A stretch of 64,000 nt of DNA, taken from Oscillospiraceae bacterium (GTDB lineage: Bacteria > Bacillota > Clostridia > Oscillospirales > Oscillospiraceae). The translations under genes and the position numbers were made by a program. The notes under the pieces are model-generated. The model was given only the letters and a program-made list of their open reading frames with translations, did no database searches and was not told the DNA's origin. Below, in pieces: positions 1 through 64,000 of the stretch (the first letter of the stretch is position 1; each line of letters begins with the position of its first letter). The stretch spans positions 4,117,279-4,181,278 of the forward strand of contig AP025583.1 in assembly GCA_022846095.1 (NCBI GenBank), read 5' to 3'.

Positions 1-244
1 TCGCTGCAATCGCATCAGAGAACTTCTGCTGAATATCAAGACTCTGCTGGTGCCATTTGGGGTAATTGGCCGCCTGGTCGATGATCTCCTGCACTTGCTT
101 TTCTTTGGCTTCTTCCTTCTTGTACTTCTCGATCAGCTGTTTACGGGCCGTTTTATACAGTTTCCAGATAAAGAAAATGGCCACAAGCACCGTGATGACT
201 GTAGCCACTTTCAAGTCTCCGAAAACTTCCAGAAATTCATCCAT
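1..244 (-). CDS. Membrane protein, probably holin-like (3' end outside window)
   Basis: The reading frame opens with ATG at 244, preceded by an AGGGGAAA ribosome site, and runs off the left edge, so at least 81 residues are visible and the C-terminus is missing. It starts MDEFLEVFGDLK, then has one hydrophobic helix (VATVITVLVAIFFIWKLY, residues about 13-30), followed by a long charged Lys/Glu-rich helix. One membrane segment plus a cytoplasmic coiled tail, last in the tail operon just after an XkdX-like gene, fits the place where Firmicutes phages keep a holin or haemolysin-XhlA-like gene. The role is inferred from position and topology only. Confidence 0.7.
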   Translation of the reverse strand, partial: MDEFLEVFGDLKVATVITVLVAIFFIWKLYKTARKQLIEKYKKEEAKEKQVQEIIDQAANYPKWHQQSLDIQQKFSDAIAA

Positions 245-283
245 TAGATTTCCCCTTTGTCACTAAGGATAAATCGGATGGAA

Positions 284-436
284 TCAGACGGTAGTACCGC
301 CGGCATTCAGCATCCCGATCAGCTCCTGGTATTCGCTCTCCGTGACCTTGCCCACAGCGAAGAAAATATCAATCTTCTCCTCCAGTCCGGCAGTCTGGCC
401 TCGCTCGATCATCCGCTTCAAAGTCCGATACAACAT
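284..436 (-). CDS. XkdX-like small tail-operon protein
   Basis: A 50-residue protein with ATG at 436 and a GGGAGG site 8 bases upstream. It begins MLYRTLKRMIERGQ and carries the pattern of basic N-terminus, Lys-Ile-Asp-Ile-Phe-Phe, then Val-Thr-Glu-Ser-Glu-Tyr-Gln-Glu-Leu, which resembles the XkdX family of short proteins found between tail fibre and holin genes in Bacillus and Clostridia phages. Their biochemical role is unknown. It sits 19 bases from the preceding tail gene and 39 from the membrane gene that follows. Confidence 0.6.
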   Translation of the reverse strand: MLYRTLKRMIERGQTAGLEEKIDIFFAVGKVTESEYQELIGMLNAGGTTV

Positions 437-455
437 GATAAGATCCTCCCTTGTC

Positions 456-800
456 TTAAATATCCAGATCCGTCAGCCCCAGCTCCAGCAGGGTCAGACG
501 AAATTCCTGGTCCACATTCATGGCGTCGGTGTCCACCTGTGCCCGATACAGCGCGCTGTTGCTCCGGTCAATCTCGTTGTCTTTGCCTTTTTGCAGGAAC
601 TCGTCATAGTTGTCCTGTACGTTCTTGACGATGCCATCCCAGGTTTCGACCTCCACATGGTATTCGTCATACTCGAATCCAGTGAACTCCTCCGTCTCAA
701 CGGGCGTCACATTCTGGAAGAGCCGCACAAGGCTCCGCTTGGTCCCCGGGATCTGCTCTACCGTAAAACTGCCCGGATTGACCATCCCCTGAACTTTCAT
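456..800 (-). CDS. Unknown tail/baseplate-operon protein, 114 aa
   Basis: A 114-residue acidic protein that begins 13 bases after the reverse transcriptase gene, with AGGAG before ATG at 800. The N-terminal half is predicted mostly beta (GSFTVEQIPGTKRSLVRLF), with a segment EYDEYHVEVETWDGIV that is Glu/Asp rich, and the C-terminal half is helical. It looks like the short proteins that lie between fibre and XkdX genes in Clostridia siphophages. It is not a convincing Avd, the helical DGR accessory protein, although it occupies a plausible position for one. Confidence 0.6.
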   Translation of the reverse strand: MKVQGMVNPGSFTVEQIPGTKRSLVRLFQNVTPVETEEFTGFEYDEYHVEVETWDGIVKNVQDNYDEFLQKGKDNEIDRSNSALYRAQVDTDAMNVDQEFRLTLLELGLTDLDI

Positions 801-813
801 AGTGCCACTCCTT

Positions 814-1989
814 TCATGCCGCCTGATAAGGCGGATATAATTTCTGAAGTCGCCGGCATTCTCTTCTGACGACTTTCTTCAGATCGAACATTGTCTTCGG
901 TTGGTAATACCGCTTTAATATCCGTTGACTATTGCATTTGCGAAGTTGACCCAATCGGGAGATAAGCCCGGAGGCCCTCTTGAATGAGATGACCCGGTTG
1001 TGGTCCCTTCGATGGTAGTAAATGTGCAGCGCCTGTTTGAGTCGGAACAGGTTGTGCTTTCGGAGGATTGTATATCCATGCCCGAAACGGTAGCCCAATG
1101 CCGACGGAATCCTCGGGCGGCGGTGTCGCTGCTTCTTCTCCGATAACCCTTCATGAGCCTTCGCCACTCTCGGCGTAAAGCCCACCCGGAAGATCTGCCA
1201 GTTATCCTTCAGCTTCATGCCGATCTCGCCCAGCCAAGCCTTGATGTCCTCCAGCAGCTTTCTCAGCTTCCGCTTATTGGAGCCAAAAATAGTGAAGTTG
1301 TCCATCTGCCGCAGGTAGTGGCTCACGCCATATTGCTTTTGGTGGACCATCAGGTCCAGAGGTTGGAGCAGCAGATGAAGGAACCAGGAGGAGAAGAACG
1401 CGCCGATCAGCACGCCGTACTCCATCAGGGCGTCGCAGAGCCATAGGGTTTCCCGGTCTTTGAACAGCCGTTTCAGTGCGTTGATGACATAGGGCGGGTC
1501 TACCTCCACAAAGCAGTGGTGAATATCACACTCCACGCAGTATTGGGTGCCCACCGGATCGTTCTTCATCCAGTTCTTCAGCGCCTTCACGCCGTAGGAG
1601 TTACCCCGCCCGGGTACGCTTGCGATGCAATACTTGTCCATGCTCCGCTTGATGTGCGGGATCATGGGCTGCACCACCGCATGGTGGACATACTGGTCCG
1701 GCCATAGCAGCGGTTCGTTGATCTCTCGCCATTTCCCCTTGCCGCTGTCCGCGTTCCGGTCCCATTTCCGCCGTTGCAGCGGTTTGTGCATGTGCTCGTC
1801 CCCGGTCACCAGGTCCTCGATGAACTTGCGGAGTTTCACCACATATTCATCCACATGCGCCTCGATTTCCAGGACTTTCTTATTCAAACTGTGGTCGCCG
1901 TTTCTCCGGTGACCGCGATTGACTTCCTGGATAGCCAGGCGCAGGTTTTCATCGGAGATGATTTGTTGGTAAATTCTAACTCGTTTCAT
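814..1989 (-). CDS. DGR reverse transcriptase with QMDN in place of YxDD
   Basis: A 391-residue reverse transcriptase that would copy the template repeat RNA and drive adenine mutagenesis of the variable repeat. An upstream TTG-initiated extension exists, but the ATG at 1989 has AAGGAGG 13 bases upstream, so I chose it. Seen in order: a fingers segment (KWREINEPLLWPDQYVHH), motif A with the metal-binding Asp near residue 155 (VECDIHHCF), an IGAFFSS motif that matches the IGxxxS hallmark of DGR enzymes rather than the QGxxxSP of group II introns, then QMDN at residues 228-231 where YxDD is expected, and a thumb rich in Arg/Lys. The replaced second Asp is unusual; the adenine-only changes in the nearby repeat show this lineage was active. 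No Avd gene is adjacent. Confidence 0.93.
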   Translation of the reverse strand: MKRVRIYQQIISDENLRLAIQEVNRGHRRNGDHSLNKKVLEIEAHVDEYVVKLRKFIEDLVTGDEHMHKPLQRRKWDRNADSGKGKWREINEPLLWPDQYVHHAVVQPMIPHIKRSMDKYCIASVPGRGNSYGVKALKNWMKNDPVGTQYCVECDIHHCFVEVDPPYVINALKRLFKDRETLWLCDALMEYGVLIGAFFSSWFLHLLLQPLDLMVHQKQYGVSHYLRQMDNFTIFGSNKRKLRKLLEDIKAWLGEIGMKLKDNWQIFRVGFTPRVAKAHEGLSEKKQRHRRPRIPSALGYRFGHGYTILRKHNLFRLKQALHIYYHRRDHNRVISFKRASGLISRLGQLRKCNSQRILKRYYQPKTMFDLKKVVRRECRRLQKLYPPYQAA

Positions 1990-2189
1990 CAGGGATAGTT
2001 TTCCTCCTTGTAGCCTCACAACTGTTCCATCGCCGCGGGTGGTTCCAAGGCGAGACTTGGCCCGAAGTGTACTAAGCTGTGTCCTGACGGCTTATCTTCA
2101 GCAAGTGCTGCGCGGTCAACGATGCGTAATAGAAAGGGTGAGGAACCCTGACTACCAAATGGAGGGTTAGCCTATGGCTTAGCAAGGAT

Positions 2190-2329
2190 GCGACAGCCGA
2201 TGTTGGTGTTCTGGTTCGACGCGTTGTTGTAGTTAATGTAGAAAGGCCCGTGATTCTGGTTCTGGTTATAGTTACCGCCATGGTGCAGGCACGGGTTACT
2301 ACCGTTGAAATTCCAGTTATCCGGGACAT
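2190..2329 (-). repeat. DGR template repeat (TR)
   Basis: 140 bp aligned without gaps to the variable repeat at 2515-2654 (constant offset of 325). On the coding (minus) strand I count 22 mismatches and every one is at a template adenine, out of 43 adenines; no C, G or T position differs. The template would encode an Asn-rich peptide, the usual sign of AAY codons that mutate to many residues. It lies between target gene and reverse transcriptase, the classical DGR order. Confidence 0.95.
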
Positions 2330-2420
2330 CGTCTGCTGCAAAGTTGACCCCGCGCTTTCCCCTTACCAAAGGAAAAGCGGTTTATCAGAGTGATTTCACT
2401 CCATTTTGAATTTTGATAAG

Positions 2421-2474
2421 GCGGAGCTTGGGGGAAGGGCCTGCGGGCCCCTCACCCCAAACCCCCTCCTCCGC
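2421..2474 (-). terminator. GC-rich inverted repeat between TR and target gene
   Basis: Nested inverted repeats: GCGGAG (2421-2426) with CTCCGC (2469-2474), TTGGGG (2428-2433) with CCCCAA (2455-2460), and GGGCC/GGCCC around a TGCG loop (2437-2450). On the minus strand a stable hairpin would form just after the target gene's stop. It is followed by few U residues, so it could be a terminator, an RNA-processing boundary for TR RNA, or a structural DGR element. Confidence 0.5.
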
Positions 2475-2484
2475 AGGGGAGTGG

Positions 2485-5223
2485 TCACGCCGCCTTCGGC
2501 GGGCGTTCCTGGAGGCGACAGCCGACGTTGGCGCTCTGGCCCGACGCGCTGACGCAGTTAATGCAGAAAGGCCCGTGACCCCGGTACTGGCCATAGTAAC
2601 CGCCATGGAGCAGGCACGGGCTACCACCGTTGAAAACCCAGTTATCCGGGACATACGTTGTGGTACTTCCTGCGGCCGCACACGGGAACAGCGCCCACTC
2701 CAGACCATCTTGTGTCGGGATGGTGAAGTCAGACGGATAACCACCCACCGGCTTACCGACGAGTACGCCATTGGCACTGTCGCTGAACTGGTTGGGATTC
2801 TTGATGACATTCAGGCCATTATTGTTATAGTAACAGCCATCCAGCCAATCATAGACATTGTCCCACCAGCCCTCGACGTTCCGGTACTGGGTAAAGCCAT
2901 AGCTGTTTCGGTTGGCCGCCGTGGTGCCGGTATGATACTGCATGGCATCCGTCCGGCCGTTGTTCTCCTTGGAACCGCTTGCGGAACAGCCTCTGCCGAT
3001 CCGCTCACCGTTCCAATCGGCAAACTCCACGAGGAACAGCATGCCGATGTACCAGAACTGAGCGAAGTCGATCTGCCAGATGTAGGAGCCCAGATTGTGG
3101 ATACCGCTCCGGGCCGTGCTTCGGGTGATGTTCACCTTCTGCGCCACATTGGTGGAGGACTTGTAATCGCTGCCGCAGTGGTAGCGGCCGATGTAGGAGA
3201 AGTCCAGTTCGCCAAGGCCGTCGCCCCGGTCCATATTCACCGGGTCCACATGGAACCCCTCAACAGGGCCGTCCGCGATCTGGAGTTTCAGCTTCTTGCC
3301 CGTCTTGGTCCACTTGTACCAATACTTGGGCTCCTTGACCATCACGCCGCCAGAACGAGTTTCCTTCACCATCCCATTCCAGGGATAAAGGTTGTCGAAG
3401 GGAGAGGAGCCGGAGCCGTTGTTCACCGCCGGATTGGGGTCGCCAAACCCGGCCGCGCCGTCCGTGCGAGTACCCTTGGTAGAGCCGCCGGAAGTCCAGT
3501 CCCATTCCACGCCATAAATGGTCACGAACTGAGCTTTAACCTGAACAGACTTGTCGGCGCCGGCCAGATAGTTGGTGCCCTCGGCCACCTTGACCGTGAT
3601 GACAGCCGTGCCCGTAGTGTCGTTCACGCTGTTCACCGTTACCTCGCCGGTGGTCTGGTTGATGTTGCCGACGGTAGCCACGCCGGTGTTGTTGGAGGTA
3701 GCGGTAATGACACCGTTGCCATTTCGGGTCACTGTGAATTTGGCGCTCCGGGCGCTGGTGTTCAGCGTCACGCTTGCCGGACTCACGGATACCACCTGGT
3801 CACCCTTGCCGATGGCCCAGGTCGCAGTCTTGGCCTCGATGGAGCCGTCCCACCACTGATAGTTGGCCGTCGGGGTGAAGGAGGCGGTGTAGCCGGTGCC
3901 GGCGTTGACCTTCGCCTCCACCGACACGGTCATCTTGTTGCTGTCGTAATTGGTGTCCCAGGACGGGGTCTTGGGATTGCCGTCATACTTCAGCGAGCCG
4001 CTCTGGGCGGGGACAGCGGGGATAGACGCCCGGCCGATGGTCCAGTTCACCGTCTTCTTACCCGTGGTGCCGTCCGACCACATGCCGTTCAGCAGGGTAA
4101 AGGTGGCGGTGTGGGTTCCCGCATTGGTCTGAGCCGTCACCGATACCGAGGAGTTCTCCTGGTCAAAGTTGTCCCATTCCGGCGTCTGGGCCGCCCCATT
4201 GTAGGTGAGGGAGCCCTTCTGTGTCGGGATGGGCACGATGACGCTGGTGATCGTCCACTGGACCTCCTTGGCCTCCGTTGTCCCGTCCCACCACTGGTAG
4301 TTGGACTTGGGGGTGAAGGTGGCGGTGTAATTGCCCGCGTCGGTTCCGACCCGGTCGCCCCCAATGGTCATCTTCTCCACATCATAGCCATCCCAGATGG
4401 GCGTCTGCGGCGTGCCGTTGGCCGCCAGCACATTGCTCTGGGTGGGAAGAGAGGCGATGGTCGCTCTGCCGATAGACCACTCGGCGTCGGCTTCGTCCGT
4501 ACCATTGGGGAACTCATAGCCATATACCAGTGTGAAATGGGCGGTGTAGCTGCCCGCGTTGATGCCGTTGGTTTCCCCGCTGATGGACATTTTCACCGAG
4601 TCGTACCCGGTCCAGGCAGGCGTCTTGTTTGTCCCGTCATAGGTGATTACTACATTTTGAACGGGGACAGCCACCTGAACAGGATTGACCATCACATTCA
4701 GGCTGGTGGTCTTGGTCACGCCCTCATAGGCATAGCCGATTTCCACCGCCTGCTCGCCCAGCGTGGAGAACGCGGTATCGGGATAGGTATATCCGTCCAC
4801 GACCTGGGTAGACTCATCCGAGAAAGTAGCGGTGACTACCATCCCGGCCGGAGCAAACTGCTCCAGATAGTTGTAGGTCATTTTGTCGGGGTTGGTGGTG
4901 ACGGCAATGGATACCAGCACCTTCTCCACCGTGACGGAGACCATAGCCGTCTTGGTGACGCGGCCCTCGGTATAGGTGATGGTCACCTCCGTGACCCCGT
5001 CCGTCAAAGTCTGAGGCGACACGGAGTATCCGGTCACATCCGAAGTGAGACCATAACCATAGCCCGCGGTAACGATCATGCCCGTGGGGTCAAAGGCCTC
5101 TCCGGACTTATAGACCGTCTTGTTGGGCTGTTTGGTGATGGTCAGGGTCTCCAGCTTCAGAGAGCCGCCTCCGCCGTTGCCGCCGGTCATGTTAAAGACC
5201 TTGCCGACGTTAGCATTACTCAT
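2485..5223 (-). CDS. DGR target: Ig-like tail/receptor-binding protein with C-type-lectin-type variable end
   Basis: A 912-residue protein. ATG at 5223 is preferred over an upstream TTG because the GGAGG site lies 12 bases before it and it overlaps the preceding stop as ATGA. Residues about 20-200 hold bacterial Ig-like repeats (SGEAFDPTGMIVTAGYG; LEQFAPAGMVVTATFSD). About 200-500 hold four to five beta repeats of the type KTPSWDTNYDS...NAGTGYTASFTP, and near 510-570 is a further Ig-like domain. The last 300 residues, with YWYKWT, FWYIGMLFLVEF and a C-terminal GCRL, resemble the FGE-sulfatase/C-type-lectin fold that displays DGR-varied residues. Seventeen residues of the last 60 differ from the template translation. 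It probably forms the variable tail tip that contacts the host surface. Confidence 0.9.
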   Translation of the reverse strand: MSNANVGKVFNMTGGNGGGGSLKLETLTITKQPNKTVYKSGEAFDPTGMIVTAGYGYGLTSDVTGYSVSPQTLTDGVTEVTITYTEGRVTKTAMVSVTVEKVLVSIAVTTNPDKMTYNYLEQFAPAGMVVTATFSDESTQVVDGYTYPDTAFSTLGEQAVEIGYAYEGVTKTTSLNVMVNPVQVAVPVQNVVITYDGTNKTPAWTGYDSVKMSISGETNGINAGSYTAHFTLVYGYEFPNGTDEADAEWSIGRATIASLPTQSNVLAANGTPQTPIWDGYDVEKMTIGGDRVGTDAGNYTATFTPKSNYQWWDGTTEAKEVQWTITSVIVPIPTQKGSLTYNGAAQTPEWDNFDQENSSVSVTAQTNAGTHTATFTLLNGMWSDGTTGKKTVNWTIGRASIPAVPAQSGSLKYDGNPKTPSWDTNYDSNKMTVSVEAKVNAGTGYTASFTPTANYQWWDGSIEAKTATWAIGKGDQVVSVSPASVTLNTSARSAKFTVTRNGNGVITATSNNTGVATVGNINQTTGEVTVNSVNDTTGTAVITVKVAEGTNYLAGADKSVQVKAQFVTIYGVEWDWTSGGSTKGTRTDGAAGFGDPNPAVNNGSGSSPFDNLYPWNGMVKETRSGGVMVKEPKYWYKWTKTGKKLKLQIADGPVEGFHVDPVNMDRGDGLGELDFSYIGRYHCGSDYKSSTNVAQKVNITRSTARSGIHNLGSYIWQIDFAQFWYIGMLFLVEFADWNGERIGRGCSASGSKENNGRTDAMQYHTGTTAANRNSYGFTQYRNVEGWWDNVYDWLDGCYYNNNGLNVIKNPNQFSDSANGVLVGKPVGGYPSDFTIPTQDGLEWALFPCAAAGSTTTYVPDNWVFNGGSPCLLHGGYYGQYRGHGPFCINCVSASGQSANVGCRLQERPPKAA
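2487..2506 (-). promoter_or_regulatory. DGR target-site hairpin downstream of the variable repeat
   Basis: An inverted repeat ACGCCGCC / GGCGGgCGT with a three-base loop (GAA on the coding strand) and one bulged base. It starts 9 bases beyond the 3' end of the variable repeat and overlaps the end of the target gene. In the Bordetella phage BPP-1 DGR a hairpin with an 8-bp stem and GAAA loop at this location is needed for efficient retrohoming; position, stem length and loop here agree. The function is inferred by analogy. Confidence 0.6.
2515..2654 (-). repeat. DGR variable repeat (VR)
   Basis: Copy of the template repeat inside the 3' end of the target gene. The invariant 3' end on the coding strand (TCGGCTGTCGC, + strand 2515-2525) is the likely initiation of mutagenic homology. 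Differences from the template produce changes such as Asn to Val, Gly, Ser, Tyr, Tyr to Cys and Gln to Arg, while VPDN, HGG, HGPF and GCR are kept. Confidence 0.95.
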
Positions 5224-5605
5224 TGCTCTGCTCAACCTCCAGTCGCAAAATATAAATGGTCAGATCCTCCACCGGAGTGACCTCACAGTGGAACGTGACC
5301 TGACCGTCAACGGTGATATTGTCGGCTTTCACGCCGGTTTCGCTCGCCGCCATAAAGCAGTCCGCGTCGGCGCACACAATATACCAGTAGTTTCCGTCAG
5401 CTAAGAGGGACTCGTCCTGCACAGTCTGAGCTCTGCCGCTCCAGTTCTCGGCCGGCAGAGTAACGGTGATACCGGTATGCTGTGCGCTCTCCAGCAGAGG
5501 GGTGATAATCTCCAAAAGCTTGTCGATACGATTTAGGGTATCGAGCTTCCCCTTTTCTGCCAAAGCTTGCAGCTGCCCAAGAGTTGTAACTTTCTTCTCT
5601 GCCAT
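5216..5605 (-). CDS. Baseplate/fibre accessory protein, 129 aa
   Basis: The N-terminus TLGQLQALAEKGKLDTLNRI is helical and similar in style to that of the neighbouring 5672-6616 product. The C-terminal 80 residues (from AENWSGRAQTVQ to YILRLEVEQ) form a predicted beta domain that resembles the C-terminus of the 7206-8513 fibre (ASGWKDGSITIADSRLL ... LTVNLIRFEL), so the two proteins share a module. It overlaps the DGR target start by 8 bases, which suggests translational coupling. Likely a small structural tail-tip component; function not known. Confidence 0.7.
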   Translation of the reverse strand: MAEKKVTTLGQLQALAEKGKLDTLNRIDKLLEIITPLLESAQHTGITVTLPAENWSGRAQTVQDESLLADGNYWYIVCADADCFMAASETGVKADNITVDGQVTFHCEVTPVEDLTIYILRLEVEQSNE

Positions 5606-5620
5606 GTCAGAGCTCCTTTC

Positions 5621-5662
5621 AGGAAAAGTAAGAGGGGGACAGGATCACCCCATCCCCCTCTT
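5621..5662 (-). terminator. Rho-independent terminator
   Basis: AAGAGGGGGA (5630-5639) pairs with TCCCCCTCTT (5653-5662); on the minus strand the hairpin is followed by ACTTTTCC. It lies between two tail genes and would reduce expression of the DGR target relative to upstream genes. Confidence 0.65.
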
Positions 5663-5671
5663 CGCGGTTAC

Positions 5672-6616
5672 TCAGGCAGTCTCCTGACCGTTCTCCGTGG
5701 TGCCGAAGACCTCGTTCAGCATGGCAGTCACCTCGGTATCGAGCGCGACCTCCATGCCGTCCAGCTTGGTCTTGTCCTCCTTGGACATCAGGCCGTTCGC
5801 CTCGGTGGTGGCAGGCTGATAGGTGGTATCCTGAGCGGGGATGCCCAGAGCCACGATGTCCTGCTTGGTCACGTCGGCGCCCAGCACCACATGGCCCTTG
5901 TCGTCGTTGCCGACCTTCTTAAAGCCGGCCGCAACAGCGGTAGTAGTGGGGTGGGTGTAGACAGTGGTCTCCTCACCATCGATCTTGATGTTGCCGTTGA
6001 TCTCAGAGGCCTCGACCTTGGTGGCGCCGGCGGAGATGCTCTCCATGGCGGCGGCGATCTTGCCCTCGATGGCGGCCATCACGGTGGCGTAGTCGTCATC
6101 CTCACCGCCGATGCCGGCAACGATGCCGTTGAGCTTGGCGATGGCGGTGTTCATGGCGGCGGCGTCATCGGGGTGGTCCTGAATCCACTGGGCGATCTCA
6201 GTCAGAGTGTCCAGGGACTCCTGCGCGCCCTCGGGGATCAGCTGGGCAGCCAGCTCCTCGTTGGCGATGGTGCGGACGCTCTTGCCGGTGTCGGTGCCGA
6301 TCAGGGTGTCCACATCCGCCTTGGCGGCCTTGGCGGCCAGAACAGCCGTCAGGGCGGCGTCCAGGTCAGACTCAGAAACCTGAGCCTTGTAGGCCAGGGC
6401 AGCCAGACCCTTCACCGCCACGTCGGTGCCATTGACGGACAGGGTGCCGTTGGTGGCGCCGGTGCCGATCAGGATGTCAACCATCTTGTCGGCGATGGCC
6501 AGGGCAGTGCCGTTGACCTTGATGCCCACCAGAGACTTAGACTCGACAGCGTCGATCTCGGTCTTGGTGCGCTGGGCCAGCATCTTCAGCTGGTCAAGAG
6601 TGGTGTGCTTAGACAT
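5672..6616 (-). CDS. Tail fibre/baseplate protein, 314 aa
   Basis: ATG at 6616 is preferred to that at 6622 because AGGGGG lies 8 bases upstream. The sequence is rich in Ala, Asp, Thr and Lys with regular helices, then GNIKIDGEETTVYTHP and HVVLGADVTKQDI, typical of short phage fibre repeats. The end MLNEVFGTTENG resembles the LDDAF / LDAVFGD repeats of the next protein upstream. It lacks Cys. A structural role at the tail tip is inferred from composition and position between two fibre genes. Confidence 0.7.
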   Translation of the reverse strand: MSKHTTLDQLKMLAQRTKTEIDAVESKSLVGIKVNGTALAIADKMVDILIGTGATNGTLSVNGTDVAVKGLAALAYKAQVSESDLDAALTAVLAAKAAKADVDTLIGTDTGKSVRTIANEELAAQLIPEGAQESLDTLTEIAQWIQDHPDDAAAMNTAIAKLNGIVAGIGGEDDDYATVMAAIEGKIAAAMESISAGATKVEASEINGNIKIDGEETTVYTHPTTTAVAAGFKKVGNDDKGHVVLGADVTKQDIVALGIPAQDTTYQPATTEANGLMSKEDKTKLDGMEVALDTEVTAMLNEVFGTTENGQETA

Positions 6617-6643
6617 ATACATGTCCCCCTTAAAAATATTTGT

Positions 6644-7192
6644 TTACGGCTCGTCGCCGAAAACAGCATCCAGAATGTCCTCCACCTCTTCGTCGGTGGC
6701 GGTATTGTCCGGACTCTCCGGATCGTCTTCAGGATCATCGGGCGGAGTCCACTCAGACTGGAATGCGTCGTCAAGCGCCTCCTGGACCTCTTCGTCGGTG
6801 GCGGTGTTTTCCTTGATGATCTCCAGGATCTGCGCCGTCACATCCCCGCCGATGTAGGAGGGCGGGATCAGCTGCTTGGGGTCGACCCCATACATAATCC
6901 GGCCGGTCAGACACCAGACGGTATCCTTTTGCTCCGCCCCCTTGACCCCGGTGACGCCGATCTTGAGATTGACGCCGCCTTTCTTCAGGCATTCGGCCGG
7001 GATGATACACCGGTCATCCGTAAGCTCCACAGGAGGCTGCTGCACGCCGCCGGCGTCGAAGATAGCCGACTTTGTGTAGCCGTCCCAGCTCTCGTCAAAG
7101 TGGAACTCCACAATGTAGATTTTTTCGGAGTTCTCCACCAGACTGTCATCTTTCAGCATATGGGCATAGGTTGCTTTCACTGCGATTTCCAC
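6644..7192 (-). CDS. Baseplate protein with duplicated acidic C-terminal motif
   Basis: A 182-residue protein. Residues 1-130 form a beta-rich domain with IYIVEFHFDESWDGYTKSA and WCLTGRIMYGVDPKQLIPP, a type seen in baseplate upper/wedge-like proteins of Clostridia siphophages. The C-terminal 60 residues are very acidic and contain TATDEEVQEALDDAF and TATDEEVEDILDAVF, an internal duplication separated by a Pro/Asp/Glu-rich linker. The next gene begins 28 bases downstream. The repeats may be docking sites for fibre subunits, which is inference. Confidence 0.65.
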   Translation of the reverse strand: MEIAVKATYAHMLKDDSLVENSEKIYIVEFHFDESWDGYTKSAIFDAGGVQQPPVELTDDRCIIPAECLKKGGVNLKIGVTGVKGAEQKDTVWCLTGRIMYGVDPKQLIPPSYIGGDVTAQILEIIKENTATDEEVQEALDDAFQSEWTPPDDPEDDPESPDNTATDEEVEDILDAVFGDEP

Positions 7193-7205
7193 GGGTTACA
7201 CCTCC

Positions 7206-8513
7206 TCACTGAATAGCCCCGTTGCCAGACAGCTCAAATCGAATGAGATTGACCGTCAGATCCATGGTCGGGTCGCTATCATTGGTAAAAGTAATGAAGC
7301 CCGTCGTGGTGATGTCCTTCGGCTGCACATTACAGTCGATGAACTCTTCCTTACAGGCTTCATCCGCGCTGAGAAAATATTTGTGTGTCGCCAGAGCCAG
7401 CAGACGGCTGTCCGCAATGGTGATGGAACCGTCCTTCCAGCCGGATGCCGGAATGACCAGGTCAAAGGAGACCCCCAGCACATCACCAGCGCCCGTACCA
7501 TTCAGGCCGTTGTAAACCGAGATGGTATAGGAGGAGCCGTCCGTCAGCAGAACGGTGTAAATATCCGTGGTGCCCGGAGAGTGGTCGCCGCTGGTCAGCT
7601 GAATGTCGTCGATGCCGATGCCGATGGGACCGGGCAGCTCACAGCTGATGTGGGTATCGTAATACTCGCCGGTATCGGCATTCCAGATCCACCAGGTTCC
7701 ATTTTGAGGCATGGGCGGTTTCCCGCTGTACTGCTCCGCTTTGGCGGCGCTGTCGGCGGCGTTACTGGCGCTCTCTTCTGCATCGGTCTTAGCCTGTTCC
7801 GCGGCCTCCTTGGCTTTTTCGGCGTCCTCCTTGTCCTGGGCGACAGTAAGGGCGTCCTCTTCGGCGCTCTCCTTGGCGGCCAGAGCGTCGTCCTTCGCCG
7901 TCTCTGCGGCAGTCTTGGACTCCAGCGCAGAGGTCTCCGAAGCCTTGGCATTGGTCTCGCTGAGCTTGGCGGCGTCCCGGGCGGTTTCCGCGGCTTTCTT
8001 GGCGTCCTGGGCCGTTTGAGCATCCTTGGTCGCCTGAGCGCCCAAAGTCTCGACCTGACCTTTGATGGTCTTGGTCCGCTCCTCGGCAGCCTTTGCCTCC
8101 GCTTCGCTCTGTTCCGCGGCATTCTTGGCCTCCTCGGCCTCCCGCGACTCCTGAAGCGCGACTTTCTCAGAGTTGGCCGCATTGGTCTCCGACTCCTTGG
8201 CCCGGTTAGCCGCGTCGATGGCATTGTCGGAGTATTCCTTTGCCTTGGTTTCGGATGCCTTGGAATTCGTCTCCGATGTAGACGCTTTTCCCGCGGAATC
8301 CAGGGCCTCCGCAGCCTTTTTCGTGGCTGTCTCAGCTTCGCTCTTGGCTTTTTCCGCGGAGGCGGCGGCAGAGTCCTTGGCCGTAGCCGCAAACTCCATA
8401 GCGCTGGAGGACTCCTGATTCATGGCAGCCAGAGCGTCGTGGATGGAGCCACGCACCTCCTCGCCATAAATCGCCTCCATGATTTTCTTTAGAAAACTGC
8501 TGATATCGGCCAA
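7206..8513 (-). CDS. Coiled-coil tail fibre
   Basis: 435 residues, TTG start at 8513 with GGGGTGA upstream. The N-terminal 35 residues (FLKKIMEAIYGEEVRGSIHD) are an attachment helix common to baseplate-bound fibres of gut Firmicutes phages. Residues about 40-270 are an almost uninterrupted Ala/Glu/Lys/Ser coiled coil with ETNSKASETKA-like heptads, expected to form a trimeric shaft. A Pro-rich break (GKPPMPQNGTWWIW) leads to a beta-structured head, whose last 80 residues resemble the 5216-5605 protein. Likely a side fibre for host adhesion. Confidence 0.8.
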   Translation of the reverse strand: MADISSFLKKIMEAIYGEEVRGSIHDALAAMNQESSSAMEFAATAKDSAAASAEKAKSEAETATKKAAEALDSAGKASTSETNSKASETKAKEYSDNAIDAANRAKESETNAANSEKVALQESREAEEAKNAAEQSEAEAKAAEERTKTIKGQVETLGAQATKDAQTAQDAKKAAETARDAAKLSETNAKASETSALESKTAAETAKDDALAAKESAEEDALTVAQDKEDAEKAKEAAEQAKTDAEESASNAADSAAKAEQYSGKPPMPQNGTWWIWNADTGEYYDTHISCELPGPIGIGIDDIQLTSGDHSPGTTDIYTVLLTDGSSYTISVYNGLNGTGAGDVLGVSFDLVIPASGWKDGSITIADSRLLALATHKYFLSADEACKEEFIDCNVQPKDITTTGFITFTNDSDPTMDLTVNLIRFELSGNGAIQ

Positions 8514-8529
8514 ATCAACTCACCCCTTC

Positions 8530-8901
8530 CTAATCTTCCAGCATCCAGTCGATGGCCAAAATTTCCTCTCCAGACAGGTTCCCCGCGACCTCGTCATACT
8601 TTGCCGTCATCAGCTCCACCTCATGCTCCATCTCGTTGAAGGGGGCCAGTTCGTCGCAGAAGTCCTTGAAGTTGGGGGAATCCATCTTAAGGGTATATGT
8701 CGGTGCTCCTCGCTCATCTTTTCCCTCCACGCCATACTTTTCGATCAGGCTCAGGCGGATGGTCTCAAACTCCGTGATAGAGTTGGAAAGAAAGCGGTAA
8801 TTCCGGGCCGCAACATAACCGATCTTGTCTCGGCGGGATAAAAATGGCTTGAGCGAATGAAGCCGCTCAAGCGCTACGGAATTTTTCAGTTTCATCTTCA
8901 T
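8530..8901 (-). CDS. DUF1617-like tail-operon protein
   Basis: A small helical protein. ATG at 8901 has AGGAGA 10 bases upstream and overlaps the end of the tail-associated gene. The sequence MKMKLKNSVALERLHSL ... FLSRRDKIGYVAARN ... LSGEEILAIDWMLED resembles the DUF1617 family found after tail-lysin genes in Firmicutes phages. No catalytic motif is visible. The location between tail-associated protein and fibre suggests a chaperone or minor baseplate part. Confidence 0.65.
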   Translation of the reverse strand: MKMKLKNSVALERLHSLKPFLSRRDKIGYVAARNYRFLSNSITEFETIRLSLIEKYGVEGKDERGAPTYTLKMDSPNFKDFCDELAPFNEMEHEVELMTAKYDEVAGNLSGEEILAIDWMLED

Positions 8902-8906
8902 GACAG

Positions 8907-11204
8907 TCATTCTCCTGTTCCTAAATCCAGACCTCTCACGTTTGCATCGCTGAAATCAACTTCACCCCTGAAATAAATAATGCCCATGCGGTCGCCAAAC
9001 TCGATATAAGCTCCACACGGGCTGTAAATATTAACATAGGGGGCATCTCCCTCGAAATACTCGATGGCCAGCATGTGATACCGGCTATTCCCAAAAGGCC
9101 CATATAAGTTAAAGCTCCCAAAGTCGCTCCCGGCGATAATGTTGAACTCCTCACCATAGAACTGCCCGCCTTCGATAACGGGGGAGCGAATGGTGGTGGA
9201 GTCGATATAGGTCGACTTGATATAACCGGGCATTTCGATCGAGTTGGCCAGTTTATAGGCCCGGTCCGCCCGGTCATAGGCCGTTTCCGCTTCCCACATG
9301 GCGTCATCCGCCAGATTATAGGCGTCATTCGCCATCGAATAGGCCGGGTTGTAAGCCAGATTGGTGTTGCCCACATTGGCCCAGTTGATGGTGCTTCCGG
9401 CGCCCATAGTGATCTGACCGTTGATGGTGATGCGCCCAGTAGAACTGACCGCGAAGGTGATTTCCCCGGTGCTCCGGTTAGTGATGGTGATGCCGTAGAG
9501 GTCCAGATAGTCAGAGGCAAATTTGCTGCCATTCATCATACTGTTGCCGTTGCGGTCCAGGAAGTCCTCAGCCTGTACCACGCCCTTGAAGTCTCCGGTA
9601 GCCGCCACCAGCTGACCGCCAAAGGTCCCCTTGGCGCCGGACAGAGTACCCGAAAAGGTGCCTCGCCTGGCATAGAGGTTGCCTTGCTCATCCACGGTGA
9701 AGTTGCCGTTTCCGATGTCGATAGAGCCCTTCTTCATGGTCAGCGTGCCGGTTGCCATGTCCAGAGAGAAATTCCCGCTGATGTCCTTCAGCATGCCCGC
9801 CCGAATAATGTCGGCATTGAGCACGCCCGTGTTGACATAGTCGGCCACGATGGAGCCGTCCATGGTAATGGCCAGTCCGAAGGTCTTTCCGCCGTCATTG
9901 GAGTACCCCAGGCCGTTCATGTTCCACTTCCAGAGCTTATCGGCCTTGGTGTAGTCCCGAACATTGGAAATATACAGCGTTTCCGAGCCATACTCGTCCT
10001 GAGTGATGGTGATGTAGCCCGTGGTGGCCATCTTCATGATCTCGGTGGCGTTCTCCTTGGCCTCCTTGAGGATGGAGTGGGCCTTAGGAAGATTTTCGAT
10101 CTTCTCCAGTACCGCGGCATTGGTCTGGTTGCTGACGCTGGTGAGGCTGACCTGCACCGAATCTCCCATTTTGAACTGGGTGTTCTCCGGGTGGTCCAGC
10201 GGAATCTCCAGCTTGGTCACTGGGAACAGGCGGTCCAGACCGTGGGGGCGGGAGATGACCCGGATCTCGTCCAGCAGCTTGACCGCCTCGGTGTTCACAT
10301 CCAGATAGTGCAGGTCCAGGGCGCTCAGTTCCAGCTCCAGATTGTCGAACTGGAGATCGGCCAGATACTCTTTGGCCTTTTCCAACAGCGCCGCCGGGTC
10401 GCTCACATCGTCCCAGGTCACCGTCTTGACGATCCAGCCGTAGTTTTTGACCGCCTCGTCAGACTGAACGTAGAGGCTCCCGTTATTCACGCTCTCCACC
10501 GTCAAATAGGCATCCAGCGCCTCGATGGGGCTCTCGTCCAGCCGATTGCCCAGGGGCACGATGGCCGTGGCATACTCGGTGGAGTCCCAATTCCTGGTGA
10601 AGTCAATGAGATTGGAGCCAAACTGGATAACCTGACTGCAAGTGTCGGGGTACTCCTTCAGATAATCCAAATACCGTACCCCGTCCACCTTCCGAACCCG
10701 GAGATGGCCGCCATAGGTCTCCACCAGGGCGTTGAGCAGCTCCATGGTCTTCTCATAGTTGGTGTAGTAGGTGGGGAAGTTTTCATCCACCACTGTCACT
10801 GCGCCAAGAGCAAACTGCCGGTTGGCGCCAACCTTGGCATTGTGGACGGAGATCAGATGTTCCAGATACTCCCGGACAGACTTTCCCGCATACTCCGCCG
10901 GAGGCTGCACCGAGTCGTTGAAGTAGGCCAGCTCCCCCTCGCAGTAGAGCACCCGGTTGTTCCAGAAGTCCTTACTTTCTGAGAGCACACGCCCAGACCA
11001 AATCTCTTCTCCATGCTTTTTCACGGAGATCTCCGTGACCATACGGACAATGGTGTCATAAGCCTTGTTGGTGTGGGGAAGTGACATCTCCAGAGAGCCG
11101 GCCGCGCTGTCCTCCAGCGTCAGCTTGGGGGTCACGACCTTCATATCGTCCAGCGAGAACACATCGTTGTAGATGCACACGCCATCCGCATAAATGCTAT
11201 ACAT
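8907..11204 (-). CDS. Tail-associated protein (Tal-like, prophage tail protein)
   Basis: 765 residues; ATG at 11204 with GGAGG 9 bases upstream. The N-terminal 370 residues (SIYADGVCIYNDVF ... IWSGRVLSESKDFWNN ... GGHLRVRKVDGVRYLDYL) match the gp27-like hub domain of Tal proteins in siphophages. The second half repeats short beta segments (GSIDIGNGNFTVDEQGNLYARRG) and ends in a domain with YFEGDAPYVNIYSPCGAYIEFG. It follows Dit directly, the canonical order, and forms the distal tail opening. No clear peptidase or lysozyme motif was recognised in the C-terminus. Confidence 0.88.
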   Translation of the reverse strand: MYSIYADGVCIYNDVFSLDDMKVVTPKLTLEDSAAGSLEMSLPHTNKAYDTIVRMVTEISVKKHGEEIWSGRVLSESKDFWNNRVLYCEGELAYFNDSVQPPAEYAGKSVREYLEHLISVHNAKVGANRQFALGAVTVVDENFPTYYTNYEKTMELLNALVETYGGHLRVRKVDGVRYLDYLKEYPDTCSQVIQFGSNLIDFTRNWDSTEYATAIVPLGNRLDESPIEALDAYLTVESVNNGSLYVQSDEAVKNYGWIVKTVTWDDVSDPAALLEKAKEYLADLQFDNLELELSALDLHYLDVNTEAVKLLDEIRVISRPHGLDRLFPVTKLEIPLDHPENTQFKMGDSVQVSLTSVSNQTNAAVLEKIENLPKAHSILKEAKENATEIMKMATTGYITITQDEYGSETLYISNVRDYTKADKLWKWNMNGLGYSNDGGKTFGLAITMDGSIVADYVNTGVLNADIIRAGMLKDISGNFSLDMATGTLTMKKGSIDIGNGNFTVDEQGNLYARRGTFSGTLSGAKGTFGGQLVAATGDFKGVVQAEDFLDRNGNSMMNGSKFASDYLDLYGITITNRSTGEITFAVSSTGRITINGQITMGAGSTINWANVGNTNLAYNPAYSMANDAYNLADDAMWEAETAYDRADRAYKLANSIEMPGYIKSTYIDSTTIRSPVIEGGQFYGEEFNIIAGSDFGSFNLYGPFGNSRYHMLAIEYFEGDAPYVNIYSPCGAYIEFGDRMGIIYFRGEVDFSDANVRGLDLGTGE

Positions 11205-11207
11205 CGG

Positions 11208-11969
11208 TCACAACCTCCCCACTCTGAAGTCCACGGAGACCGTCCCGGTCCCGGTGTCGCACCACAGCTCCAGGGTCGCCCCCTGGTCGCCGAAAAACAC
11301 AAATTCCGGGAACTGGATGGTGCCATCCGTGAGCAATTTGGTTTCATCCAGCCCCAGTGTGGGATTGACAAACCGGATATGCACACCTCGTTTGTCTGAG
11401 CTGCTCACAAAGAACTGCGGACAGACCGGAGCCCTTCCAAACAGATCCGCGGCCAGCTTGACAGTCTTCTTAGCGGTGGTCACGGTGATGTTCTTGAACA
11501 GGGCAGGCCGAATCACGCCATTTTGAAAGTTGAAAGGGTCCCACAGCCAGTCGTCCGTCGAAGACAAGAGCGACCACTTGTAGGGCCCCACATCATAGTC
11601 AATGGTGATGCGCGACCAGTCCTTTTCCGACTTCCAGGCATTGACGGTGAACCGCCCTTCGTAGAAATACTCCGGGTCATCCTCCAGCACCGCACGCAAC
11701 TTTTGCCCGTGCAGGTAATCCATGATGTCGGAATAGGCCATGTGCCAGGGTTTGAAGTCGTTCATCACAATAAACTCAATCGAACCCGTCCGGTTCTGAT
11801 ACACCGGATACCCGGTGAGAGACTGGGATAAGTCGATCACCCCATCCCCACCGGGTATATCCAGCGTCGTCACCTTCTGGGCGGGAGGATTGAATAGCGG
11901 CCGAGAGGCGGGGACAAGCCGCCAGTCGTCCCAAGAGTTTTTATCTCCAAAGGTAACCGAATGGTACAA
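11208..11969 (-). CDS. Distal tail protein (Dit)
   Basis: 253 residues, TTG start at 11969 with GGGGGAA upstream. The N-terminus (SVTFGDKNSWDDWRLVPASRP) and GGDGVIDLSQSLTGYPVYQNR, then GQKLRAVLEDDPEYFYEGRF, match the Dit/SPP1 gp19.1-type tail hub family. Residues 150-253 form a second beta domain. It lies between the tape measure and Tal with gaps of only 3 bases, so the three are co-translated. It forms the hexameric hub that joins tail tube and baseplate. Confidence 0.9.
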   Translation of the reverse strand: MYHSVTFGDKNSWDDWRLVPASRPLFNPPAQKVTTLDIPGGDGVIDLSQSLTGYPVYQNRTGSIEFIVMNDFKPWHMAYSDIMDYLHGQKLRAVLEDDPEYFYEGRFTVNAWKSEKDWSRITIDYDVGPYKWSLLSSTDDWLWDPFNFQNGVIRPALFKNITVTTAKKTVKLAADLFGRAPVCPQFFVSSSDKRGVHIRFVNPTLGLDETKLLTDGTIQFPEFVFFGDQGATLELWCDTGTGTVSVDFRVGRL

Positions 11970-11972
11970 AGC

Positions 11973-14900
11973 TTAGTTCCCCCTTCCTCTTCGAGCCGCC
12001 CTCTGCCCAAGGGCATTGTCCATGGGTCCTGCCATCTCGCCGACCAGAGTGCCGGTATCCAGCACGACCCGCATCCGTTCCATTCGCTCCGTCATCTCCG
12101 CCATTTCGCTGCGAAGAGCACGGAGTTCCTCCACGACGTCATTGTTGTCCACATTGACCGTCGTTCCGCCGTTTCTGCCATACTCGGCAAATGCCAAACT
12201 GGCCTGCCCGGCAAGTCCAATGGTCCGCTGCGGATAGAACAGACTGTTGATCTGCTCCGCGCCACGCATCACACTGGAGAGGTCAAGCACCGGCCGGATC
12301 GTGGGCTGCGCATCCATGTCCCCATTGAGCAAGTCGGCTACAATGGACATGGCATTCGAGAGCCCATCCGTCGCATAGTTCGCCATGTTGGCGCCCGCGG
12401 CATAGGACTTTTCGACATAATCCGACAACCCGCTCACAAAGCCGAGGCCCGTAAAGTTGCCCAGCTCCCGGAATACCCGGGAGGGAGAGTTGATTTCCAG
12501 CGTGCTCTTGACTGCTTCCACACCGGCGAGCGCCATATTGGTCAGCTCGTCAAGGAATGCGGATTTCGACAGGGACACGCCTTCCGCAAGACCTGCCGGA
12601 ATTTGCTGACCCGTTTCAGTCCACCCGGCTTCAGACAGGATCTTCTTGGCCACTTCGGTCATTTCCTGCATCTCAGCCTCGGTATCCTTCTTGATCAGGC
12701 CCACATTTTCCGCAAACTCCTGACGGAGAGACGCCAGCTGACTGCTGGTATCCGCCTCCAACTGGGCCAATTCTTGCTGCCAGGTGATTCGGTACTCTTC
12801 CAGCTCCACTTCCGCGTCAACACGCAGCTGAGCAATTTGCTCCTGAGTTTCGATGCGCATGCCTTCCAGCTCGCTGACAGCCTGTTCCCGGGCCTGAGCG
12901 TGCTTGATCGACCAGAGAGATACATACTTCTCCAGCTCGTCATCGCTCATGGAGTTGAGCGCCCGGATCTCTTCGATGGCGGACGGCCCCATCTCCTGGA
13001 GCTCAGACATCAACTCCGAATCAACACCCCTTGCGGAGAGCTGATCCAGAATATCCTGCCACTCGCCGAACTCCTGAACCTGCCCCTCCAGATTCTTCAT
13101 CAGCGTGTCACTGCTGACCGCTTCTTTCTCCGTCACCTCGTCAAAGAGGCCGTAAGACTGATAGAGACTGTTGGTGCGGGACTCCACGGCATTCTGGTAC
13201 TGGTCATTCAAAGACTGAATATCCCGTTCCAGCTGCTCGTTGATAGACTGGACTTTGTCGGCATATTCCTGCTCCAGCTGGATGCGCTTCTGGTTGGCGG
13301 ATTCCTGAACTTCCTGCACATCGGCGATGTACTGTTGCTGAGCCTCATAAATTTCCTTCTCCAGCTGATAGACTTTCAGATCCATCTCCTCACGCTCTTC
13401 CGTGCCGGCCGCATACCGGCTCTGGACGCGCTTATAGGCTGCCAGTTCATCAGCAAGGCTCATTCGACCATAGTTCTTTTCCTTCTCGATCCAATCCATG
13501 GAGTTCTGATAAGATTCATCCACAAGCTGGTTGCGAAGGGTGTAGACCTTCCGGTCGATCTCCATCCGCTCTTCGCTGCCTTCCATGTACCGGGACTGCA
13601 TCCGCTCATAGGCGGCCAGCTCCTCTTCGGTGCTCAAGCGGTTGTAGTATTTCTCTTCCTCGATCCAGTCGAGGGAGGCCTGATAGGTGGATGCCACCAG
13701 TTCATTTTGAAGCCGATAGACCTCGCGGTCGATCTCTTTGCGCTCCTCAGAACCGGCTTTGTACTTCTGCTGAAGATTCTCCCATCCCGCCAGCTGGTCT
13801 TTCAGACTCAGCTCATCGTAATAGGTCTTCTCGTCGACCCAGTCCTTCCAGGCGTCGATACCCTTGTTACTGACATCGATAACTTCCCCAATCATGTTGG
13901 AGGTCGCCTGGGCGGCCGGGACTATGCTGTTGTTCACGCCAATAGCCAGGCCCTCGCCGATGTTCTCGCCCAGGTAGATAAACTCCCGGGAAGGAGAATG
14001 GCTGTCCAGGGCTTTCTTCGCCGCGTTGAGCGCGGCCAGACCCAGGCTGCGGCCCGCAGAACTGGAGGCGCCGAACTTAGACCGGATGCCGTTGACGAAA
14101 CCCTGACCGGCATTCTCACCGGCGGTCTCGAACTCGGGCTTCATACTGTTGATTTTGGACGCGGCCGCTGTGACCACAGTCCCCATCGCTGTTTTCACAG
14201 TGTTGGAGGATGCTGTGATCGTGGTTCCGATGTTTCGCATCATCCCCTCGATCGCGTCCTCGATCACGATAACTTTGCTATCCACAATGTTTGCCATCGA
14301 CTCCACGAGCGTCTCCATGGCGGAACTCGCCACAGAAATATTCGATGTAATGGAGCCGCTGACAGAGGACAGCATGCTGACCACGGCGCTGTTGATGGTG
14401 TCGCCGCAGTTGTAGAAGGCCTCGGTGAATCCGGAGATCCCGGTGTCCCCCATCTTCTTCATGCTGTCGGCGAAATTAGTCAGGCCGCTGGTGTTGATGC
14501 CGTTGACCCCTTCCGCCAGGTCGATCAGATCCCAAACCTGGGTAATGACGTCGGACAATTTGCCGATGTCGATGCCGGATACCTCGTTGTAGTAATCCTT
14601 CATGGAAGAGCCAAACTTAGAGATATCCGCGCCAAAGGAGGCCAAGGTCTGATCTCCACCGAACCACTGGTCAAACAGACTGCTGTCGGGAAGACCCGTC
14701 GCCAGATTAGACAAGGCGCTTGCAGCATTGGCCGAGGCCGTTACTGCTTCCGGCTTCACATCTTTAATAGCCTCCGCATAGGCGGCCAGATCTGCTCCAA
14801 AGGCGGTGAGGTCGTCCCCAAATGCGGCAAGATCGGTTCCTCCTGTAAAGAAGGAGACCAATCCTCCGGTATTTGGCAGAGTATTTGCCAGCTCCACCAG

Positions 14901-17900
14901 GGCTTGTCCGGCGGAGGCAGAGCTTTCAACAGCAGTTGGGTTAATGTCGGCCACGGCATCGCTGTAAGACTTCATAGCCGCGCCAAAGGGTACGATTCCG
15001 GCGGCAAAGGTGGCCAGATCATTGCTTCCGTTGAAGAAGGTCATCACGCCGCCTACCAGGGGAAGGGACTCTTGCAGCTTTGCCAGCGACTGAGCAGCCA
15101 CCGCAGAGGAAGTAATAGAGTTTGCATTGATTTCGGCCACGGCGTCGCCGTAGGATTTCATTGCCGCACCAAAGGGCACGATGCCAGCCGCGAAAGTGCC
15201 AAGATCGTTACTCCCGTTGAAGAACGCCATGACGCCGCCCACATTGGGCAGATCGGCCTGGAGCTGCGCCAGGGACTGAGCAGCAACAGCCGACGCAGTA
15301 ATCGCTTCGGCTTTAATATCCGCCACAGCCTCTCCATAGGATTTCATAGCCGCTCCAAAAGGTACGATGCCCTCTGCGAACTTGCCGAGGTCGTTTCCTC
15401 CGGTAAAGAACTCCATGACCCCGCCGACCTGCGGCAAAGTAGCCTGGAGTTTCGCCAAGGATTGGGCCGCGACTCCGGACGCCTCCACGGCGTCGGCATT
15501 GATGCCGGCCACAGCCTCTCCATAGGACTTCATCGCCTCACCGAAAGGAATAACGCCCTCGGAGAACTTGCTGAGGTCATTCCCGCCGGTGAAGAACTCC
15601 ATAATGCCTCCAACATTGGGAAGAGATGCTTGCAGCTGGGCCAATGCCTGAGCCGCCACGGCAGAGGCGGATACGGCCCCGGTGTCAATACCGGAAACAG
15701 CATCACCATAGGACTTCATCGCCTCGCCAAAAGCGAGAACGCCGTCGGCAAATGTACCAAGGTCATTTCCGCCCGTGAAGAACTCCATCACGCCGCCCAC
15801 GCTGGGGAGAGACGCCTGAAGCGCGGCAAGGGCCTGGGCCGCAGTAACAGAAGCGGATACCGCCCCTGTGTCCATCCCAGCCACGGAATCGGCATAGGCT
15901 TTCATACCCTCTCCAAAGGGGAGCAGACCGTTTGCGAATGTCTCCAAGTCATTGCCCCCGGTAAAGAAGTCCACCACCCCGCCAATATTAGGCAGAGAAG
16001 CTTGCAGCTCTGCCAATGCTTTCGCCGCCGTAGTAGAAGCCGTCACCGCTTCACTGTCCATACCGGTCACACTATCGGAATAGGCTTTCATCGCCTCGCC
16101 GAAGGGCACCAGCTGGTCGCCGAAGGTTTCAAGATCGTTATCTCCTGTAAAGAAAGCCACCAGACCCCCGGTATTGGGGATGGTGTTTGCCAACTCCACA
16201 AGAGTCTTGCCGGCAACGGCCGAGTTGGCAACAGCGTCGCCATCCAAGCCGCTTACCGATTTTGAATAATTCTTCATGGACTCGCCGAAGGAGGCCAGCT
16301 GCTCTCCGAAAGTGGCCATGTCGTTGTCACCGGCAAAGAAGGCAACGGCTCCGCCTGTGTTCGGAAGTGTTGCCGCCAGTTCAGACATGGCCTGTCCGGC
16401 GATGGCGGAATTCTTTACCGCGTCCACATCCAGACCAGTTACCGCATCAGAGTAAGCTTTGATCGCCTCGCCGAAGGGCACCAGCTGGTCGCCGAATGTA
16501 CTCATGTCGTTGTCGCCGGTAAAGAATGCGACAGCCCCGCCCGTATTCGGGAGTGTGGCCGCCATCTCTGCCATGGCCTTGCCCGCGGTGGCCGCGTTGG
16601 TCACAGCATCGGTGTCCAAGCCCTTGATACTTGCCGCGAATTTCATCATGGACTCGCCAAAGCCAACCAACTGGTTACCAAACTCGCCCATATCGTTTTC
16701 CCCGGCAAAGAAACCGGCGATGCCGCCGCTGTTGGGCAGCGTCGCAGCCATCTCTGCCAAGGTCTTTCCGGCAATCGCGGCCGTACTGACCAAATCACCA
16801 TCAAGCCCGGTAATACTGTTGGAGAACTGCACCATCGCTTCACCAAAGGGGACAAGCTGTTCGGCAAAGTCAGATAGCGAAGAACCGCCGGTCAGCCAGG
16901 AAGTCAGACCCTCCAGCAAATCGGCGGCGGTAATGAGTATGATTGCTTCCGTAAGCGCTTTAACGCCGTCCAGCATAGAGGCGTCGATACTCTTTGCCCC
17001 GTTGATAAACGGCTGCACATTGGTCATAAACGCCCCAAGGTCGGCGCCGATCTGCGGGAAGGAACTGGATATACCACTCATAAATCCGCCCACAATACCG
17101 CCAATAAACCCACCAATGGCGTTGCCGATGGTTTGCAGCAGTTTACCGCCTTCTCCAATCAGCCATTCAAGACCGGGAATCTGTGCCAAACCGCCAACAG
17201 CTGCCAGCACAACGGCAAGCTCCGCCATCACCACGCCAAGACCGAGCACACCCACCATTGCAGCGGGAATCAACCCGGCCAGAGCGCCGAGGGCGACCAT
17301 AATGCCGCTGAGAAGTCCGATTCCAGCGACCCCTTTCAGAAGTGCATCGGTGTCGATGCTCCCCAGAGCAGATACGATCCCAGAGAAGAAGGACATCAAC
17401 AAATCGACCACCGACTGGATCAGCGTCGGAAGATTACGCGCCAAACCATTGATGATTTCAATCAGGAACAGCATGATGGAATCAACGATCTGCGGTGTAT
17501 AAGTCGCCAGGGCCGCGAGGACACCGGCAACCAGCTCTAAAGCGCCGTCAGCGATAGCTGGAACACATTCGACCAGAACATCAACCAGTGTGAGGACCAG
17601 CGCCTTGACCGCGTTTCCGATTGCCGGGGCTCCATTGGTGATGACCTCGGCAAAGGCGATAATAGCCTCGCCCAACTGCTGAGCGATTGCGGGGATCAGC
17701 GCGGCGATACCTGTAATGATGGACGTCAATCCGGCTACGATGATAGTCACGCCGGCGCCCAAAGAAGTAGCCAGGCCGGTAATACCGACTGCGATAGCCG
17801 TTAAGCCGGTTCCCACAAGGAGCAGGCCCGCACCCAAACCGGCAATACCGACGCCAATCAGAGCGAACGCGCCGCCCAGACCAAGAATGGTGGGAAGGAG

Positions 17901-20900
17901 CGGAGTAAGAACCGCGCCAGCAACGCCGATTACCGTAAAAGCGCCGGCAACAGTAATGAGTCCTTTGGCAATGGACTCCCAGCTCATACTTCCAAGGGTA
18001 AAGAGCACGGGAGTAAGAACTGCCAAAGCACCAGCGGCCACAAGCATGGCTGCGGAACCGGCCAGCGTCCCGTTCATGAAGTTCAGGCCAATCGCCAGCT
18101 CAGCCAGAGCGCCGCCCATAGCGACAAGGCTCTTTGCAATGCCTTCCCAACTCATGCCGCCCATCTTTCCAAGGGCTTCCGCCAGAACATTCAACGCTGC
18201 TCCAACCGTGACAAGACCGGCGCCCGTGGCGATCAGATTCTTCGGCATGGCTTTCATGGCGATAACCACTTCCGCCAATGCGCCGCCCATAGCCAGCAAC
18301 CCCTTGCCGATCTCCTCCAAAGACATGCCGCCAAAATCCGCCATAGCGGAGGCAAATATCTTCATGGCCGCGCCGATCTCGATCATGGCAAGGCCGGTAG
18401 AGATAAGCCCTTGTGCATTTCCGGTCAGCTTTGTAAAAGCGGTGATCTCCAGAAGAAGAGCCCCAATGGAACTCAGCCCTTTGACCAGTTCGCCCACATT
18501 CATCTGTCCGAAGTCCTTACAGGCGGAGGCAAAGACTTTCATGGCGCTCGCCAGAACCAGAATGCCGGTTGCGGTCACCATGGTGCCCTTGTTGATGGCG
18601 ACCTTCTTGGTAAACAGAGAAACCTCCGCCATCAGAACGCCGACTCCAGTCAGACCCTTTACCAAACCGGCGAAGTCTAACTGGGCTAAATCAGTGCAAG
18701 CGGAAGCCAGCATTTTGATTGCGCCGGCAAAGACGACCATCTGCGCCGCGCCTTTGATAACGGTTCCGGAGCCGCTTCCCAAAACTTTGGCGGCGGCCAC
18801 CATCGCGGTCATCAATCCAGCGATCCCGGTAAGCGCGACCACCATCTGCTCCGGCTCAATGTCGGAGATTTTCTTCAGGGCGGAGGCCAGTAGAAGAACA
18901 GAGGTCGAGACCCCGATCATAGCGGTGGTTCCTTTGATAACGCCCTTGACTTCGCCGCTGATACGGCTGAAGACCGCCATAGATGCCATCAATTCTGCGA
19001 ACAGCACAGTGATAGCTCCAAGAGAGGCCGTCAGTTTACTGCTGTCAATCAAGGATATAGTCACAATCGCAGCAGCGAGTACAGCGATTGCCGTAGCAAT
19101 TTTCAAAAGGGTTCCGGCCTTTAACTGAGTCTGATAAGCCTCAAAACATCCGCGGACACCATCCAAAATGCCTTTTAGATTATCAAGAAGACTGCCGACA
19201 TCGTCGAATGACTTTGTCAGGCTGTTCATGAATTTGGTGATGCCAACAGCGATACCACCAAGGGAAATACCATTCAGCAGGTCAATGATCCCGCTGAAAT
19301 CGGCGTTGCCAATAGCATCTATCAGCGTGGCGGACAAACCGCCAAGAACAGCAATAATGCCGCTGGCAATGGTTTTCACACCATTAAACAGGCTTTGAAG
19401 CATTTGCAGGAACTTACTGTTCCCAAAGGCGGAATCCATGGTATTCACAGCGTCTTCCACGCCGAACCCAAGACTGCTGACAGCGTCGATGACCTGCCCG
19501 ATCCGTTCCTGAATGCGCCCAAGCAACGCCTGGAATGCCTCCAAACCGGGAACAGCAAAGACATCGCCGAGAACTCCGATGAAATTCTGAATTCCGGACA
19601 CAACAAAACCCAGAACATCGGAGATGCCCTGGGCCACCTTACTAAAAATTTCGCCTCTCTTGGCCGCATCATTGATGCCGGTCAAGAAATCGCCAATCGT
19701 GGCAGTAACGGTAAGGATTCCATCAGCAAGGGACCCTACGCCGCCAGCCATAGGAAGAACAGCGTTGACTACCGCCATGATCACCTGACGGCCCAAATCC
19801 AAGACAGAGAAAAGGCCTTTGAAGGTCCGCTGCAACTTATCTGCCGTTTCATCTGAAATGGTCAAACGCTCAGAAAAGTTTCGCAGTGTCTCAGTAAGGG
19901 CATACAACTGATCAGAGGTAGCCGGTGGGAAAATATCGCGAAATGCATCTTTGATCGGGGTGATAACACTGACCAGACCTTTGGCCGCATTCCAAATCGA
20001 CTCGATTAGGTTCTCTCGCCCAGACGGCTTCAGAATTTTATCCGCGAACTCGTCCATGGAGATTGAGCCATCCCGGAGACCGTCGGCCAGCGTTTCGATC
20101 TGTTCCACCATCTCCGAGGTATATCCGGCAGCCTTGCGCTCCTCCTGGGACATACCAGACATTTTTTCCTGAAGATTAAAAACCGCATCTGACAAGGTTT
20201 CGGAAGAGATTACGCCATCAGTCAGGCCTTGCTTCAACGCATCGGTAAAATCTTCCGAATCGGCAACCAGCTGATCAAAGGCGTCGCCGCTCTCTCGGGC
20301 AACTTCTTGAATCGACTCGATAAATCCAGCTTCGTCTGCGATTCCCTGATTCAGAAGCTGCTTCCAACCGGAACTAAGACCCCCGCTGAGAAACTCATTT
20401 CTTGCCTGAGCAGATTCGCCGATCACGCCGCCGATGGTATCGGAAATTTCGGTCAAGAGCTCTTTTGCTTCTTCAAAGTCGCCAACCAAAATCTCCCACG
20501 TCGCGGTCCATCCAGACTGCGCGCTTTCCTTCAGCGTGTCCCACAACTGCGTGAACGTCTTTACTTTGGTAGCAGCATCTTCAGCTGTCTGTGCCATCTG
20601 AGCGATCTCTTTTGCCTGGGCCTCGGTGAAACCCTGCTGAATCAGATCCGCCTCGGTATAGGCTCCGGCAAACTGCTTCAATGTCTCAGTCAGGACTTCA
20701 GTAGTAAGCCATTCGCCCCTGGTAAGAGACTCCCGGAAGGAACCATACATGTTGATGGCATTCTGCGCCCCGGTGCCCAGCAGTTCGGAGGTCCGCACCA
20801 GAGCATCCTGGAACACCTTGCCGCCCATACCGGCATTGACCACCGAGTTCCAGTCCATCAGGGACACTCTGCCCGCAGCCAACGCCTGGGAAAGCTGATA

Positions 20901-21500
20901 CATGGCCGTGGAGGCCTGCTGAGAAGTAGAGCCCGAGACAGCGGCCAGGTTCGCGATACCTTTGATGGAGTCGACCGAAGTCTGAAGATCCACGCCGGCC
21001 GCGGTAAAGGTTCCGATATTCCGGGTCATCTCGGTGAAATTGTAGATCGTCTTATCCGCATAGGTATTCAGCTCGTCCAGCGCCCGGTTGACCTGCTGAA
21101 GATTGGTCCCTTGATGCTGGGTGTTGGCCAGAATAGTCTGAATTGCGCCGATCTGGGTTTCATACTCCTGAAAACCGGTTTTGATCGGGTCAATCGTAAG
21201 GGCGGACACAAGCTGCTTACCTGTGTTTAAGGCGGAATTTGTGATGTTGGAAAGAGCCGTCATGGCAACGACTTCAAACGCCGAGAACTTCGCCCGAACC
21301 GTCTCGACGGAACTGCTAAGGGCGGACATATCGCACTTCTTCGCAGCGGTGCCCAGGTTCTCAAGGCCCTTGGCAGCACCGTCCAGATCCAAACCCCGTT
21401 TGAGTTTGTCGAGTGTTGACAGACTGGTTTGCACATTTTGCTCAAACTGCCTGTTGTCAAATCGCATCTCGACGACTCTCTCGTCGATGGTCCTGCTCAT
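11973..21500 (-). CDS. Tail tape measure protein, about 3175 aa
   Basis: The start at 21500 (MSRTIDERVVEMRFDNRQFEQ) has AGGAGG 10 bases upstream; a TTG extension is less likely. The N-terminal 700 residues show the TMP core (TLSTLDKL, TGFQEYETQIGAIQTILANT, AASTAMYQLSQALAAGR). Residues about 780-1500 hold numerous Gly/Ala-rich hydrophobic helices, about 1540-2340 hold 12-13 tandem repeats of 62 residues, and about 2560-2740 hold three repeats of 57 residues in a coiled coil. At about 1.5 angstrom per residue the tail could approach 450-480 nm, if all of it spans the tube. It sets tail length and may form the DNA channel. Confidence 0.93.
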   Translation of the reverse strand: MSRTIDERVVEMRFDNRQFEQNVQTSLSTLDKLKRGLDLDGAAKGLENLGTAAKKCDMSALSSSVETVRAKFSAFEVVAMTALSNITNSALNTGKQLVSALTIDPIKTGFQEYETQIGAIQTILANTQHQGTNLQQVNRALDELNTYADKTIYNFTEMTRNIGTFTAAGVDLQTSVDSIKGIANLAAVSGSTSQQASTAMYQLSQALAAGRVSLMDWNSVVNAGMGGKVFQDALVRTSELLGTGAQNAINMYGSFRESLTRGEWLTTEVLTETLKQFAGAYTEADLIQQGFTEAQAKEIAQMAQTAEDAATKVKTFTQLWDTLKESAQSGWTATWEILVGDFEEAKELLTEISDTIGGVIGESAQARNEFLSGGLSSGWKQLLNQGIADEAGFIESIQEVARESGDAFDQLVADSEDFTDALKQGLTDGVISSETLSDAVFNLQEKMSGMSQEERKAAGYTSEMVEQIETLADGLRDGSISMDEFADKILKPSGRENLIESIWNAAKGLVSVITPIKDAFRDIFPPATSDQLYALTETLRNFSERLTISDETADKLQRTFKGLFSVLDLGRQVIMAVVNAVLPMAGGVGSLADGILTVTATIGDFLTGINDAAKRGEIFSKVAQGISDVLGFVVSGIQNFIGVLGDVFAVPGLEAFQALLGRIQERIGQVIDAVSSLGFGVEDAVNTMDSAFGNSKFLQMLQSLFNGVKTIASGIIAVLGGLSATLIDAIGNADFSGIIDLLNGISLGGIAVGITKFMNSLTKSFDDVGSLLDNLKGILDGVRGCFEAYQTQLKAGTLLKIATAIAVLAAAIVTISLIDSSKLTASLGAITVLFAELMASMAVFSRISGEVKGVIKGTTAMIGVSTSVLLLASALKKISDIEPEQMVVALTGIAGLMTAMVAAAKVLGSGSGTVIKGAAQMVVFAGAIKMLASACTDLAQLDFAGLVKGLTGVGVLMAEVSLFTKKVAINKGTMVTATGILVLASAMKVFASACKDFGQMNVGELVKGLSSIGALLLEITAFTKLTGNAQGLISTGLAMIEIGAAMKIFASAMADFGGMSLEEIGKGLLAMGGALAEVVIAMKAMPKNLIATGAGLVTVGAALNVLAEALGKMGGMSWEGIAKSLVAMGGALAELAIGLNFMNGTLAGSAAMLVAAGALAVLTPVLFTLGSMSWESIAKGLITVAGAFTVIGVAGAVLTPLLPTILGLGGAFALIGVGIAGLGAGLLLVGTGLTAIAVGITGLATSLGAGVTIIVAGLTSIITGIAALIPAIAQQLGEAIIAFAEVITNGAPAIGNAVKALVLTLVDVLVECVPAIADGALELVAGVLAALATYTPQIVDSIMLFLIEIINGLARNLPTLIQSVVDLLMSFFSGIVSALGSIDTDALLKGVAGIGLLSGIMVALGALAGLIPAAMVGVLGLGVVMAELAVVLAAVGGLAQIPGLEWLIGEGGKLLQTIGNAIGGFIGGIVGGFMSGISSSFPQIGADLGAFMTNVQPFINGAKSIDASMLDGVKALTEAIILITAADLLEGLTSWLTGGSSLSDFAEQLVPFGEAMVQFSNSITGLDGDLVSTAAIAGKTLAEMAATLPNSGGIAGFFAGENDMGEFGNQLVGFGESMMKFAASIKGLDTDAVTNAATAGKAMAEMAATLPNTGGAVAFFTGDNDMSTFGDQLVPFGEAIKAYSDAVTGLDVDAVKNSAIAGQAMSELAATLPNTGGAVAFFAGDNDMATFGEQLASFGESMKNYSKSVSGLDGDAVANSAVAGKTLVELANTIPNTGGLVAFFTGDNDLETFGDQLVPFGEAMKAYSDSVTGMDSEAVTASTTAAKALAELQASLPNIGGVVDFFTGGNDLETFANGLLPFGEGMKAYADSVAGMDTGAVSASVTAAQALAALQASLPSVGGVMEFFTGGNDLGTFADGVLAFGEAMKSYGDAVSGIDTGAVSASAVAAQALAQLQASLPNVGGIMEFFTGGNDLSKFSEGVIPFGEAMKSYGEAVAGINADAVEASGVAAQSLAKLQATLPQVGGVMEFFTGGNDLGKFAEGIVPFGAAMKSYGEAVADIKAEAITASAVAAQSLAQLQADLPNVGGVMAFFNGSNDLGTFAAGIVPFGAAMKSYGDAVAEINANSITSSAVAAQSLAKLQESLPLVGGVMTFFNGSNDLATFAAGIVPFGAAMKSYSDAVADINPTAVESSASAGQALVELANTLPNTGGLVSFFTGGTDLAAFGDDLTAFGADLAAYAEAIKDVKPEAVTASANAASALSNLATGLPDSSLFDQWFGGDQTLASFGADISKFGSSMKDYYNEVSGIDIGKLSDVITQVWDLIDLAEGVNGINTSGLTNFADSMKKMGDTGISGFTEAFYNCGDTINSAVVSMLSSVSGSITSNISVASSAMETLVESMANIVDSKVIVIEDAIEGMMRNIGTTITASSNTVKTAMGTVVTAAASKINSMKPEFETAGENAGQGFVNGIRSKFGASSSAGRSLGLAALNAAKKALDSHSPSREFIYLGENIGEGLAIGVNNSIVPAAQATSNMIGEVIDVSNKGIDAWKDWVDEKTYYDELSLKDQLAGWENLQQKYKAGSEERKEIDREVYRLQNELVASTYQASLDWIEEEKYYNRLSTEEELAAYERMQSRYMEGSEERMEIDRKVYTLRNQLVDESYQNSMDWIEKEKNYGRMSLADELAAYKRVQSRYAAGTEEREEMDLKVYQLEKEIYEAQQQYIADVQEVQESANQKRIQLEQEYADKVQSINEQLERDIQSLNDQYQNAVESRTNSLYQSYGLFDEVTEKEAVSSDTLMKNLEGQVQEFGEWQDILDQLSARGVDSELMSELQEMGPSAIEEIRALNSMSDDELEKYVSLWSIKHAQAREQAVSELEGMRIETQEQIAQLRVDAEVELEEYRITWQQELAQLEADTSSQLASLRQEFAENVGLIKKDTEAEMQEMTEVAKKILSEAGWTETGQQIPAGLAEGVSLSKSAFLDELTNMALAGVEAVKSTLEINSPSRVFRELGNFTGLGFVSGLSDYVEKSYAAGANMANYATDGLSNAMSIVADLLNGDMDAQPTIRPVLDLSSVMRGAEQINSLFYPQRTIGLAGQASLAFAEYGRNGGTTVNVDNNDVVEELRALRSEMAEMTERMERMRVVLDTGTLVGEMAGPMDNALGQRAARRGRGN
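13360..13830 (-). repeat. Three 57-residue coiled-coil repeats in the tape measure
   Basis: Three consecutive units of the pattern WxxxxxYYxxLSxxxxLAxxxxxQxxYxxGSEERxEIDRxVYxL (WVDEKTYYDELS, WIEEEKYYNRLS, WIEKEKNYGRMS). Protein similarity is clear while the DNA has diverged. They probably form an extended helical rod. Confidence 0.8.
14490..16900 (-). repeat. 12-13 tandem 186-bp repeats in the tape measure gene
   Basis: Each unit encodes about 62 residues with NDLxxFxxxLxPFGEAMKxY at the start and LPNxGGxxxFFTGG at the end. I count eleven good copies, one weaker (TDLAAFGDDL) and one partial (QTLASFGADI). The spacing is regular to within a residue, so the array can expand or contract by recombination without breaking the frame. 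Confidence 0.9.
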
Positions 21501-21874
21501 GACCGTGTGACCTCCTTCCAAGCATAGTTTGCTATTTGGTCAAAAATAGGCTGGATAGCAGGGTTGATGTAATCTCTTCCCTGTACCCAGCCCCCGGTTC
21601 CAGTACCATGCCCATTTTGCAGGATGATGGCAATGGGAACTCCATTTTGAATGTTGGAATTGTGAAACGAGATGGTGATGGTGTTGTTCTTATTGGTAAT
21701 CTCGTAATACCAGGATGTGGCCGTTTCTCCGGAGTCGACAGGCGTTGCAGACGCAAGGGCGGCCACTCCGGCTCGGCCAAACCTATCCAGATCGCCGAGA
21801 TGAACGGCTTCCTTCGCTCTTTCCAGAAATCGGGTCAGCTTGGAAAAATCGCCCTTGTGTCTGAAACGAATCAC
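21497..21874 (-). CDS. HK97 gp10-like tail completion protein
   Basis: 125 residues, GTG start at 21874 with AGGAGG 8 bases before. The segment LASATPVDSGETATSWYYEIT, followed by beta strands and IILQNGHGTGTGGWVQG, is the signature of the HK97-gp10/tail-completion family, which joins the tail tube to the head-closure ring. It overlaps the tape measure start by 4 bases. The location is odd: this gene normally lies between capsid and tail tube genes, whereas here it follows the lysin and holin genes. Confidence 0.8.
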   Translation of the reverse strand: MIRFRHKGDFSKLTRFLERAKEAVHLGDLDRFGRAGVAALASATPVDSGETATSWYYEITNKNNTITISFHNSNIQNGVPIAIILQNGHGTGTGGWVQGRDYINPAIQPIFDQIANYAWKEVTRS

Positions 21875-21889
21875 TGTCGGCTCCTCCTA

Positions 21890-22201
21890 TCATTCAGTTT
21901 TCTTAGGCCAGTTCTTAAGCGCCTCGACCAGTTTGTCATAGCCCAGCATGGCCGCATAGGCGGACAAAAGACCTACCACAACGGCCGCAAATACCAGATA
22001 CCAAGTAATTGCGATCCCCTGGATTTGCGCATAAGCGGCGCCGGCGGCCAGGGTCAGCACCTCTGACACGATAAGCGCGAAGAAATTCGTGGGAATTTTA
22101 TCCCATGTCACCGTCTTGAACACCTGCACAATGATATTGGTCAGGATCGTAACCCCGCCAATAATCATCAGCAGTGTCGAAACGACTTCCGTATAATTCA
22201 T
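21890..22201 (-). CDS. Holin-like membrane protein, three helices
   Basis: 103 residues with AAGGAGG before ATG at 22201. Three hydrophobic segments are visible: VSTLLMIIGGVTILTNIIVQ, FFALIVSEVLTLAAGAAYA and WYLVFAAVVVGLLSAYAAM, followed by a basic tail KNWPKKTE. Size, topology and neighbourhood next to a lysin fit a phage holin. Another membrane gene at the left window edge is an alternative holin. Confidence 0.75.
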   Translation of the reverse strand: MNYTEVVSTLLMIIGGVTILTNIIVQVFKTVTWDKIPTNFFALIVSEVLTLAAGAAYAQIQGIAITWYLVFAAVVVGLLSAYAAMLGYDKLVEALKNWPKKTE

Positions 22202-22213
22202 GTTGCTTCCTCC

Positions 22214-22570
22214 TTAAATCGCCGGGCTCTCCACGGAGCCGACAGGCGTTTCCGAAACATTCACATTAAAATTCGAGGCCTTTGCGGTTTCAAAGGTGAT
22301 TCCGCCTTCCCGGTGGTCCGATTTGCACAGGTTCAAATAGAAACTGCATACTACGCCATGGGCCGTCCAGGGGAGACCTACCATGGCCCCGATCCAGGGC
22401 AGAGCGCCGGTGTAACCTTCGTGGACACAGTAAAAGGCCAATAAAAAACCGCCGATCGTCACGATCCAGAGGAGCGGACGAATGTCAGCGATCATCCATT
22501 TTGAAAATTGTGAAAGGTCGGGCTTCCTTCCGGTTTTGCCTCCGGTGCGGCTTCTCCTGCTTTTCATCAT
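22214..22570 (-). CDS. Two-helix membrane protein beside the lysin
   Basis: Start MMKSRRSRTGGKTGRK at 22570 overlaps the lysin stop codon (ATGATGA), so translation is coupled. A very basic N-terminus is followed by hydrophobic helices (PLLWIVTIGGFLLAFYCV, LPWIGAMVGLPWTAHGVVC) and a polar C-terminus. It resembles the auxiliary membrane proteins found with holins, for instance antiholin-type or pinholin-like partners. Function inferred from location. Confidence 0.6.
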   Translation of the reverse strand: MMKSRRSRTGGKTGRKPDLSQFSKWMIADIRPLLWIVTIGGFLLAFYCVHEGYTGALPWIGAMVGLPWTAHGVVCSFYLNLCKSDHREGGITFETAKASNFNVNVSETPVGSVESPAI

Positions 22571-23871
22571 GCAAGCCCCACCATCTGTGCAAACCGATAG
22601 AAAAGCTGGGCTGCCTGCTCTCTCGTCAGGCCGGACGGCCACATCATGTTCGGCTTACCGTCGACCGTAGTCCCGTTTCCGGCAAAGAGTCCAGAATTGG
22701 TAGACCAGTCCCGAGCCGCCTGGGACCAATCGCCACAGTTATTGTTCTGAAGGCCTTTCAGATAGTTCGTCATGGCCACACTGAACATCTCATTGAATTT
22801 TGCTTGATCCATATCGTCGTCCTCCCCAGACAATTTTGCATTGACCTCGGCGGCAATCTGCCCATGACGGCTATAAAGCCAATCTCCGGGGCAGGCCTTC
22901 GCCGCAAACCAGCGGTGAACCGTCATGTTCTGCTTGTCCACCTGACCAATCAAAGACTTGTCGCCCTTCCAAAGCAGTTTCTTGATGCCATTCCGCTGGC
23001 AGATGTCCACCAGAAGGGCAATCAAAGAATTGTAGGCCGCATCGGATACCGGCCATCCCTGGTCAGCTCCGCCATTGTTTGCCACCTCGATGGTGATGGC
23101 ACGGTTATCGTTGGAACTGGAAGAGGTGCACCAAGAACGGTTACACTCCTCCACATAGAGACCGATCCTACCGTCGCTTCCAATTCCGTAGTTGCTGCTC
23201 GCTTTCCGGCTCGGATTCGCGAAAAGATTGCCGCAGGTCTCCACAGTCAGATTCCCCGCCATGCAGTGGATCGAAATGGTATCGATTACGTGATTCCGCT
23301 TTCCAGAGTGATTGGGCGACAGTTTTGTGTAAGAAACCAATGGGCTGTTGCTCATTACAGATACGCCCTCCTTTCCGGCATATTGGTCATAATATTTCTG
23401 CCCGTAAGAGGCGCGCCGGGCTTTGGCCGTCTCACTCTGGTCTGCAGGACGTTCAAACTGTACCAGAACAGCATCAGAGGCCGCACGGACAGAAGTCGCA
23501 GTTCGCAGAAGATTGACCAGAGAGGAATAGCTCTCCGTTAATTCCTTCCACAGAAAATCCAACTGCATCTCCAAATCGCCAATGCTTTTTCCTCTGCTTA
23601 ATGCAAATGCAAGCAGAGCCTGTTTTCTGCTCCAAAACGTCCACTGAGCCAGGCCATAGCCAGCGCTGTCATGCACAAAATCCTGATAGATTCCGGTGTC
23701 TATCTGAGCAGTGTAGTCCTCGTCAGAAAGCCCCAGCTTCTTTTCGTAGCTGTTCTGGAGATTGGTGGACTTCAAGCCGCTCTCGGCGTAGAGATTCCCC
23801 ATCAGGCCGGCCGCTCCACAGTCCGAGAGGCCCTTCTGCTTGAGAAAATTCCAAATAGTCGATTCCGACAT
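22567..23871 (-). CDS. Two-domain cell-wall lysin (tail-lysozyme plus amidase)
   Basis: 434 residues. ATG at 23871 has GAGAGG 9 bases upstream. Residues 1-165 (WNFLKQKGLSDCGAAGLMGN, LYAESGL, YGLAQWTFWSRKQALL) match the phage tail lysozyme family. Residues about 180-340 form an Amidase_2 domain with zinc-ligand-type residues in DTISIHCMAG, then NYGIGSDGRIGLYVEE, ITIEVANNGG and KACPGDWLYSRH. The last 70 residues (MFSVAMTNYLKGLQNN ... GLTREQAAQLFYRFAQ) resemble an S-layer-homology-like wall-binding module. Placed between tail chaperones and tape measure, it could be a virion-borne wall hydrolase as well as the endolysin. Confidence 0.88.
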   Translation of the reverse strand: MSESTIWNFLKQKGLSDCGAAGLMGNLYAESGLKSTNLQNSYEKKLGLSDEDYTAQIDTGIYQDFVHDSAGYGLAQWTFWSRKQALLAFALSRGKSIGDLEMQLDFLWKELTESYSSLVNLLRTATSVRAASDAVLVQFERPADQSETAKARRASYGQKYYDQYAGKEGVSVMSNSPLVSYTKLSPNHSGKRNHVIDTISIHCMAGNLTVETCGNLFANPSRKASSNYGIGSDGRIGLYVEECNRSWCTSSSSNDNRAITIEVANNGGADQGWPVSDAAYNSLIALLVDICQRNGIKKLLWKGDKSLIGQVDKQNMTVHRWFAAKACPGDWLYSRHGQIAAEVNAKLSGEDDDMDQAKFNEMFSVAMTNYLKGLQNNNCGDWSQAARDWSTNSGLFAGNGTTVDGKPNMMWPSGLTREQAAQLFYRFAQMVGLA

Positions 23872-23876
23872 GAATA

Positions 23877-24419
23877 TCATCCTCTCGAATGTGTTCTCTT
23901 TCTGCGCGCCGCGTTCAGCGCACGGTTCTGTGCGAAGATCTCCTTCTGGCTCATCTTCTTTTGCGGGCCGTTCTTTGCGTTGCACACGTTGATGAGCGTC
24001 ATGAGCCGGTTCAAATGCCACTTCTGGCACTCAAAAGGGATCTGATGGGTGATCATCCAATAATAGATGATTTCCGCCGTGACGATTTCATTGTTCGACC
24101 GCCCCTTTCGTCCTTTGGCAAAGGTAGTGGCCGTCATGGAGGCGTCAATATAGGCATTGATCGTTTCCCGAAGCTGAGGCGTAATGGCGGTATAGACATT
24201 GGGGTCCACATTCTGCGTCAATGTCATGCACCGGATATAGTCGATCTGCTCCTCTTCGGTCTTCGGCTTTCGGGACAAATAGGGCTTGTGCCACTTTGAC
24301 TCCCATTTTGAAAGGGAGACCAGAGAGTGTTCCAGTCGAAGCACCTGCTTCTTGGTCGTGATAAAACAACCATTCGCCTCGTCATACTGCTCGGTTTCCG
24401 GTATCACAATTTCCAGCAT
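23877..24419 (-). CDS. Tail assembly chaperone, second subunit (gpT-like)
   Basis: 180 residues, basic in the C-terminus. The pattern YYWMITHQIPFECQKWHLNR, LMTLINVC, ALNAARRKRT is typical of the protein encoded right after the first chaperone in Clostridia phages. It starts 21 bases downstream of that gene in another frame. I did not find a convincing slippery heptamer at the junction, so I treat it as separately initiated. It would bind the tape measure during tail assembly. Confidence 0.75.
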   Translation of the reverse strand: MLEIVIPETEQYDEANGCFITTKKQVLRLEHSLVSLSKWESKWHKPYLSRKPKTEEEQIDYIRCMTLTQNVDPNVYTAITPQLRETINAYIDASMTATTFAKGRKGRSNNEIVTAEIIYYWMITHQIPFECQKWHLNRLMTLINVCNAKNGPQKKMSQKEIFAQNRALNAARRKRTHSRG

Positions 24420-24440
24420 CTCTGATCTCCCCAGTCATAC

Positions 24441-24839
24441 TCAGTTCTGAGGAGCCGGAGAGCTGGAGGCCTGTGCCTTCTTCCCCTGAGGGATAATGCC
24501 GTTGATGAACTTGGCGGCGGCCTCCGCGTCAGTGGCCAGCTCCATGAACAGGTCGCTGTACGCCTCGGTCTGAGCAAAGGCGTCCCGCAGCTCCTGATTC
24601 TTGATAAAGCGCTTCCCGTCGGCGGACTTCTCGCCATAGGCCCGCAGGATAATATCCTTGAACACGGCGATGATCTGCTTCCCGTCCTGGGCCGCAACGA
24701 TACGATTGATTCTCTCCACCAGACCGCCGTCAACAGACAGTTCCATCTCGGTCACTTCGGCCTGGGTCAGATTGAAGTAGAAGTCCTCAGTACGGGACAT
24801 GCCATTATAGTCGTTGTAAGTCCTTGTCAGCTTCAGCAT
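24441..24839 (-). CDS. Tail assembly chaperone, first subunit (gpG-like)
   Basis: 132 residues starting MLKLTRTYNDYNGMSR with AAAGGAG upstream. LTQAEVTEMELSVDGGL, ILRAYGEKSADGKRFIKN and EAYSDLFMELATDAEAAA are characteristic of the tail tube-adjacent chaperone (YqbN/gpG-like) in Firmicutes siphophages. It lies between tail tube and tape measure, as in lambda gpG, and is preceded by a terminator that would lower its expression relative to the tube. Confidence 0.85.
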   Translation of the reverse strand: MLKLTRTYNDYNGMSRTEDFYFNLTQAEVTEMELSVDGGLVERINRIVAAQDGKQIIAVFKDIILRAYGEKSADGKRFIKNQELRDAFAQTEAYSDLFMELATDAEAAAKFINGIIPQGKKAQASSSPAPQN

Positions 24840-24857
24840 TGCAGTTTTTCTCCTTTC

Positions 24858-24902
24858 AAAAATAAAAGAAAGCGGAGCCCTCGGTGAAGAGAGCTCCGCT
24901 TT
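24858..24902 (-). terminator. Rho-independent terminator after the tail tube gene
   Basis: AAAGCGGAGC pairs with GCTCCGCTTT around a short loop (24869-24902 on +), followed on the minus strand by TTCTTTTATTTTTG. It limits read-through from the abundant tail tube message into chaperone, lysin and tape measure genes. Confidence 0.85.
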
Positions 24903-24915
24903 GCGGTTTGGTTAC

Positions 24916-25956
24916 TTAGGCCTCCAGAGTCAGGCCAGTCAGGGTGTAGGTCTTGGTGACGGAAGCGCCGTCCTTGGTGGAAACCACCTTGATGCTCTGG
25001 GTGGTATTGCTCTTGATCAGCAGGACAATATTCTTATCCGCATCCAGAGTCACGGGGCCCTTGGTGCCGCCCACCAGTTCCACGGTGGTCACAGCATCGG
25101 CCGGAGTCACGTCAAACTTCAGAGCCAGGTAGTGACCCTCCTGCTCAGAGCTCTTGCTGCTGAACTCGGTATAGCCGGTCACATGCTTCAGGCTGCCGCT
25201 GATGGCGTTCTCGCCGATCACGATGTTGCTCTGAAGATCAGAGACCTTCTTGCCAAACAGGGTGGTGTCTCCGCTCTCGGCAGCAGTGATGACGGTAACG
25301 GCGTCGGCCTTGAGCAGTTCAATGACCTCCCCAGGCAGAGGCAGGCGGGGCTCCGCCTCCTCAGAACCATACAGGATGGTCTCCAGAGCGGCCAGCTTGG
25401 CCGGATCGGCCTTGGTGGAGGTGATGATCAGACGGGCAGTGGGCTTGAAGCCGGGCACGTCCACGGGAGTAGTGGTGACCTCCCAACTGGGGTTGATGGG
25501 TTCGGGAGAATCATTGACGGTCTGATAGCCGCGCTCGGAGGGAGAGGCCAGGCCGCCATAGACCAGGTGCAGCTTGTAGCCGTGGTCCTGACCATCCACG
25601 TCGTTGCCCAGCTTGGTGCGGTAGCTCAGACCAAAGATCTTGCGATTCTGCTGGCCGGCCAGAACACCAGGAGCAATCTCGGCAGAGCCATCGCACTGCT
25701 CCCACTCATCGGGATAGGTATAGGCCTCGATGGTCAGGCCGAAGTCCTCGGCGCCCACCAGCACCAAATACTTGATGTTGTCGGCATACAGGTTGTTGGG
25801 CTCAGCCCCAGAAGGGCTCTCGTTGATGGCGGTGATACCATTCCAGGCCACGCCACCATTATAGAGGCCCTCAGCGTCGATGGGGTAGAGAACGGCATGA
25901 TCAACACCGGTTTCGTAGAAACGCTCACCGGTCTTGTCCCATACGATTTTACTCAT
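24916..25956 (-). CDS. Major tail tube protein with C-terminal Ig-like domain
   Basis: 346 residues starting MSKIVWDKTGERFYETG with AAGGAGG upstream. The first 200 residues (GVDHAVLYP, GVAWNGITAINESPSG, AYTYPDEWEQCDGS, GLSYRTKLGND) match the tail tube family of Clostridia siphophages. Residues about 210-346 add a beta domain (AVTVITAAESGDTTLFGKKV ... VVSTKDGASVTKTYTLTGL) resembling an Ig-like decoration exposed on the tube. It forms hexameric rings around the tape measure. Confidence 0.9.
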   Translation of the reverse strand: MSKIVWDKTGERFYETGVDHAVLYPIDAEGLYNGGVAWNGITAINESPSGAEPNNLYADNIKYLVLVGAEDFGLTIEAYTYPDEWEQCDGSAEIAPGVLAGQQNRKIFGLSYRTKLGNDVDGQDHGYKLHLVYGGLASPSERGYQTVNDSPEPINPSWEVTTTPVDVPGFKPTARLIITSTKADPAKLAALETILYGSEEAEPRLPLPGEVIELLKADAVTVITAAESGDTTLFGKKVSDLQSNIVIGENAISGSLKHVTGYTEFSSKSSEQEGHYLALKFDVTPADAVTTVELVGGTKGPVTLDADKNIVLLIKSNTTQSIKVVSTKDGASVTKTYTLTGLTLEA

Positions 25957-25972
25957 TTCGGATTTCCTCCTT

Positions 25973-26296
25973 TTAATAGTACAGGTTGAAAACGTCGTGG
26001 TTTAGATTGTCGGCTGTGAAGTGGCGGTCATGGACGCACATGGGCAGCATGGCGATTCGATGAGGAAGATCACTGTCAGGATTCTTGTAAATGAGCGTTA
26101 CCTGATAGCGATCCAACAGGCGATAAGGCGCGTTATCCGCATGAATGGCCTCGATCTCGCTTCGCTCATAAATGATGCAGTCATACTGGATCTTCAGATT
26201 CTCCGGAGGCTGAAAATAAACCCGGCACGCATCTCCGCGTTCCGGGCACCCAAGAATTCCGCATAAAGCAGTATGGAGTTGAAGTCTGCTACCCAT
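25973..26296 (-). CDS. Tail terminator-like protein
   Basis: 107 residues; ATG at 26296 has GGAGG 8 bases before and lies inside the end of the preceding gene. MGSRLQLHTALCGILG, VYFQPPENLKIQYDCIIYER, YRLLDRYQVTLIYKNPDSDLP are the pattern of minor capsid/tail terminator proteins that sit before the tail tube gene. It should cap the tail tube and bind the connector. Confidence 0.75.
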   Translation of the reverse strand: MGSRLQLHTALCGILGCPERGDACRVYFQPPENLKIQYDCIIYERSEIEAIHADNAPYRLLDRYQVTLIYKNPDSDLPHRIAMLPMCVHDRHFTADNLNHDVFNLYY

Positions 26297-26603
26297 TGTA
26301 GATCCCTCCAATCGTTAAGATCAGACGAGGATAGCCCACCTCAACTTTGGAGATTTTCCACTTCTCACCCATGAACACCACATACCGCATCTTGTGGAAG
26401 TTCTTTCTGGCGAATGGATCGGCGACTATGCTGATCTCATTCGCGATGTTGATGTCATCGTTGAGTGTTTCCCCAGACTGAAGCTGGCGTGTATTCCGAG
26501 TCAAATCGCCATAGTACGGATACTCGACGATCTTCTCTTCATACACGCCAGGAGCAGTCTCAACGGTGTCAGCATAGCCTACCGATCCATAAAATTTCGC
26601 CAT
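26289..26603 (-). CDS. Head closure/connector protein, 104 aa
   Basis: Starts at ATG 26603 with GGAGA upstream. MAKFYGSVGYADTVETAPGV, YPYYGDLTRNTRQ, VVFMGEKWKISKVEV and a C-terminal beta segment RLILTIGGIYNG match small head-tail joining proteins that follow the capsid gene. It lies 14 bases after the capsid stop. Role assigned from family resemblance and gene order. Confidence 0.75.
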   Translation of the reverse strand: MAKFYGSVGYADTVETAPGVYEEKIVEYPYYGDLTRNTRQLQSGETLNDDINIANEISIVADPFARKNFHKMRYVVFMGEKWKISKVEVGYPRLILTIGGIYNG

Positions 26604-26617
26604 TTTGAATTCTCTCC

Positions 26618-27790
26618 TTAGCCGCCCAGACCGCCGGAACCCTGGCCACCACCAGCGCTGGTAGGAACGGGCTCCTCCAGAGCGATGGCGGAGTAAACCC
26701 GGGTCAGAGCGCCGGACATACGGGTCTCGATCAGATACTTCTGCTGGTTGAAGTCGATGTCGAACTGATCGAACCGGGTAATCTCGCCGCCCTTGGTGGA
26801 GCCAACAGTGTAGTCCGCCAGGTTGACGAAGAGGCCCAGGAGCTTGTGCTGCTTGCCCTCGCTGTCCATACGGGCACGGCCCTCGAACTGCTCAGCAGTG
26901 TGGAGCTCGCCAACGTTCAGCGCAGCGGCCAGATCGGCGCGGGAAGTGTAAATGCGGCGGCCGTTCATATCGCGAGCCAGCAGCATCACGTTGACCAGGT
27001 GAGGCGTGCAGAAGAAATCGGGAGTGCCGGTCCCCTTGTACTTCTCACGGGCGTACAGCGCGGCGGTGATGATGGCCTCGGAATAGATGTAGTTCTCACC
27101 GAAGTTCATGTCCGTGCGGCTGCCCTGGATCTCAGAGCGGGCGGCCTCGATGTCCACGTCATAGTGAATGGTGTAGAGGTCATTGTCGTTCCAGATGGAG
27201 CGGATGTGATCCTCAGAGATCTTCATCTCATCGTCGGGCTCACGGCCGTCGCCGATCATGATGGCGGTGGCAACCTCTTCGTTCAGGTTCTCCCGCATGG
27301 TAGCATACTGGTACTCCACCACGTCGAAATCGGTGATGTCGACGATGTCATCCCGGTACAGAGCATCAGTACGGTACACGGTCTGCGGGTCGGTGGTCCG
27401 GGTGATCACGTTCATGTTGCCGGCAGGCTGCTTACGCTTGCCCTTCTGGTAACCATGACCCCGGATGTTATCGTTGCGGGCATCGGTCTGACGGGTGCGG
27501 ATACGGCTGATGGGGCTCTTGTGGACCTTCTGCATGACCACAGTGACCCAGCCCTGGTCGCGGGTGACCCGCTCGGGAGCGCCCGGCCGCAGATCCTTGA
27601 AATCGGGGAACAGGCTCTCGATGTTGTCGATGCCGTGCTTGAGCTCGTTCTGCTCAGCATAGATGTTCAGGGCAGTCCGGAGGCTGCCCACGCTGTTGCT
27701 CTTGGCCAGGTCGATAATGGCCTTACGGTCGGAGTGGCTCAGAACAGTGTCCTGAGACTCTTCGCGCTGCTCAAAAACATTGTGCTTCAT
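26618..27790 (-). CDS. Major capsid protein from an internal start
   Basis: Inside the fusion frame, ATG at 27790 (MKHNVFEQREESQD) is preceded by AAGGGAGG with a 10-base spacer, as good a ribosome site as any in the window. Independent initiation would make a 390-residue capsid protein in excess over the protease fusion. The fusion could then act as a minor protease-scaffold component of the prohead. Confidence 0.7.
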   Translation of the reverse strand: MKHNVFEQREESQDTVLSHSDRKAIIDLAKSNSVGSLRTALNIYAEQNELKHGIDNIESLFPDFKDLRPGAPERVTRDQGWVTVVMQKVHKSPISRIRTRQTDARNDNIRGHGYQKGKRKQPAGNMNVITRTTDPQTVYRTDALYRDDIVDITDFDVVEYQYATMRENLNEEVATAIMIGDGREPDDEMKISEDHIRSIWNDNDLYTIHYDVDIEAARSEIQGSRTDMNFGENYIYSEAIITAALYAREKYKGTGTPDFFCTPHLVNVMLLARDMNGRRIYTSRADLAAALNVGELHTAEQFEGRARMDSEGKQHKLLGLFVNLADYTVGSTKGGEITRFDQFDIDFNQQKYLIETRMSGALTRVYSAIALEEPVPTSAGGGQGSGGLGG

Positions 27791-28531
27791 GGTCTTGTTT
27801 CCTCCCTTGGTGTTGTCAGATTTCTTATCGGGGTCGTCCTCGTCATCCTCGCTGCCCTCGGAAGAGTCCAGCTCCTCCATAGCGGCGCCGATCAGGGCAT
27901 ACATGACCGTCTTCTGCTCTTCGGTCATGCTATCCACGACATCCTGAACGGTCTTCTCGTCCTTGGCCTTCTCCTCTTTACCGTCATCCTTAGGCTTGTC
28001 CTCTTTCTTCTCGTCCTCGGGATCGGTCTTATCGCCGGCCTTGTGGACCAGAGGAGGCTTCTCGTCAGGACGGTACAGGGAAATAGGCTCGTAGGCGGAC
28101 AGGATCATTTCCTGCTCTCCGCCCTCGCCATGGGCCATATCCACAAAGTCGATGAAGGCGCCAGGATTAGCCCCAGCGACCACCAGACTGACCTCGCGGA
28201 TCACGCCATGCATGACGTCCTTGGACGGCGTCTGCTTCAGCCCATTGGCATAGATGGACAGGGATGCGATATCCCCATGCTTGACCAGCTCCTTGGCCGC
28301 CTTGCCGCTTTCGGTTTCGTTGAACGTACAGTAGGCATATACGCCGTCCTTACGGTTCTCCAAAAGGGCGTGGCCCAAGATATTGCCGGGTTCATCGTGC
28401 TGGTGGTTCCAAACCAGGGGAACCGTCTTCCCGTCACAATCCTCGAATGCGTTATGGCGAATAGTTCGTCCATCCGCGCACACAAGGTCGTTTCGGGTCG
28501 CCCAGCCACTAAAGTCATACTTCAGACTCAT
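26618..28531 (-). CDS. Prohead protease-major capsid protein in one frame
   Basis: 637 residues. The N-terminal 150 residues are an HK97-type prohead serine protease: catalytic His in LVWNHQHDEPG (about 43) and Ser in HGDIASLSIYANG (about 90). A 95-residue Lys/Glu/Asp-rich linker follows, which could act as scaffold/delta domain. From residue 248 comes an HK97-fold major capsid protein (KAIIDLAKSNSVGSLRTAL, VEYQYATMRENLNEEVATA, STKGGEITRFDQFDIDFN). Portal overlaps its start by 17 bases. Most phages split the two; here no stop codon separates them. Confidence 0.9.
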   Translation of the reverse strand: MSLKYDFSGWATRNDLVCADGRTIRHNAFEDCDGKTVPLVWNHQHDEPGNILGHALLENRKDGVYAYCTFNETESGKAAKELVKHGDIASLSIYANGLKQTPSKDVMHGVIREVSLVVAGANPGAFIDFVDMAHGEGGEQEMILSAYEPISLYRPDEKPPLVHKAGDKTDPEDEKKEDKPKDDGKEEKAKDEKTVQDVVDSMTEEQKTVMYALIGAAMEELDSSEGSEDDEDDPDKKSDNTKGGNKTMKHNVFEQREESQDTVLSHSDRKAIIDLAKSNSVGSLRTALNIYAEQNELKHGIDNIESLFPDFKDLRPGAPERVTRDQGWVTVVMQKVHKSPISRIRTRQTDARNDNIRGHGYQKGKRKQPAGNMNVITRTTDPQTVYRTDALYRDDIVDITDFDVVEYQYATMRENLNEEVATAIMIGDGREPDDEMKISEDHIRSIWNDNDLYTIHYDVDIEAARSEIQGSRTDMNFGENYIYSEAIITAALYAREKYKGTGTPDFFCTPHLVNVMLLARDMNGRRIYTSRADLAAALNVGELHTAEQFEGRARMDSEGKQHKLLGLFVNLADYTVGSTKGGEITRFDQFDIDFNQQKYLIETRMSGALTRVYSAIALEEPVPTSAGGGQGSGGLGG

Positions 28532-29762
28532 TTTGAACTTTTCCTCCTTCAGATATTGTTGGTGGCTGATTGCCCTCCTCTTTCGGAGCGCTTAGGTTGC
28601 TGTTCCGGAGCTCGTCCGCCTTGGGGTCCTTCGACGGCTTCATGCCGATCTTCTGCCGGATCTCATTCGAGGTCATGATCTCATTGCGAGTCATCTTATC
28701 GGCAATCTCAGCAATGTCGTTGATGGGCACCAGCCTGAACGGGTCTCTGAAGAACAGAATCGACTGCTTCTGTGACCGAGCAGTTTTGGTGAGGAATTTC
28801 CTCTTCATTTCGTCAACAATGGCTGATAGAATCGGTTCAATCGTCCGGTTATCGTAGTTCAGCTTTGTCCGGTCATCGGCAGTCCCGTCCAAAATCCCCT
28901 GAGTGATTCCCAACTGGCTGTAAAGCATGCTCGTTAAGTATTCAATCTGGGACATTAGATTGTTGTCGATGGGCCGGTTCAGCTGGACCACATGCTCCGT
29001 GCCGTCGGTGTAAGCGACGCCATATTTAGAGCCGGCCAACTGTTCCTCAATATCTTTACGGCGTTTTTCCGCCTGTTGACGCCTCGCTTCCGTCTTGATG
29101 ACGTAGGGCAGCTGAATGATAAGATTGAGCTTTCCGGAACCACTTTGCTCGTCGATCGCATCCAAAATGTTGAGCTTTCGGATCAATCGTTGCATCGTAG
29201 AGTTGGGCTCGTTCATCACCGCAAAAAATGGATTCTCGATGATGGCGACTATACTCTTCGGGAGGGTGATGTCCTCCTTCTCGCCCCGCTCCTCGTTATA
29301 AACGCGGAGTTTTACATGCTTGGGATACCACTCCACGATTTTCCCGGTTCGCATCTTTTCGATCTTAAAGGAGCCGGTCTTGGGGTCGATGTCGGTGTCC
29401 GTTGGGATGATCGCCACGCAGCCCTCGTCCAGCATGGACATGACCACATCCTGAATAAAGGCTCGCCCGGTCTGATCCAGGTTCGCCTCCAGTGACAGAC
29501 AGTTATTCAAAGTCGAATCAATGACATCTTCAAACCGGCCATCATCGTCCAATCGAACATGCTGAATTGCGATTGAGGCCGCATCCAGCGCAATCCGGTT
29601 GTAAACAGAGGTGATGATGGATCTCTCGTTTCCACGGCTGAAAATAGGCCGGTCCGGACGATAGGAGTAGCTGGGTCCAAGCGAATAGCGGTAATCAAAG
29701 AATTCATTGCCTAAAAAAGCGTTCCAGGCATGTTTCAGCCTGGAACCCAATGCCATTTCCAC
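28515..29762 (-). CDS. Portal protein
   Basis: About 415 residues. GTG at 29762 has GGAGG 8 bases upstream; a GTG at 29771 overlaps the ribosome site and an ATG at 29756 is possible. ITSVYNRIALDAASIAIQHV, VVMSMLDEGCVAIIP, EWYPKHVKLRVYNEERGEKE and SQLGITQGILDGTADDRTKL with a basic clip and EIRQKIGMKP match HK97/SPP1-type portals. It forms the dodecameric ring at the capsid vertex through which terminase pumps DNA. The C-terminal 40 residues are polar and disordered. Confidence 0.92.
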   Translation of the reverse strand: MEMALGSRLKHAWNAFLGNEFFDYRYSLGPSYSYRPDRPIFSRGNERSIITSVYNRIALDAASIAIQHVRLDDDGRFEDVIDSTLNNCLSLEANLDQTGRAFIQDVVMSMLDEGCVAIIPTDTDIDPKTGSFKIEKMRTGKIVEWYPKHVKLRVYNEERGEKEDITLPKSIVAIIENPFFAVMNEPNSTMQRLIRKLNILDAIDEQSGSGKLNLIIQLPYVIKTEARRQQAEKRRKDIEEQLAGSKYGVAYTDGTEHVVQLNRPIDNNLMSQIEYLTSMLYSQLGITQGILDGTADDRTKLNYDNRTIEPILSAIVDEMKRKFLTKTARSQKQSILFFRDPFRLVPINDIAEIADKMTRNEIMTSNEIRQKIGMKPSKDPKADELRNSNLSAPKEEGNQPPTISEGGKVQNESEV

Positions 29763-29776
29763 TTTTCTCACCTCCG

Positions 29777-30292
29777 TTATGACAGCAGATCGGCATACAT
29801 CTTCTTGAGAAGCTCGTCGTTCTGCTTCATCAAGGATTCAAAGTCATAGGCCGGAGGAGGTTGAATGGTACTTACCGGTCGGGACACGGAGGAAATTGTC
29901 TTGGATACCTCCTCGGCGACCCGTTTCCCGGTTTCTACGTTTGGCCGTACACCAGAACTTGATGCCCGGAGCTGACTGACCGGCGTTGACATGACAGAGC
30001 TGGACTCCATCAATTTCTCAACAGCGGCCTTTCCGGTATCAGCTTTTGGCGCAAATTCCGCCGCCTTCTTGGCGCCATGCCCCTTGACCAAATAGGCCGT
30101 TAAGACTACGCCGGCAACGGCCGCAGTGCCAATAGCTACCTTTTTAGCCACCGATTTTCGCCGCTCAACCGTTCCATCATCCTCGGCATAACGTTTTCGG
30201 CCGGCATTGGTCAGGCTCCCATCTTCATTTTGAAAACGGCGAATGCCCCACTTCATGCCTTTGATGCCATGGTGACGCAGTTCGTATTTCAT
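29777..30292 (-). CDS. Tagged membrane-type head protein (tag copy 1)
   Basis: About 171 residues; start uncertain among GTG/ATG codons at 30304-30292, the last being best spaced from GGGTGG. It begins with the tag ELRHHGIKGMKWGIRRF and NEDGSLTNAGRKRY. One hydrophobic helix follows (VAIGTAAVAGVVLTAYLV), then a Ser/Pro-rich region and a helical tail FESLMKQNDELLKKMY. It lies just before the portal gene. A tag, a membrane helix and location in the head operon suggest an internal or ejected virion protein; function unknown. Confidence 0.75.
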   Translation of the reverse strand: MKYELRHHGIKGMKWGIRRFQNEDGSLTNAGRKRYAEDDGTVERRKSVAKKVAIGTAAVAGVVLTAYLVKGHGAKKAAEFAPKADTGKAAVEKLMESSSVMSTPVSQLRASSSGVRPNVETGKRVAEEVSKTISSVSRPVSTIQPPPAYDFESLMKQNDELLKKMYADLLS

Positions 30293-30307
30293 CTTCATCA
30301 CCACCCG

Positions 30308-30784
30308 TCAAACCTTGTCCAGTACGGTCTTCCGGTAGGCAATCTTGCCGGAAGTCCATACACCGTTTTTCAGTTGCGTCATGTCGTACCCGGCATCAGC
30401 CAGGGCCATCATGACTCCCACCTCTCCGCGCTTTGCCACAAACCGAACCGTTTTTCCGGAGGGCGACCTTAGATCGGAAACCTTCTGCGACATCACTTCG
30501 GCCATCTTCCGATTGTAGGCGTTGACAGTGGCAGCGCTCAGCTTCCCACGGCTCGTCAGAGCATTGGGGTTCTGGAGCAGTTCTGCTGCATAGCGATCCA
30601 GCTCCTTGGATGACTTCTTCCGGGCGGTCTCAGTAATTTTGTCGCCTTTCTTCTTGGCCCACTTCTCGTCTTTCTTGTCGAGCCGGGCCCGGCCGGTAGC
30701 AGTCAGGGAGCCGTCTTTATTCTGGTAACGACGGACACCCCACTTCATGCCGAGAACGCCATAGTGCTGTAAAACGTCCAACAA
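30308..30784 (-). CDS. Tagged head-operon protein (tag copy 2)
   Basis: 158 residues, TTG start at 30784 with AGGAGGTGA upstream. Starts LQHYGVLGMKWGVRRYQ with NKDGSLTATG. The rest is basic and helical (KKGDKITETARKKSSKELDRYAA split by loops) without a membrane helix, and ends GYDMTQLKNGVWTSGK. It ends 16 bases before tag copy 1. No known domain recognised. Confidence 0.75.
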   Translation of the reverse strand: MLDVLQHYGVLGMKWGVRRYQNKDGSLTATGRARLDKKDEKWAKKKGDKITETARKKSSKELDRYAAELLQNPNALTSRGKLSAATVNAYNRKMAEVMSQKVSDLRSPSGKTVRFVAKRGEVGVMMALADAGYDMTQLKNGVWTSGKIAYRKTVLDKV

Positions 30785-30850
30785 TCGCGGTCACCTCCTG
30801 TCCATGAATGAATTTGCAACAACCTTGTCGTGTGTTTCAGATTTCAAGCA

Positions 30851-30884
30851 TAAAAAATCCGCAGACCCAGTTAAGAGTCTGCGG
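30851..30884 (-). terminator. Rho-independent terminator
   Basis: CCGCAGAC (30859-30866) pairs with GTCTGCGG (30877-30884) and the minus strand continues ATTTTTTATGC. It separates tag copy 3 from the downstream portal cluster. Confidence 0.85.
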
Positions 30885-30893
30885 TAATGCGCG

Positions 30894-31448
30894 TTAATGG
30901 GCGTAGTATGCCCGCAATTTGCGATTTTCGTTACTGGCTTTTCCGGCAAGTAAAGCGTTCACAAGGGTTCCGCCTATTGCAATGGATGATCCCGCCAAAT
31001 AAGCAACCCGCTGGTCTTTCATCGTGTTGGATAAGAGTGAACTTACTACACCAGAACCAACTACTATGGCCGCTTCAGCCAAATAAGTCGTCTGAGTGTT
31101 TCCGGTAATGGTCTTACCGCGCTGATAAAGTTTCTTACCTTCATCGGCCAACTTATCGCTCTTTAGCTTTCCATAGGCATCTTCCATTCGGCGCTTTTCG
31201 GTTTTAACAGCACGATTGGCCTCTTTGACCTGCTGTCGAGTTGCCTGCCCAGACTTATAAGCGCTTTTCGTCTCAGCCGCTTTGGTTTTAGCGCTTTCGT
31301 AATCGGATTCAGCTTTACGATAACGCTCCAAACCCTTCTTGGTATAAGAACCATCGTAGTTCTGATAACGCCTAACACCCCATTTCATGCCCTTGACCCC
31401 GTAGTGGGCGAGGCAATCCTGGGGAGAAGGTTTCTCATAGGGTTTCAT
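30894..31448 (-). CDS. Tagged membrane protein (tag copy 3)
   Basis: 184 residues, ATG at 31448. The tag (DCLAHYGVKGMKWGVRRYQ, NYDGSYTKKGLERY) begins at residue 11. A basic coiled coil (residues 35-90) leads to two hydrophobic helices: YLAEAAIVVGSGVVSSLLS and AYLAGSSIAIGGTLVNALLAG. The leader is extraordinary: the coding strand carries A8 G12 ending three bases before the start, so the length of the G run sets the Shine-Dalgarno spacing. Terminase large subunit ends inside the A run. Confidence 0.8.
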   Translation of the reverse strand: MKPYEKPSPQDCLAHYGVKGMKWGVRRYQNYDGSYTKKGLERYRKAESDYESAKTKAAETKSAYKSGQATRQQVKEANRAVKTEKRRMEDAYGKLKSDKLADEGKKLYQRGKTITGNTQTTYLAEAAIVVGSGVVSSLLSNTMKDQRVAYLAGSSIAIGGTLVNALLAGKASNENRKLRAYYAH

Positions 31449-31451
31449 GAG

Positions 31452-31471
31452 CCCCCCCCCCCCTTTTTTTT
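31452..31471 (-). promoter_or_regulatory. A8-G12 homopolymer leader, possible phase-variable ribosome site
   Basis: On + this is C12 (31452-31463) then T8 (31464-31471). On the coding strand it reads A8 G12 CTC ATG, directly in the translation initiation region of tag copy 3. Slipped-strand changes would move the AAGGGG core relative to the start codon. Confidence 0.6.
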
Positions 31472-33218
31472 ACTCAAATGCTTCGGGATTATGCTTATAG
31501 GCAACATAGGCATCCATCATAGCCGCCACGGCATCGATCTTCTGGTCAGATCGCCTCTTCAGCAGCTTGCGGTTGCCATTGGTGTCCTCCATGGTGATGC
31601 AGTTTCCCATGGAAAAGGTAATCAGATCTTCGTCAAAGAGCAGCATCCGCTCTCCAGCCAGTTTCTTCAGTTCTCCCAACGGGACGGACTCCGTTCTCGC
31701 ACCCTGCCGGACTACCTCAACTCCAAATGGACCATTCTCATTGACCCACCGTTCCACAAATTCCTTTGCGTTGTAGGGGTCATAGCCAAAACAGCGCACA
31801 TCGTAGCCGCAGTTGATGATGTGGTCATCTAAATCCTCATAGACCTGCATCATATCGAGAACAGTTCCCTCCATAACGATCAAGCTGCCCTCTGCCATGA
31901 AGTCCTCATACTTGACCCGCATGGCCGCCGGGAGTTTATGGAGCGTCAGTGAAGTGATGTAATTTCGGGTCTTGACGCCAAAAGCGCCATCCCGAAGAGG
32001 AAAGAGGAAGGTGAAGGAACAGAAGTCGTCACCTTGGGAAAGGTCGGCACCCATGGAGCAAGGCATCTGCCAGAATCTTTGCCGGCGATGGGGTAAGGTC
32101 TCCTCATAGGTGAAGTAATAAGTATATCCCTCCATTGGGAGTCCGAATCGCTTTGCCAGCATGTCGTTCCGTGTGGCAGGAGCCGTTTCCGCCCGGTCTA
32201 CATCCTTCTGGTAGGTCTCATAGGTCACGGTCTTCCCGAGGTTTGGATTGGCCTTAGGCCACATATCGGGATAGGCCACCTCCTCAACGGAGTCCAGCTT
32301 ATACCACCAGATAGAAACATGTTCCTGTGGAGGGCCGATGCCCTGGAGAATGTTCATCAACTCCATTTTGATGGTGTCACCGGCGCCGTTACGAACCGTG
32401 CCCTCGGAACTGGTCGCTATAATAAGGTAGTCGTCCAGCTTGGAGGCGCCCTGTTCGATTGCGCCAATGACATCTTCCCGGGCGTCAGCAGAGGACAGCC
32501 ACTCGTCTACGGTGGCCACCTTGCAGCGAAGTCCCTGAAGCTTATCCACCGACATGGGGCGGATCTCAATCAGGGAGCCGGAGATGAAGTTCTCGATGCC
32601 CTTCTTGGTGGAGGCCAGTTTCACCCGATTGGCTCTGGAACCGGTGGTGTTCTGCAAAGAGCCCTCCGTCATAAACTGAAAAACCGGGCCTCTTGCCCGG
32701 GTGATGGCGGTCTTTATGGGGTTGACGATCTCCTCGGCCTGCTTCATCGTGGGAGCCGTAGTGATTTGATGGGTGGTGGAGCCATCCACAACACAGAAGT
32801 AAGCCTGAATACAGGAATCGTACAGCGACTTCGCCGCGCCTCTCCCCACGATCAGGTATTGCTTCTTGGTCAGGCGCTGCTTGATCCGCTTGGTGACATA
32901 ACGACCGCCTCTGCCGTCCGGGTTCGGAACATAGACGGAACGGTCGTCGAAATAGTACCAGCCAAACACCTGTTCTCCCCATAACTTGAAGGTATCCAGA
33001 AGATGAAGATCGGAGCCATCGGTCAGGGTCAGCTCATTCTCGCAGAACTCGATCCACCCCTCGACTGCCCTGTCGTCATAGTAGTAACTGGGCGACTCGA
33101 TCAACCGGTCGATTCGGTACATCTCCATGGCAACTTCCTTGCAGACCGGAATATCGCCGCGGATGACCGCATCGCGGAATGCGCCGTAGTAACGGGGGAC
33201 GGCGGTGTTGGATAGCAT
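31470..33218 (-). CDS. terL: Terminase large subunit
   Basis: 582 residues. The ATPase part has a Walker A-like loop VGRGAAKSL near residue 130 and acidic VDEWLS as probable Walker B near 235, with TTAPTMKQAEEIV between. The nuclease part has SMGADLSQGDDFCSFTFL near 390, CFGYDPYNAKEFVERWV near 475 and KIDAVAAMMDAYVAYKH at the end, which supply the RNase H-like acidic residues. Length and motifs fit the Terminase_1/HK97-type group. It cuts and pumps DNA into the prohead through the portal. Confidence 0.93.
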   Translation of the reverse strand: MLSNTAVPRYYGAFRDAVIRGDIPVCKEVAMEMYRIDRLIESPSYYYDDRAVEGWIEFCENELTLTDGSDLHLLDTFKLWGEQVFGWYYFDDRSVYVPNPDGRGGRYVTKRIKQRLTKKQYLIVGRGAAKSLYDSCIQAYFCVVDGSTTHQITTAPTMKQAEEIVNPIKTAITRARGPVFQFMTEGSLQNTTGSRANRVKLASTKKGIENFISGSLIEIRPMSVDKLQGLRCKVATVDEWLSSADAREDVIGAIEQGASKLDDYLIIATSSEGTVRNGAGDTIKMELMNILQGIGPPQEHVSIWWYKLDSVEEVAYPDMWPKANPNLGKTVTYETYQKDVDRAETAPATRNDMLAKRFGLPMEGYTYYFTYEETLPHRRQRFWQMPCSMGADLSQGDDFCSFTFLFPLRDGAFGVKTRNYITSLTLHKLPAAMRVKYEDFMAEGSLIVMEGTVLDMMQVYEDLDDHIINCGYDVRCFGYDPYNAKEFVERWVNENGPFGVEVVRQGARTESVPLGELKKLAGERMLLFDEDLITFSMGNCITMEDTNGNRKLLKRRSDQKIDAVAAMMDAYVAYKHNPEAFE

Positions 33219-33236
33219 CTACTCACCAGCCTCCCG

Positions 33237-34121
33237 TTACAGCCCCAGAGCTTTTCTGCCAAGGAGAACCAAGGTGGAGAACTTCTGCTCGCTCAGCTTT
33301 GTCCGGTAGGTATCTTTTGGAATAACCTGCTCCATATCAAACACGATAATGGGGGACTTGGCCTTGAACCCACCATAGATCGCGTCATTCGTGTCAAGGA
33401 GCGCGCCGTAGCCCGCCTTTTTGCATTCGTTAAAAAACTTGGTGCGCTGGACATAGACGTCATGCCCCTTCCATCGGTCGCCCTGTCCGTCATATGGAAT
33501 CACATAATTGAACATCCGATAGACTGTCTGGAGATCTTCGGCCGAGGGCGTATAGTCCGGGTCCTTCATCTTTTCCAACACTGCGGCAGCTTCCCGATAC
33601 CCCTTGAATTTGTACTTGTCTTTCACGAAATAGCTCTGCATCCGGTCCTTATCCGTTACAAAGTTATAAAAATCCCGATCTTTTCGATAGAGATTCATGA
33701 AGACCTCTGCGCCGGAGTCCTCGCTCGCCACCTTCAAGTCGGTTTTAAGCGAGTTGTCGATCCGGTACTTCATAAACGCGCCGGTTCCGATCTGCTTGCC
33801 ATCCTTGTCGTAGACCGGCTGAGGAATCGGCCGGTTGAACAGAGCATTATACTGATGCTTGTCCAAAGAATTATGGGTAGCGTAAAACATATCGGTGTTC
33901 TTGGTTCGGTCCTTGTCATAGGACAGGGTGCTCAGCGTGGTTTTATCGGCATTCAATACCTCGTCAAAGTGCTTTTTGTTGTAGATGCTGTTGCCACTTT
34001 TTCGCTTATTGCTGATAGCCTTTCGCTGAGCTGGGGTGTAATCACCGCCGCGCAGAGGATAGGGAGGTCCGTTTCGGACGCCCCATTTTTGTTTCAGGAT
34101 TCCGTGGTGACGCAGTTCCAT
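33237..34121 (-). CDS. Tagged protein of unknown function (tag copy 4)
   Basis: 294 residues; ATG at 34121 with GGGGGTGA upstream. It starts ELRHHGILKQKWGVRNG with PPYPLRGGDYTPAQRKA, the 'RNGPPYPL' variant of the tag also seen inside the 49125-50060 protein. The remainder is a folded alpha/beta domain with repeated Asp/Lys/Tyr (YRKDRDFYNFVTDKDRMQSYF) ending GALLDTNDAIYGGFKAKSP with IIVFDMEQVIPKDTY. I could not assign a family. Such a folded effector-like domain behind the tag fits a protein carried in the virion. Confidence 0.7.
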   Translation of the reverse strand: MELRHHGILKQKWGVRNGPPYPLRGGDYTPAQRKAISNKRKSGNSIYNKKHFDEVLNADKTTLSTLSYDKDRTKNTDMFYATHNSLDKHQYNALFNRPIPQPVYDKDGKQIGTGAFMKYRIDNSLKTDLKVASEDSGAEVFMNLYRKDRDFYNFVTDKDRMQSYFVKDKYKFKGYREAAAVLEKMKDPDYTPSAEDLQTVYRMFNYVIPYDGQGDRWKGHDVYVQRTKFFNECKKAGYGALLDTNDAIYGGFKAKSPIIVFDMEQVIPKDTYRTKLSEQKFSTLVLLGRKALGL

Positions 34122-34127
34122 AAACAA

Positions 34128-34643
34128 TCACCCCCGCAATTCCTTGATTGCAAGGGCAATGCTCAGGGAAGATCCGGCAATCGCCAAAACACTTCCAGCT
34201 ACTTCCAGAGTATCCCGCAGCGCCTGACGACCTTTTGAGACTTGGGCCGGAGAGGTGTCGGAAAACAACTGGTTATACTGCCGCTCCAAGAGTTCCCGGT
34301 TGATCTTGTCGCGCATCTCTTTGTCGGTCATTTCGGACAAGTCCATCCGTTTCGGAGTGGGCTTGGAAGTGGTGGTCTGCTCCAGTTTCTTCATTTCTTT
34401 CACCAAATCTGAACTGGAATCGACCGTTCGTTTGGTACGCTCCAGATCCTCCTTCGCCCAGCGCTGGGGGTCTGGATTAGTGAGGTCAATGCGGTTTTCC
34501 TTCTTCTTGGCCGCATTCTCCCGCTTATCCCGGTCATAACGCTTTTCTCCGGCAGCGGTAAGAGTGCCGTCTTTGTTCTGGTAACGGCGGACACCCCACT
34601 TCATACCTTTAATTCCGTAGTGCAGGAGCATGCTATTCTCCAT
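34128..34643 (-). CDS. Tagged membrane protein (tag copy 5)
   Basis: 171 residues; AAGGAGG before ATG at 34643, overlapping the connector gene by 11 bases. N-terminus LLHYGIKGMKWGVRRYQ, NKDGTLTAAGEKRYDRDKR. A charged helical middle (KEDLERTKRTVDSSSDLVKE) is followed by a C-terminal hydrophobic helix LEVAGSVLAIAGSSLSIALAI. Same layout as copies 1 and 3: tag, charged linker, membrane helix. Confidence 0.78.
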   Translation of the reverse strand: MENSMLLHYGIKGMKWGVRRYQNKDGTLTAAGEKRYDRDKRENAAKKKENRIDLTNPDPQRWAKEDLERTKRTVDSSSDLVKEMKKLEQTTTSKPTPKRMDLSEMTDKEMRDKINRELLERQYNQLFSDTSPAQVSKGRQALRDTLEVAGSVLAIAGSSLSIALAIKELRG

Positions 34644-35019
34644 TTTGATTTTCCTCCTTCCCGCTGGTGTCTTCTACGGGGTCCGCCGCAACGAAAAGCC
34701 GCCACTCAAACTCACTGATCTGCCGATTGATGGACTCAATGGCAGCGGAGCTGAGCGGTGGATCGAACAGTAATCGAACCTTCATGTAGACATAGGATTT
34801 GACTAAGGAAAAGATGTTCGGCTTATCCGTAATGAAAGCGGACCAGGTGTCATCCTTTCCTGAAATAGAGAAACCATTGGCAGGCCCGACGCCCATTTGC
34901 GTCAGGATCGAAAACACGCTGTTGATGTGCATGATGATGTCGGCATCAAAGTGCGTATAATTCTCGTCGATGCCCAACAGTTTCTTGATGGACGTCAAGA
35001 TGCTTTCGGAAATCTCCAT
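34633..35019 (-). CDS. gp6-like head-tail connector
   Basis: 128 residues. ESILTSIKKLLGIDENYTHFD, DIIMHINSVFSILTQMGVGP, SLVKSYVYMKVRLLFDPP and INRQISEFEWRL match the phage gp6-like connector family, a helical adaptor that docks under the portal. It is located among terminase genes instead of after the capsid gene, which is a less common order. Confidence 0.8.
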   Translation of the reverse strand: MEISESILTSIKKLLGIDENYTHFDADIIMHINSVFSILTQMGVGPANGFSISGKDDTWSAFITDKPNIFSLVKSYVYMKVRLLFDPPLSSAAIESINRQISEFEWRLFVAADPVEDTSGKEENQNGE

Positions 35020-35029
35020 AGCGACCTCC

Positions 35030-35242
35030 TCACCGGCGGACTGCGATGAACTTCTTCATGCAGTATCCCTGAACTCCGTCAGAGGTGAAAACTTTGTAGA
35101 ATCCTTCGGTCGACCCGTCCACGTCGACTGTAACTTTGGTCAGCAGAGTAATAACCTTGATGACTTTGGAATTTGCCCTCGGCTCTTGATAAATGGCCGC
35201 TCTCAGGCAATCGGTCACAACACCGGCAACATGATTTTGCAC
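35030..35242 (-). CDS. SH3-like small protein
   Basis: 70 residues, GTG start at 35242 with AAGGAGG upstream. VIKVITLLTKVTVDVDGSTE, GFYKVFTSDGVQGYCMKKFI is a bacterial SH3-type fold with the closing GYCMKKF strand. Such proteins sit in the head region of many Clostridia phages. It may bind peptide or cell-wall ligands; role unknown. Confidence 0.7.
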   Translation of the reverse strand: MQNHVAGVVTDCLRAAIYQEPRANSKVIKVITLLTKVTVDVDGSTEGFYKVFTSDGVQGYCMKKFIAVRR

Positions 35243-35257
35243 ACCGAGTCCTCCTTC

Positions 35258-35674
35258 CTACTTTTTCCACGGGCAGGTATCATTGGGCCTGCGCGTAATC
35301 GGTTCTTTGAACAGAAGATTTTCGTCGCCATAATGGATGGCCTGATGGGTTTCATGAATTGTGGTGATCAAAAACTCAGGGTCAAGAATCAAACCTTTTC
35401 GGTCCCGAATATCCTCCGGGCTGATCGGGTTCATGTGATGGATAAGCGGTCGGCGATAAATCTCCCGACCGGCAATCCCCAGGTCGCACCCCATATCTCT
35501 GGCAATCACAACGTCACGGATCTGCTTCCACTCCGGGGAGCGGTAAAAGACTTGGTTCATATACCGGTCGAAACCAAACGTCTCTTTTCCAACAATGCCA
35601 TCCAAACGGAGATAGCGGTAGCGCTCTTCAAATGTAGGGAGAAGGATCAATTCCGAGTAACATCTAATACCCAT
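35258..35674 (-). CDS. HNH endonuclease beside terminase
   Basis: 138 residues. The start at 35674 (MGIRCYSELILLPTF) has AGGAGG 7 bases upstream and overlaps the small terminase end by 11 bases. SPEWKQIRDVVIARDMGCDL, IYRRPLIHHMNPISPEDI and FLITTIHETHQAIHYGDENL give the HNH fold (IHHMNP as the core, TTIHETHQAIHY as the final H motif). HNH proteins next to terminase stimulate cos cleavage in HK97-type phages. Confidence 0.85.
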   Translation of the reverse strand: MGIRCYSELILLPTFEERYRYLRLDGIVGKETFGFDRYMNQVFYRSPEWKQIRDVVIARDMGCDLGIAGREIYRRPLIHHMNPISPEDIRDRKGLILDPEFLITTIHETHQAIHYGDENLLFKEPITRRPNDTCPWKK

Positions 35675-36005
35675 CTTCGTCCTCCTCGTCCTGACCGCTG
35701 TATCGCTTGAAAGCAGCCATGGCCTTCTCATAAAGTTCGTCCATCCTGACTCCGGACTTATACGCCTCGGTCTTTGCCTGGACCAGCTCCACCTCTTTGG
35801 CAAGCCGCTCATTTTCCAAGCGCGCTCTGGTAGTTCCAAGTTTCAGGATCGTAGTAACCTCTTGTGAAGAGGCCGTCCCTTCCAGCAGCCGTTTCTCGAC
35901 CAGACTAACGGCCAAGTCGATCAGTTGGTTCTCTCTGGCCTCCGGTGTCAAGGCGGCCCGGCGTTTCCTTGGCTGAGTGCCCGAAGGTTTGATCGCTTTT
36001 GCCAC
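35664..36005 (-). CDS. terS: Terminase small subunit-like protein
   Basis: 113 residues. GTG at 36005 has AGGAGG 8 bases upstream. A basic disordered start (SGTQPRKRRAALTPEAREN) leads to helical segments (LIDLAVSLVEKRLLEGTAS, QEVTTILKLGTTRARLENER, LAKEVELVQAKTEAY) and an acidic end. Layout and location before HNH and terminase large support TerS; the DNA-binding helix-turn-helix is not obvious. It would recognise the packaging site, perhaps the inverted repeat just upstream. Confidence 0.72.
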   Translation of the reverse strand: MAKAIKPSGTQPRKRRAALTPEARENQLIDLAVSLVEKRLLEGTASSQEVTTILKLGTTRARLENERLAKEVELVQAKTEAYKSGVRMDELYEKAMAAFKRYSGQDEEDEDGY

Positions 36006-36058
36006 GCTTGACACCTCCTCTCGCTAAGAATTGTGGCAGTTGCTATGGCGTTTGAAAT

Positions 36059-36245
36059 GGTTTGGGGCGGCATTTGAAGAAGCCCACATAAGCAGATTTG
36101 TGATAAGTGGAGAAAAACACGTGGCGTCCGTGGGCAATGGAGGTAATGCACTGCGCAACAGCCAAAAAGGAGGTTTGGTGGACGAAAAGAGTCTCTTATC
36201 AACAATATCTACCTTGTGGGCTTGTTCAAATGCCGCCCCAAAACC
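36059..36245. repeat. Large imperfect inverted repeat upstream of terS (candidate packaging site)
   Basis: Left arm 36059-36106 and right arm 36194-36245 are reverse complements with a core of about 30 bases (TTTGGGGCGGCATTTGAA, then AAGCCCACA) carrying one substitution, extended to about 50 bases with a few more changes. About 90 bases lie between. The 36006-36459 gap has no convincing gene; small frames on both strands just read through the arms. Location beside terS suggests a cos/pac site or regulatory cruciform. Confidence 0.7.
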
Positions 36246-36401
36246 GAAGCCATTTTTCAAAAATATCCCCCGGAGAATTTTCAAAGGCCACCGCGATGCA
36301 TAGGGGGTGCCATTTTGGAGAGGTCCCCCTATACCCTTTTCATGTGTTTGGAGCCCTATAATCAGCCGTCGTTAAGGTAAAATTCCTCAAAAATGACAAA
36401 A

Positions 36402-36436
36402 AGAAATGCGCTCTGAATCAGAGAACATTTCTTTTC
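36402..36436 (-). terminator. Rho-independent terminator
   Basis: AGAAATGcgCTCT pairs with AGAGaaCATTTCT (36402-36432) and is followed on the minus strand by TTTTTGTC. It ends the RNA polymerase-like operon before the terminase region. Confidence 0.75.
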
Positions 36437-36459
36437 CCAGTTTTATGGGCTTTTTGTGG

Positions 36460-36723
36460 TCACATGGTCGTCGCGGGCTCGGGTTTCAGCGTTCGCTTCA
36501 CCTTTTTGTAGATACCCAGGGGGTCGTACTTGATGATGTCGTTGATGGCTCGCTCGATTTCTTCCATGTTCTCCTGCTCAGAGAGCTGATCGGAAGTACG
36601 GGCGATGCGCGCTAAGAAAGCGCAGGAGTGATACCCGTTGTCTTCGTCGAACCGATACCAGGCTTCATACTGGGTAAAAGGGTCATACGGGTTGTCGGTC
36701 GTTGTAAGCATACACGTTTCCAT
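36460..36723 (-). CDS. Unknown 87-aa protein
   Basis: Starts METCMLTTTDNPYDPFTQYE with AGGAAGTGA upstream, 18 bases after the RNA polymerase-like gene. YRFDEDNGYHSCAFLARIAR is followed by an acidic helix and a basic tail. No domain recognised; probably co-transcribed with the polymerase-like gene and last before a terminator. Confidence 0.65.
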   Translation of the reverse strand: METCMLTTTDNPYDPFTQYEAWYRFDEDNGYHSCAFLARIARTSDQLSEQENMEEIERAINDIIKYDPLGIYKKVKRTLKPEPATTM

Positions 36724-36741
36724 TCGCTCTCACTTCCTTTC

Positions 36742-39462
36742 TTACTCATTGAGATACTTGGAAACAACAGAAGATGAAAGGTTCAAAGCATCGGCGATCT
36801 CGGCATTAGTGCAGCCAGAGTTTGCCATCGCCTTGATCCGGTTGATGCGAGCTTCAGACAGTTGCGTCGATGCTCTTGGAGTTGCACGGGCGCGAACAAC
36901 ATCAGGATCGGCATAGCGAAGGATCTCTTTCAAAGTTGTGTCAGAGATCGCGCCAGCCTGAATTGCTTCCCATTCGCCATCAGAGATTGTAATTCGTGTT
37001 CCTTTTCCGCTTGCGCCAGTAGCAACATGAGCATCGCTGATTGCGGCACGACGAATCTTAGAGATCTCGTCTTTGTCGGTGACATTGTTGGCCTGAATCT
37101 TTGCCTTTACCTGGGCATTGGCGATACGCTGAGCCTCACGTTCACGAGGGGCGTTAAGCTGAGCCGTCTTCAGGGCGCTGGTCAGTCTGGTAACTTCAGG
37201 AGCATAAGCCTTTGCTGCACTTGCATTGCGCACCAAAGTAGGCGTCGCCAAGTATTCCAGTCTCGCACGATTGGCGAGCGCCTTCATACGGTTAGCGTAA
37301 TCAGCATAAGCGTCCTCCTGAACAGTACCGGAAGACAGGGTTCGGATGTCGTCGGTCTTCTCCAAAAGTTTGATTTGCGTTGTGGCAGGAACGGTTTTCC
37401 CAGTCTTCGGGTCTACATAGGTTCGACCAGATTCCTTGTAGATGACCTTACCTGTCTCCCTGTCGATACGACCGCTACCCTGACGCTCCGGAACAGAAAC
37501 ATTCTGCTTTCTCCGAGAGAGCAGAGTAGAGGCCCCACCCACTTCCTTACCAGTTTCAGGATCTATGTAGCCCTGCCACCGTTTCCGAAGGGTGGGGATG
37601 TCGTTCTCGATCTCAGACCGCTTGTAGTCCAGCTTGTGCTTGGCCGCGTCGATAACGACCATGCTATGCTTGACAGCCTTAGTGATTTCTTCCTCGGGGG
37701 CTCCTTTTAAGGTCATATCCGTGATCAGGTTGGAGATCTTACCCATCTCTATCTGGGTGGCTGCTTTTGAGAGGAGCCGGACGCCGGTCTTCCCCTCGGT
37801 GGAGTATTCGACTTTTGGGTCGAAGTCCTTCAAACCATCCAGGGCGGGGGTGGATTTTACCGATACCTTCCCGCCCACAGGGATGACAACTACCTGGTCG
37901 CCGTCAAAGTCAGCCCCGGAGAGCCGCTCCGCCACCTTTGGATTGATACCGACGGCGTCACGGATGTTCTTGCCTAGAATCGAGATCGCTGACTGATTTT
38001 TGTTGTTGACTGTCAACTCAGGGATCTCAAAAGTACCCCCATGGGGGTAGCGAATCAAGACGACCTTCTCTCCATTCCGATAGTTAGGGGCATAGATCTC
38101 CGTCTCCTTCATTTTTGTGATGGGGAGGATCACTTGCGTACTCTGCCGGGGGAGAGCGGCCGCTTTCAGGTGAACAACAGCGGAATCGCACTCGTCCGCA
38201 AAGTCCATCAGCAATTTCCGCTTGATGGTGGGGTTATTCAGGGAGCGGATCTCGTCGAATTCATCAGCGGCATCGGCGTAAGTCAGGTCAAGCTGCTTCT
38301 GAATCAGCTTGATAGGCTGCTTGGAAAGAAACTGGGAGGACAGGTTCTTACTCATTTTGTCCCAGTCCCCCTCCTCCTTCAGCTTGTTGATAGCTGACAG
38401 AGATTTCTTCTCTCCAGTGATGGGGTCCGTGTACTTGCCATTGGGGTCGGGGTAGTAGCTCTGACCATTGGCCTTGATGAACGCGCCGAAAGGATTATCA
38501 GGATCGTCCTGAATCTTCTTCATAACATCCATCTTTGGCGTGCCCGAATGCTTGTTCGTGTTGAACACGATGTCGGCGCCATCCGGCATGTCGTCAGAGT
38601 ACATGGCCATGCCTTTCAGATAGTGGGTTCCATCTACAAGGATACGAACCTGGGCATAGTGGGAACCCCCCAAATCGAGGTCGGCCACACCACGGCGAAG
38701 TTCGATGACGCCATCCTTAGAGGTGCCACCTTCATCACCATAACGGATCTTCACCCGGCTGGAGTCAATGCTGGCCGGATACTCCCGTTTATCCCAGGAT
38801 GCACCCCCATCGGCAGAGTGATAGTCGCCGACCGACTTGATGATGTCTAAGTTCTGGTAGGCGTCACGCTGCTCAATGTCGGGCACGGAGATAACGGGAG
38901 TGATGGTTCGCTTCTTCGGATCGTTCACCTGGGGGACGCCAACGCCATAGCGGTTGTAGCCCTCAGTTTCCAGAATGAACAATGCTTCCTGGAGCACGCC
39001 TTTGGAAACGCCGAGCTGCTGCTCCACGCCCTCGCCCACGTCAAGAGCACCTTTGACCGCCAACTCCTTCTTTAGAGCCTCAGCGGTGGCAAGGGCCTTG
39101 TTCTTATTACTGGCTGTATTCTCGTTGAGCAGGGCACGGACAGAGGAGTCATTGTTGTAACCCATGATCTTGGCGATCTCGTCCAGCGTTTTTCCCTCTT
39201 CCCGAAGGGACTTGGCTCGCTCAGCCTGCAAGGCACGCCGCTCATGTTTCGCCACGCGAACCTGCATGCGGAGGTCAGTGGTGGACATCTTCAGTTCCTC
39301 GGCAATTTCCTTTTGAGATTTACCGAGCGCTTCAAGCTCCTCCACACGGGCCAGGAAGTCTCCGCCGTGTTGGTAAGGGTTCTCGCCAGAACCCCAGGGG
39401 TAGCGCCCAGAGCGCCTCTTGACGCCATAGTGCATCAAAATATCGTCCACAATGGGGTCCAT
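36742..39462 (-). CDS. Two-barrel RNA polymerase-like protein (DFDGD), YonO/crAss type
   Basis: 906 residues with AGGAGG upstream of ATG 39462. The sequence AERLSGADFDGDQVVVIPV places DFDGD at residues 518-522, the metal-binding loop of multisubunit RNA polymerase beta-prime and of phage one-chain relatives (YonO, crAss-like virion polymerase). Upstream, VVLIRYPHGGTFEIPELTV and GKNIRDAVGINPKVAER fit the pre-loop barrel; downstream, KAATQIEMGKISNLITDMTL and AKHKLDYKR also fit. Helix-turn-helix segments flank the core: KSQKEIAEELKMSTTDLRMQ, KTLDEIAKIMGY, and C-terminal CTNAEIADALNLSSSVVSKY. The start (DDILMHYGVKRRSGRYPWGS) resembles the tag of head proteins. It may transcribe a gene class or enter the cell with DNA. 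Confidence 0.82.
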   Translation of the reverse strand: MDPIVDDILMHYGVKRRSGRYPWGSGENPYQHGGDFLARVEELEALGKSQKEIAEELKMSTTDLRMQVRVAKHERRALQAERAKSLREEGKTLDEIAKIMGYNNDSSVRALLNENTASNKNKALATAEALKKELAVKGALDVGEGVEQQLGVSKGVLQEALFILETEGYNRYGVGVPQVNDPKKRTITPVISVPDIEQRDAYQNLDIIKSVGDYHSADGGASWDKREYPASIDSSRVKIRYGDEGGTSKDGVIELRRGVADLDLGGSHYAQVRILVDGTHYLKGMAMYSDDMPDGADIVFNTNKHSGTPKMDVMKKIQDDPDNPFGAFIKANGQSYYPDPNGKYTDPITGEKKSLSAINKLKEEGDWDKMSKNLSSQFLSKQPIKLIQKQLDLTYADAADEFDEIRSLNNPTIKRKLLMDFADECDSAVVHLKAAALPRQSTQVILPITKMKETEIYAPNYRNGEKVVLIRYPHGGTFEIPELTVNNKNQSAISILGKNIRDAVGINPKVAERLSGADFDGDQVVVIPVGGKVSVKSTPALDGLKDFDPKVEYSTEGKTGVRLLSKAATQIEMGKISNLITDMTLKGAPEEEITKAVKHSMVVIDAAKHKLDYKRSEIENDIPTLRKRWQGYIDPETGKEVGGASTLLSRRKQNVSVPERQGSGRIDRETGKVIYKESGRTYVDPKTGKTVPATTQIKLLEKTDDIRTLSSGTVQEDAYADYANRMKALANRARLEYLATPTLVRNASAAKAYAPEVTRLTSALKTAQLNAPREREAQRIANAQVKAKIQANNVTDKDEISKIRRAAISDAHVATGASGKGTRITISDGEWEAIQAGAISDTTLKEILRYADPDVVRARATPRASTQLSEARINRIKAMANSGCTNAEIADALNLSSSVVSKYLNE

Positions 39463-39465
39463 GGC

Positions 39466-40023
39466 TTATTCCTCCTCTTCCTTGATACTGTTGATGATTT
39501 TGTCGAACGTAACAATGCGATCCATGATGGGGAAAATATCCTCGATGGTAGGCTTATGGTAGAGGATAGTGTCGTTCTGGTAAATACGCAGTTCCATCTC
39601 AATCTCGTTTGGTTTGTAGTCATACTCCAAACAGAAGAGGGCCGCGTAAACCATAAGCTGCTCCATGTGCGTTGGGGTCTCGCCGGTCTTCAAATCATGA
39701 ATCCGAAGAATGTCTTTCCGAAAGGAAATGGCATCGGCAGTTCCGAAACAGTTCGGGGAATAATATAGGATTTGCTCGGGGGTCATCTTGTACCCGATGG
39801 CGTCGTTCACATACATGTTCAACGTCTTCTGGGATTTGGGCAGTCGCTGACCCAGTTTGATGCACTGAGCCGCAAAAGCGTGAAGAGCCGTCCCGCGCTG
39901 AGCCGCCCGGTATTTGGCATAAGCATCGGCGATCTTCTCCTCTGAGTAATTGATCCAGTGATAACCACTGGCGCTAAGAAAGGCATGCTGCCCCTCAAGG
40001 TTGGAGTGTTTTGCGAAGTTCAT
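39466..40023 (-). CDS. PD-(D/E)XK (RecB/Cas4-type) nuclease
   Basis: 185 residues. ATG at 40023 has AAGGAGG 9 bases upstream and lies inside the VRR-NUC gene end. CFGTADAISFRKDILRIHDL then KTGETPTHMEQLMVYAAL carry the nuclease core: Asp in GTAD, Asp-x-Lys in HDLKTG, and the Q-x-x-x-Y motif of the RecB family. RGTALHAFAAQCIKLGQRLP supplies the early His. Likely acts in recombination or processing of DNA ends. Four bases separate its stop from the polymerase-like gene start. Confidence 0.85.
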   Translation of the reverse strand: MNFAKHSNLEGQHAFLSASGYHWINYSEEKIADAYAKYRAAQRGTALHAFAAQCIKLGQRLPKSQKTLNMYVNDAIGYKMTPEQILYYSPNCFGTADAISFRKDILRIHDLKTGETPTHMEQLMVYAALFCLEYDYKPNEIEMELRIYQNDTILYHKPTIEDIFPIMDRIVTFDKIINSIKEEEE

Positions 40024-40294
40024 CCAGCACTTCCTCCTTATTCTCCGGGGAAATGAATCTGGAGAAGGACATCTCATTCATCTTCCCAACATAATACTCT
40101 TGGTTCGGCTGTCTCTTAGCGCTTGCAGATTTCTTACACTCAAGGGAGGCCCATTTTTTGCCATAAAGAATGAGCAGGTCAGGGATGCCCTGGCGCTGGT
40201 TCATCTTGAAGACCATGCAGCCGGGGAAGATCGTTTTCAGATTGGCAATCAGCCTGTCCTGAAAACCGCTTTCCAGTCTCGCGCTTCTGGCCAT
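39995..40294 (-). CDS. VRR-NUC domain nuclease
   Basis: 99 residues; ATG at 40294 with AGGAGG 8 bases upstream. LIANLKTIFPGCMVFKMNQ, RQGIPDLLILYGKKWASLEC and KKSASAKRQPNQEYYVGKMN match stand-alone VRR-NUC proteins, with catalytic Asp in GIPD and E-x-K in LECKKS. These cut branched or four-way DNA in phages. It overlaps the following nuclease by 29 bases, so the two are probably made together. Confidence 0.88.
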   Translation of the reverse strand: MARSARLESGFQDRLIANLKTIFPGCMVFKMNQRQGIPDLLILYGKKWASLECKKSASAKRQPNQEYYVGKMNEMSFSRFISPENKEEVLDELRKTLQP

Positions 40295-40420
40295 GAAACA
40301 GGCCTCCTTTCTGATAAAAGTGATAGAAAGAATAGGATATGCGCGACATATCTCTCTCCTCTCCATAAAAGAGTCTGTTTTTTTCGCGGAAAGAAAAACC
40401 AGCCAAATATCAATCTGCGC

Positions 40421-40450
40421 AAAAGAAAAGAGCCGCTGTGTTAGCGGCTC
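40421..40450 (-). terminator. Rho-independent terminator
   Basis: GAGCCGCT (40430-40437) pairs with AGCGGCTC (40443-40450); the minus strand continues TTTTCTTTTGC. It lies after the 59-aa membrane protein gene. Confidence 0.85.
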
Positions 40451-40455
40451 AAATC

Positions 40456-40635
40456 TTATTCGATCGTAAATCCTATTTTTCGTTTCGGCTTACTATTTTC
40501 CTCAGCAATTTTCTCGACCTTCGGTTTACCAAACGATTGCCAGATCGTGGCGCCGGCAGCAGTTCCAATCGCCGCCACCATCGACGTGGTAAACGTCATA
40601 AGTAGTTGGGTCGGGGTTCCAAAGTTGAGTTTCAT
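40456..40635 (-). CDS. Small membrane protein, 59 aa
   Basis: ATG at 40635 with GGAGG 7 bases upstream is preferred over an open extension to 40728 that runs across a terminator hairpin. One hydrophobic helix (TFTTSMVAAIGTAAGATIW) is followed by a basic tail KPKVEKIAEENSKPKRK. Unknown function; common type in phage early regions. Confidence 0.65.
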   Translation of the reverse strand: MKLNFGTPTQLLMTFTTSMVAAIGTAAGATIWQSFGKPKVEKIAEENSKPKRKIGFTIE

Positions 40636-40671
40636 ACTATCGCCTCCCATAAAGGCGACTGCATTTTCGGC

Positions 40672-40711
40672 GGAAACGAAAAGAGCCGAGGCACCATCAG
40701 GCACCCCGGCT
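40672..40711 (-). terminator. Rho-independent terminator
   Basis: AGCCGAGG (40683-40690) pairs with CCCCGGCT (40704-40711) with one wobble; the minus strand continues CTTTTCGTTTCC. It separates the 41-aa membrane gene from the next one. Confidence 0.7.
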
Positions 40712-40738
40712 AAATTACAAATATCCATGTCGTGTTCA

Positions 40739-40864
40739 TCAGCTGTTGTTCCTCAAATACCGAATCAGAATCCAGATCAGCCAGAGACCTCCGGTACAAA
40801 AAGTGAGAATAACGTCCAGAATTAGTCCGGCCGTACTCCGTTTCTTTCCGCTATTCCTGCTCAT
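40739..40864 (-). CDS. Small membrane protein, 41 aa
   Basis: Starts MSRNSGKKRSTAGLILDV at 40864 with AAGGAGAG upstream. One hydrophobic helix with aromatic residues (VILTFCTGGLWLIWILIRYL) spans most of its length. The pattern GLILDVILTxxTGGLWLIWxLIRYLR is familiar from small phage and bacterial membrane proteins. It overlaps the PASTA-like gene end by 14 bases. Confidence 0.7.
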   Translation of the reverse strand: MSRNSGKKRSTAGLILDVILTFCTGGLWLIWILIRYLRNNS

Positions 40865-41435
40865 GGGAACTCTCCTTTCCAAGTTCTTTCTTTTTGTCAC
40901 GACGGATCATCTTCTCGACGCCGGCTCTTGCCTTGGCGGCAGTATCTCCCGCAACGGCTTTGGCGCGCTCCATCTGTTCGGCCCGCTTAACTGCGCGCTC
41001 CTGTTTCAAAGCGGCCTTCTGTTGCTCGGCCTCTTCAAATATCCGTCGACTCTCATTGATGACTTCCTGAGTCACATACTGAACAATGACCGTGTCACCC
41101 GGTTTCAACTTCGAGTTGGGTTTTCGGTCAGAGCCAACCACCTGGAGTTCAAAGCAGTCTTTGTATTTGACGCACGCATCCCGAAGGCGAACCTCGATGG
41201 ATAGCGCTTTCAGACCGCGGCTCTCCAAAAGTTCTTTGGCCTCGTCCAGTTTTAGAGGAAACTTCTTGGAACAGAGCTCGGGCATAAATATCAATTCTTC
41301 AGAAGGGCCAAGTTCTTCCTTTTTGGGAATCCGGTCGATAAGCTCGACGGCAAGCGGAGTCACTGCGCCGACAATTCCGGCGACAAGACCCAGCGTACCT
41401 CCGATATTACCGTTCGGCTTCTTTGGTTTGGCCAT
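40851..41435 (-). CDS. PASTA-like membrane-anchored protein
   Basis: 194 residues. A basic N-terminus is followed by a hydrophobic helix (LGLVAGIVGAVTPLAVELI), then a domain KFPLKLDEAKELLESRGLKA ... SKLKPGDTVIVQYVT, the PASTA-type layout of penicillin-binding proteins and Ser/Thr kinases. A long charged coiled coil closes the protein. In phages such proteins may touch the cell wall or membrane; role unknown. Probably the first gene of a unit led by the 41.6 kb region. Confidence 0.7.
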   Translation of the reverse strand: MAKPKKPNGNIGGTLGLVAGIVGAVTPLAVELIDRIPKKEELGPSEELIFMPELCSKKFPLKLDEAKELLESRGLKALSIEVRLRDACVKYKDCFELQVVGSDRKPNSKLKPGDTVIVQYVTQEVINESRRIFEEAEQQKAALKQERAVKRAEQMERAKAVAGDTAAKARAGVEKMIRRDKKKELGKESSHEQE

Positions 41436-41458
41436 CGGCTATCCCTCCTTTGGGCAAA

Positions 41459-41489
41459 ATAAAAGAGTGCGCCCCATGGAGAGACGCAC
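41459..41489 (-). terminator. Hairpin in the leader of the PASTA-like gene
   Basis: GTGCG (41467-41471) pairs with CGCAC (41485-41489), and the minus strand continues TCTTTTATTTTGCCC. It stands 24 bases upstream of the PASTA-like start, so it may be an attenuator rather than an operon end. Confidence 0.5.
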
Positions 41490-41628
41490 CCTTGCAAAAG
41501 CGTATCTCTCCATTGTTGCGACACAATCTCATATTAGCCTACGGGCATAACGAGTAAGAGAGAAAACACCTTTTGCCAAAGCATTTTCCCCGTAAGCTAA
41601 TAAATATATGAAACTGTGTCGTATTGCC

Positions 41629-41656
41629 AGTATAGCACACCTCCATCCATTTTGAA
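41629..41656 (-). promoter_or_regulatory. Candidate promoter reading left
   Basis: On the minus strand TTTCAA is followed after 17 bases by TATACT. The -10 box is good and the -35 box weak. It lies at the edge of the non-coding 41.4-42.2 kb region and would serve the PASTA-like gene and those after it. Confidence 0.4.
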
Positions 41657-41735
41657 AGAGGAACTTTGAGGGTTCGACCAGACTTCGGCTCCAAAACCGC
41701 AAATATCCACCGGAAACCCGCCAAAATTCCCTTGC

Positions 41736-42017
41736 TGGCCAGTTGGCCACTTTTTTTCGTCACTTATATAATTTTTAATATTTTTTTTTCGTATTTAAGT
41801 GAAGAGAAAAAGTGGGAAAGTGGCCAGAAAACCCGCAAACCCTTGGGGCGCAACGGTTTCAGCCTGGCCACTTTTGAAAATAAAAGTGGGCAGAAAGTGG
41901 GCAAATGGCCAGTTTTTCGCTATTTTCGGCCTTATTTTCATGCAAGATTTTGAAGATTTCTGGCCAGTTTCAAATTAAAAGTGGGCAAATGGCCAGTTTT
42001 CGGACTAAAAGTGGCCA
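41736..42017. repeat. Iteron-like TGGCCA repeats in an AT-rich non-coding region
   Basis: Eight TGGCCA palindromes (41736, 41744, 41821, 41865, 41906, 41961, 41990, 42012), several within the longer direct repeat AAAGTGGGCAAATGGCCAG. Between the second and third lies an 80-base A/T stretch with CACTTATA ... TATTTAAGTG. The whole gap 41436-42178 has no convincing gene. Iterated sites beside an AT-rich stretch are typical of a replication origin or of a multi-site regulator. Confidence 0.65.
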
Positions 42018-42038
42018 GCAAAATGGCCCAAAATCGAC

Positions 42039-42063
42039 CTGCTACTAACAGTAATAGTAGCAG
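42039..42063. other. Perfect 9-bp hairpin
   Basis: CTGCTACTA and TAGTAGCAG face each other across a 7-base loop at the end of the iteron region. There is no long T run on either side; it may be a protein-binding or structural element. Confidence 0.45.
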
Positions 42064-42178
42064 CTTTTGGCTCACTTTTCGGTCGAATCCTGCTGCAAAG
42101 TCGCCCACGTTCGTACCCTTCGATGCCCAGCTATACTGTTCTCACCCCAAAATATCAAGCTCTAGTCAGGCCTGTTTC

Positions 42179-42445
42179 TTAAAAGGCCCGCCGCTGGTAA
42201 GGCTGATTTCGAGGAGCCACCGGGACAAATTGGTAGCGAGGAGGGGATGAGCGAACCCGGCGATGAAGGGACATGCCGTACTTTTTAGGCGGCACCCCGT
42301 TGCGCTTGGGCCAGAGTTCATCGCTCTCGGCTAGGCCACGAAACATATCCTGGAGCGCCTGTGCGACGTTTTCCATTGCCTGGCCAAAGGCATTCCAGGC
42401 ATCCGCAATCTTCTGGACAACCGCCAGAGCCTCTTCCATGGTCAT
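42179..42445 (-). CDS. Unknown 88-aa helical protein
   Basis: ATG at 42445 with AGAGGTGA upstream. The first half is amphipathic helix (EALAVVQKIADAWNAFGQAM, ENVAQALQDMFRGLAES), the second half basic and Pro/Arg rich. No domain recognised. Last gene before the iteron region. Confidence 0.55.
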   Translation of the reverse strand: MTMEEALAVVQKIADAWNAFGQAMENVAQALQDMFRGLAESDELWPKRNGVPPKKYGMSLHRRVRSSPPRYQFVPVAPRNQPYQRRAF

Positions 42446-42458
42446 AAGTCGTCACCTC

Positions 42459-42677
42459 TCAAATATTGTTTTGGGATTTGGAAAAGCCTGCCCGCATATT
42501 GGTGTAACAGCAGTTGAGTGCCCTTAACAGGTTGTCGATCTGAGCCGTTCGGTCTACCTGAATCTTAACCGTCGGCTCCGGCAACGGTAAATATCCAAGC
42601 GCCTCCATCTGCTTATGGTCACAGATGGATACATGCGGACACGCCCTACATTTCGCCGCCAGTCTGGATAGGCCCAA
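42459..42677 (-). CDS. Small Cys-rich protein, 72 aa
   Basis: TTG start at 42677 with GGAGGTGA upstream. CRACPHVSICDHKQMEALGY has Cys and His spaced as in a small zinc-binding motif, followed by PEPTVKIQVDRTAQIDNLLR. A type often found in early regions of Firmicutes phages; function unknown. Confidence 0.65.
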   Translation of the reverse strand: MGLSRLAAKCRACPHVSICDHKQMEALGYLPLPEPTVKIQVDRTAQIDNLLRALNCCYTNMRAGFSKSQNNI

Positions 42678-42683
42678 AATTTA

Positions 42684-42881
42684 TCACCTCCAAACCTTTC
42701 CGGAGCGCTTGTCCACCAGAACAATCCGCCCCTCGATTTCAAAGTCCGCCAGTTCGCAAATATCAAAGATGGCATAGAGCAGCTTATGGAACCGCTCCTC
42801 CTCGGCCTCGATATTCTTCAGAGCTTGGTAAGCTGTGGGGTCTGAGTAACCCTCTGCGTTTTTTCGATCATTCCAGGACAA
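42684..42881 (-). CDS. Unknown 65-aa protein
   Basis: TTG start at 42881, GGGGTGA upstream. WNDRKNAEGYSDPTAYQAL, KNIEAEEERFHKLLYAIFDI is a recurrent small phage protein. It overlaps the upstream HTH gene by 64 bases in another frame, larger than usual, but no later start codon fits. Confidence 0.55.
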   Translation of the reverse strand: MSWNDRKNAEGYSDPTAYQALKNIEAEEERFHKLLYAIFDICELADFEIEGRIVLVDKRSGKVWR

Positions 42882-43114
42882 TTTTTCTCACCCCGTTCGT
42901 TCATGAATTTGATAAGCGATTGGGCATGCATATCGCTGATGCCGTATTTTTCTTGCAGTTTGGAGATGAACCAATCTGGGACAGGTTTTCTCCCGCATTC
43001 GATAGCGGACAGCTCGACCGATGAAATATCAAGATCCTTCGCCATATCATAGAGCAGCATTGCTCGAACCAGGCGAATGTCCCGCACCATTCTTCCAAAA
43101 GCATCAAGTCCCAT
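42818..43114 (-). CDS. XRE-type HTH regulator
   Basis: 98 residues from MGLDAFGRMVRDIRLVRAML (43114). YDMAKDLDISSVELSAIECG followed by RKPVPDWFISKLQEKYG is a helix-turn-helix of the XRE/Cro type with a helical dimerisation tail. A small DNA-binding regulator near the iteron region could bind those repeats or repress early genes. Overlaps its upstream neighbour by 11 bases. Confidence 0.75.
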   Translation of the reverse strand: MGLDAFGRMVRDIRLVRAMLLYDMAKDLDISSVELSAIECGRKPVPDWFISKLQEKYGISDMHAQSLIKFMNERGEKNCPGMIEKTQRVTQTPQLTKL

Positions 43115-43442
43115 GGTCGCTCTCCTTATGCCATGCTTCGATGTCGACGCCAATTCGCTTTAGCATCTGCGTACAGAGCCAAATATCATCCTGGTCTTCC
43201 ATCTCATACCGACTGACCAGCTCCTTGATACGGTCATGGAAGGCATCGTAATAAGTCCGAAGCCGCTGAGCCCCGAACCCGAACTGTTCATGCAGCACCC
43301 ACAGAATGGTCGCGTCGATTTCGGCGATGTGTTTTCTGTCGTACTCCGCAAGCTCCTTCTGGATCTCGATATCCATCGCTTTTTTCTCCGCCGCGGTAAG
43401 TATGGCGCCGTACACCTTTCCTCCGGCTTTCTTGATATGCAT
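43104..43442 (-). CDS. Unknown helical protein, 112 aa
   Basis: ATG at 43442, GGGAGGGAG 8 bases upstream. LTAAEKKAMDIEIQKELAEY, AEIDATILWVLHEQFGFGAQ and RLRTYYDAFHDRIKELV are helical and of a type common in Firmicutes phage genomes (often 100-130 residues). No catalytic residues evident. Confidence 0.7.
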   Translation of the reverse strand: MHIKKAGGKVYGAILTAAEKKAMDIEIQKELAEYDRKHIAEIDATILWVLHEQFGFGAQRLRTYYDAFHDRIKELVSRYEMEDQDDIWLCTQMLKRIGVDIEAWHKESDHGT

Positions 43443-43614
43443 AGCTGTGGCTCCCTCCCATAATCCAATTTTCCTTGGCAAAGAATAAGGGGACAGCGAA
43501 GAACAGCATCAGCACTGTCGCAGTCGCGTCCCCATCGAGAAACATCACAGGCAAAGAGAGCCCAACCAGCAGCAAAGCGTAGAGCTTATTTTTCAAGAGT
43601 TCTCGTTTCCACAT
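43288..43614 (-). CDS. Small membrane protein, probably with a lost stop codon
   Basis: Starts MWKRELLKNKLYALLLVGLS at 43614. Two hydrophobic segments (LYALLLVGLSLPVMFL, ATVLMLFFAVPLFFA) end with KENWIM, where I would expect the protein to stop. Instead the frame continues across the next gene's ribosome site and 154 bases into that gene, adding a basic tail that looks like out-of-frame translation. Only the first about 55 residues are likely the conserved protein. Confidence 0.5.
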   Translation of the reverse strand: MWKRELLKNKLYALLLVGLSLPVMFLDGDATATVLMLFFAVPLFFAKENWIMGGSHSYAYQESRRKGVRRHTYRGGEKSDGYRDPEGACGVRQKTHRRNRRDHSVGAA

Positions 43615-43648
43615 TTGACACCTCTCCTTCCACAAATATCAATCCCGC

Positions 43649-43855
43649 TCAGTACACAAAGAGATGGGACGTGTGCCCCTTCGGGTACTTCTTCTGGCCG
43701 CGGTAGTTTCCAGCCATCTTCTTACCAGTTACCAGATTGATGGGATAAGCGTTGATGACGGCCCGCCAACTGCCGTAACCAATTCTGCGGTTCACCTTAG
43801 AATATCCACGGCGAACCATCTCGGCCTTGGCCATACTTCTGAGTAATTTGCGCAT
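43649..43855 (-). CDS. Small basic protein, 68 aa
   Basis: AGGAGG before ATG 43855. RRGYSKVNRRIGYGSWRAVI, NAYPINLVTGKKMAGNYRGQ, KKYPKGHTSHLFVY: very basic with aromatic residues, so possibly nucleic-acid binding. Recurrent in Clostridia phages, function unknown. Confidence 0.65.
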   Translation of the reverse strand: MRKLLRSMAKAEMVRRGYSKVNRRIGYGSWRAVINAYPINLVTGKKMAGNYRGQKKYPKGHTSHLFVY

Positions 43856-43872
43856 GATTGTATCCTCCTGTT

Positions 43873-44259
43873 TTACTCAATAATCGGAAGTTCTGCCAAA
43901 ATATCTTCCGGAATGTTTCCGCTCCAGACATAGGAGTTCTTGAGAATGTAGTTGTTATAGTTCGCGGCTGTACGGTTGGCCCGCATTTTCGCCTGGTCTG
44001 CCCAAGACCGCTGCTCGTCGCTTTCGCTGTCCTTATACTGCTCATAGGTCAGCTTGTCGGCCTCATAGGAGGCGATCATCGCCCGGCAGCTGTCCTCCAC
44101 AGTTTTTCGGGTTTCATAGTTCGTGGCATCGTCAATCTTCTGATCCACATAGTCCACTTGATTTCCGAGCCAGGTGTTACCCCAGCCCAGAAATATCAAG
44201 GAAATGCAAATGAGGGCGGCCACTACAACCGCCCCCACAATGCTCAACGCCTTTCTCAT
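43873..44259 (-). CDS. Membrane-anchored protein, 128 aa
   Basis: N-terminal signal-anchor helix IVGAVVVAALICISLIFLGW, then an exported or periplasmic-side domain DYVDQKIDDATNYETRKTVE and RTAANYNNYILKNSYVW. The type resembles small exported proteins of phage early regions. It is followed by a lipoprotein gene cluster, suggesting a set of cell-surface functions. Confidence 0.65.
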   Translation of the reverse strand: MRKALSIVGAVVVAALICISLIFLGWGNTWLGNQVDYVDQKIDDATNYETRKTVEDSCRAMIASYEADKLTYEQYKDSESDEQRSWADQAKMRANRTAANYNNYILKNSYVWSGNIPEDILAELPIIE

Positions 44260-44263
44260 GATG

Positions 44264-44797
44264 TTACCCTCCGACCTTCACGACAGGATCGTCCACCTCA
44301 AAGGGAATGTCAGAATAAAGGTAGGTGCCCGTCCATTCGACGTACTTACCATCTGGAGTAAAGAAGAATATCCCAGCATCGTTCTCTCCATAGGAGCCGT
44401 CCACGTCGGCGACCCAATCAAGCCGATACTCAGAGGAATACGCCTCGCTATCCGGCGTTAAGTAACTGTTCAGACTGCTGACCTTACCATCAACTACAAA
44501 CCGCCCCACAACGCTGCCGCTCTCAGTAAAGAGCACAATGTATCCAAGGGGCTTTTCTACCTGGCAAACCACGGCCGCAGCCTTTTCTCGCTGCCCGTTG
44601 ACCCAATAGGCCCGGCGGATTAGGTTATAGCGCTCCAGAGAGAAATCGAGGTCAGTCGGCGTTGGCTGGCGCTCCTGGAGATCGCTCACAGTGTCGAGGG
44701 TGGAAACCATGTCTTGATGTTGGCCACTGGGTTCTCCGCAGGCCGAAAGGGAGAATATCATAGTTATGACCATCAGTAGTGTGATGATTTTCTTCAT
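44264..44797 (-). CDS. Lipoprotein, 177 aa
   Basis: AGGAGGACA before ATG 44797. Signal peptide KKIITLLMVITMIFSLSAC with the lipobox LSAC at residues 16-19. The mature part is beta-rich (KPLGYIVLFTESGSVVGRFV). Surface lipoproteins of phages often block superinfection; here that is inference. Next to a second lipoprotein gene. Confidence 0.75.
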   Translation of the reverse strand: MKKIITLLMVITMIFSLSACGEPSGQHQDMVSTLDTVSDLQERQPTPTDLDFSLERYNLIRRAYWVNGQREKAAAVVCQVEKPLGYIVLFTESGSVVGRFVVDGKVSSLNSYLTPDSEAYSSEYRLDWVADVDGSYGENDAGIFFFTPDGKYVEWTGTYLYSDIPFEVDDPVVKVGG

Positions 44798-44819
44798 TTT
44801 GAAATGTCCTCCTGATTTT

Positions 44820-45350
44820 TTATCGTGCTACCCCGGTGTTCTGCTGGAAATGCCGGCACTTCAGTTCCACCGGCTCGATCCAGGGAATATCACGGAGTCG
44901 AATCATCCGGGCAGAGTTTTCATCTTTGGTAGGCAAATGGACGCTAACTTCATCCACAGCATGCTGGGCCGCCAGATACTCCTCTTTATACTGGCATACA
45001 TCCCGATGGCTGCATCTAGTGCAGCAAGTTTCTTTTACTCCAAACATGTGAACTTCCTCCTTACTATCTTCGTCAAGCGTTGCCGCCTCCACTTTCATCT
45101 GGCTTAATACCATTTGCAGCTCGTCCACTAAATATCTTTGCTCTGGGTGGACTTGCTTGCGGGCTACCATCTGAGCCCATTCAAGAACCGAGATGGGTGG
45201 CGGAATTTTCAATCCGAGTTTGCGGGCCATTTGATCGATGTAGCTCACCATTTGATAAGTCGGAGCCACGATAACGGCACCTGTCTTTGCGGACACCCAA
45301 ATTAAATGTGTCGTTTTACCAGTCTGTCTCCCGGCGATATAAACTGTCAT
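44820..45350 (-). CDS. P-loop protein with Cys cluster, 176 aa
   Basis: Starts MTVYIAGRQTGKTTHLIWVS, a Walker A motif (GRQTGKTT) within the first 15 residues. The later CCTRCSHRDVCQYKEEYLAA has four Cys spaced like a zinc or iron-sulfur site. The length is short for a helicase, so perhaps a nucleotide-binding packaging or modification factor. Start overlaps the lipoprotein stop (ATGA). Confidence 0.65.
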   Translation of the reverse strand: MTVYIAGRQTGKTTHLIWVSAKTGAVIVAPTYQMVSYIDQMARKLGLKIPPPISVLEWAQMVARKQVHPEQRYLVDELQMVLSQMKVEAATLDEDSKEEVHMFGVKETCCTRCSHRDVCQYKEEYLAAQHAVDEVSVHLPTKDENSARMIRLRDIPWIEPVELKCRHFQQNTGVAR

Positions 45351-45640
45351 GGCGTTTCCTCACCTTCAATAGATTCAATGATGGTCACAGTACCCTCAAA
45401 CACCCCAAACTCGGACGACTGCTGGAACGTGTGCGTTTCCGGCTTTTCTCCATCCTGCATTGGCCGGGTGAGATACCACAAAGAATCATCCTTCCAAGTG
45501 ATCATCTCCAGTTTTTGACCGGGTTCCAGCTCTAAAGTCATGTCGCCGCCAAGGGAGCGAGCAACGCCTTGGTCACACCCAGTCAGTAGGCCTAACGACA
45601 AAATGGCGCACAGGAGCACGCCGGCAAAAATGCGTTTCAT
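45347..45640 (-). CDS. Lipoprotein, 97 aa
   Basis: ATG at 45640 with AAAGGAGA upstream. Signal MKRIFAGVLLCAILSLGLLT with lipobox LLTGC. The mature domain (LELEPGQKLEMITWKDDSLW, GVFEGTVTIIES) is beta-rich. This small phage lipoprotein type recurs in Firmicutes phages. Possible superinfection exclusion factor. Confidence 0.7.
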   Translation of the reverse strand: MKRIFAGVLLCAILSLGLLTGCDQGVARSLGGDMTLELEPGQKLEMITWKDDSLWYLTRPMQDGEKPETHTFQQSSEFGVFEGTVTIIESIEGEETP

Positions 45641-45664
45641 GTTTTTCTCCTTTTCCGCCAAATA

Positions 45665-46060
45665 TCAAGGCCCAATTTCAGCGATGGACTCTACGAAGCA
45701 GTTATAGTAGGTATAGCGTTTTCCTTCATAGTCAAAGAGCACATAGCCACCGTCATTTCCCTCAATATCAATCTTTCCGGTATACTGCGCGATGATTTCT
45801 CCATCAGCCGTATAGATCGTCACCGTCCGTTCGAGCCCATTGTCCAAATTGCTTTTCTGGTCTGTCAGGGCCCGTTGGCCAGATGCGGTATTCTGGAAAT
45901 ACCAGCGCATGCCGAAGAACAGACCCAGAATCAGCAGAATAGCGACCACCACGCTGATGATTTTTCCTGGGATGTTTTCAATCAGGATAGCCCCCAAAAT
46001 TCCGGCACACAAAATAAGTGCGGCAAAAAGTCCAAATCCAAACCAACCAGCGATTGTCAT
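45665..46060 (-). CDS. Membrane protein, 131 aa
   Basis: Two N-terminal hydrophobic helices (WFGFGLFAALILCAGILGAI, IISVVVAILLILGLFFGMRW) precede an external domain GLERTVTIYTADGEIIAQYT, KIDIEGNDGGYVLFDYEGKR. The domain resembles small beta barrels in phage and bacterial membrane proteins (YTYYNCFVESI at the end). Overlaps the upstream gene by 4 bases. Confidence 0.65.
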   Translation of the reverse strand: MTIAGWFGFGLFAALILCAGILGAILIENIPGKIISVVVAILLILGLFFGMRWYFQNTASGQRALTDQKSNLDNGLERTVTIYTADGEIIAQYTGKIDIEGNDGGYVLFDYEGKRYTYYNCFVESIAEIGP

Positions 46061-46239
46061 GCCTTTTTCTCCTCTCCAACAAGTTTCTGATACAGTTCCT
46101 CAGCTTCTTTGCCTTGGAACTGATTGATGATCTGAACATTATCCCGGGGCGCCTTTCGACCAACGATCAGCACCGCAGGATCGCCCTGGCTACGGTCAAA
46201 ACCGACCAATACTGTGTCGAAGTCTTTCAAAATAACCAC
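46057..46239 (-). CDS. Unknown 60-aa protein
   Basis: GTG start at 46239 within the end of the upstream membrane protein gene. VILKDFDTVLVGFDRSQGDP, AVLIVGRKAPRDNVQIINQF then an acidic helix. Predicted alpha/beta, soluble. Unknown role. Confidence 0.6.
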   Translation of the reverse strand: MVILKDFDTVLVGFDRSQGDPAVLIVGRKAPRDNVQIINQFQGKEAEELYQKLVGEEKKA

Positions 46240-46346
46240 CTCACAAAATCGTAGAGCAGTTTTATAAAGAAGATCAGGCCGAGAATGGCAAGAATACTGA
46301 TAGCGTTGAACAGCAGATGTAAAATATCATCCCATCCACGTTTCAT
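46227..46346 (-). CDS. Tiny membrane protein, 39 aa
   Basis: Starts MKRGWDDILHLLFNAISILA at 46346, overlapping the HAD gene stop, and is one hydrophobic helix (ISILAILGLIFFIKLLYDFV). The frame overlaps both neighbours by a few bases, as expected for a compact operon. Confidence 0.6.
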   Translation of the reverse strand: MKRGWDDILHLLFNAISILAILGLIFFIKLLYDFVRWLF

Positions 46347-47377
46347 TTCTTATCCACCCGTTTCGTCTTTCTCTCCTCGTACTCGGCCTTCTCAATGGGA
46401 ACCATCTTGCCGCCCTCCTCTTTGAAGTAGCGGTTCAACTCGATCCGCTTATCATTGGGTGTGAGAATATAAAGGTAGGCGATGGTGTCATAATCCCCGT
46501 TCTTGGGGTCCACCAGGAAGTCCTCGGAGAAGACACGATACTTCTTGGTCGCGGGCAGATAGGGCATGGTGATGGGGAAGAGTTTGTCAATGAGACGGGT
46601 CATCAGGCCGTTCGTAAAAGCCACATCAGGGGAATTAGCGTTGACGCCACAGACTCGGCCCACGTCGGAATAAGTAGTTGTGCCGTCCGACGCAATCGTC
46701 TTGAACAGGGATGACATGCGCTTGCATTGAAATTCCCGGCGCCCATCTTTGACGTCCATTTCCCCAGTTACCTCATTCCAAATATCCTCCGTATCCTCAA
46801 TAGGCGTCAGACACTTGCCGTCAATCAGGCGGTTAAGAATACTCTTTGTGATTTGGATGCTAAACCCGGAGTGACCATCCTGCATTAGACTCCGATAGGC
46901 CCGCAGCGCACTCTCATAGCAGGCCACGCCATAGTCCCAGTCATCCGTACCATCCGAGGCCTCCCGCTCACTCTGGCAGGCAAGGGCGATCTCCCGAGAT
47001 GCCCAGTCGTCTTCCTCCTCAGCCATATAGACGGCCCGATCATCCCAATACTCATTGGCAAATACCTTTCTAGTGTCGCCGCCAAAGGCCTCGATGATTT
47101 CCGGCAGGTTCTCGTTGACCGCGTCCAGATGGATACCCTGCTCTTCGCAGAACTTCACCGCGTCGTCCAGGGGCTTATCCCGCCGGCTGGTCCAGAGGAT
47201 GACCTTGGCACCATTGGCCTGCTCCTGCTTGAGCCTGGAGATGGTCTTGTTGATGGGATCGCCGACCTCGGGGAACTTGTTCGTAACCAGGCAGCCGTCG
47301 AAGTCCACCGCGATGATCTTCGGCCGAATTTCCTTGTTTTCCGTAGTCTCGACTGCTTTTACATTCATCTCGTCCAT
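46343..47377 (-). CDS. HAD-type phosphatase fused to an unknown domain
   Basis: 344 residues. IIAVDFDGCLVTNKFPEVGD carries the HAD motif I (DFDGC, nucleophile Asp and acid/base Asp), VILWTSRRDKPLDDAVKFC is motif II, and EYWDDRAVYM could give the acidic motif IV. From about residue 130 a second domain begins (GVACYESALRAYRSLMQDGH, SGFSIQITKSILNRLI ... YIYILTPNDKRIEL-like strands), a domain often found alone in Firmicutes phages. The substrate is not evident; a nucleotide or polynucleotide phosphatase would fit beside RtcB. Confidence 0.78.
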   Translation of the reverse strand: MDEMNVKAVETTENKEIRPKIIAVDFDGCLVTNKFPEVGDPINKTISRLKQEQANGAKVILWTSRRDKPLDDAVKFCEEQGIHLDAVNENLPEIIEAFGGDTRKVFANEYWDDRAVYMAEEEDDWASREIALACQSEREASDGTDDWDYGVACYESALRAYRSLMQDGHSGFSIQITKSILNRLIDGKCLTPIEDTEDIWNEVTGEMDVKDGRREFQCKRMSSLFKTIASDGTTTYSDVGRVCGVNANSPDVAFTNGLMTRLIDKLFPITMPYLPATKKYRVFSEDFLVDPKNGDYDTIAYLYILTPNDKRIELNRYFKEEGGKMVPIEKAEYEERKTKRVDKK

Positions 47378-47398
47378 GTTTTTCTCCTTTTCAAAATG

Positions 47399-47614
47399 TC
47401 AATCCGTAATAGTTAGTTCGTTGAGCGAAACTGTCGCCAGCGTGCCGTCGGGCCTCTTGATAATTGCCTTGTTTGCAAAGAACCCGACGCCAAGCTGTAA
47501 AATATCAACCTCTTCACGTCGCAATCGCTCGCATTCGGCACAGCTTTCAGGTGTCATCCAATCCATGTCGATGCAAGGAGAGCAACTTACTGGTCTTTTA
47601 TAAATTCCCTTCAT
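47399..47614 (-). CDS. Small Cys-rich protein, 71 aa
   Basis: ATG at 47614 with GGAGGAG upstream. CSPCIDMDWMTPESCAECER gives a CxxC...CxxC zinc-ribbon-like pair, followed by a beta segment NKAIIKRPDGTLATVSLNEL. Unknown function. Confidence 0.6.
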   Translation of the reverse strand: MKGIYKRPVSCSPCIDMDWMTPESCAECERLRREEVDILQLGVGFFANKAIIKRPDGTLATVSLNELTITD

Positions 47615-47627
47615 GCCGCTCCTCCCC

Positions 47628-47674
47628 AGAAAATATAAATGCCCCGAACTGCTGTTACACAATTCGAGGCATTT
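47628..47674 (-). terminator. Rho-independent terminator after rtcB
   Basis: AAATGCCcCGAA and TTCGaGGCATTT flank a 14-base loop (47637-47674); the minus strand continues ATATTTTC. It ends the RtcB transcript. Confidence 0.75.
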
Positions 47675-47693
47675 CAAGTTTTCCTTATTCGGT

Positions 47694-48896
47694 TTAATCA
47701 GAGGCTTTGAAGTTGTAGACGGGGCGGATGCGTTCTACAATGATTGCAGTAGGCCCGATTTGGGAAACGATCTCTTCTATGCTCTTGTAGGCCATCGGAG
47801 ATTCATCAAGAGTGTCGGGAACTACGCAAGTCGTGTAGATGCCCTTCATTTCATTTTGGAACTCTTCCATAGATAGGGTGTTGAGCGCTGCTCGACGGCT
47901 CATGAGGCGTCCGGCTCCGTGCGGAGCAGAGCAGTTCCACTCCTCATTCCCTGTGCCAATACAGATCAAGCTGCCGTCCCGCATGTTGATTGGGATAAGC
48001 AGTTTTTCTCCCTTTTTGGCAGACACGGAGCCTTTCCGGAGAATCATGGCGTCCGTATCAATGTAGTTATGGATAGTGGTGAAAATATCCACCGCAGTAA
48101 GGCCCATACCTTCCAGGATGACGTCCACCATAGCTTTCCGATTGAGCACCGCAAACTGCTGCGTCAACTTCATATCGTGGATGTAGTCGTCGAACAGCTT
48201 GCCCTCCACATAGGCGAGGTCTTTTGGAATATCCAGTTCATGCTCCTTCTTCAGAGCCGTGATAGTTTTCTGGATTTCCTGAAACCGCCCCTCGGCTTTG
48301 AGCTTTGCAATGGTCTCCTGAATCTGATGCTTGGCCCCACCCCAAAGTGCCCGGCGTCCCTCATTCTGATAGTAATCGGCCACTTCTGTTCCAAGGTGCC
48401 GGCTCCCGGAGTGAACGACTAGGAATAGCCGTCCGTCCCCGGCTTGGTCCACCTCAATAAAGTGGTTGCCGCCACCCAAAGAGCCAATGCTGTGAACCGC
48501 TCTGTCAAGGTTGACTTGGTCGGCGCATCGAAGCTGAGTTAAGTCAATTTCTGAATTGAGGGAATGGGGAATATCACGGATTTCCCGGCCGAAGGGGATC
48601 TTCTCCCGGATCAGCGCGTCCAGCTTAGCAAAGTTGATTTCACGCTCGGCCAGTTCCACCGTCTCCATGCCACAACCAATGTCCACGCCTACCATACCGG
48701 GAACGATTTTGTCCTGGATAGTCATGGTGGTGCCGATGGTACAGCCCTTTCCGGCGTGCACATCGGGCATAATGCGGATTTTACAGCCCGAAAACTCGGG
48801 CCGGTCACATACTGCCTGAATCTGCTCCCGAGCCGCTCCTTCCAGCTCATTGGTGTAGCAGACAGCAATGTTGTATTGCCCTTGAATGGTTATCAC
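47694..48896 (-). CDS. rtcB: RtcB-type RNA ligase
   Basis: 400 residues, GTG start with AAAGGAG upstream. DVHAGKGCTIGTTM, VGVDIGCGMETVEL, SLGGGNHFIEVDQAGDGRLF, VVHSGSRHLGTEVADYYQ and CSAPHGAGRLMSRRAAL are the RtcB core, with the metal-binding Cys in GCGM and His residues in NHFIEV and SGSRHLG. The enzyme joins 2',3'-cyclic-phosphate or 3'-phosphate RNA to 5'-OH ends with GTP and Mn. In a phage it may repair tRNA cut by host anticodon nucleases. It is its own unit with a terminator. Confidence 0.93.
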   Translation of the reverse strand: MITIQGQYNIAVCYTNELEGAAREQIQAVCDRPEFSGCKIRIMPDVHAGKGCTIGTTMTIQDKIVPGMVGVDIGCGMETVELAEREINFAKLDALIREKIPFGREIRDIPHSLNSEIDLTQLRCADQVNLDRAVHSIGSLGGGNHFIEVDQAGDGRLFLVVHSGSRHLGTEVADYYQNEGRRALWGGAKHQIQETIAKLKAEGRFQEIQKTITALKKEHELDIPKDLAYVEGKLFDDYIHDMKLTQQFAVLNRKAMVDVILEGMGLTAVDIFTTIHNYIDTDAMILRKGSVSAKKGEKLLIPINMRDGSLICIGTGNEEWNCSAPHGAGRLMSRRAALNTLSMEEFQNEMKGIYTTCVVPDTLDESPMAYKSIEEIVSQIGPTAIIVERIRPVYNFKASD

Positions 48897-48925
48897 GGTT
48901 TTTCTCCTTTCCTGCGAGATTTCGT

Positions 48926-49135
48926 CTATTCCATGATTTCAATAGACTGGATATCAGTTTCATTGAGTCCAGTCCATTCCCCAGGTTTTGGGCAGTTATA
49001 GACATTGATACCAGAAACCCCTTCCGGCTCGTTGTCCTCTGGGAAAATGTAATCCTCGACAACGCCGGTCAGAACTTCATTGTCTGTGGTGACGATTCGT
49101 ACTTGTTTCCCTTCGAGTGAGCGTTCAAGTTTCAT
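48926..49135 (-). CDS. Sm-like small protein, 69 aa
   Basis: ATG at 49135 with AAAGGAG upstream. LEGKQVRIVTTDNEVLTGVV then EDYIFPEDNEPEGVSGINVY is the Sm-fold layout (GK-V---T---E-L-G-V). This small protein type is common in Firmicutes genomes and phages. RNA binding is possible but not shown. Confidence 0.65.
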   Translation of the reverse strand: MKLERSLEGKQVRIVTTDNEVLTGVVEDYIFPEDNEPEGVSGINVYNCPKPGEWTGLNETDIQSIEIME

Positions 49136-50060
49136 CGTCATTCTCCTTTCTAATTGGGTAAATATGAGTGCCCGTTTTTGAATAGATGATCATGGCTCTG
49201 TCACTTCTGGTCTCATTGCCATCGACATCCACATAAGTACCAATGTCTTCTTTGGCGGTAATTCGTTCGCGATGCGACCATTTCCCATCCTTGCAGATTG
49301 GAGTTCCAGTTCCGGAGTATTCGTCGACCAGCTGCTGTGCAAAGTCAATATCTCCATCAAGATAACTTCTTCCGGGCTCGTGATCACTTTTTGAATGCCG
49401 TTTCTGCTTATCTTTATTAACGGTTTGCGAAACCTCTCCGGCAGCAATAGAATCTGTCACTATTGTACCAGACTTCTTGCTTTTATCAAGCGGATAAGGC
49501 GGCCCGTTGCGGACACCCCACTTTTGGCCTTTGACGCCATGGTGAGCCAGAACGTTGAATCCAAGTCGGCCACGAAGATCCCAGAGAATATCTTCCACGG
49601 TCGACCGGGTTTTGGGATGGAGCTTGATGTAGGCCTGATGATCTTCGTACCAGGAGAATATCTCGCTCAGGTCGCCTTTCTCCCAGCTGAAGGCCCACCA
49701 GTCGCAAATCATCTCGATGATGTAATTATAAGGCATCTCCAGTAAGACTTCGCCTTCACCGGGGTCATCATTGATCAGAACCCAGTGTTGCCAATGGTGG
49801 GGATTGCGGTGAATATGCAGCAGCCAAGCATACTGGAACGCTTGGACAACTGCATAGGAGCGATTCCCGCCGTAGAAGTATGCATCATAGGCCTCGTACT
49901 CGTCCGGATTCGACTTAGAAGCATCGTGTTCAAACTCAGTTTGCCAAGCACTATCCGGTTGCCCTTCAAATAGCCAGGGCATGTTGGTGCGCAGCCAATC
50001 ATAGCCTCTTTTTACATTGGCCTTATGTCGCTGCAAATATAAATCATATTCTTGACTCAT
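49125..50060 (-). CDS. DUF5662 domain, tag motif and Ntox50-like toxin domain
   Basis: 311 residues with three parts. Residues 1-160 match DUF5662 (RTNMPWLFEGQPDSAWQTEF, EHDASKSNPDEYEAYDAYFY, WLLHIHRNPHHWQHWVLIND). Residues about 175-200 are the tag LAHHGVKGQKWGVRNGPPY. The C-terminal 110 residues (KQKRHSKSDHEPGRSYLDG, DIDFAQQLVDEYSGTGTPIC, MIIYSKTGTHIYPIRKEND) resemble Ntox50, a putative RNase domain of polymorphic toxins and MuF phage proteins. A toxin-like domain behind the tag fits a protein delivered with the virion, or a superinfection weapon. No obvious immunity gene follows. Confidence 0.72.
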   Translation of the reverse strand: MSQEYDLYLQRHKANVKRGYDWLRTNMPWLFEGQPDSAWQTEFEHDASKSNPDEYEAYDAYFYGGNRSYAVVQAFQYAWLLHIHRNPHHWQHWVLINDDPGEGEVLLEMPYNYIIEMICDWWAFSWEKGDLSEIFSWYEDHQAYIKLHPKTRSTVEDILWDLRGRLGFNVLAHHGVKGQKWGVRNGPPYPLDKSKKSGTIVTDSIAAGEVSQTVNKDKQKRHSKSDHEPGRSYLDGDIDFAQQLVDEYSGTGTPICKDGKWSHRERITAKEDIGTYVDVDGNETRSDRAMIIYSKTGTHIYPIRKENDDET

Positions 50061-50069
50061 ATGGGCACC

Positions 50070-50270
50070 TCAATTCTTGATGCCGAGCTTCATCTTGGCC
50101 TGCTTGAGCGTGAGCCCGACAAAACTCTCCGGCTGAAGATTGATGGGCATCTTAGAACGGGAAACGGCTCCTCCATAATCCAGAACTCCTTGCGTTCCGT
50201 CATCATAGAGAAGCCGCAGCCGGTCGCCCAAAATATCTTGCCGAACCATCTTAATTCTCTTTTGTGCCAT
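50070..50270 (-). CDS. Unknown 66-aa protein
   Basis: KMVRQDILGDRLRLLYDDGT, QGVLDYGGAVSRSKMPINLQ, PESFVGLTLKQAKMKLGIKN: short strands then a helix. It ends 9 bases before the DUF5662 gene. No domain recognised. Confidence 0.6.
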   Translation of the reverse strand: MAQKRIKMVRQDILGDRLRLLYDDGTQGVLDYGGAVSRSKMPINLQPESFVGLTLKQAKMKLGIKN

Positions 50271-50280
50271 ACTGTCCTCC

Positions 50281-50472
50281 TCAAATCATACTTGCTAGCT
50301 CCCAGTTTTGTGCAAACGCCTTGGTAGAGGAGTAGGGGCAAGACTTCACAGCAAAGAGGTTGACTTTCCACTCTACCCACAGGAATTTCCCCTTGATAAA
50401 GATGCGGGTCTCATAAACTTCACCATTTTTCAACCCCATGGAGCCATCTTCTCCCACAAATCTCAGTTTCAT
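50281..50472 (-). CDS. Unknown 63-aa protein
   Basis: MKLRFVGEDGSMGLKNGEVY, ETRIFIKGKFLWVEWKVNLF and CPYSSTKAFAQNWELA. A small beta-rich protein of a recurrent phage type with a short conserved YSS segment. Role unknown. Confidence 0.6.
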   Translation of the reverse strand: MKLRFVGEDGSMGLKNGEVYETRIFIKGKFLWVEWKVNLFAVKSCPYSSTKAFAQNWELASMI

Positions 50473-50483
50473 CGCACATCACC

Positions 50484-50648
50484 TCAGTCATTCTTATCCT
50501 CATAATTGACGGGCTTATGAGAATTCAGGTTCATCGGATGCTCCAAGCACTCATTGCACGGAGGTTCATTCTCCTCCAGCTTTTCATGCTTGCAGGTCTT
50601 GCAATATTTGCCGAAGTAGACAAGTAGGTCGTTATCTCTGATAGGCAT
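50484..50648 (-). CDS. Small Cys-rich protein, 54 aa
   Basis: ATG at 50648 with AGAGGTG upstream. YCKTCKHEKLEENEPPCNEC carries two CxxC pairs, a zinc-ribbon-like arrangement. Common small phage protein type, function unknown. Confidence 0.65.
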   Translation of the reverse strand: MPIRDNDLLVYFGKYCKTCKHEKLEENEPPCNECLEHPMNLNSHKPVNYEDKND

Positions 50649-50659
50649 GGTAACACCTC

Positions 50660-51274
50660 TCAAATATCATTGGCGCTGCGATGCTGGCTGTGTTCGGAAT
50701 CAAAGCCATCGGGATAACGTGCCTTGAGCTTATCCACATTCATCTGGAAAATGGTCTCCAGGTCATAGCCAATGGCATCGGCACTGACAGCCAGATACCA
50801 GGCGATGTCGCCGAGCTCCTTGGCCATGTGCTCCTGATCGAACTCGTGGCCCTGGAAGAGCACCTTTTTCATAATATCAATGGCTTCCCCGGCTTCGCCA
50901 TTCAGCCCCATAAGACCTTCAAGCACTCGGATATAGGGGACGGGGTCGGTAGCGATGCGTGACTCTGTGCGTAATGCGAGGGACTGGTATTCATTGATTG
51001 TCATGGTGCCATGCTCCTTTTTACATGTGGTTGGTATGTTCTCATACGGATGTTTTCTTGCAAGTTCATAAAGGATGATCCTTTGATTGATTGGCTCGAC
51101 AATTTCTTCTAAAACCTGTTTTTCATATTGTGATTTCCAAAATCGTTCCCTTTTCCAAAAAGGAATCTTTCGGATCTCAGCCATTAGATCAATACAGGCC
51201 ATCGCAGTGAGCATACTCCATCGTCCGTCACAGGCTCGCTCATTGCACCAGACTGTAAATTCCTTAAAGGTCAA
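50660..51274 (-). CDS. MazG-type pyrophosphohydrolase with an N-terminal extra domain
   Basis: 204 residues; TTG start at 51274 with AGGAGGG 8 bases upstream. The first 85 residues (FTVWCNERACDGRWSMLTAM, ACIDLMAEIRKIPFWKRERF) are a small domain usually encoded alone. From Met 91 (51004), MTINEYQSLALRT, RVLEGLMGLNGEAGEAIDI and HMAKELGDIAWYLAVSADAI give the MazG helices with the E-x-x-E...E-x-x-D metal site. An internal AAGGAG 9 bases before Met 91 suggests it is also made separately. It would hydrolyse NTPs or (p)ppGpp-like nucleotides to spare phage growth. Confidence 0.8.
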   Translation of the reverse strand: MTFKEFTVWCNERACDGRWSMLTAMACIDLMAEIRKIPFWKRERFWKSQYEKQVLEEIVEPINQRIILYELARKHPYENIPTTCKKEHGTMTINEYQSLALRTESRIATDPVPYIRVLEGLMGLNGEAGEAIDIMKKVLFQGHEFDQEHMAKELGDIAWYLAVSADAIGYDLETIFQMNVDKLKARYPDGFDSEHSQHRSANDI

Positions 51275-51277
51275 ATA

Positions 51278-51466
51278 TCAGCCCTCCTTCTCTACAAAGC
51301 AAATGCCATCCTCGTATGGCACTTTCTCAAAACCATTTGGGAAGGCGCCGCCGTTGATAGCATGCGAAATATCAGTGGTATGTTGGCAGTCGGGGTGGTG
51401 ACACCGGTCACCGCAGCGTTTGCGATCGCATAGGTAGAGTACGGCTTTGGGTTTGATCTTTGCCAT
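51278..51466 (-). CDS. Small Cys-rich protein, 62 aa
   Basis: KAVLYLCDRKRCGDRCHHPD, CQHTTDISHAINGGAFPNGF. Four Cys and two His in the first 28 residues suggest a zinc site. It ends three bases before the MazG-type gene. Recurrent phage protein without known role. Confidence 0.65.
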   Translation of the reverse strand: MAKIKPKAVLYLCDRKRCGDRCHHPDCQHTTDISHAINGGAFPNGFEKVPYEDGICFVEKEG

Positions 51467-51478
51467 AGCATGCCCCTC

Positions 51479-51670
51479 CTATGATTCGATGATTTTGAGG
51501 AAATCGGCCTTCGCCTTTTCCTTGATTTGCGCCCATAGTGTCTCCGAAGCCAGCTCATGCGTCCAAACCGGCCGGCCCAGAAGCTTTTCAATATATTTGT
51601 GGACCTCGTCCATGTTACACATCAAAATGCCAGTGTAGGCAGAGAGGACGACCTTTTCATGGAGCGTCAT
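51479..51670 (-). CDS. Unknown 63-aa helical protein
   Basis: Start MTLHEKVVLSAYTGILMCNM at 51670 with AAAGGAGG upstream. MDEVHKYIEKLLGRPVWTHE, WAQIKEKAKADFLKII are helical. This is a frequent small protein of Firmicutes phages (contains the VLSAYTG and LGRPVWTHE segments). Confidence 0.7.
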   Translation of the reverse strand: MTLHEKVVLSAYTGILMCNMDEVHKYIEKLLGRPVWTHELASETLWAQIKEKAKADFLKIIES

Positions 51671-51839
51671 CTTTGTGTTCCTCCTTTTCTGGGCGAAGCT
51701 GTGAAATATCAATGTAGTTTGGACAGCGTAAAGCTACACCCATCTGCTTCGCAATCGTTTCATACATGAGCAGAGTTGGCTTCAGTGAGCAAACATTGAT
51801 GTGGACGCAGGTCAAGCATCGTATTCCTGGAATGTCCAT
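51657..51839 (-). CDS. Small Cys-containing protein, 60 aa
   Basis: MDIPGIRCLTCVHINVCSLK, PTLLMYETIAKQMGVALRCP. CxxC and further Cys could form a zinc site. Overlaps the following gene by 14 bases. Function unknown. Confidence 0.6.
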   Translation of the reverse strand: MDIPGIRCLTCVHINVCSLKPTLLMYETIAKQMGVALRCPNYIDISQLRPEKEEHKDDAP

Positions 51840-51841
51840 GC

Positions 51842-52009
51842 TCAGCCCTCCTTGATAACAGCGCTTACTTCCGAAACTTGATGCTCAGTCGGGCCGTATC
51901 CCTCCGTTTTGCTTTTAATCGTCAAGCATACATTGGCCCGATCCACATTGAAGTGGTCTGCGAGGGCCTGGATAATATCTTGTTCATTTAGGCGAAATAA
52001 TTTTTCCAT
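51842..52009 (-). CDS. Unknown 55-aa protein behind an A9-G11 leader
   Basis: ATG at 52009 (MEKLFRLNEQDIIQALADHF). NVDRANVCLTIKSKTEGYGP follows; the fold is alpha/beta of a recurrent phage type. The start is preceded by A9 G11 then ATCGATTCG, so the only ribosome site is the homopolymer tract, and a terminator hairpin lies just before that. Confidence 0.65.
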   Translation of the reverse strand: MEKLFRLNEQDIIQALADHFNVDRANVCLTIKSKTEGYGPTEHQVSEVSAVIKEG

Positions 52010-52018
52010 CGAATCGAT

Positions 52019-52038
52019 CCCCCCCCCCCTTTTTTTTT
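52019..52038 (-). promoter_or_regulatory. A9-G11 homopolymer leader, possible phase-variable ribosome site
   Basis: C11 (52019-52029) then T9 (52030-52038) on +, so A9 G11 on the coding strand, ending 9 bases before the ATG. Same arrangement as at 31452-31471. Confidence 0.6.
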
Positions 52039-52040
52039 CA

Positions 52041-52079
52041 AAATATAAAAGAAGAGAGCCCACGTTTCCGTAGGCTCTC
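52041..52079 (-). terminator. Rho-independent terminator or attenuator
   Basis: GAGAGCC (52054-52060) pairs with GGCTCTC (52073-52079) with an inner ACG/CGT extension; the minus strand continues TTCTTTTATATTTTG. It separates the 67-aa gene from the A9-G11 leader gene with no space for a full promoter after it. Confidence 0.8.
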
Positions 52080-52093
52080 CCCTTGGTCGAGGT

Positions 52094-52297
52094 TTAGAAC
52101 TTCAGCTTTTCATTGATTTTGCGAATTTGTTTCTCGACCTTTTCCTGGATTTCGGTGTTCCCGGCCTTGACCGCCAGATCCAGGACCTCCTGCCAGTCTT
52201 CTAACTGGTCGAGGAGCATTCCTTTGTACTGATTGTCTGTCATGCCCATGGAATCGTCACCACCATCCAGAAGGCGAGAATTGTTGTGCTCAGCCAT
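52094..52297 (-). CDS. Unknown 67-aa helical protein
   Basis: GDDSMGMTDNQYKGMLLDQL, EDWQEVLDLAVKAGNTEIQE: two helices forming a hairpin, recurrent in Firmicutes phages. First gene after the promoter at 52368-52397. Confidence 0.7.
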   Translation of the reverse strand: MAEHNNSRLLDGGDDSMGMTDNQYKGMLLDQLEDWQEVLDLAVKAGNTEIQEKVEKQIRKINEKLKF

Positions 52298-52367
52298 AGC
52301 TTAACAACCTCCTTCCATAATAGGAGCTGCGCTTTCTGCGCATGGTCGATGCGGTTTATCCGAGTTC

Positions 52368-52397
52368 ATCATACCATGCTGCGCTGGAGAGTGTCAA
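52368..52397 (-). promoter_or_regulatory. Sigma-70-type promoter
   Basis: On the minus strand, TTGACA (52392-52397 on +) is followed after 18 bases by TATGAT (52368-52373). The 100-base gap 52298-52397 has no gene. It would drive the 67-aa gene and possibly genes beyond the leader terminator. Confidence 0.7.
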
Positions 52398-52628
52398 TTA
52401 AGTCATAACAGGGTCAAGCCCAATCTTTTGACGGTAGTCATTATAGGCGATTTTGCCACACTCCAGAGCCTCTCGCAGCGATTCCTCGTCCGGCCAAGGA
52501 TAGACATTAACCGTCATGCCGCTATCAGGTGAAATATAAATTGCCACCGACCGATTGCGCTTTTCCACGGCATTGTCGATGACAGTGTGTATCTCATTCC
52601 AAAAGTTGACTAAATCTCGCCTTTCCAT
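52398..52628 (-). CDS. Unknown 76-aa protein
   Basis: MERRDLVNFWNEIHTVIDNA, VEKRNRSVAIYISPDSGMTV, NVYPWPDEESLREALECGKI: helix, then strands, then helix. TAAGGAGG lies upstream with a TTGATATTT spacer before ATG. Last gene before a promoter. Confidence 0.65.
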   Translation of the reverse strand: MERRDLVNFWNEIHTVIDNAVEKRNRSVAIYISPDSGMTVNVYPWPDEESLREALECGKIAYNDYRQKIGLDPVMT

Positions 52629-52644
52629 GAAATATCAATCCTCC

Positions 52645-52803
52645 TTAACGCCAGAATAGTAGATATAGGATCATAATGGAGATTTGAACTTTTAGCACGA
52701 AGACCCAAAAGTTTGCAAGTTTTTGAAGGAGCCACCAACAGCAAGGATGTCGTTTCGTCCAAGCCTGTAAATGCTCCTCTAAAATATCAAGTTTATTCTT
52801 CAC
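52645..52803 (-). CDS. Small membrane protein, 52 aa
   Basis: GTG start at 52803, only two bases after the ThyX-like stop. LEEHLQAWTKRHPCCWWLLQ, KLANFWVFVLKVQISIMILY: aromatic-rich, one membrane helix at the C-terminus. The start codon is uncertain; a TTG 12 bases later is possible. Confidence 0.5.
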   Translation of the reverse strand: MKNKLDILEEHLQAWTKRHPCCWWLLQKLANFWVFVLKVQISIMILYLLFWR

Positions 52804-52805
52804 CC

Positions 52806-53723
52806 CTAACAGTCCTCTTTTATCGGAACTACCTCAAAAGGCTTGCCCTCCTCAAAGATATGGAACGACTTTCCTTCCTGGGTCACCTTCATGAGAGCGT
52901 CCCATGTTTCGGCATCGACGTCTTCTCTTCGGATTCGGAACACAGCACGCTCAACATTTTCATGGCCGCTGTGCATTTCATAAAACTTGTCCCACTGAGT
53001 ATTTAACTCCTCATGGACTCTTCGCTTTGCCTCTTCCATAATCTCATTGCTAATCGGAATATCTTTGAGGCTCGGACCGGTAATCAGCTCACTGTACGGT
53101 AGTTCTTCAATCCAGTCACAGAATGTATGCCACTCATCGAGCTTATGGTTCCGCCGGCTCTTGTAAATGTTGGCCAGAACCTCGTAATTGAGCATCACTG
53201 TCCGTTTCTGGTTGTAGGAAGAGGGGAGAAGTTGGATCATCTGCCACCAGACTTCTTTTCGCCATTCGGGATTCTGCTTAATACGCTCATCCAAATATCC
53301 TTCACGAGCAGAATTTAGATCATCGATTGTGCGTTTAAGAGAATTAAGGCCCGCCACAATTAAATGCTCGTGGCTAAAATCCTCCAGCGCAAACTCCTTC
53401 GCCGTGATCTTATGCATTGTCGAGCAAGAGTTCGCAACTGTCCCGACCTTATATGTATCGAATTCCTTCCACCAGTACAGCGGAGCCGTAATATCCACAT
53501 ACACGGCAATCATCCGCATGAACTTCCGGTGATCCGTCCCAGCATTCCGCAGCCGTTTCATCAGGTCGAGATCGTTAAGGCCGATATGTACGTTTGGATG
53601 GTCGGGTGTTCCGTCATCTGTTGTATACCAACTATCACTCTTCTCCCAAGAGTTCATCGGATTCCGCATCCCACGGATCGCATGTTCCCAGCCCAGGACT
53701 TCTGTATGCTCAATTTTCAGCAT
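52806..53723 (-). CDS. ThyX-like protein (flavin-dependent thymidylate synthase family)
   Basis: 305 residues. ATG at 53723 with GGAGG 9 bases upstream. TPDHPNVHIGLNDLDLMKRL, DHRKFMRMIAVYVDITAPLY and WWKEFDTYKVGTVANSCSTM follow the ThyX layout around the substrate and flavin site, though the classic RHRxxSxNExS is altered (VGTVANSCSTMHK). The C-terminal part LLPSSYNQKRTVMLNYEVLA, NIYKSRRNHKLDEWHTFCDW matches the ThyX tail. It may make dTMP with FAD, or a modified pyrimidine given the changed signature. It overlaps its upstream neighbour by 14 bases. Confidence 0.7.
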   Translation of the reverse strand: MLKIEHTEVLGWEHAIRGMRNPMNSWEKSDSWYTTDDGTPDHPNVHIGLNDLDLMKRLRNAGTDHRKFMRMIAVYVDITAPLYWWKEFDTYKVGTVANSCSTMHKITAKEFALEDFSHEHLIVAGLNSLKRTIDDLNSAREGYLDERIKQNPEWRKEVWWQMIQLLPSSYNQKRTVMLNYEVLANIYKSRRNHKLDEWHTFCDWIEELPYSELITGPSLKDIPISNEIMEEAKRRVHEELNTQWDKFYEMHSGHENVERAVFRIRREDVDAETWDALMKVTQEGKSFHIFEEGKPFEVVPIKEDC

Positions 53724-54108
53724 GTTGCGCATCCTCCTTCTTGATCCATTCGTGATCGACGCTCTCGGAATAGTAGCCGTTGGATTCCCCATACCAGCGG
53801 ATTGTTACATAACCTTTGATGGTGGCAAAATGATACCATGTCCAAGTACAGGTGTCGCCGTATTCAACTTCTCCTTCATTTGTAACCTCTTCTGCCAAAA
53901 GCACAGGGTTTCCAATTAGATTGTTAATATCGCCGCCGATGTCCTCGATCCGAACGTCTTCGCAACAGTCCTGCTCATGGTACATGCGGAAAATATCCCC
54001 ATTTTCCAATGTGAAGAGGATTTCTTCGCTGTCTTTCTCAGCCCCTTCGATTTTGACAATAGTTCTACCAAGCAGGGGCTCAAAAACAGACACATCAAAA
54101 TTATTCAC
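53710..54108 (-). CDS. Unknown 132-aa protein (DUF7448-like)
   Basis: GTG start at 54108, AAAGGAG upstream. FTLENGDIFRMYHEQDCCED, VRIEDIGGDINNLIGNPVLL, WTWYHFATIKGYVTIRWYGE, NGYYSESVDHEW match a beta-rich phage family I associate with DUF7448. Function unknown. Precedes the ThyX-like gene. Confidence 0.7.
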   Translation of the reverse strand: MNNFDVSVFEPLLGRTIVKIEGAEKDSEEILFTLENGDIFRMYHEQDCCEDVRIEDIGGDINNLIGNPVLLAEEVTNEGEVEYGDTCTWTWYHFATIKGYVTIRWYGESNGYYSESVDHEWIKKEDAQHAEN

Positions 54109-54120
54109 CGTTTTCTCCTT

Positions 54121-54501
54121 TCAAATCTCCACTTGCTCTGAGCGGATCATGGTGAGATAGTCCCAAAGATAATTGGCCGCTTTACTGGCAGTGTCGTTAT
54201 CCATTTTGTGCAAATCTTGAATCAGGGACTCAATAGCATCAATCTTTTTAACCAGTTCTCCGACGGTAGTCTTCATAGTTTTTTCTCCTTTTCGGTAGCC
54301 AGCGTCATAGATTGCTTTGGCCATCTTATTGAAGTCAACAGTGACTTTGTGATCATAGCCATGGGTCAAATATGAATGCACTCCCGAGAATACAACTTCC
54401 GGAGCCACAGCCTTACAATGGATCGCTTCAGAATGGATCAAAACGTCCAGAAGCCCTCCTAATTCTCTTTCCTTTTTAGGGTCAAATACGAACTTCGGCA
54501 T
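54121..54501 (-). CDS. Two small proteins in one frame, with an internal start at 54276
   Basis: ATG at 54501 opens MPKFVFDPKKERELGGLLDV, ending near AIYDAGYRKGEK. An internal AAAAGGAG 8 bases before ATG 54276 starts MKTTVGELVKKIDAIESLIQ without an intervening stop. Each half resembles a separate small phage protein. So the gene may give a 126-residue fusion and a 51-residue short form. Confidence 0.55.
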   Translation of the reverse strand: MPKFVFDPKKERELGGLLDVLIHSEAIHCKAVAPEVVFSGVHSYLTHGYDHKVTVDFNKMAKAIYDAGYRKGEKTMKTTVGELVKKIDAIESLIQDLHKMDNDTASKAANYLWDYLTMIRSEQVEI

Positions 54502-54697
54502 CGCCTTCTCCTTTCTCAAGCGTGGCCCCCAGGGCTCGCATCAACAATAATGTGTTGATTCTCCCAACGTGCGGTGGATAGCAAATATAAATCTTATTCC
54601 CATCCGTCATCTGACTGAGGATTTCCTTTTGAAAAGGTAAAAGTTCGATGCCGGTTCTTTTTAGAAACTCCTCAAGTTTCTCATTTTTTGTCTTCAT
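54482..54697 (-). CDS. Small remnant-like helicase N-terminus protein, 71 aa
   Basis: TGIELLPFQKEILSQMTDGN, KIYICYPPHVGRINTLLLMR has the Q-motif and Walker A arrangement of terminases or helicases but lacks a Lys (PPHVGR), and the rest of the ATPase is absent. This 70-residue form recurs in phages, so it may be functional rather than a broken gene. Confidence 0.6.
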   Translation of the reverse strand: MKTKNEKLEEFLKRTGIELLPFQKEILSQMTDGNKIYICYPPHVGRINTLLLMRALGATLEKGEGDAEVRI

Positions 54698-54968
54698 TAT
54701 TTTTCCTTTCCGGCAGTAGCATCATAGCTTCAAAAATGGAACCAATATCATCCCCAGTATCCAGCAACTCTCCGATCTCCTGTTCCACCGAAATGGAGGG
54801 CTCTTCGGCTCCCCTTTTCAAATATGGGCATTCTTCGCCGCAGTCCAATTTGCACCGAGAATACATTCCGGACTGAAACATGCATTTGTATTTGCTGGTC
54901 ATGTTGATATACTCTGCGAAAATGCAGTCTTTGGATGCACCTGGAAGTTCGGTAACGATCACTTTCAT
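54681..54968 (-). CDS. Unknown Cys-rich protein, 95 aa
   Basis: MKVIVTELPGASKDCIFAEY, KCMFQSGMYSRCKLDCGEEC, PYLKRG followed by an acidic helix. Six Cys suggest a zinc site. It overlaps the downstream gene by 17 bases. No family recognised. Confidence 0.6.
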   Translation of the reverse strand: MKVIVTELPGASKDCIFAEYINMTSKYKCMFQSGMYSRCKLDCGEECPYLKRGAEEPSISVEQEIGELLDTGDDIGSIFEAMMLLPERKNNEDKK

Positions 54969-55396
54969 GTATTCTCCTCCAATTCTCTATAACGACAGAC
55001 ATCTTCTTCTTTGATGACCTTGGCTTGAGGATAGAAGTGATCTATGGCGTCAAGTTTCATTCGAGCGACCTCGCGGTTACCATGAATATCTTCCCATTCA
55101 TACCATCTTCCATCCACCCAAGATCCGTCGTGCTCTAATTTCAAATCGACATACCGACACGGATGCCATGCACCAGACATTGTTTTCTCCTCATATTTCT
55201 TAATCAATTCCAGTTCACGAGAAATGTCGATAACGCCAACTGGCCGAAGCTGTCCTATTTCTTTGGGTACATCTTTCCGCTCAAATATCAAAGGTTTGTC
55301 GTTTTCATCAAAGACGATGTCATCAGCACCCTCAATCGCCTTATTCAGCATCTGTTCCAGTCTGGCTATCCGCATGGACTCGGTTTCAATAAACAA
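54965..55396 (-). CDS. Two small proteins in one frame, with an internal start at 55180
   Basis: TTG start at 55396 opens SMRIARLEQMLNKAIEGADD, ending near KKYEEK. An internal GAGGAGA 6 bases before ATG 55180 starts MSGAWHPCRYVDLKLEHDGS (72 residues, GRWYEWEDIHGNREVARMKL). Similar to the arrangement at 54276: ribosome site, then Lys-Thr-Met, no stop before it. Confidence 0.55.
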   Translation of the reverse strand: MFIETESMRIARLEQMLNKAIEGADDIVFDENDKPLIFERKDVPKEIGQLRPVGVIDISRELELIKKYEEKTMSGAWHPCRYVDLKLEHDGSWVDGRWYEWEDIHGNREVARMKLDAIDHFYPQAKVIKEEDVCRYRELEENT

Positions 55397-55402
55397 GACA
55401 CC

Positions 55403-55573
55403 TCACCAGCTTTCCCGTCTCTTATCACACTGCTTTAGACCAGAGTTGGTAATTTTGCCATTTTTCTTTGAGCAAAAGTAACTGGAGGCAATTCGTTTGC
55501 CGGTCTTATCTCGATTCCCGTATAAAGCATGGGCATGAACACAGCCCTTACAAATTTTCGGAAGTTTCTTCAT
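55403..55573 (-). CDS. Small Cys-rich basic protein, 56 aa
   Basis: MKKLPKICKGCVHAHALYGN, GKRIASSYFCSKKNGKITNS. CxxC, then Cys residues in SYFCSKKNGK and LKQCDKR: zinc-ribbon-like. Basic and short, so possibly nucleic-acid binding. Overlaps its upstream neighbour by 26 bases. Confidence 0.65.
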   Translation of the reverse strand: MKKLPKICKGCVHAHALYGNRDKTGKRIASSYFCSKKNGKITNSGLKQCDKRRESW

Positions 55574-55856
55574 TGGCTGACATCTCCTTATGCTCGTTCA
55601 TCGCCCGGAGTACATCGTTGATTTCATCTTTGAAATGGATCTCATATGGTTCAACCCTCCGTACCTCTTCGGGAAACTCCACAATTCCATAAATCTGTCC
55701 GACTTGACCGCCGGGATGACCACCACGCAGAGCACTGGCACCAATCACATTAGCCCAATGCTCCCAACAATGAAAATATCCAAGCTCGCCGTTTACCTCA
55801 CAGAGCCTGGTTTCCCATTGGATTTCACAATTAAAGCCGGGTAGTTTTTCCATCAC
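55548..55856 (-). CDS. Unknown 102-aa protein
   Basis: MMEKLPGFNCEIQWETRLCE, ALRGGHPGGQVGQIYGIVEF, PEEVRRVEPYEIHFKDEIND. A beta-rich domain common in Firmicutes phages; the HPGGQVGQIYGIVE segment is the most conserved-looking part. Ends with a polar tail. Overlaps the upstream gene by 4 bases. Confidence 0.7.
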   Translation of the reverse strand: MMEKLPGFNCEIQWETRLCEVNGELGYFHCWEHWANVIGASALRGGHPGGQVGQIYGIVEFPEEVRRVEPYEIHFKDEINDVLRAMNEHKEMSANEETSENL

Positions 55857-56035
55857 GCGCCCTTCTGATTTCCATTCTTATGCCCATACAACAAAGCGGC
55901 AAGAAATGCTTGCGTCAGCCGCATGGCCTCTTCCGGAGTTGCCTTGGCCGCCAGTGTGCTCCGGTAAAAGAGCAGTGTCGTTTCAGCCATCGTGCCAATG
56001 GCGCTGATAAATTCTTGCAGTTGCTTTTTATCCAT
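55853..56035 (-). CDS. Unknown 60-aa helical protein
   Basis: MDKKQLQEFISAIGTMAETT, LLFYRSTLAAKATPEEAMRL, TQAFLAALLYG: three short helices, a frequent small phage protein. AGGAGGTAAC lies upstream. Starts a unit just after the ADP-ribosylglycohydrolase terminator. Confidence 0.7.
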   Translation of the reverse strand: MDKKQLQEFISAIGTMAETTLLFYRSTLAAKATPEEAMRLTQAFLAALLYGHKNGNQKGA

Positions 56036-56055
56036 TTACAGTTACCTCCTGGATA

Positions 56056-56088
56056 AAGAAAAGACCATCCCCAGCAACGAGGATGGTC
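56056..56088 (-). terminator. Rho-independent terminator
   Basis: GACCATCC (56063-56070) pairs with GGATGGTC (56081-56088) and the minus strand continues TTTTCTTTATCC, after the ADP-ribosylglycohydrolase gene. Confidence 0.85.
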
Positions 56089-56103
56089 TAATCGTGTTTC
56101 TGT

Positions 56104-56892
56104 TCAATTTGAGTAGATCTGCTCAAACTCCCCCAAAATATCAAGGAACTCCTGGGGGAGATACTCTGCGGCTTTTTGCCACAGATCATCCGGCACACCG
56201 TAATAGGCTCCGGCGATCCCTCCGGTAATGGCCGCAATCGTGTCGCTGTCCCCGCCAAGGGAAACCGCTATCCGGATAGCGTCCTCAAAGTCTTCAGACT
56301 CCAGAAATGCCTCGATTGCCTGCGGAACGGAGCCTTGGCAACTCGCATCAAAGCGATAAGTCGGGCGGATTTTGTCGATGGTGAAATCCAAAGTGTAATA
56401 CCAGGTCTGCACCAACTCCCGAAGAATCTGTTTCGGCAGTGAACTTCGAGCACCAAAAGTGACCAGAGCAGTCGCTTCAGCGCCTTTCATTCCTTCTGGA
56501 TGGTCATGGCTCACTTTGGTTACTGCGTCGGCCAGATCGATGCATTCCTGCGCCGACTTTGCCACATAAGCCACAGGACTGACCCGCATGGCCGAACCGT
56601 TCCCATAGCTCCAATAGGGCTCTGGGGCTCTTTTGTGCAACCACAGGTAAAATATCTGTCCGTACCCGGCGTTAGGATACTTTTGCCCGATCTCCTGCAT
56701 GCATCGAATGGCATGATTGCTGAGATCGGTATAGTCGCCGTTGCATTCCAGCAGGGCCTTCGCAATAGCCACTGTCATAGCGGTATCATCCGTAAATCGG
56801 CACCGGTCGATGAACAGCTCAAAATCCTTTGACTTGTGGTTATGCCGTTCAAATCGGGAACCAACAATATCGCCAATGATTGCTCCGCGCAT
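56104..56892 (-). CDS. ADP-ribosylglycohydrolase (DraG-like)
   Basis: 262 residues starting MRGAIIGDIVGSRFERHNHK at 56892 with GAGGTGA upstream. The metal-binding motifs of the family are present: GDIVGS near the start, RFTDDTAMTVAIAKALLE, and SLGGDSDTIAAITGGIAGAY near residue 220, giving paired Asp for the di-magnesium site. It removes ADP-ribose from Arg or other groups. In a phage it could reverse host toxin ADP-ribosylation or reset phage-modified proteins. It has its own promoter and terminator. Confidence 0.92.
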   Translation of the reverse strand: MRGAIIGDIVGSRFERHNHKSKDFELFIDRCRFTDDTAMTVAIAKALLECNGDYTDLSNHAIRCMQEIGQKYPNAGYGQIFYLWLHKRAPEPYWSYGNGSAMRVSPVAYVAKSAQECIDLADAVTKVSHDHPEGMKGAEATALVTFGARSSLPKQILRELVQTWYYTLDFTIDKIRPTYRFDASCQGSVPQAIEAFLESEDFEDAIRIAVSLGGDSDTIAAITGGIAGAYYGVPDDLWQKAAEYLPQEFLDILGEFEQIYSN

Positions 56893-56909
56893 TCGTTTCA
56901 CCTCTTGTC

Positions 56910-56942
56910 CAGTAGAATATAATAAGGTATGTCACTTGTCAA
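56910..56942 (-). promoter_or_regulatory. Candidate promoter for the ADP-ribosylglycohydrolase gene
   Basis: On the minus strand TTGACA (56937-56942 on +) is followed by AT-rich sequence with TATATT at 15 or TATTCT at 17 bases. It overlaps the end of the HD gene and lies about 20 bases before the ADP-ribosylglycohydrolase start. Confidence 0.6.
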
Positions 56943-57549
56943 TTTCCAGGATGTGCGCCGCGATCATGTCGGCCGTATGCGTCCAGAGCACGTTCGGACA
57001 CTCATGGATGGCCCGGGTGTAGTCGCTCCACTCCTTCTGATCCACAAAAGCGCCCATGTGATAGCGAATACACAGGATTTCCTCCATGGTCAGTTGTAAA
57101 TATTGAGACAGCAGCATGACAGATTTATCACCATGCCCCTTGAGCAGCGTATCGGGTTCATACTCCCAGCGGCTTTCATCGACAGTACGAAATTCCACAC
57201 CCGCCGAGTAGAGCGTGTCTCCAAAAGGATGTCGATACTGGTCCTGCTTACAAATATCATGGAACATGCCGATGATGTATGGGGATTCGGGGCGCTGCCA
57301 CTCCAAGTCATTATCGTGGGTGAGAGTGACCAATGCGGAAGTCACATTGCGGCTATGGTCAAACAAACCGCCCTCATAGGCACCGTGATACTTCGTGCTC
57401 GCCGGCGCAGTAAAGAACCCACCCTCTGTCAACTTCTCAGCGATGTCCTGCGGAAACAGATGCAGAGCAGGTTCCATGCAATCATGAAAAACGCGAATGC
57501 GGTCTTCAACGCTGCCAAAGCCTGCTTTATGGTTAGATTTTTCATTCAT
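56932..57549 (-). CDS. HD-domain hydrolase
   Basis: About 205 residues; ATG at 57549 with GGAG 7 bases upstream. GAYEGGLFDHSRNVTSALVT gives the first His/Asp, IGMFHDICKQDQYRHPFGDT the HD pair, and KGHGDKSVMLLSQYLQLTME a further His, then RYHMGAF. This matches phage HD phosphohydrolases that act on nucleotides or cyclic oligonucleotides. Next to ADP-ribosylglycohydrolase and ligase, it may belong to nucleotide metabolism or counter-defence. Confidence 0.82.
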   Translation of the reverse strand: MNEKSNHKAGFGSVEDRIRVFHDCMEPALHLFPQDIAEKLTEGGFFTAPASTKYHGAYEGGLFDHSRNVTSALVTLTHDNDLEWQRPESPYIIGMFHDICKQDQYRHPFGDTLYSAGVEFRTVDESRWEYEPDTLLKGHGDKSVMLLSQYLQLTMEEILCIRYHMGAFVDQKEWSDYTRAIHECPNVLWTHTADMIAAHILEIDK

Positions 57550-57564
57550 CGTCATTCTCCTTTA

Positions 57565-58863
57565 TCAATCGTAGCTTTCTTGTTTCCCAAGTTCTCGAAG
57601 CTGAACAAAAGTCGGAAACTGGAGGCTACGAAGACCTGTTCGGCGATCATAGCTTTCATCCTTATACTTTACCTCGATAACACGACCAATTAAGTTCAGG
57701 CCGTCATCCCAAAACTTTTTTCGCTGATCATCTGTCATCCCCGAACCAACCCGTAAGTAGTTGTTCTTATAACGGACAACAAATGCACCCAAAGTTCCGG
57801 ACAGACGACCGGCCCCTTCTTCAAGATCTACAATTTCGAGGTCTACGGTATAGAACTGTTTCACTTTGAGGATACCATTATGACGCCGTGTGAAATATTT
57901 GCAGTTCCGATTCAGCATCAGCCCCTCTTTGCCTTCAACAATCATGCGGTTTAAGCATTTAGAGATCATGGACATGTCGTTCCCGGTATATAACACATCC
58001 ACAATACGAAGATTTGACAAGTTTCGCCTCTTTATCCTTTGCTCCAGATCTTTTAGCTGCTCTAAGCGATCTCGATACCGCAACTTACTCTCGCCGCGAA
58101 GAAACTCAGCCTTTGGCAAAATATCAAAGATTACCAGTTGGATTTGCCGTTTGTCGCCATCCTCCTGGCTGAGTATTCCGGTCGTTAGCCGAAAGTTTTC
58201 ATTGTCGGAGACATGCTCCGCATTTTTACGAATCAGCTCTCCGTCAATAACCCACTCGTCTGAATTAGGGATAAGCTGTTGAATATCTCCCAAAATGTGT
58301 TCCAAACCGATGAACTCTTTTCCTTGTCTGCTGATAAGCTTTCCCTCGAAGTAAGTTCCACGAACCCCATTTAGTTTCTGGCTTAAACTGAACCACTCAT
58401 TTTCATTCATCTTCAATTTTCCGATTTGATAGGCTTGCTGCACTTCCCACTGGGGGATGAACTCATATCCGAATGCGTCATTGACAGTTTTGGCGTCACA
58501 TCCGATACGAATGGTTTTTGCGATGATCCCAATATAGAACACTCGCAATTCGGGGTTCACGTCATCCAAATAGGCTTGAACATTTGCTAAAACATCATCA
58601 GAGCCTGTATGATTTTTCCGAACATATGCCATCAATTCATGGAACGAATGGAAGTGAACCGATTTTTCGACGGAAACAACTTTTTGGATTTTCTTCTCAG
58701 AAATTCCCGTAACAAAGAAAGGGTTCAGTAGATAGTCTAAGAATTGTTTGACATTTCCATCATCTCGCTTTTCAGCCAGGAGTTGCTTTTTAACCTTGAT
58801 GGAAGGCGTATTGGCCAGTAGATCAAAGAACTTCTTTACTTCGAGATCAAGCCGCTGTTTCAA
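57565..58863 (-). CDS. ATP-dependent DNA ligase
   Basis: 432 residues, TTG start with AAGGAGG upstream. Motif I is QKLNGVRG near residue 170, with the adenylated Lys but Asn in place of the usual Asp of KxDG. Motif III is EWVIDGELIRKN, motif IV EGKEGLMLNRNCKY, and motif V lies in GILKVKQFYTVDLEIVDLEE; the OB domain follows (GTLGAFVVRYKNNYLRVGSG). The N-terminal 140 residues are helical as in T4-type ligases. It seals nicks in replication. Confidence 0.88.
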   Translation of the reverse strand: MKQRLDLEVKKFFDLLANTPSIKVKKQLLAEKRDDGNVKQFLDYLLNPFFVTGISEKKIQKVVSVEKSVHFHSFHELMAYVRKNHTGSDDVLANVQAYLDDVNPELRVFYIGIIAKTIRIGCDAKTVNDAFGYEFIPQWEVQQAYQIGKLKMNENEWFSLSQKLNGVRGTYFEGKLISRQGKEFIGLEHILGDIQQLIPNSDEWVIDGELIRKNAEHVSDNENFRLTTGILSQEDGDKRQIQLVIFDILPKAEFLRGESKLRYRDRLEQLKDLEQRIKRRNLSNLRIVDVLYTGNDMSMISKCLNRMIVEGKEGLMLNRNCKYFTRRHNGILKVKQFYTVDLEIVDLEEGAGRLSGTLGAFVVRYKNNYLRVGSGMTDDQRKKFWDDGLNLIGRVIEVKYKDESYDRRTGLRSLQFPTFVQLRELGKQESYD

Positions 58864-58889
58864 AATGTTTTCCTCCTTTCTTCAAAATT

Positions 58890-58915
58890 ATAAAAGGAGA
58901 CGTTCGGTGTCTCCT
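58890..58915 (-). terminator. Terminator hairpin between helicase and ligase genes
   Basis: GGAGAC (58896-58901) pairs with GTCTCC (58909-58914); the minus strand continues TTTTATAATTTTG. The ligase start lies only about 27 bases beyond, so this is more an attenuator than an isolated end. Confidence 0.65.
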
Positions 58916-58934
58916 CCATAATACGACCTGAAAA

Positions 58935-60173
58935 TTACGCGGCCATCGGCATCGGCTTTGTGGCCCAACCGACGAACTTACCTTCATTGAAGTTCTTCTT
59001 CTTGGAGAGTGCCTTACTGATGGCGAGGTCGATTCCGGAGAAACTCTTCAAGTGATAGTAGTTCAAGTCTCGATATGGCGTGGTCAGCCGGTCAATCCGT
59101 CCAGCCGCTTGCGTCGCTACCTTGTAAGAATATTGCTGTGAGTAAAATATAATGGTGTCCGTAGTGATACAGTTCCACCCCTCACATCCGGCGGTGTATT
59201 GGACGAGGTACACCCACTTGTCTCCGGTGGGAATCTCCTGATGCTTGTGTCCATTCCACTCCGCGATCTCTGTCCCCTCCGGATATCCGAGAGAACGCAA
59301 AATATCCAGTTCGTAGTCATAACTGTAAAAGATGATGGCTTTGGGGTGGTCCTCCAGCAGCTCCAATACCGCAACTGCTCTGGACTCGTCCGAATTGGTC
59401 ACTCTCCGGAGTGCCATGCACAGTTCCGCCGCCGTTTCAATCGGCCGATCCTCCCACGGGTTCCACCGGTTCCGCATGATGTCTTTGTACTTAGAAATAT
59501 CATATGAGACCCTGACATCTTCATGGTGGGAAACCGTTTGGCGCTTGAAGTCCATGGTCACCAAGATCTTATCCCGGAGCCGAATCAGCCGGCCGGTATT
59601 GCGGTAGCTGTCGATCTTCGGATACTTGGCCCGCCAGTCATAGATCACATGCTGATCCACAAAGTCGGTCTTATTGCGATAGAACCCATTGGCAATGAAG
59701 ACTGGAATATAATCCTGCCAGGTGTCGCCAGGCGTGGCCGACAGCAGTATCCAGTCATTGGACTTGACGATTTTGAGGAACGCCTTGGTCCAGGCTCCAT
59801 AGCCAACCACCCGCTGCTCGTCAAATATAAAGAAGGCGTTCTTGATGTCCACATACTTGGTGATGTTGTTCCAGGAGTCAATGACCACTTTATTCTTGTA
59901 GTAATTGGCCTCTGGAGTGGGGGAGAGCAGGAATGGAGCCAGGTCCCCCTGCCATTCACAGGTATCCCGCTTGCGCGCTGTGGTGATGATATAGAGGTCT
60001 CTGGGGTTCTTCATCGGAATGTAATCGTCCGTACCCAGCTGACCACCCTCTTGCAGATAATAGTAGGCGAGGCCGGTCCTGGATTTGCCAGAGCCGACCC
60101 CGCCGCAGAGGATGCACCCATTTTTCATCCGGTCCAGGGCTTCGCGCTGATAGTCATAAAGCTGGATCGCCAC
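58935..60173 (-). CDS. SF2 (SWI2/SNF2-like) helicase
   Basis: 412 residues, GTG start. LYDYQREALDRMKNGCILCG gives the Q motif; GGVGSGKSRTGLAYYYL is Walker A; FFIFDEQRVVGYG is the Walker B site with DEQR rather than DEAH; ILLSATPGDTWQDYIP is motif III. The second RecA lobe has KAIIFYSYDYELDILRSLG, LVQYTAGCEGWNCIT and ATQAAGRIDRLTTPY (motif VI with QxxGRxxR). The single-unit form with methyltransferase and ligase neighbours is known from gut phages, where it may remodel DNA during replication. Confidence 0.9.
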   Translation of the reverse strand: MAIQLYDYQREALDRMKNGCILCGGVGSGKSRTGLAYYYLQEGGQLGTDDYIPMKNPRDLYIITTARKRDTCEWQGDLAPFLLSPTPEANYYKNKVVIDSWNNITKYVDIKNAFFIFDEQRVVGYGAWTKAFLKIVKSNDWILLSATPGDTWQDYIPVFIANGFYRNKTDFVDQHVIYDWRAKYPKIDSYRNTGRLIRLRDKILVTMDFKRQTVSHHEDVRVSYDISKYKDIMRNRWNPWEDRPIETAAELCMALRRVTNSDESRAVAVLELLEDHPKAIIFYSYDYELDILRSLGYPEGTEIAEWNGHKHQEIPTGDKWVYLVQYTAGCEGWNCITTDTIIFYSQQYSYKVATQAAGRIDRLTTPYRDLNYYHLKSFSGIDLAISKALSKKKNFNEGKFVGWATKPMPMAA

Positions 60174-60177
60174 AGGG

Positions 60178-60222
60178 CATCACTTGTCCTCTTTCTCCAA
60201 ATAGACGATTTTTCTGTTCATC
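60178..60222 (-). CDS. Micro-ORF between methyltransferase and helicase
   Basis: A 14-codon frame MMNRKIVYLEKEDK that overlaps the methyltransferase stop (AAATGATGA) after GGAGG. It ends a few bases before the helicase GTG and may only couple translation through the gap. Confidence 0.35.
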
Positions 60223-61183
60223 ATTTATCCTCCTTGAACAGTTCCGTAAATTTGTGAATCATTCTTCTTGTGTGCCACACATCGGAGAAGTACATAGGCG
60301 TAAACCAGTAGTTCTCCATGCTATCGCCATAAGTCATCGGCTCAGTGAGGGCATTGCCAACTTTGACGTAGCCGGCCACTCCGAGCAGAGAAATTTGGAT
60401 GTAGCACATCAGCGCTACCAACTCCTCAATATCCTGTCCGATGACCAGAATGTGGTTCTGAAAGTTCAGTCCCGCATCCTCCAATTTGCGGCGGGCAGAA
60501 TTGATTGCGGCAATCAGGTTTGCACCCGCGCCGCAGCAGCAGTCATTGATGGACACATATCCCAGATCCTCAACTTGCTGGACAAGGTCGCCCATCGTGA
60601 CGTCCGCCATCAGCTGACACACATGGTATGGTGTAAATATCTGTTTCAGCTCCTCATAGTCGAGGCGCAGATCCATGAACATCTCGCCAAGGAAGTCCTG
60701 CTCCGGATTTTCATCCAAAGCCATGACTACATCGGCATAGAGTTCAGGGAATATATGCTGCTGAGATTTTTCGTATTTGTTGATGGTGTCCAGATACCGT
60801 TTCTCCCGTTCCTCATAGTGTGATTTGTCCACGGTATTGGACATTGCGCAGGCCGACATGACGATGAAATCTCTCCAAATATCAATCGGGCGACACCTTG
60901 GAGAGAGTAGCTGCCGGAATTTGGAGCGAAACTCGTCATAATGCTCGCTCTTCCGCGTTGACGGCCTGACTGGAACATACTCCTTCTTAATGGGGCGAGC
61001 CGACTCCAGCATCTGCACAATCGGCGTTGTCGCTTGCTCCACCGGGGCCGTCGGAACAGCCATCGGCGGTTTCCAAGGCTCCTCCATGGGGTTTGTCCGT
61101 GTCTGTACCCTCGGTTTCGGCTGAGGATGCTTGGAATGTTTCTTGGATTTTCCCTTCCGGGTATTTTTCCAGAATGGTTTCAT
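60221..61183 (-). CDS. SAM-dependent methyltransferase-like protein
   Basis: 320 residues. After a disordered basic and Pro-rich 90-residue N-terminus (KKHSKHPQPKPRVQTRTNPM), GYVSINDCCCGAGANLIAAI is motif I of Class I N6-type DNA methyltransferases, and ILVIGQDIEELVALMCYIQI gives motif II/III. Instead of an (N/D)PPY motif IV I see ENYWFTPMYFSDVW, so catalysis is doubtful or changed. DFIVMSACAMSNTVD and TPYHVCQLMADVTMGD resemble HsdM-like proteins. It may bind or methylate phage DNA with the adjacent helicase. Confidence 0.75.
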   Translation of the reverse strand: MKPFWKNTRKGKSKKHSKHPQPKPRVQTRTNPMEEPWKPPMAVPTAPVEQATTPIVQMLESARPIKKEYVPVRPSTRKSEHYDEFRSKFRQLLSPRCRPIDIWRDFIVMSACAMSNTVDKSHYEEREKRYLDTINKYEKSQQHIFPELYADVVMALDENPEQDFLGEMFMDLRLDYEELKQIFTPYHVCQLMADVTMGDLVQQVEDLGYVSINDCCCGAGANLIAAINSARRKLEDAGLNFQNHILVIGQDIEELVALMCYIQISLLGVAGYVKVGNALTEPMTYGDSMENYWFTPMYFSDVWHTRRMIHKFTELFKEDK

Positions 61184-61452
61184 TCCTTCTCCTCCTCTTT
61201 CAGCAAACCAAAGCCGGCGAAAATCGCAGCGCCCACTTGCCTCCCATCGCCAAAGCAGTCATGAGAAAGCACACTGGGTATGCGAGTCCGTAATTTCTCA
61301 TGTTTGAATGTCGGATTTGCTGCGGCGGCGCACATGTTTGTGATTTGGTCTTCCGAGAGTTCGATCGGCCGGTGCAGTTGCTCCGGCAATCCTTTCCCAA
61401 ATATCAATTTGTTACAAGATAAACAGCGATAGCCTATTTTGTACTTAGCCAC
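61180..61452 (-). CDS. Small Cys-containing protein, 90 aa
   Basis: GTG start. KIGYRCLSCNKLIFGKGLPE contains CxxC typical of a zinc ribbon, followed by FKHEKLRTRIPSVLSHDCFG and a hydrophobic AAIFAGFGLL. Overlaps the methyltransferase by 4 bases. Function unknown. Confidence 0.65.
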   Translation of the reverse strand: MAKYKIGYRCLSCNKLIFGKGLPEQLHRPIELSEDQITNMCAAAANPTFKHEKLRTRIPSVLSHDCFGDGRQVGAAIFAGFGLLKEEEKE

Positions 61453-61479
61453 GATTTTCTCCTTTCATACTCAAAACAC

Positions 61480-61839
61480 TTACGGATAGACTCCGTCTTC
61501 TGTTCGGAAGAGGCCAATGACCTCTTTGTCAATAAACTCTGCCGCGATACCAAACACATTCCGCATTTTTGCATCAAAAGAGGTGCATGCGTATCCATAT
61601 AACTTTAGTGCAAATCGATAGGCGACATCCTCAACGGGATTGTCTGGATCTTCCGCAATGGCTTTCGCCAATTCTGAAATCGCCCATCTCTGGATGCACC
61701 GTTTCTCAAATTCCTTTTCTTTGTCTTGAGCATATCGGCGCACCATCAGACCTTCTTTGATGTTGTTGCGTAGATTATCCGGTTCGGTATAATCCAAAAA
61801 TGCGTACAAGCCATCGACAAATGCTTGACGTTCATGCAT
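61480..61839 (-). CDS. Unknown 119-aa helical protein
   Basis: ATG at 61839 with AGAGGTG upstream. FVDGLYAFLDYTEPDNLRNN, RWAISELAKAIAEDPDNPVE, YACTSFDAKMRNVFGIAAEF: all helical. Diverges from the plus-strand gene across a G15 tract. No domain recognised. Confidence 0.6.
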   Translation of the reverse strand: MHERQAFVDGLYAFLDYTEPDNLRNNIKEGLMVRRYAQDKEKEFEKRCIQRWAISELAKAIAEDPDNPVEDVAYRFALKLYGYACTSFDAKMRNVFGIAAEFIDKEVIGLFRTEDGVYP

Positions 61840-61856
61840 AGTGACACCTCTGTCTC

Positions 61857-61871
61857 GGGGGGGGGGGGGGG
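61857..61871. repeat. G15 homopolymer tract
   Basis: Fifteen consecutive G on + in the 140-base space between two divergent genes. It is 18 bases from the minus-strand start and 109 from the plus-strand start. A tract this long is prone to slippage and could vary promoter spacing. Confidence 0.7.
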
Positions 61872-61979
61872 TAAGAGAGCGCCGGCTATCTCCTTATTCA
61901 CCGACGCTCCCTTTAGAGTTTTATTATCGAGCCATCTATGATATAGTTGAGGCATCCCGAAGAAAGGAGGAGCTCAGCA

Positions 61980-62203
61980 TGAGTAGAGGACCCGATTTTT
62001 CCTATCTGAACGAAAACGGAAAACGTGTCTCTGGTACCGCTGCATTTTTACATTACGTCTTTACAGAAATGGGCGGTATCCAGAACTACAATGATGAAGT
62101 CGGCAAGGCGTATATCGCCGAATTTGTGTCCACACACTCCGACATCATCAATGCCGGTCTCGAATATCAGGCGCGGAAAAAGCGTCTGAAACTGACCGGG
62201 TAG
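61980..62203 (+). CDS. Unknown 74-aa protein, the only rightward gene
   Basis: ATG at 61980 with AAAGGAGGAG 9 bases upstream. MSRGPDFSYLNENGKRVSGT, AAFLHYVFTEMGGIQNYNDE, EYQARKKRLKLTG: small, helical, basic at the end. TATGAT at 61937 is a possible -10, with no good -35. It has its own terminator. Orientation against all neighbours suggests a regulator or moron, but no DNA-binding motif is evident. Confidence 0.7.
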
Positions 62204-62224
62204 TCTGACGACTAAAAAGAAATT

Positions 62225-62256
62225 GGGAGAAAGTGACCGCTTTCTCCCTTTTTCTT
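62225..62256 (+). terminator. Rho-independent terminator (plus strand)
   Basis: GGGAGAAAG (62225-62233) pairs with CTTTCTCCC (62240-62248), followed by TTTTTCTT. It ends the rightward 74-aa gene and faces the end of the leftward operon. Confidence 0.88.
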
Positions 62257-62274
62257 ATTGTCCTCTATGTGCAC

Positions 62275-62772
62275 TTACTCCTCCGGATACTCTTCACCGG
62301 CATACTTCTCGGCGAACTCGTCCTCCTCGATGGTGACGTACATGGACCGCAGATAGGCCTTGACGCCCCGCTTTTCGTTCTTGGTGCCCTCCTGGATGAC
62401 CCAGTTATAGGGGCGGATGGTCAGATCCACGTTCCGGATCTCCGCGAAGTCAAGAACGTCGATGGACTCCTCATCCAGCTTAGTCTTCTTCTTTTTCCGC
62501 TCAGGAATCATGTAGACCGTGGGCGGGATGTTCTCAAAGCTGACCGCCACCTGAAGGTAGTACCGGGGCTCCTCACCCTCCTCACGGGGAGGACGCTCCC
62601 GAATGTTCCAGCCGTCATCTGCCAGTTTCTGAGCATCCTGAGGATCGTCGATGTAGACGCAGAAGTTGCGCTGGCCGGCGCGGTTATACTTGCTCTCCCG
62701 TCCGGAGAAGTTCCGAAACAGCAGACGAGCATTCTCGATCACGAGGTTGTCATTTACTCTGGGGTTAGCCAT
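62275..62772 (-). CDS. Probable ssDNA-binding protein
   Basis: 165 residues starting MANPRVNDNLVIENARLLFR at 62772 with AAGGAGA upstream. NFSGRESKYNRAGQRNFCVY, IDDPQDAQKLADDGWNIRER and VDLTIRPYNWVIQEGTKNEK suggest an OB-fold, and the C-terminus is strongly acidic (EEDEFAEKYAGEEYPEE), as in SSB. Position next to DNA polymerase supports this. Family match not proven. Confidence 0.65.
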   Translation of the reverse strand: MANPRVNDNLVIENARLLFRNFSGRESKYNRAGQRNFCVYIDDPQDAQKLADDGWNIRERPPREEGEEPRYYLQVAVSFENIPPTVYMIPERKKKKTKLDEESIDVLDFAEIRNVDLTIRPYNWVIQEGTKNEKRGVKAYLRSMYVTIEEDEFAEKYAGEEYPEE

Positions 62773-62774
62773 AA

Positions 62775-62975
62775 TCAAAATCTCCTTTTCAAATCTTTGA
62801 TTTCTTGTTCGAGTTTCTCGATGCGGTTGATAAGACGCCCCTCATAGGCCATAGCCAAGAAAGCCATCAAAACTGCCAATACGACATTGACCACACACCA
62901 AAACAGGCGGTCTGTGGCGGCTGAGATGAAGGCAGACACAACATTGAATCCTAATATAATCAGAAGAATGGTCAT
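62775..62975 (-). CDS. Small membrane protein with coiled coil, 66 aa
   Basis: Two hydrophobic helices (ILLIILGFNVVSAFISAATD, WCVVNVVLAVLMAFLAMAYE) precede a heptad segment RLINRIEKLEQEIKDLKRRF. It starts 4 bases after the polymerase stop. It could tether the replication complex to the membrane, which is a guess. Confidence 0.65.
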   Translation of the reverse strand: MTILLIILGFNVVSAFISAATDRLFWCVVNVVLAVLMAFLAMAYEGRLINRIEKLEQEIKDLKRRF

Positions 62976-62979
62976 GCCG

Positions 62980-64000
62980 TCACCTCACGTCAAAGGGCGT
63001 CGTGTCATTCTCATGGGGTTCTCCGGCGCCAAACCAAGGAGGGGTGTCATCCTCGACCTTCACATAGGGATCATCCGAGACAAACCACTCAAAGTCGCCA
63101 TACTTGGAAATATCCGCAACCGCGGTGTCCACCATGGCGTCGTAGTAGCCCCGGTCGATGCCGTCCTCTTTTTGCAGCTGCTTGACCATCTCGGACTCCA
63201 GCCAGCGATAGCCCTTGGCGCCGCCGGCGGAGGCGTAACCTTTCTCACCGGTCTTCTTGTCCACAACCTCCCGCAGCAGCAGACCGCCGTTGTAGCCGGG
63301 TTTCATCGGGCAGAAAGAGCCGACCTTTCCCACGAAAATATAATTATGGCCCTCGGCAATTTCCTTTTGGAGTTCTTCGATATGCCTCCAAACCTCCAAG
63401 GGATAATCAATTTCGCCATTGGGACCGCCTTTACAATCGGCATACTTTTTCTTCAGGGCATCCAGCTCCTTCTCATACCCAGAAACGTCCGGCAAGGTTT
63501 CGTTCGTATCCAAATATAATGCGCTGGTGACCGATTTGGTCTCGCACATGTCCTCGAACACGATCTCCTCCTTGGAGAACAGTTTCTTGAACACATAGGG
63601 GATCTGGAACTGAGTGCCTGTGGCCGTCCACTCTCCGGGGTGCTTTCGGATGTCACCCGGAATATAACCGTAGGCGTCCTGACACTTCTCCGCCGTAGCA
63701 TACTTGGCGATATAGACGGCGTTGTTTACCAGGCACATGCGGTCATAGGTGGCCTCATGCTCAAAGACATAGCCGTACTTTTTGCCATAATCCATGACGA
63801 ACTGGATAATCTCCGGCGTCGCGTCCGGAATCTTGATAGAGTCCGTCTTGATGTGGGCAACAGTAAAGCCCCGTTTCTGGACCTCATGCTTGAGGTTGAC
63901 CATGAACAGGGCTCCGCGCTTGGCGACGATATTATCTTTGTTGCGGGTATCCCGGAAGGGATTCTCGAAGTTGGCTGAGGTCAGACCATAGACCGAGTTG
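62980..64000 (-). CDS. Family B DNA polymerase, C-terminal part (5' end outside window)
   Basis: The frame is open to the right edge (340 residues visible). NSVYGLTSANFENPF at the very edge is motif B (NSxYG) of the family B palm/fingers. GFTVAHIKTDSIKIPDA is motif C, with KTDS in place of the usual DTDS. EATYDRMCLVNNAVYIAKY gives the Lys-x-x-Tyr-like primer-contact segment. The rest is thumb. It is the replicative polymerase; motif A and the exonuclease must lie outside. The motif C change leaves one clear catalytic Asp. Confidence 0.92.
   Translation of the reverse strand, partial: NSVYGLTSANFENPFRDTRNKDNIVAKRGALFMVNLKHEVQKRGFTVAHIKTDSIKIPDATPEIIQFVMDYGKKYGYVFEHEATYDRMCLVNNAVYIAKYATAEKCQDAYGYIPGDIRKHPGEWTATGTQFQIPYVFKKLFSKEEIVFEDMCETKSVTSALYLDTNETLPDVSGYEKELDALKKKYADCKGGPNGEIDYPLEVWRHIEELQKEIAEGHNYIFVGKVGSFCPMKPGYNGGLLLREVVDKKTGEKGYASAGGAKGYRWLESEMVKQLQKEDGIDRGYYDAMVDTAVADISKYGDFEWFVSDDPYVKVEDDTPPWFGAGEPHENDTTPFDVR

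Follow-up and report, generated by a model that had tools for sequence, protein, structure and literature searches.

The diversity-generating retroelement (DGR) of Bordetella phage BPP-1 (RT, bRT; target, Mtd; structures 8ub7 and 1yu0-1yu4) is arranged in the order of the target gene with its variable repeat (VR), the template repeat (TR), and the reverse transcriptase (RT) gene. The VR is at the 3' end of the gene for a C-type-lectin-fold tail protein, and only adenines are changed. BPP-1 also has Avd, and its RT carries the motifs YMDD and SQ. For errors of bRT at A, C 59.3%, G 26.4%, and A 14.3% are reported in E. coli, and A 43%, C 34.5%, and G 22.5% in vitro (PMC12875486). The DGRs of Lactobacillus phage LBR48 and Faecalibacterium phage Epona are also close to the locus described here, as all belong to Firmicutes phages without a match to PF22296, the profile of bAvd; LBR48 shares the RT-18 RNA as well.

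A survey of 155 DGR RTs reports 100% conservation of both YxDD aspartates (PMC3521204), and SQ together with Y(V/M)DD is reported for 57 of 62 DGR RTs (PMC4244168). Retroviral RTs are described as dependent on the second Asp of YxDD (PMC554778). The same paper describes Asn at this position in the C. elegans retrotransposons Cer7-Cer12 (YVDN) and calls their activity an open question. Cer7-Cer12 are LTR retrotransposons, not DGRs, and are likened to the RT in this study by motif description alone. Below, DN and DD designate RTs with Asn or Asp, respectively, as the second residue of the catalytic pair.

Organization of the DGR Locus

The window, the whole stretch of DNA analysed, comprises 64,000 nucleotides and corresponds to positions 4117279-4181278 of the complete 4.31 Mb genome (one contig) of an Oscillospiraceae bacterium. 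The coding order on the minus strand is the tail protein gene with the VR at its end, the TR, the RT-18 RNA, and the RT gene, similar to the order in BPP-1 (Table 1). Genes for portal, terminase, head protease, major tail protein, and endolysin are on the same strand, and a gene for prophage tail endopeptidase is at 8907-11204. Because of these genes, the region looks like a prophage. Three other minus-strand genes of the window were recorded: a 906-aa protein at 36742-39462 in this DNA prophage, nearly the full length of which matches the "RNA-dependent RNA polymerase" family phrog_4291 (1201 bits); a phage-borne RtcB-type tRNA splicing ligase at 47694-48896 (phrog_1075); and a DUF5662 protein with a C-terminal Ntox50 toxin domain at 49125-50060.

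Table 1. Features of the DGR locus, in positions of the window.
Feature	Position	Strand	Evidence or remark
Small acidic protein adjoining RT	456..800	-	Conserved in 15 loci
DGR-type RT, 391 aa	814..1989	-	RVT_1 E 1e-7; phrog_1423 E 2.4e-50
RT catalytic motif, domain 5, RQMDN, residues 227-231	1297..1311	-	Asn231 in place of second Asp of YxDD
RT domain-4 motif IGAFFSSW, residues 195-202	1384..1407	-	SS where DGR RTs usually have SQ
RT-18 structured RNA (RF03021)	2004..2110	-	70.1 bits vs gathering score 41.3, E 2.8e-11
TR 3' end, IMH*-like	2186..2199	-	A where VR end has C
TR	2190..2329	-	140 bp, 43 adenines
Target gene, 916-aa tail protein	2485..5235	-	phrog_5302 tail, E 1.2e-32, residues 628-915
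Candidate target hairpin (short inverted repeat after VR)	2490..2502	.	5-bp stem, 3-nt GAA loop on coding strand
Predicted C-type-lectin-fold variable-protein domain containing VR	2500..3378	-	AlphaFold and structure matches
VR 3' end, IMH-like	2511..2524	-	Repeat alignment
VR	2515..2654	-	22 changes, all at TR adenines

The TR and the VR are the longest repeat family that a repeat finder detected in positions 1-8000 of the window, and they are the only matches of the TR in the 4.31 Mb genome. They align without gaps on the minus strand with an offset of 325. Among the 140 columns there are 22 mismatches, all at TR adenines (hypergeometric P = 4e-14) and none at other bases; 17 are A>G, 5 are A>T, and none is A>C. 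Thus, the gapless 140-bp pair with changes at 22 of 43 template adenines, counted by hand in the first-pass annotation, was reproduced by program alignment. Its figure of 17 altered target residues is also exact inside the VR; a codon comparison gives 18, the first of which, D861Y, sits in a codon straddling the VR edge. The locus is confirmed as a DGR with adenine-directed change, and as a DGR it is ordinary.

The repeat continues for 4 bases past the 140-bp pair (2186-2189 and 2511-2514), with one difference, A in the TR and C in the VR. The same difference at the repeat end is observed in 10 of the 11 relatives examined. In 9 of the 11, the TR ends with CGCATCC and the VR with CGCCTCC; L005 has the equivalent difference further inside, and L002, whose RT is the nearest relative found (93% identical), deviates. 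Similar differences between TR and VR ends (IMH/IMH*-like) are present at other DGR loci examined. In sequence, it looks like a fixed difference of the IMH/IMH* type.

The RT-18 RNA, a direct match to Rfam RF03021, was found in 18 of the 20 relatives searched, always directly upstream of the RT gene. These are 15 DN loci, two DD loci (L058 and L087), and L057, whose RT is too short to class as DN or DD. Of the two relatives without it, L066 carries RT-17, and the contig of L003 has almost no upstream sequence. Since RT-18 is also found beside DD RTs, it is not specific to the DN RTs. The candidate hairpin after the VR is shorter than the published DGR target hairpin, which is described with a 7-10 bp stem and a GRNA loop, 4-34 bp after the VR (PMC3240598). 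Stems of at least 6 bp after the VR were observed at 37 of 60 DN loci and 93 of 132 DD loci, and in 8/162 and 25/351 background windows.

The small acidic protein adjoining the RT was considered as Avd and rejected, as Avd is a basic protein. The search with PF22296 found no bAvd gene in this genome and none in 32 records (27 DN and 5 DD, many of them fragments). Therefore, the "complete" DGR of the first-pass annotation is supported for VR, TR, and RT, to which the RT-18 RNA is added, but bAvd, present in BPP-1, was not found in this genome. PF22296 also misses a protein annotated as Avd in Bacteroides phage jmh72_hp, and thus a record without a match is no proof of absence. In two sets of DD comparison records, 10 of 15 and 2 of 18 were positive and 5 of 15 and 16 of 18 were without a match; Avd loss was therefore rejected as a trait of the DN RTs. 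PF05635 has one match in this genome, about 270 kb away. Avd-like proteins are reported to accompany 62% of DGR RTs in complete genomes, by which DGRs without Avd are not rare (PMC8934634).

Target Tail Protein

The last 350 residues of the target were modelled by AlphaFold with a pLDDT of 95.1. The best structural matches of this C-terminal model were DGR variable proteins: TaqVP (5vf4_A; Z 23.3, rmsd 2.9 over 249 residues), TvpA (Z 13.8), and Mtd (Z 13.0-13.6, the highest for 1yu1). The model places the VR at the 3' end of the target gene, within the predicted C-terminal C-type-lectin-fold domain, as in BPP-1. The first-pass annotation placed the changes at the end of an Ig-like tail protein. 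The end of a tail protein holds, but the VR is outside the Ig-like part; the only Pfam match in the target is Big_3 at residues 36-101, with 20.5 bits, just below the cut-off of 21.2. In tentaclin, as described (PMC10743442), the C-lectin domain is N-terminal and Ig-like domains come after it. The layout is different here, with the C-lectin domain at the C-terminus.

A Clade of RTs with Asn for the Second Catalytic Asp

The frame of the RT extends over 814-2019. The start common to relatives is ATG at 1989, and GTG at 2019 is an alternative. bRT was the best PDB match of the RT by sequence, Foldseek, and VIA-align. The AlphaFold model (pLDDT 92.4) has the fold of bRT (8ub7_A; Z 30.9, rmsd 2.3 over 319 residues). 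Unlike bRT, the RT has QMDN instead of the canonical YxDD in domain 5 and IGAFFSS instead of (I/V/L)GxxxSQ in domain 4; the first-pass annotation was silent on both departures. The dN/dS values against five relatives are 0.05-0.11, indicating that the RT is under strong purifying selection.

RTs were collected from five IMG/VR scans, one scan of genome contigs, and seven phage records; the sampling is query-driven and not a census. The relatives from IMG/VR are 65 loci. Of 261 RTs, 10 that did not reach 250 aa were removed, and identical proteins were reduced to one each, which left 211 distinct RTs for the tree. The catalytic pair is DN in 66 of them, DD in 145, and of another kind in none. 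The 66 DN RTs form one clade with a support of 1.0; without the motif columns, the support is 0.999. A sixth scan, some contigs of which overlap the earlier scans, yielded 29 RTs, 27 with RYMDD and two outside the motif pattern. Asn is encoded by AAC in 42 and by AAT in 35 of the 77 DN loci, and it is thus no single sequencing error. An adenine-biased TR/VR pair is present at 63 of these 77 loci.

Positions separating DN and DD RTs include N231, T233, A297, E92, W96, and R345. Two residues are lost from the DN clade. One is the Lys at position 153, two residues ahead of the motif-A Asp, which is kept in 141 of 145 DD RTs; the other is Pro194 beside the motif-4 Ile, which is present in 138 of the 145 DD RTs. 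Leu194, Glu153, and Thr233 are partners of the Asn in the DN RT. The SQ motif is seen in 53 of 66 DN RTs and 139 of 145 DD RTs. The tree and alignment indicate that DN has a single origin and that some 20 other clade-specific positions change with it. In a sublineage consisting of L002-L014, L068, and the RT of this prophage, the catalytic Tyr is also lost (Gln in 12 of 66 DN RTs), and SQ is replaced by SA or SS. The literature search, which covered open-licence papers, turned up neither a DGR RT with DN nor a loss of A>C across a clade, and nothing relevant on RT-18; prior notice is possible.

Mutation Spectrum at DN and DD Loci

TR/VR pairs were kept when at least 80% of their mismatches were at A. 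Adenine specificity is thus partly by construction, while the A>C share is not. No pair was obtained from 14 of 77 DN loci and 28 of 174 DD loci; some of these, such as L003 and L016, lie on contigs that stop close to the RT. Each distinct pair entered the counts a single time, without its final 8 bases. In 60 distinct DN pairs, TR adenines correspond to G 617 times, T 291 times, and C 25 times, and 1194 are kept as A. In 132 DD pairs, the counts are G 913, T 541, C 397, and kept A 1393. A>C therefore accounts for 25/933 (2.7%; bootstrap 1.6-3.9%) of changed adenines in DN and 397/1851 (21.5%; 19.1-23.8%) in DD. The DD figure, unlike the DN figure, is close to the G share of 22-26% among bRT errors at A (PMC12875486). 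The changed share of TR adenines is 44% in DN and 57% in DD.

The deficit is widespread in the DN clade. The lineage of this prophage shows 184 G, 69 T, and 1 C in 14 pairs, and the remaining DN loci show 433 G, 222 T, and 24 C in 46 pairs, so that A>C is not zero in DN. The C share of DD groups is 19-30%; the RTs of the LBR48 type (RNIDD) and the Epona type (RYMDD), both DD, show 30% and 25%. Among nested clades with at least 8 paired tips, 15 DN clades show at most 4.8% C and 32 DD clades at least 16.7%. Loci with at least 8 changes and no C are 41 of 59 in DN and 9 of 128 in DD (Mann-Whitney P = 5e-21, related loci not being independent). Among pairs free of non-A mismatches, A>C is 2.99% in DN and 21.8% in DD. 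Trimming of 8, 15, 25, or 40 end bases leaves it at 2.6-2.7% and 21.4-21.5%, respectively, and the view that A>C in DD stems from fixed repeat-end differences was thus rejected.

For G insertion before C (NAC sites), template slippage is proposed for bRT (PMC12875486). In DN, A>C is rare before A, C, G, and T alike. A deficit confined to one sequence context was therefore rejected, and loss of slippage alone would not explain the DN spectrum. As a separate observation, TR adenines before T or G are rarely changed in DN; 86% and 78% are kept as A, compared with 48.5% and 50% in DD. This could be due to selection or to RT context.

The spectrum is read from VRs already past selection, and 62 of the 77 DN loci have one target family, for which selection could be shared. 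The deficit of A>C could thus come from selection on the target protein or from codon make-up rather than from the RT. The counts by codon position make this unlikely. A>C at positions 1, 2, and 3 is 15/436, 9/436, and 1/46 in DN and 169/953, 206/774, and 19/109 in DD (Fisher P = 2e-15, 3e-33, and 0.008; one pair without a clear frame is left out). The deficit at all three positions also speaks against a codon or position artefact. Furthermore, DD loci whose targets are distantly related to this family show C at 27/114 changes (7 distinct pairs from 11 such loci), and the per-adenine rates of the other two changes are similar: A>G is 29% in DN and 28% in DD, and A>T is 14% in DN and 17% in DD, against 1.2% and 12% for A>C.

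It is less probable still that the spectrum reflects the hosts, through dNTP pools or mismatch repair, and not the enzyme. The 14 loci that come from named genome records and were classed as DN include 12 with Clostridia-type names, which would allow a shared host effect. Against this, DD loci related to the Epona RT show C at 52/210 changed adenines (18 pairs; the host is known for Epona alone), and the nearest DD relatives, L058, L060, and L066, show C at 2/12, 2/14, and 7/18.

Mutation of either aspartate is reported to inactivate retroviral RTs (PMC554778), and RVT_1 matches, of unclassified types, number 2-10 in each of eight bacterial genomes that carry a DN-side locus. Even so, it is very improbable that the DN RTs are dead and that an ordinary DD DGR RT elsewhere diversifies the VR in trans, because such an RT would be expected to produce A>C and the dN/dS of the RT is low. 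Moreover, this genome has only one other RVT_1 gene, whose length is that of a group II intron RT, and the 12 DN virus records, possibly partial, show exactly one RVT_1 match apiece. A second RT is excluded only for this genome and, within these possibly partial records, for the 12 viruses.

Variation among Sister Phages

The relatives L007, L009, and L010 have identical RT DNA (0/1173 differences), identical TRs, and identical 450-bp upstream sequences. Any two of their VRs nevertheless differ at 15-22 positions, with TR adenines accounting for 15-21. In 3729 aligned bp of L007-L010, 44 columns are variable, 35 of them within the 144-bp VR, and 33 of these 35 are at TR adenines. The bases at the 33 columns are A 63, G 54, T 15, and C 0. 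When longer stretches are compared, an ungapped count, which an indel would inflate, gives 421 differences between L007 and L009 and 418 between L007 and L010; thus, only the 3.7-kb block is near-identical.

As near-identical sister blocks vary mainly in the VR at template adenines, the DGR lineage is active, with recent VR diversification in L007-L010. The first-pass annotation described an active or recently active element, to be checked by whether variants in relatives concentrate at template adenines. They do so in these relatives, whose RTs are about 83% identical to that of this prophage; the activity is thus demonstrated for the relatives, not for this prophage itself. At another relative, L027, a second repeat pair with 5 mismatches, 4 of them at A, was observed at 3838-4161. 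It is possibly a second VR or a duplicated domain.

Discussion

In our reading, the DN RTs are active enzymes whose error spectrum has become narrower. With a probability of roughly 80%, this locus is a functional phage DGR whose RT belongs to a clade of its own and still works with Asn for the second catalytic Asp and the accompanying clade-specific positions. The RT would copy a transcript of the TR and the RT-18 RNA. Opposite template A, it would often insert C or A instead of T, leading to A>G and A>T in the VR, and almost never G, so that A>C would be nearly absent. The mutated cDNA would then replace the VR, presumably by integration. The changed VR would alter the end of the C-type-lectin-fold domain and probably the surface bound by the phage.

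DGR lectin domains bind ligands in known cases. Because the target is also a tail protein in a tail gene region, diversification of the tail protein likely alters host recognition; the host-receptor binding proposed in the first-pass annotation is inferred from the tail context and the fold.

The DN clade seems to have lost dG misinsertion and kept the other two kinds. A remodelled active site is the simplest reading of this loss. Among the many co-changing positions, the substitution of Asn for Asp is the most striking candidate for its cause. It is left as a candidate because DN arose once, with many partner changes. We moderately favour a wider reading, in which the whole DGR RT clade works with Asn at this position and has a remodelled active site that shuts out dGTP opposite template A. 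Such RTs would follow a second mutational code, with A>G/T in place of A>N and a different range of amino acids within reach.

If this is true, the DN RTs would offer a mutator with a narrower, predictable spectrum for protein-diversification work. A natural, apparently active DN clade with an altered error spectrum makes it testable whether Asn supports reverse transcription, and which residues set the insertion of DGR RTs opposite adenine.
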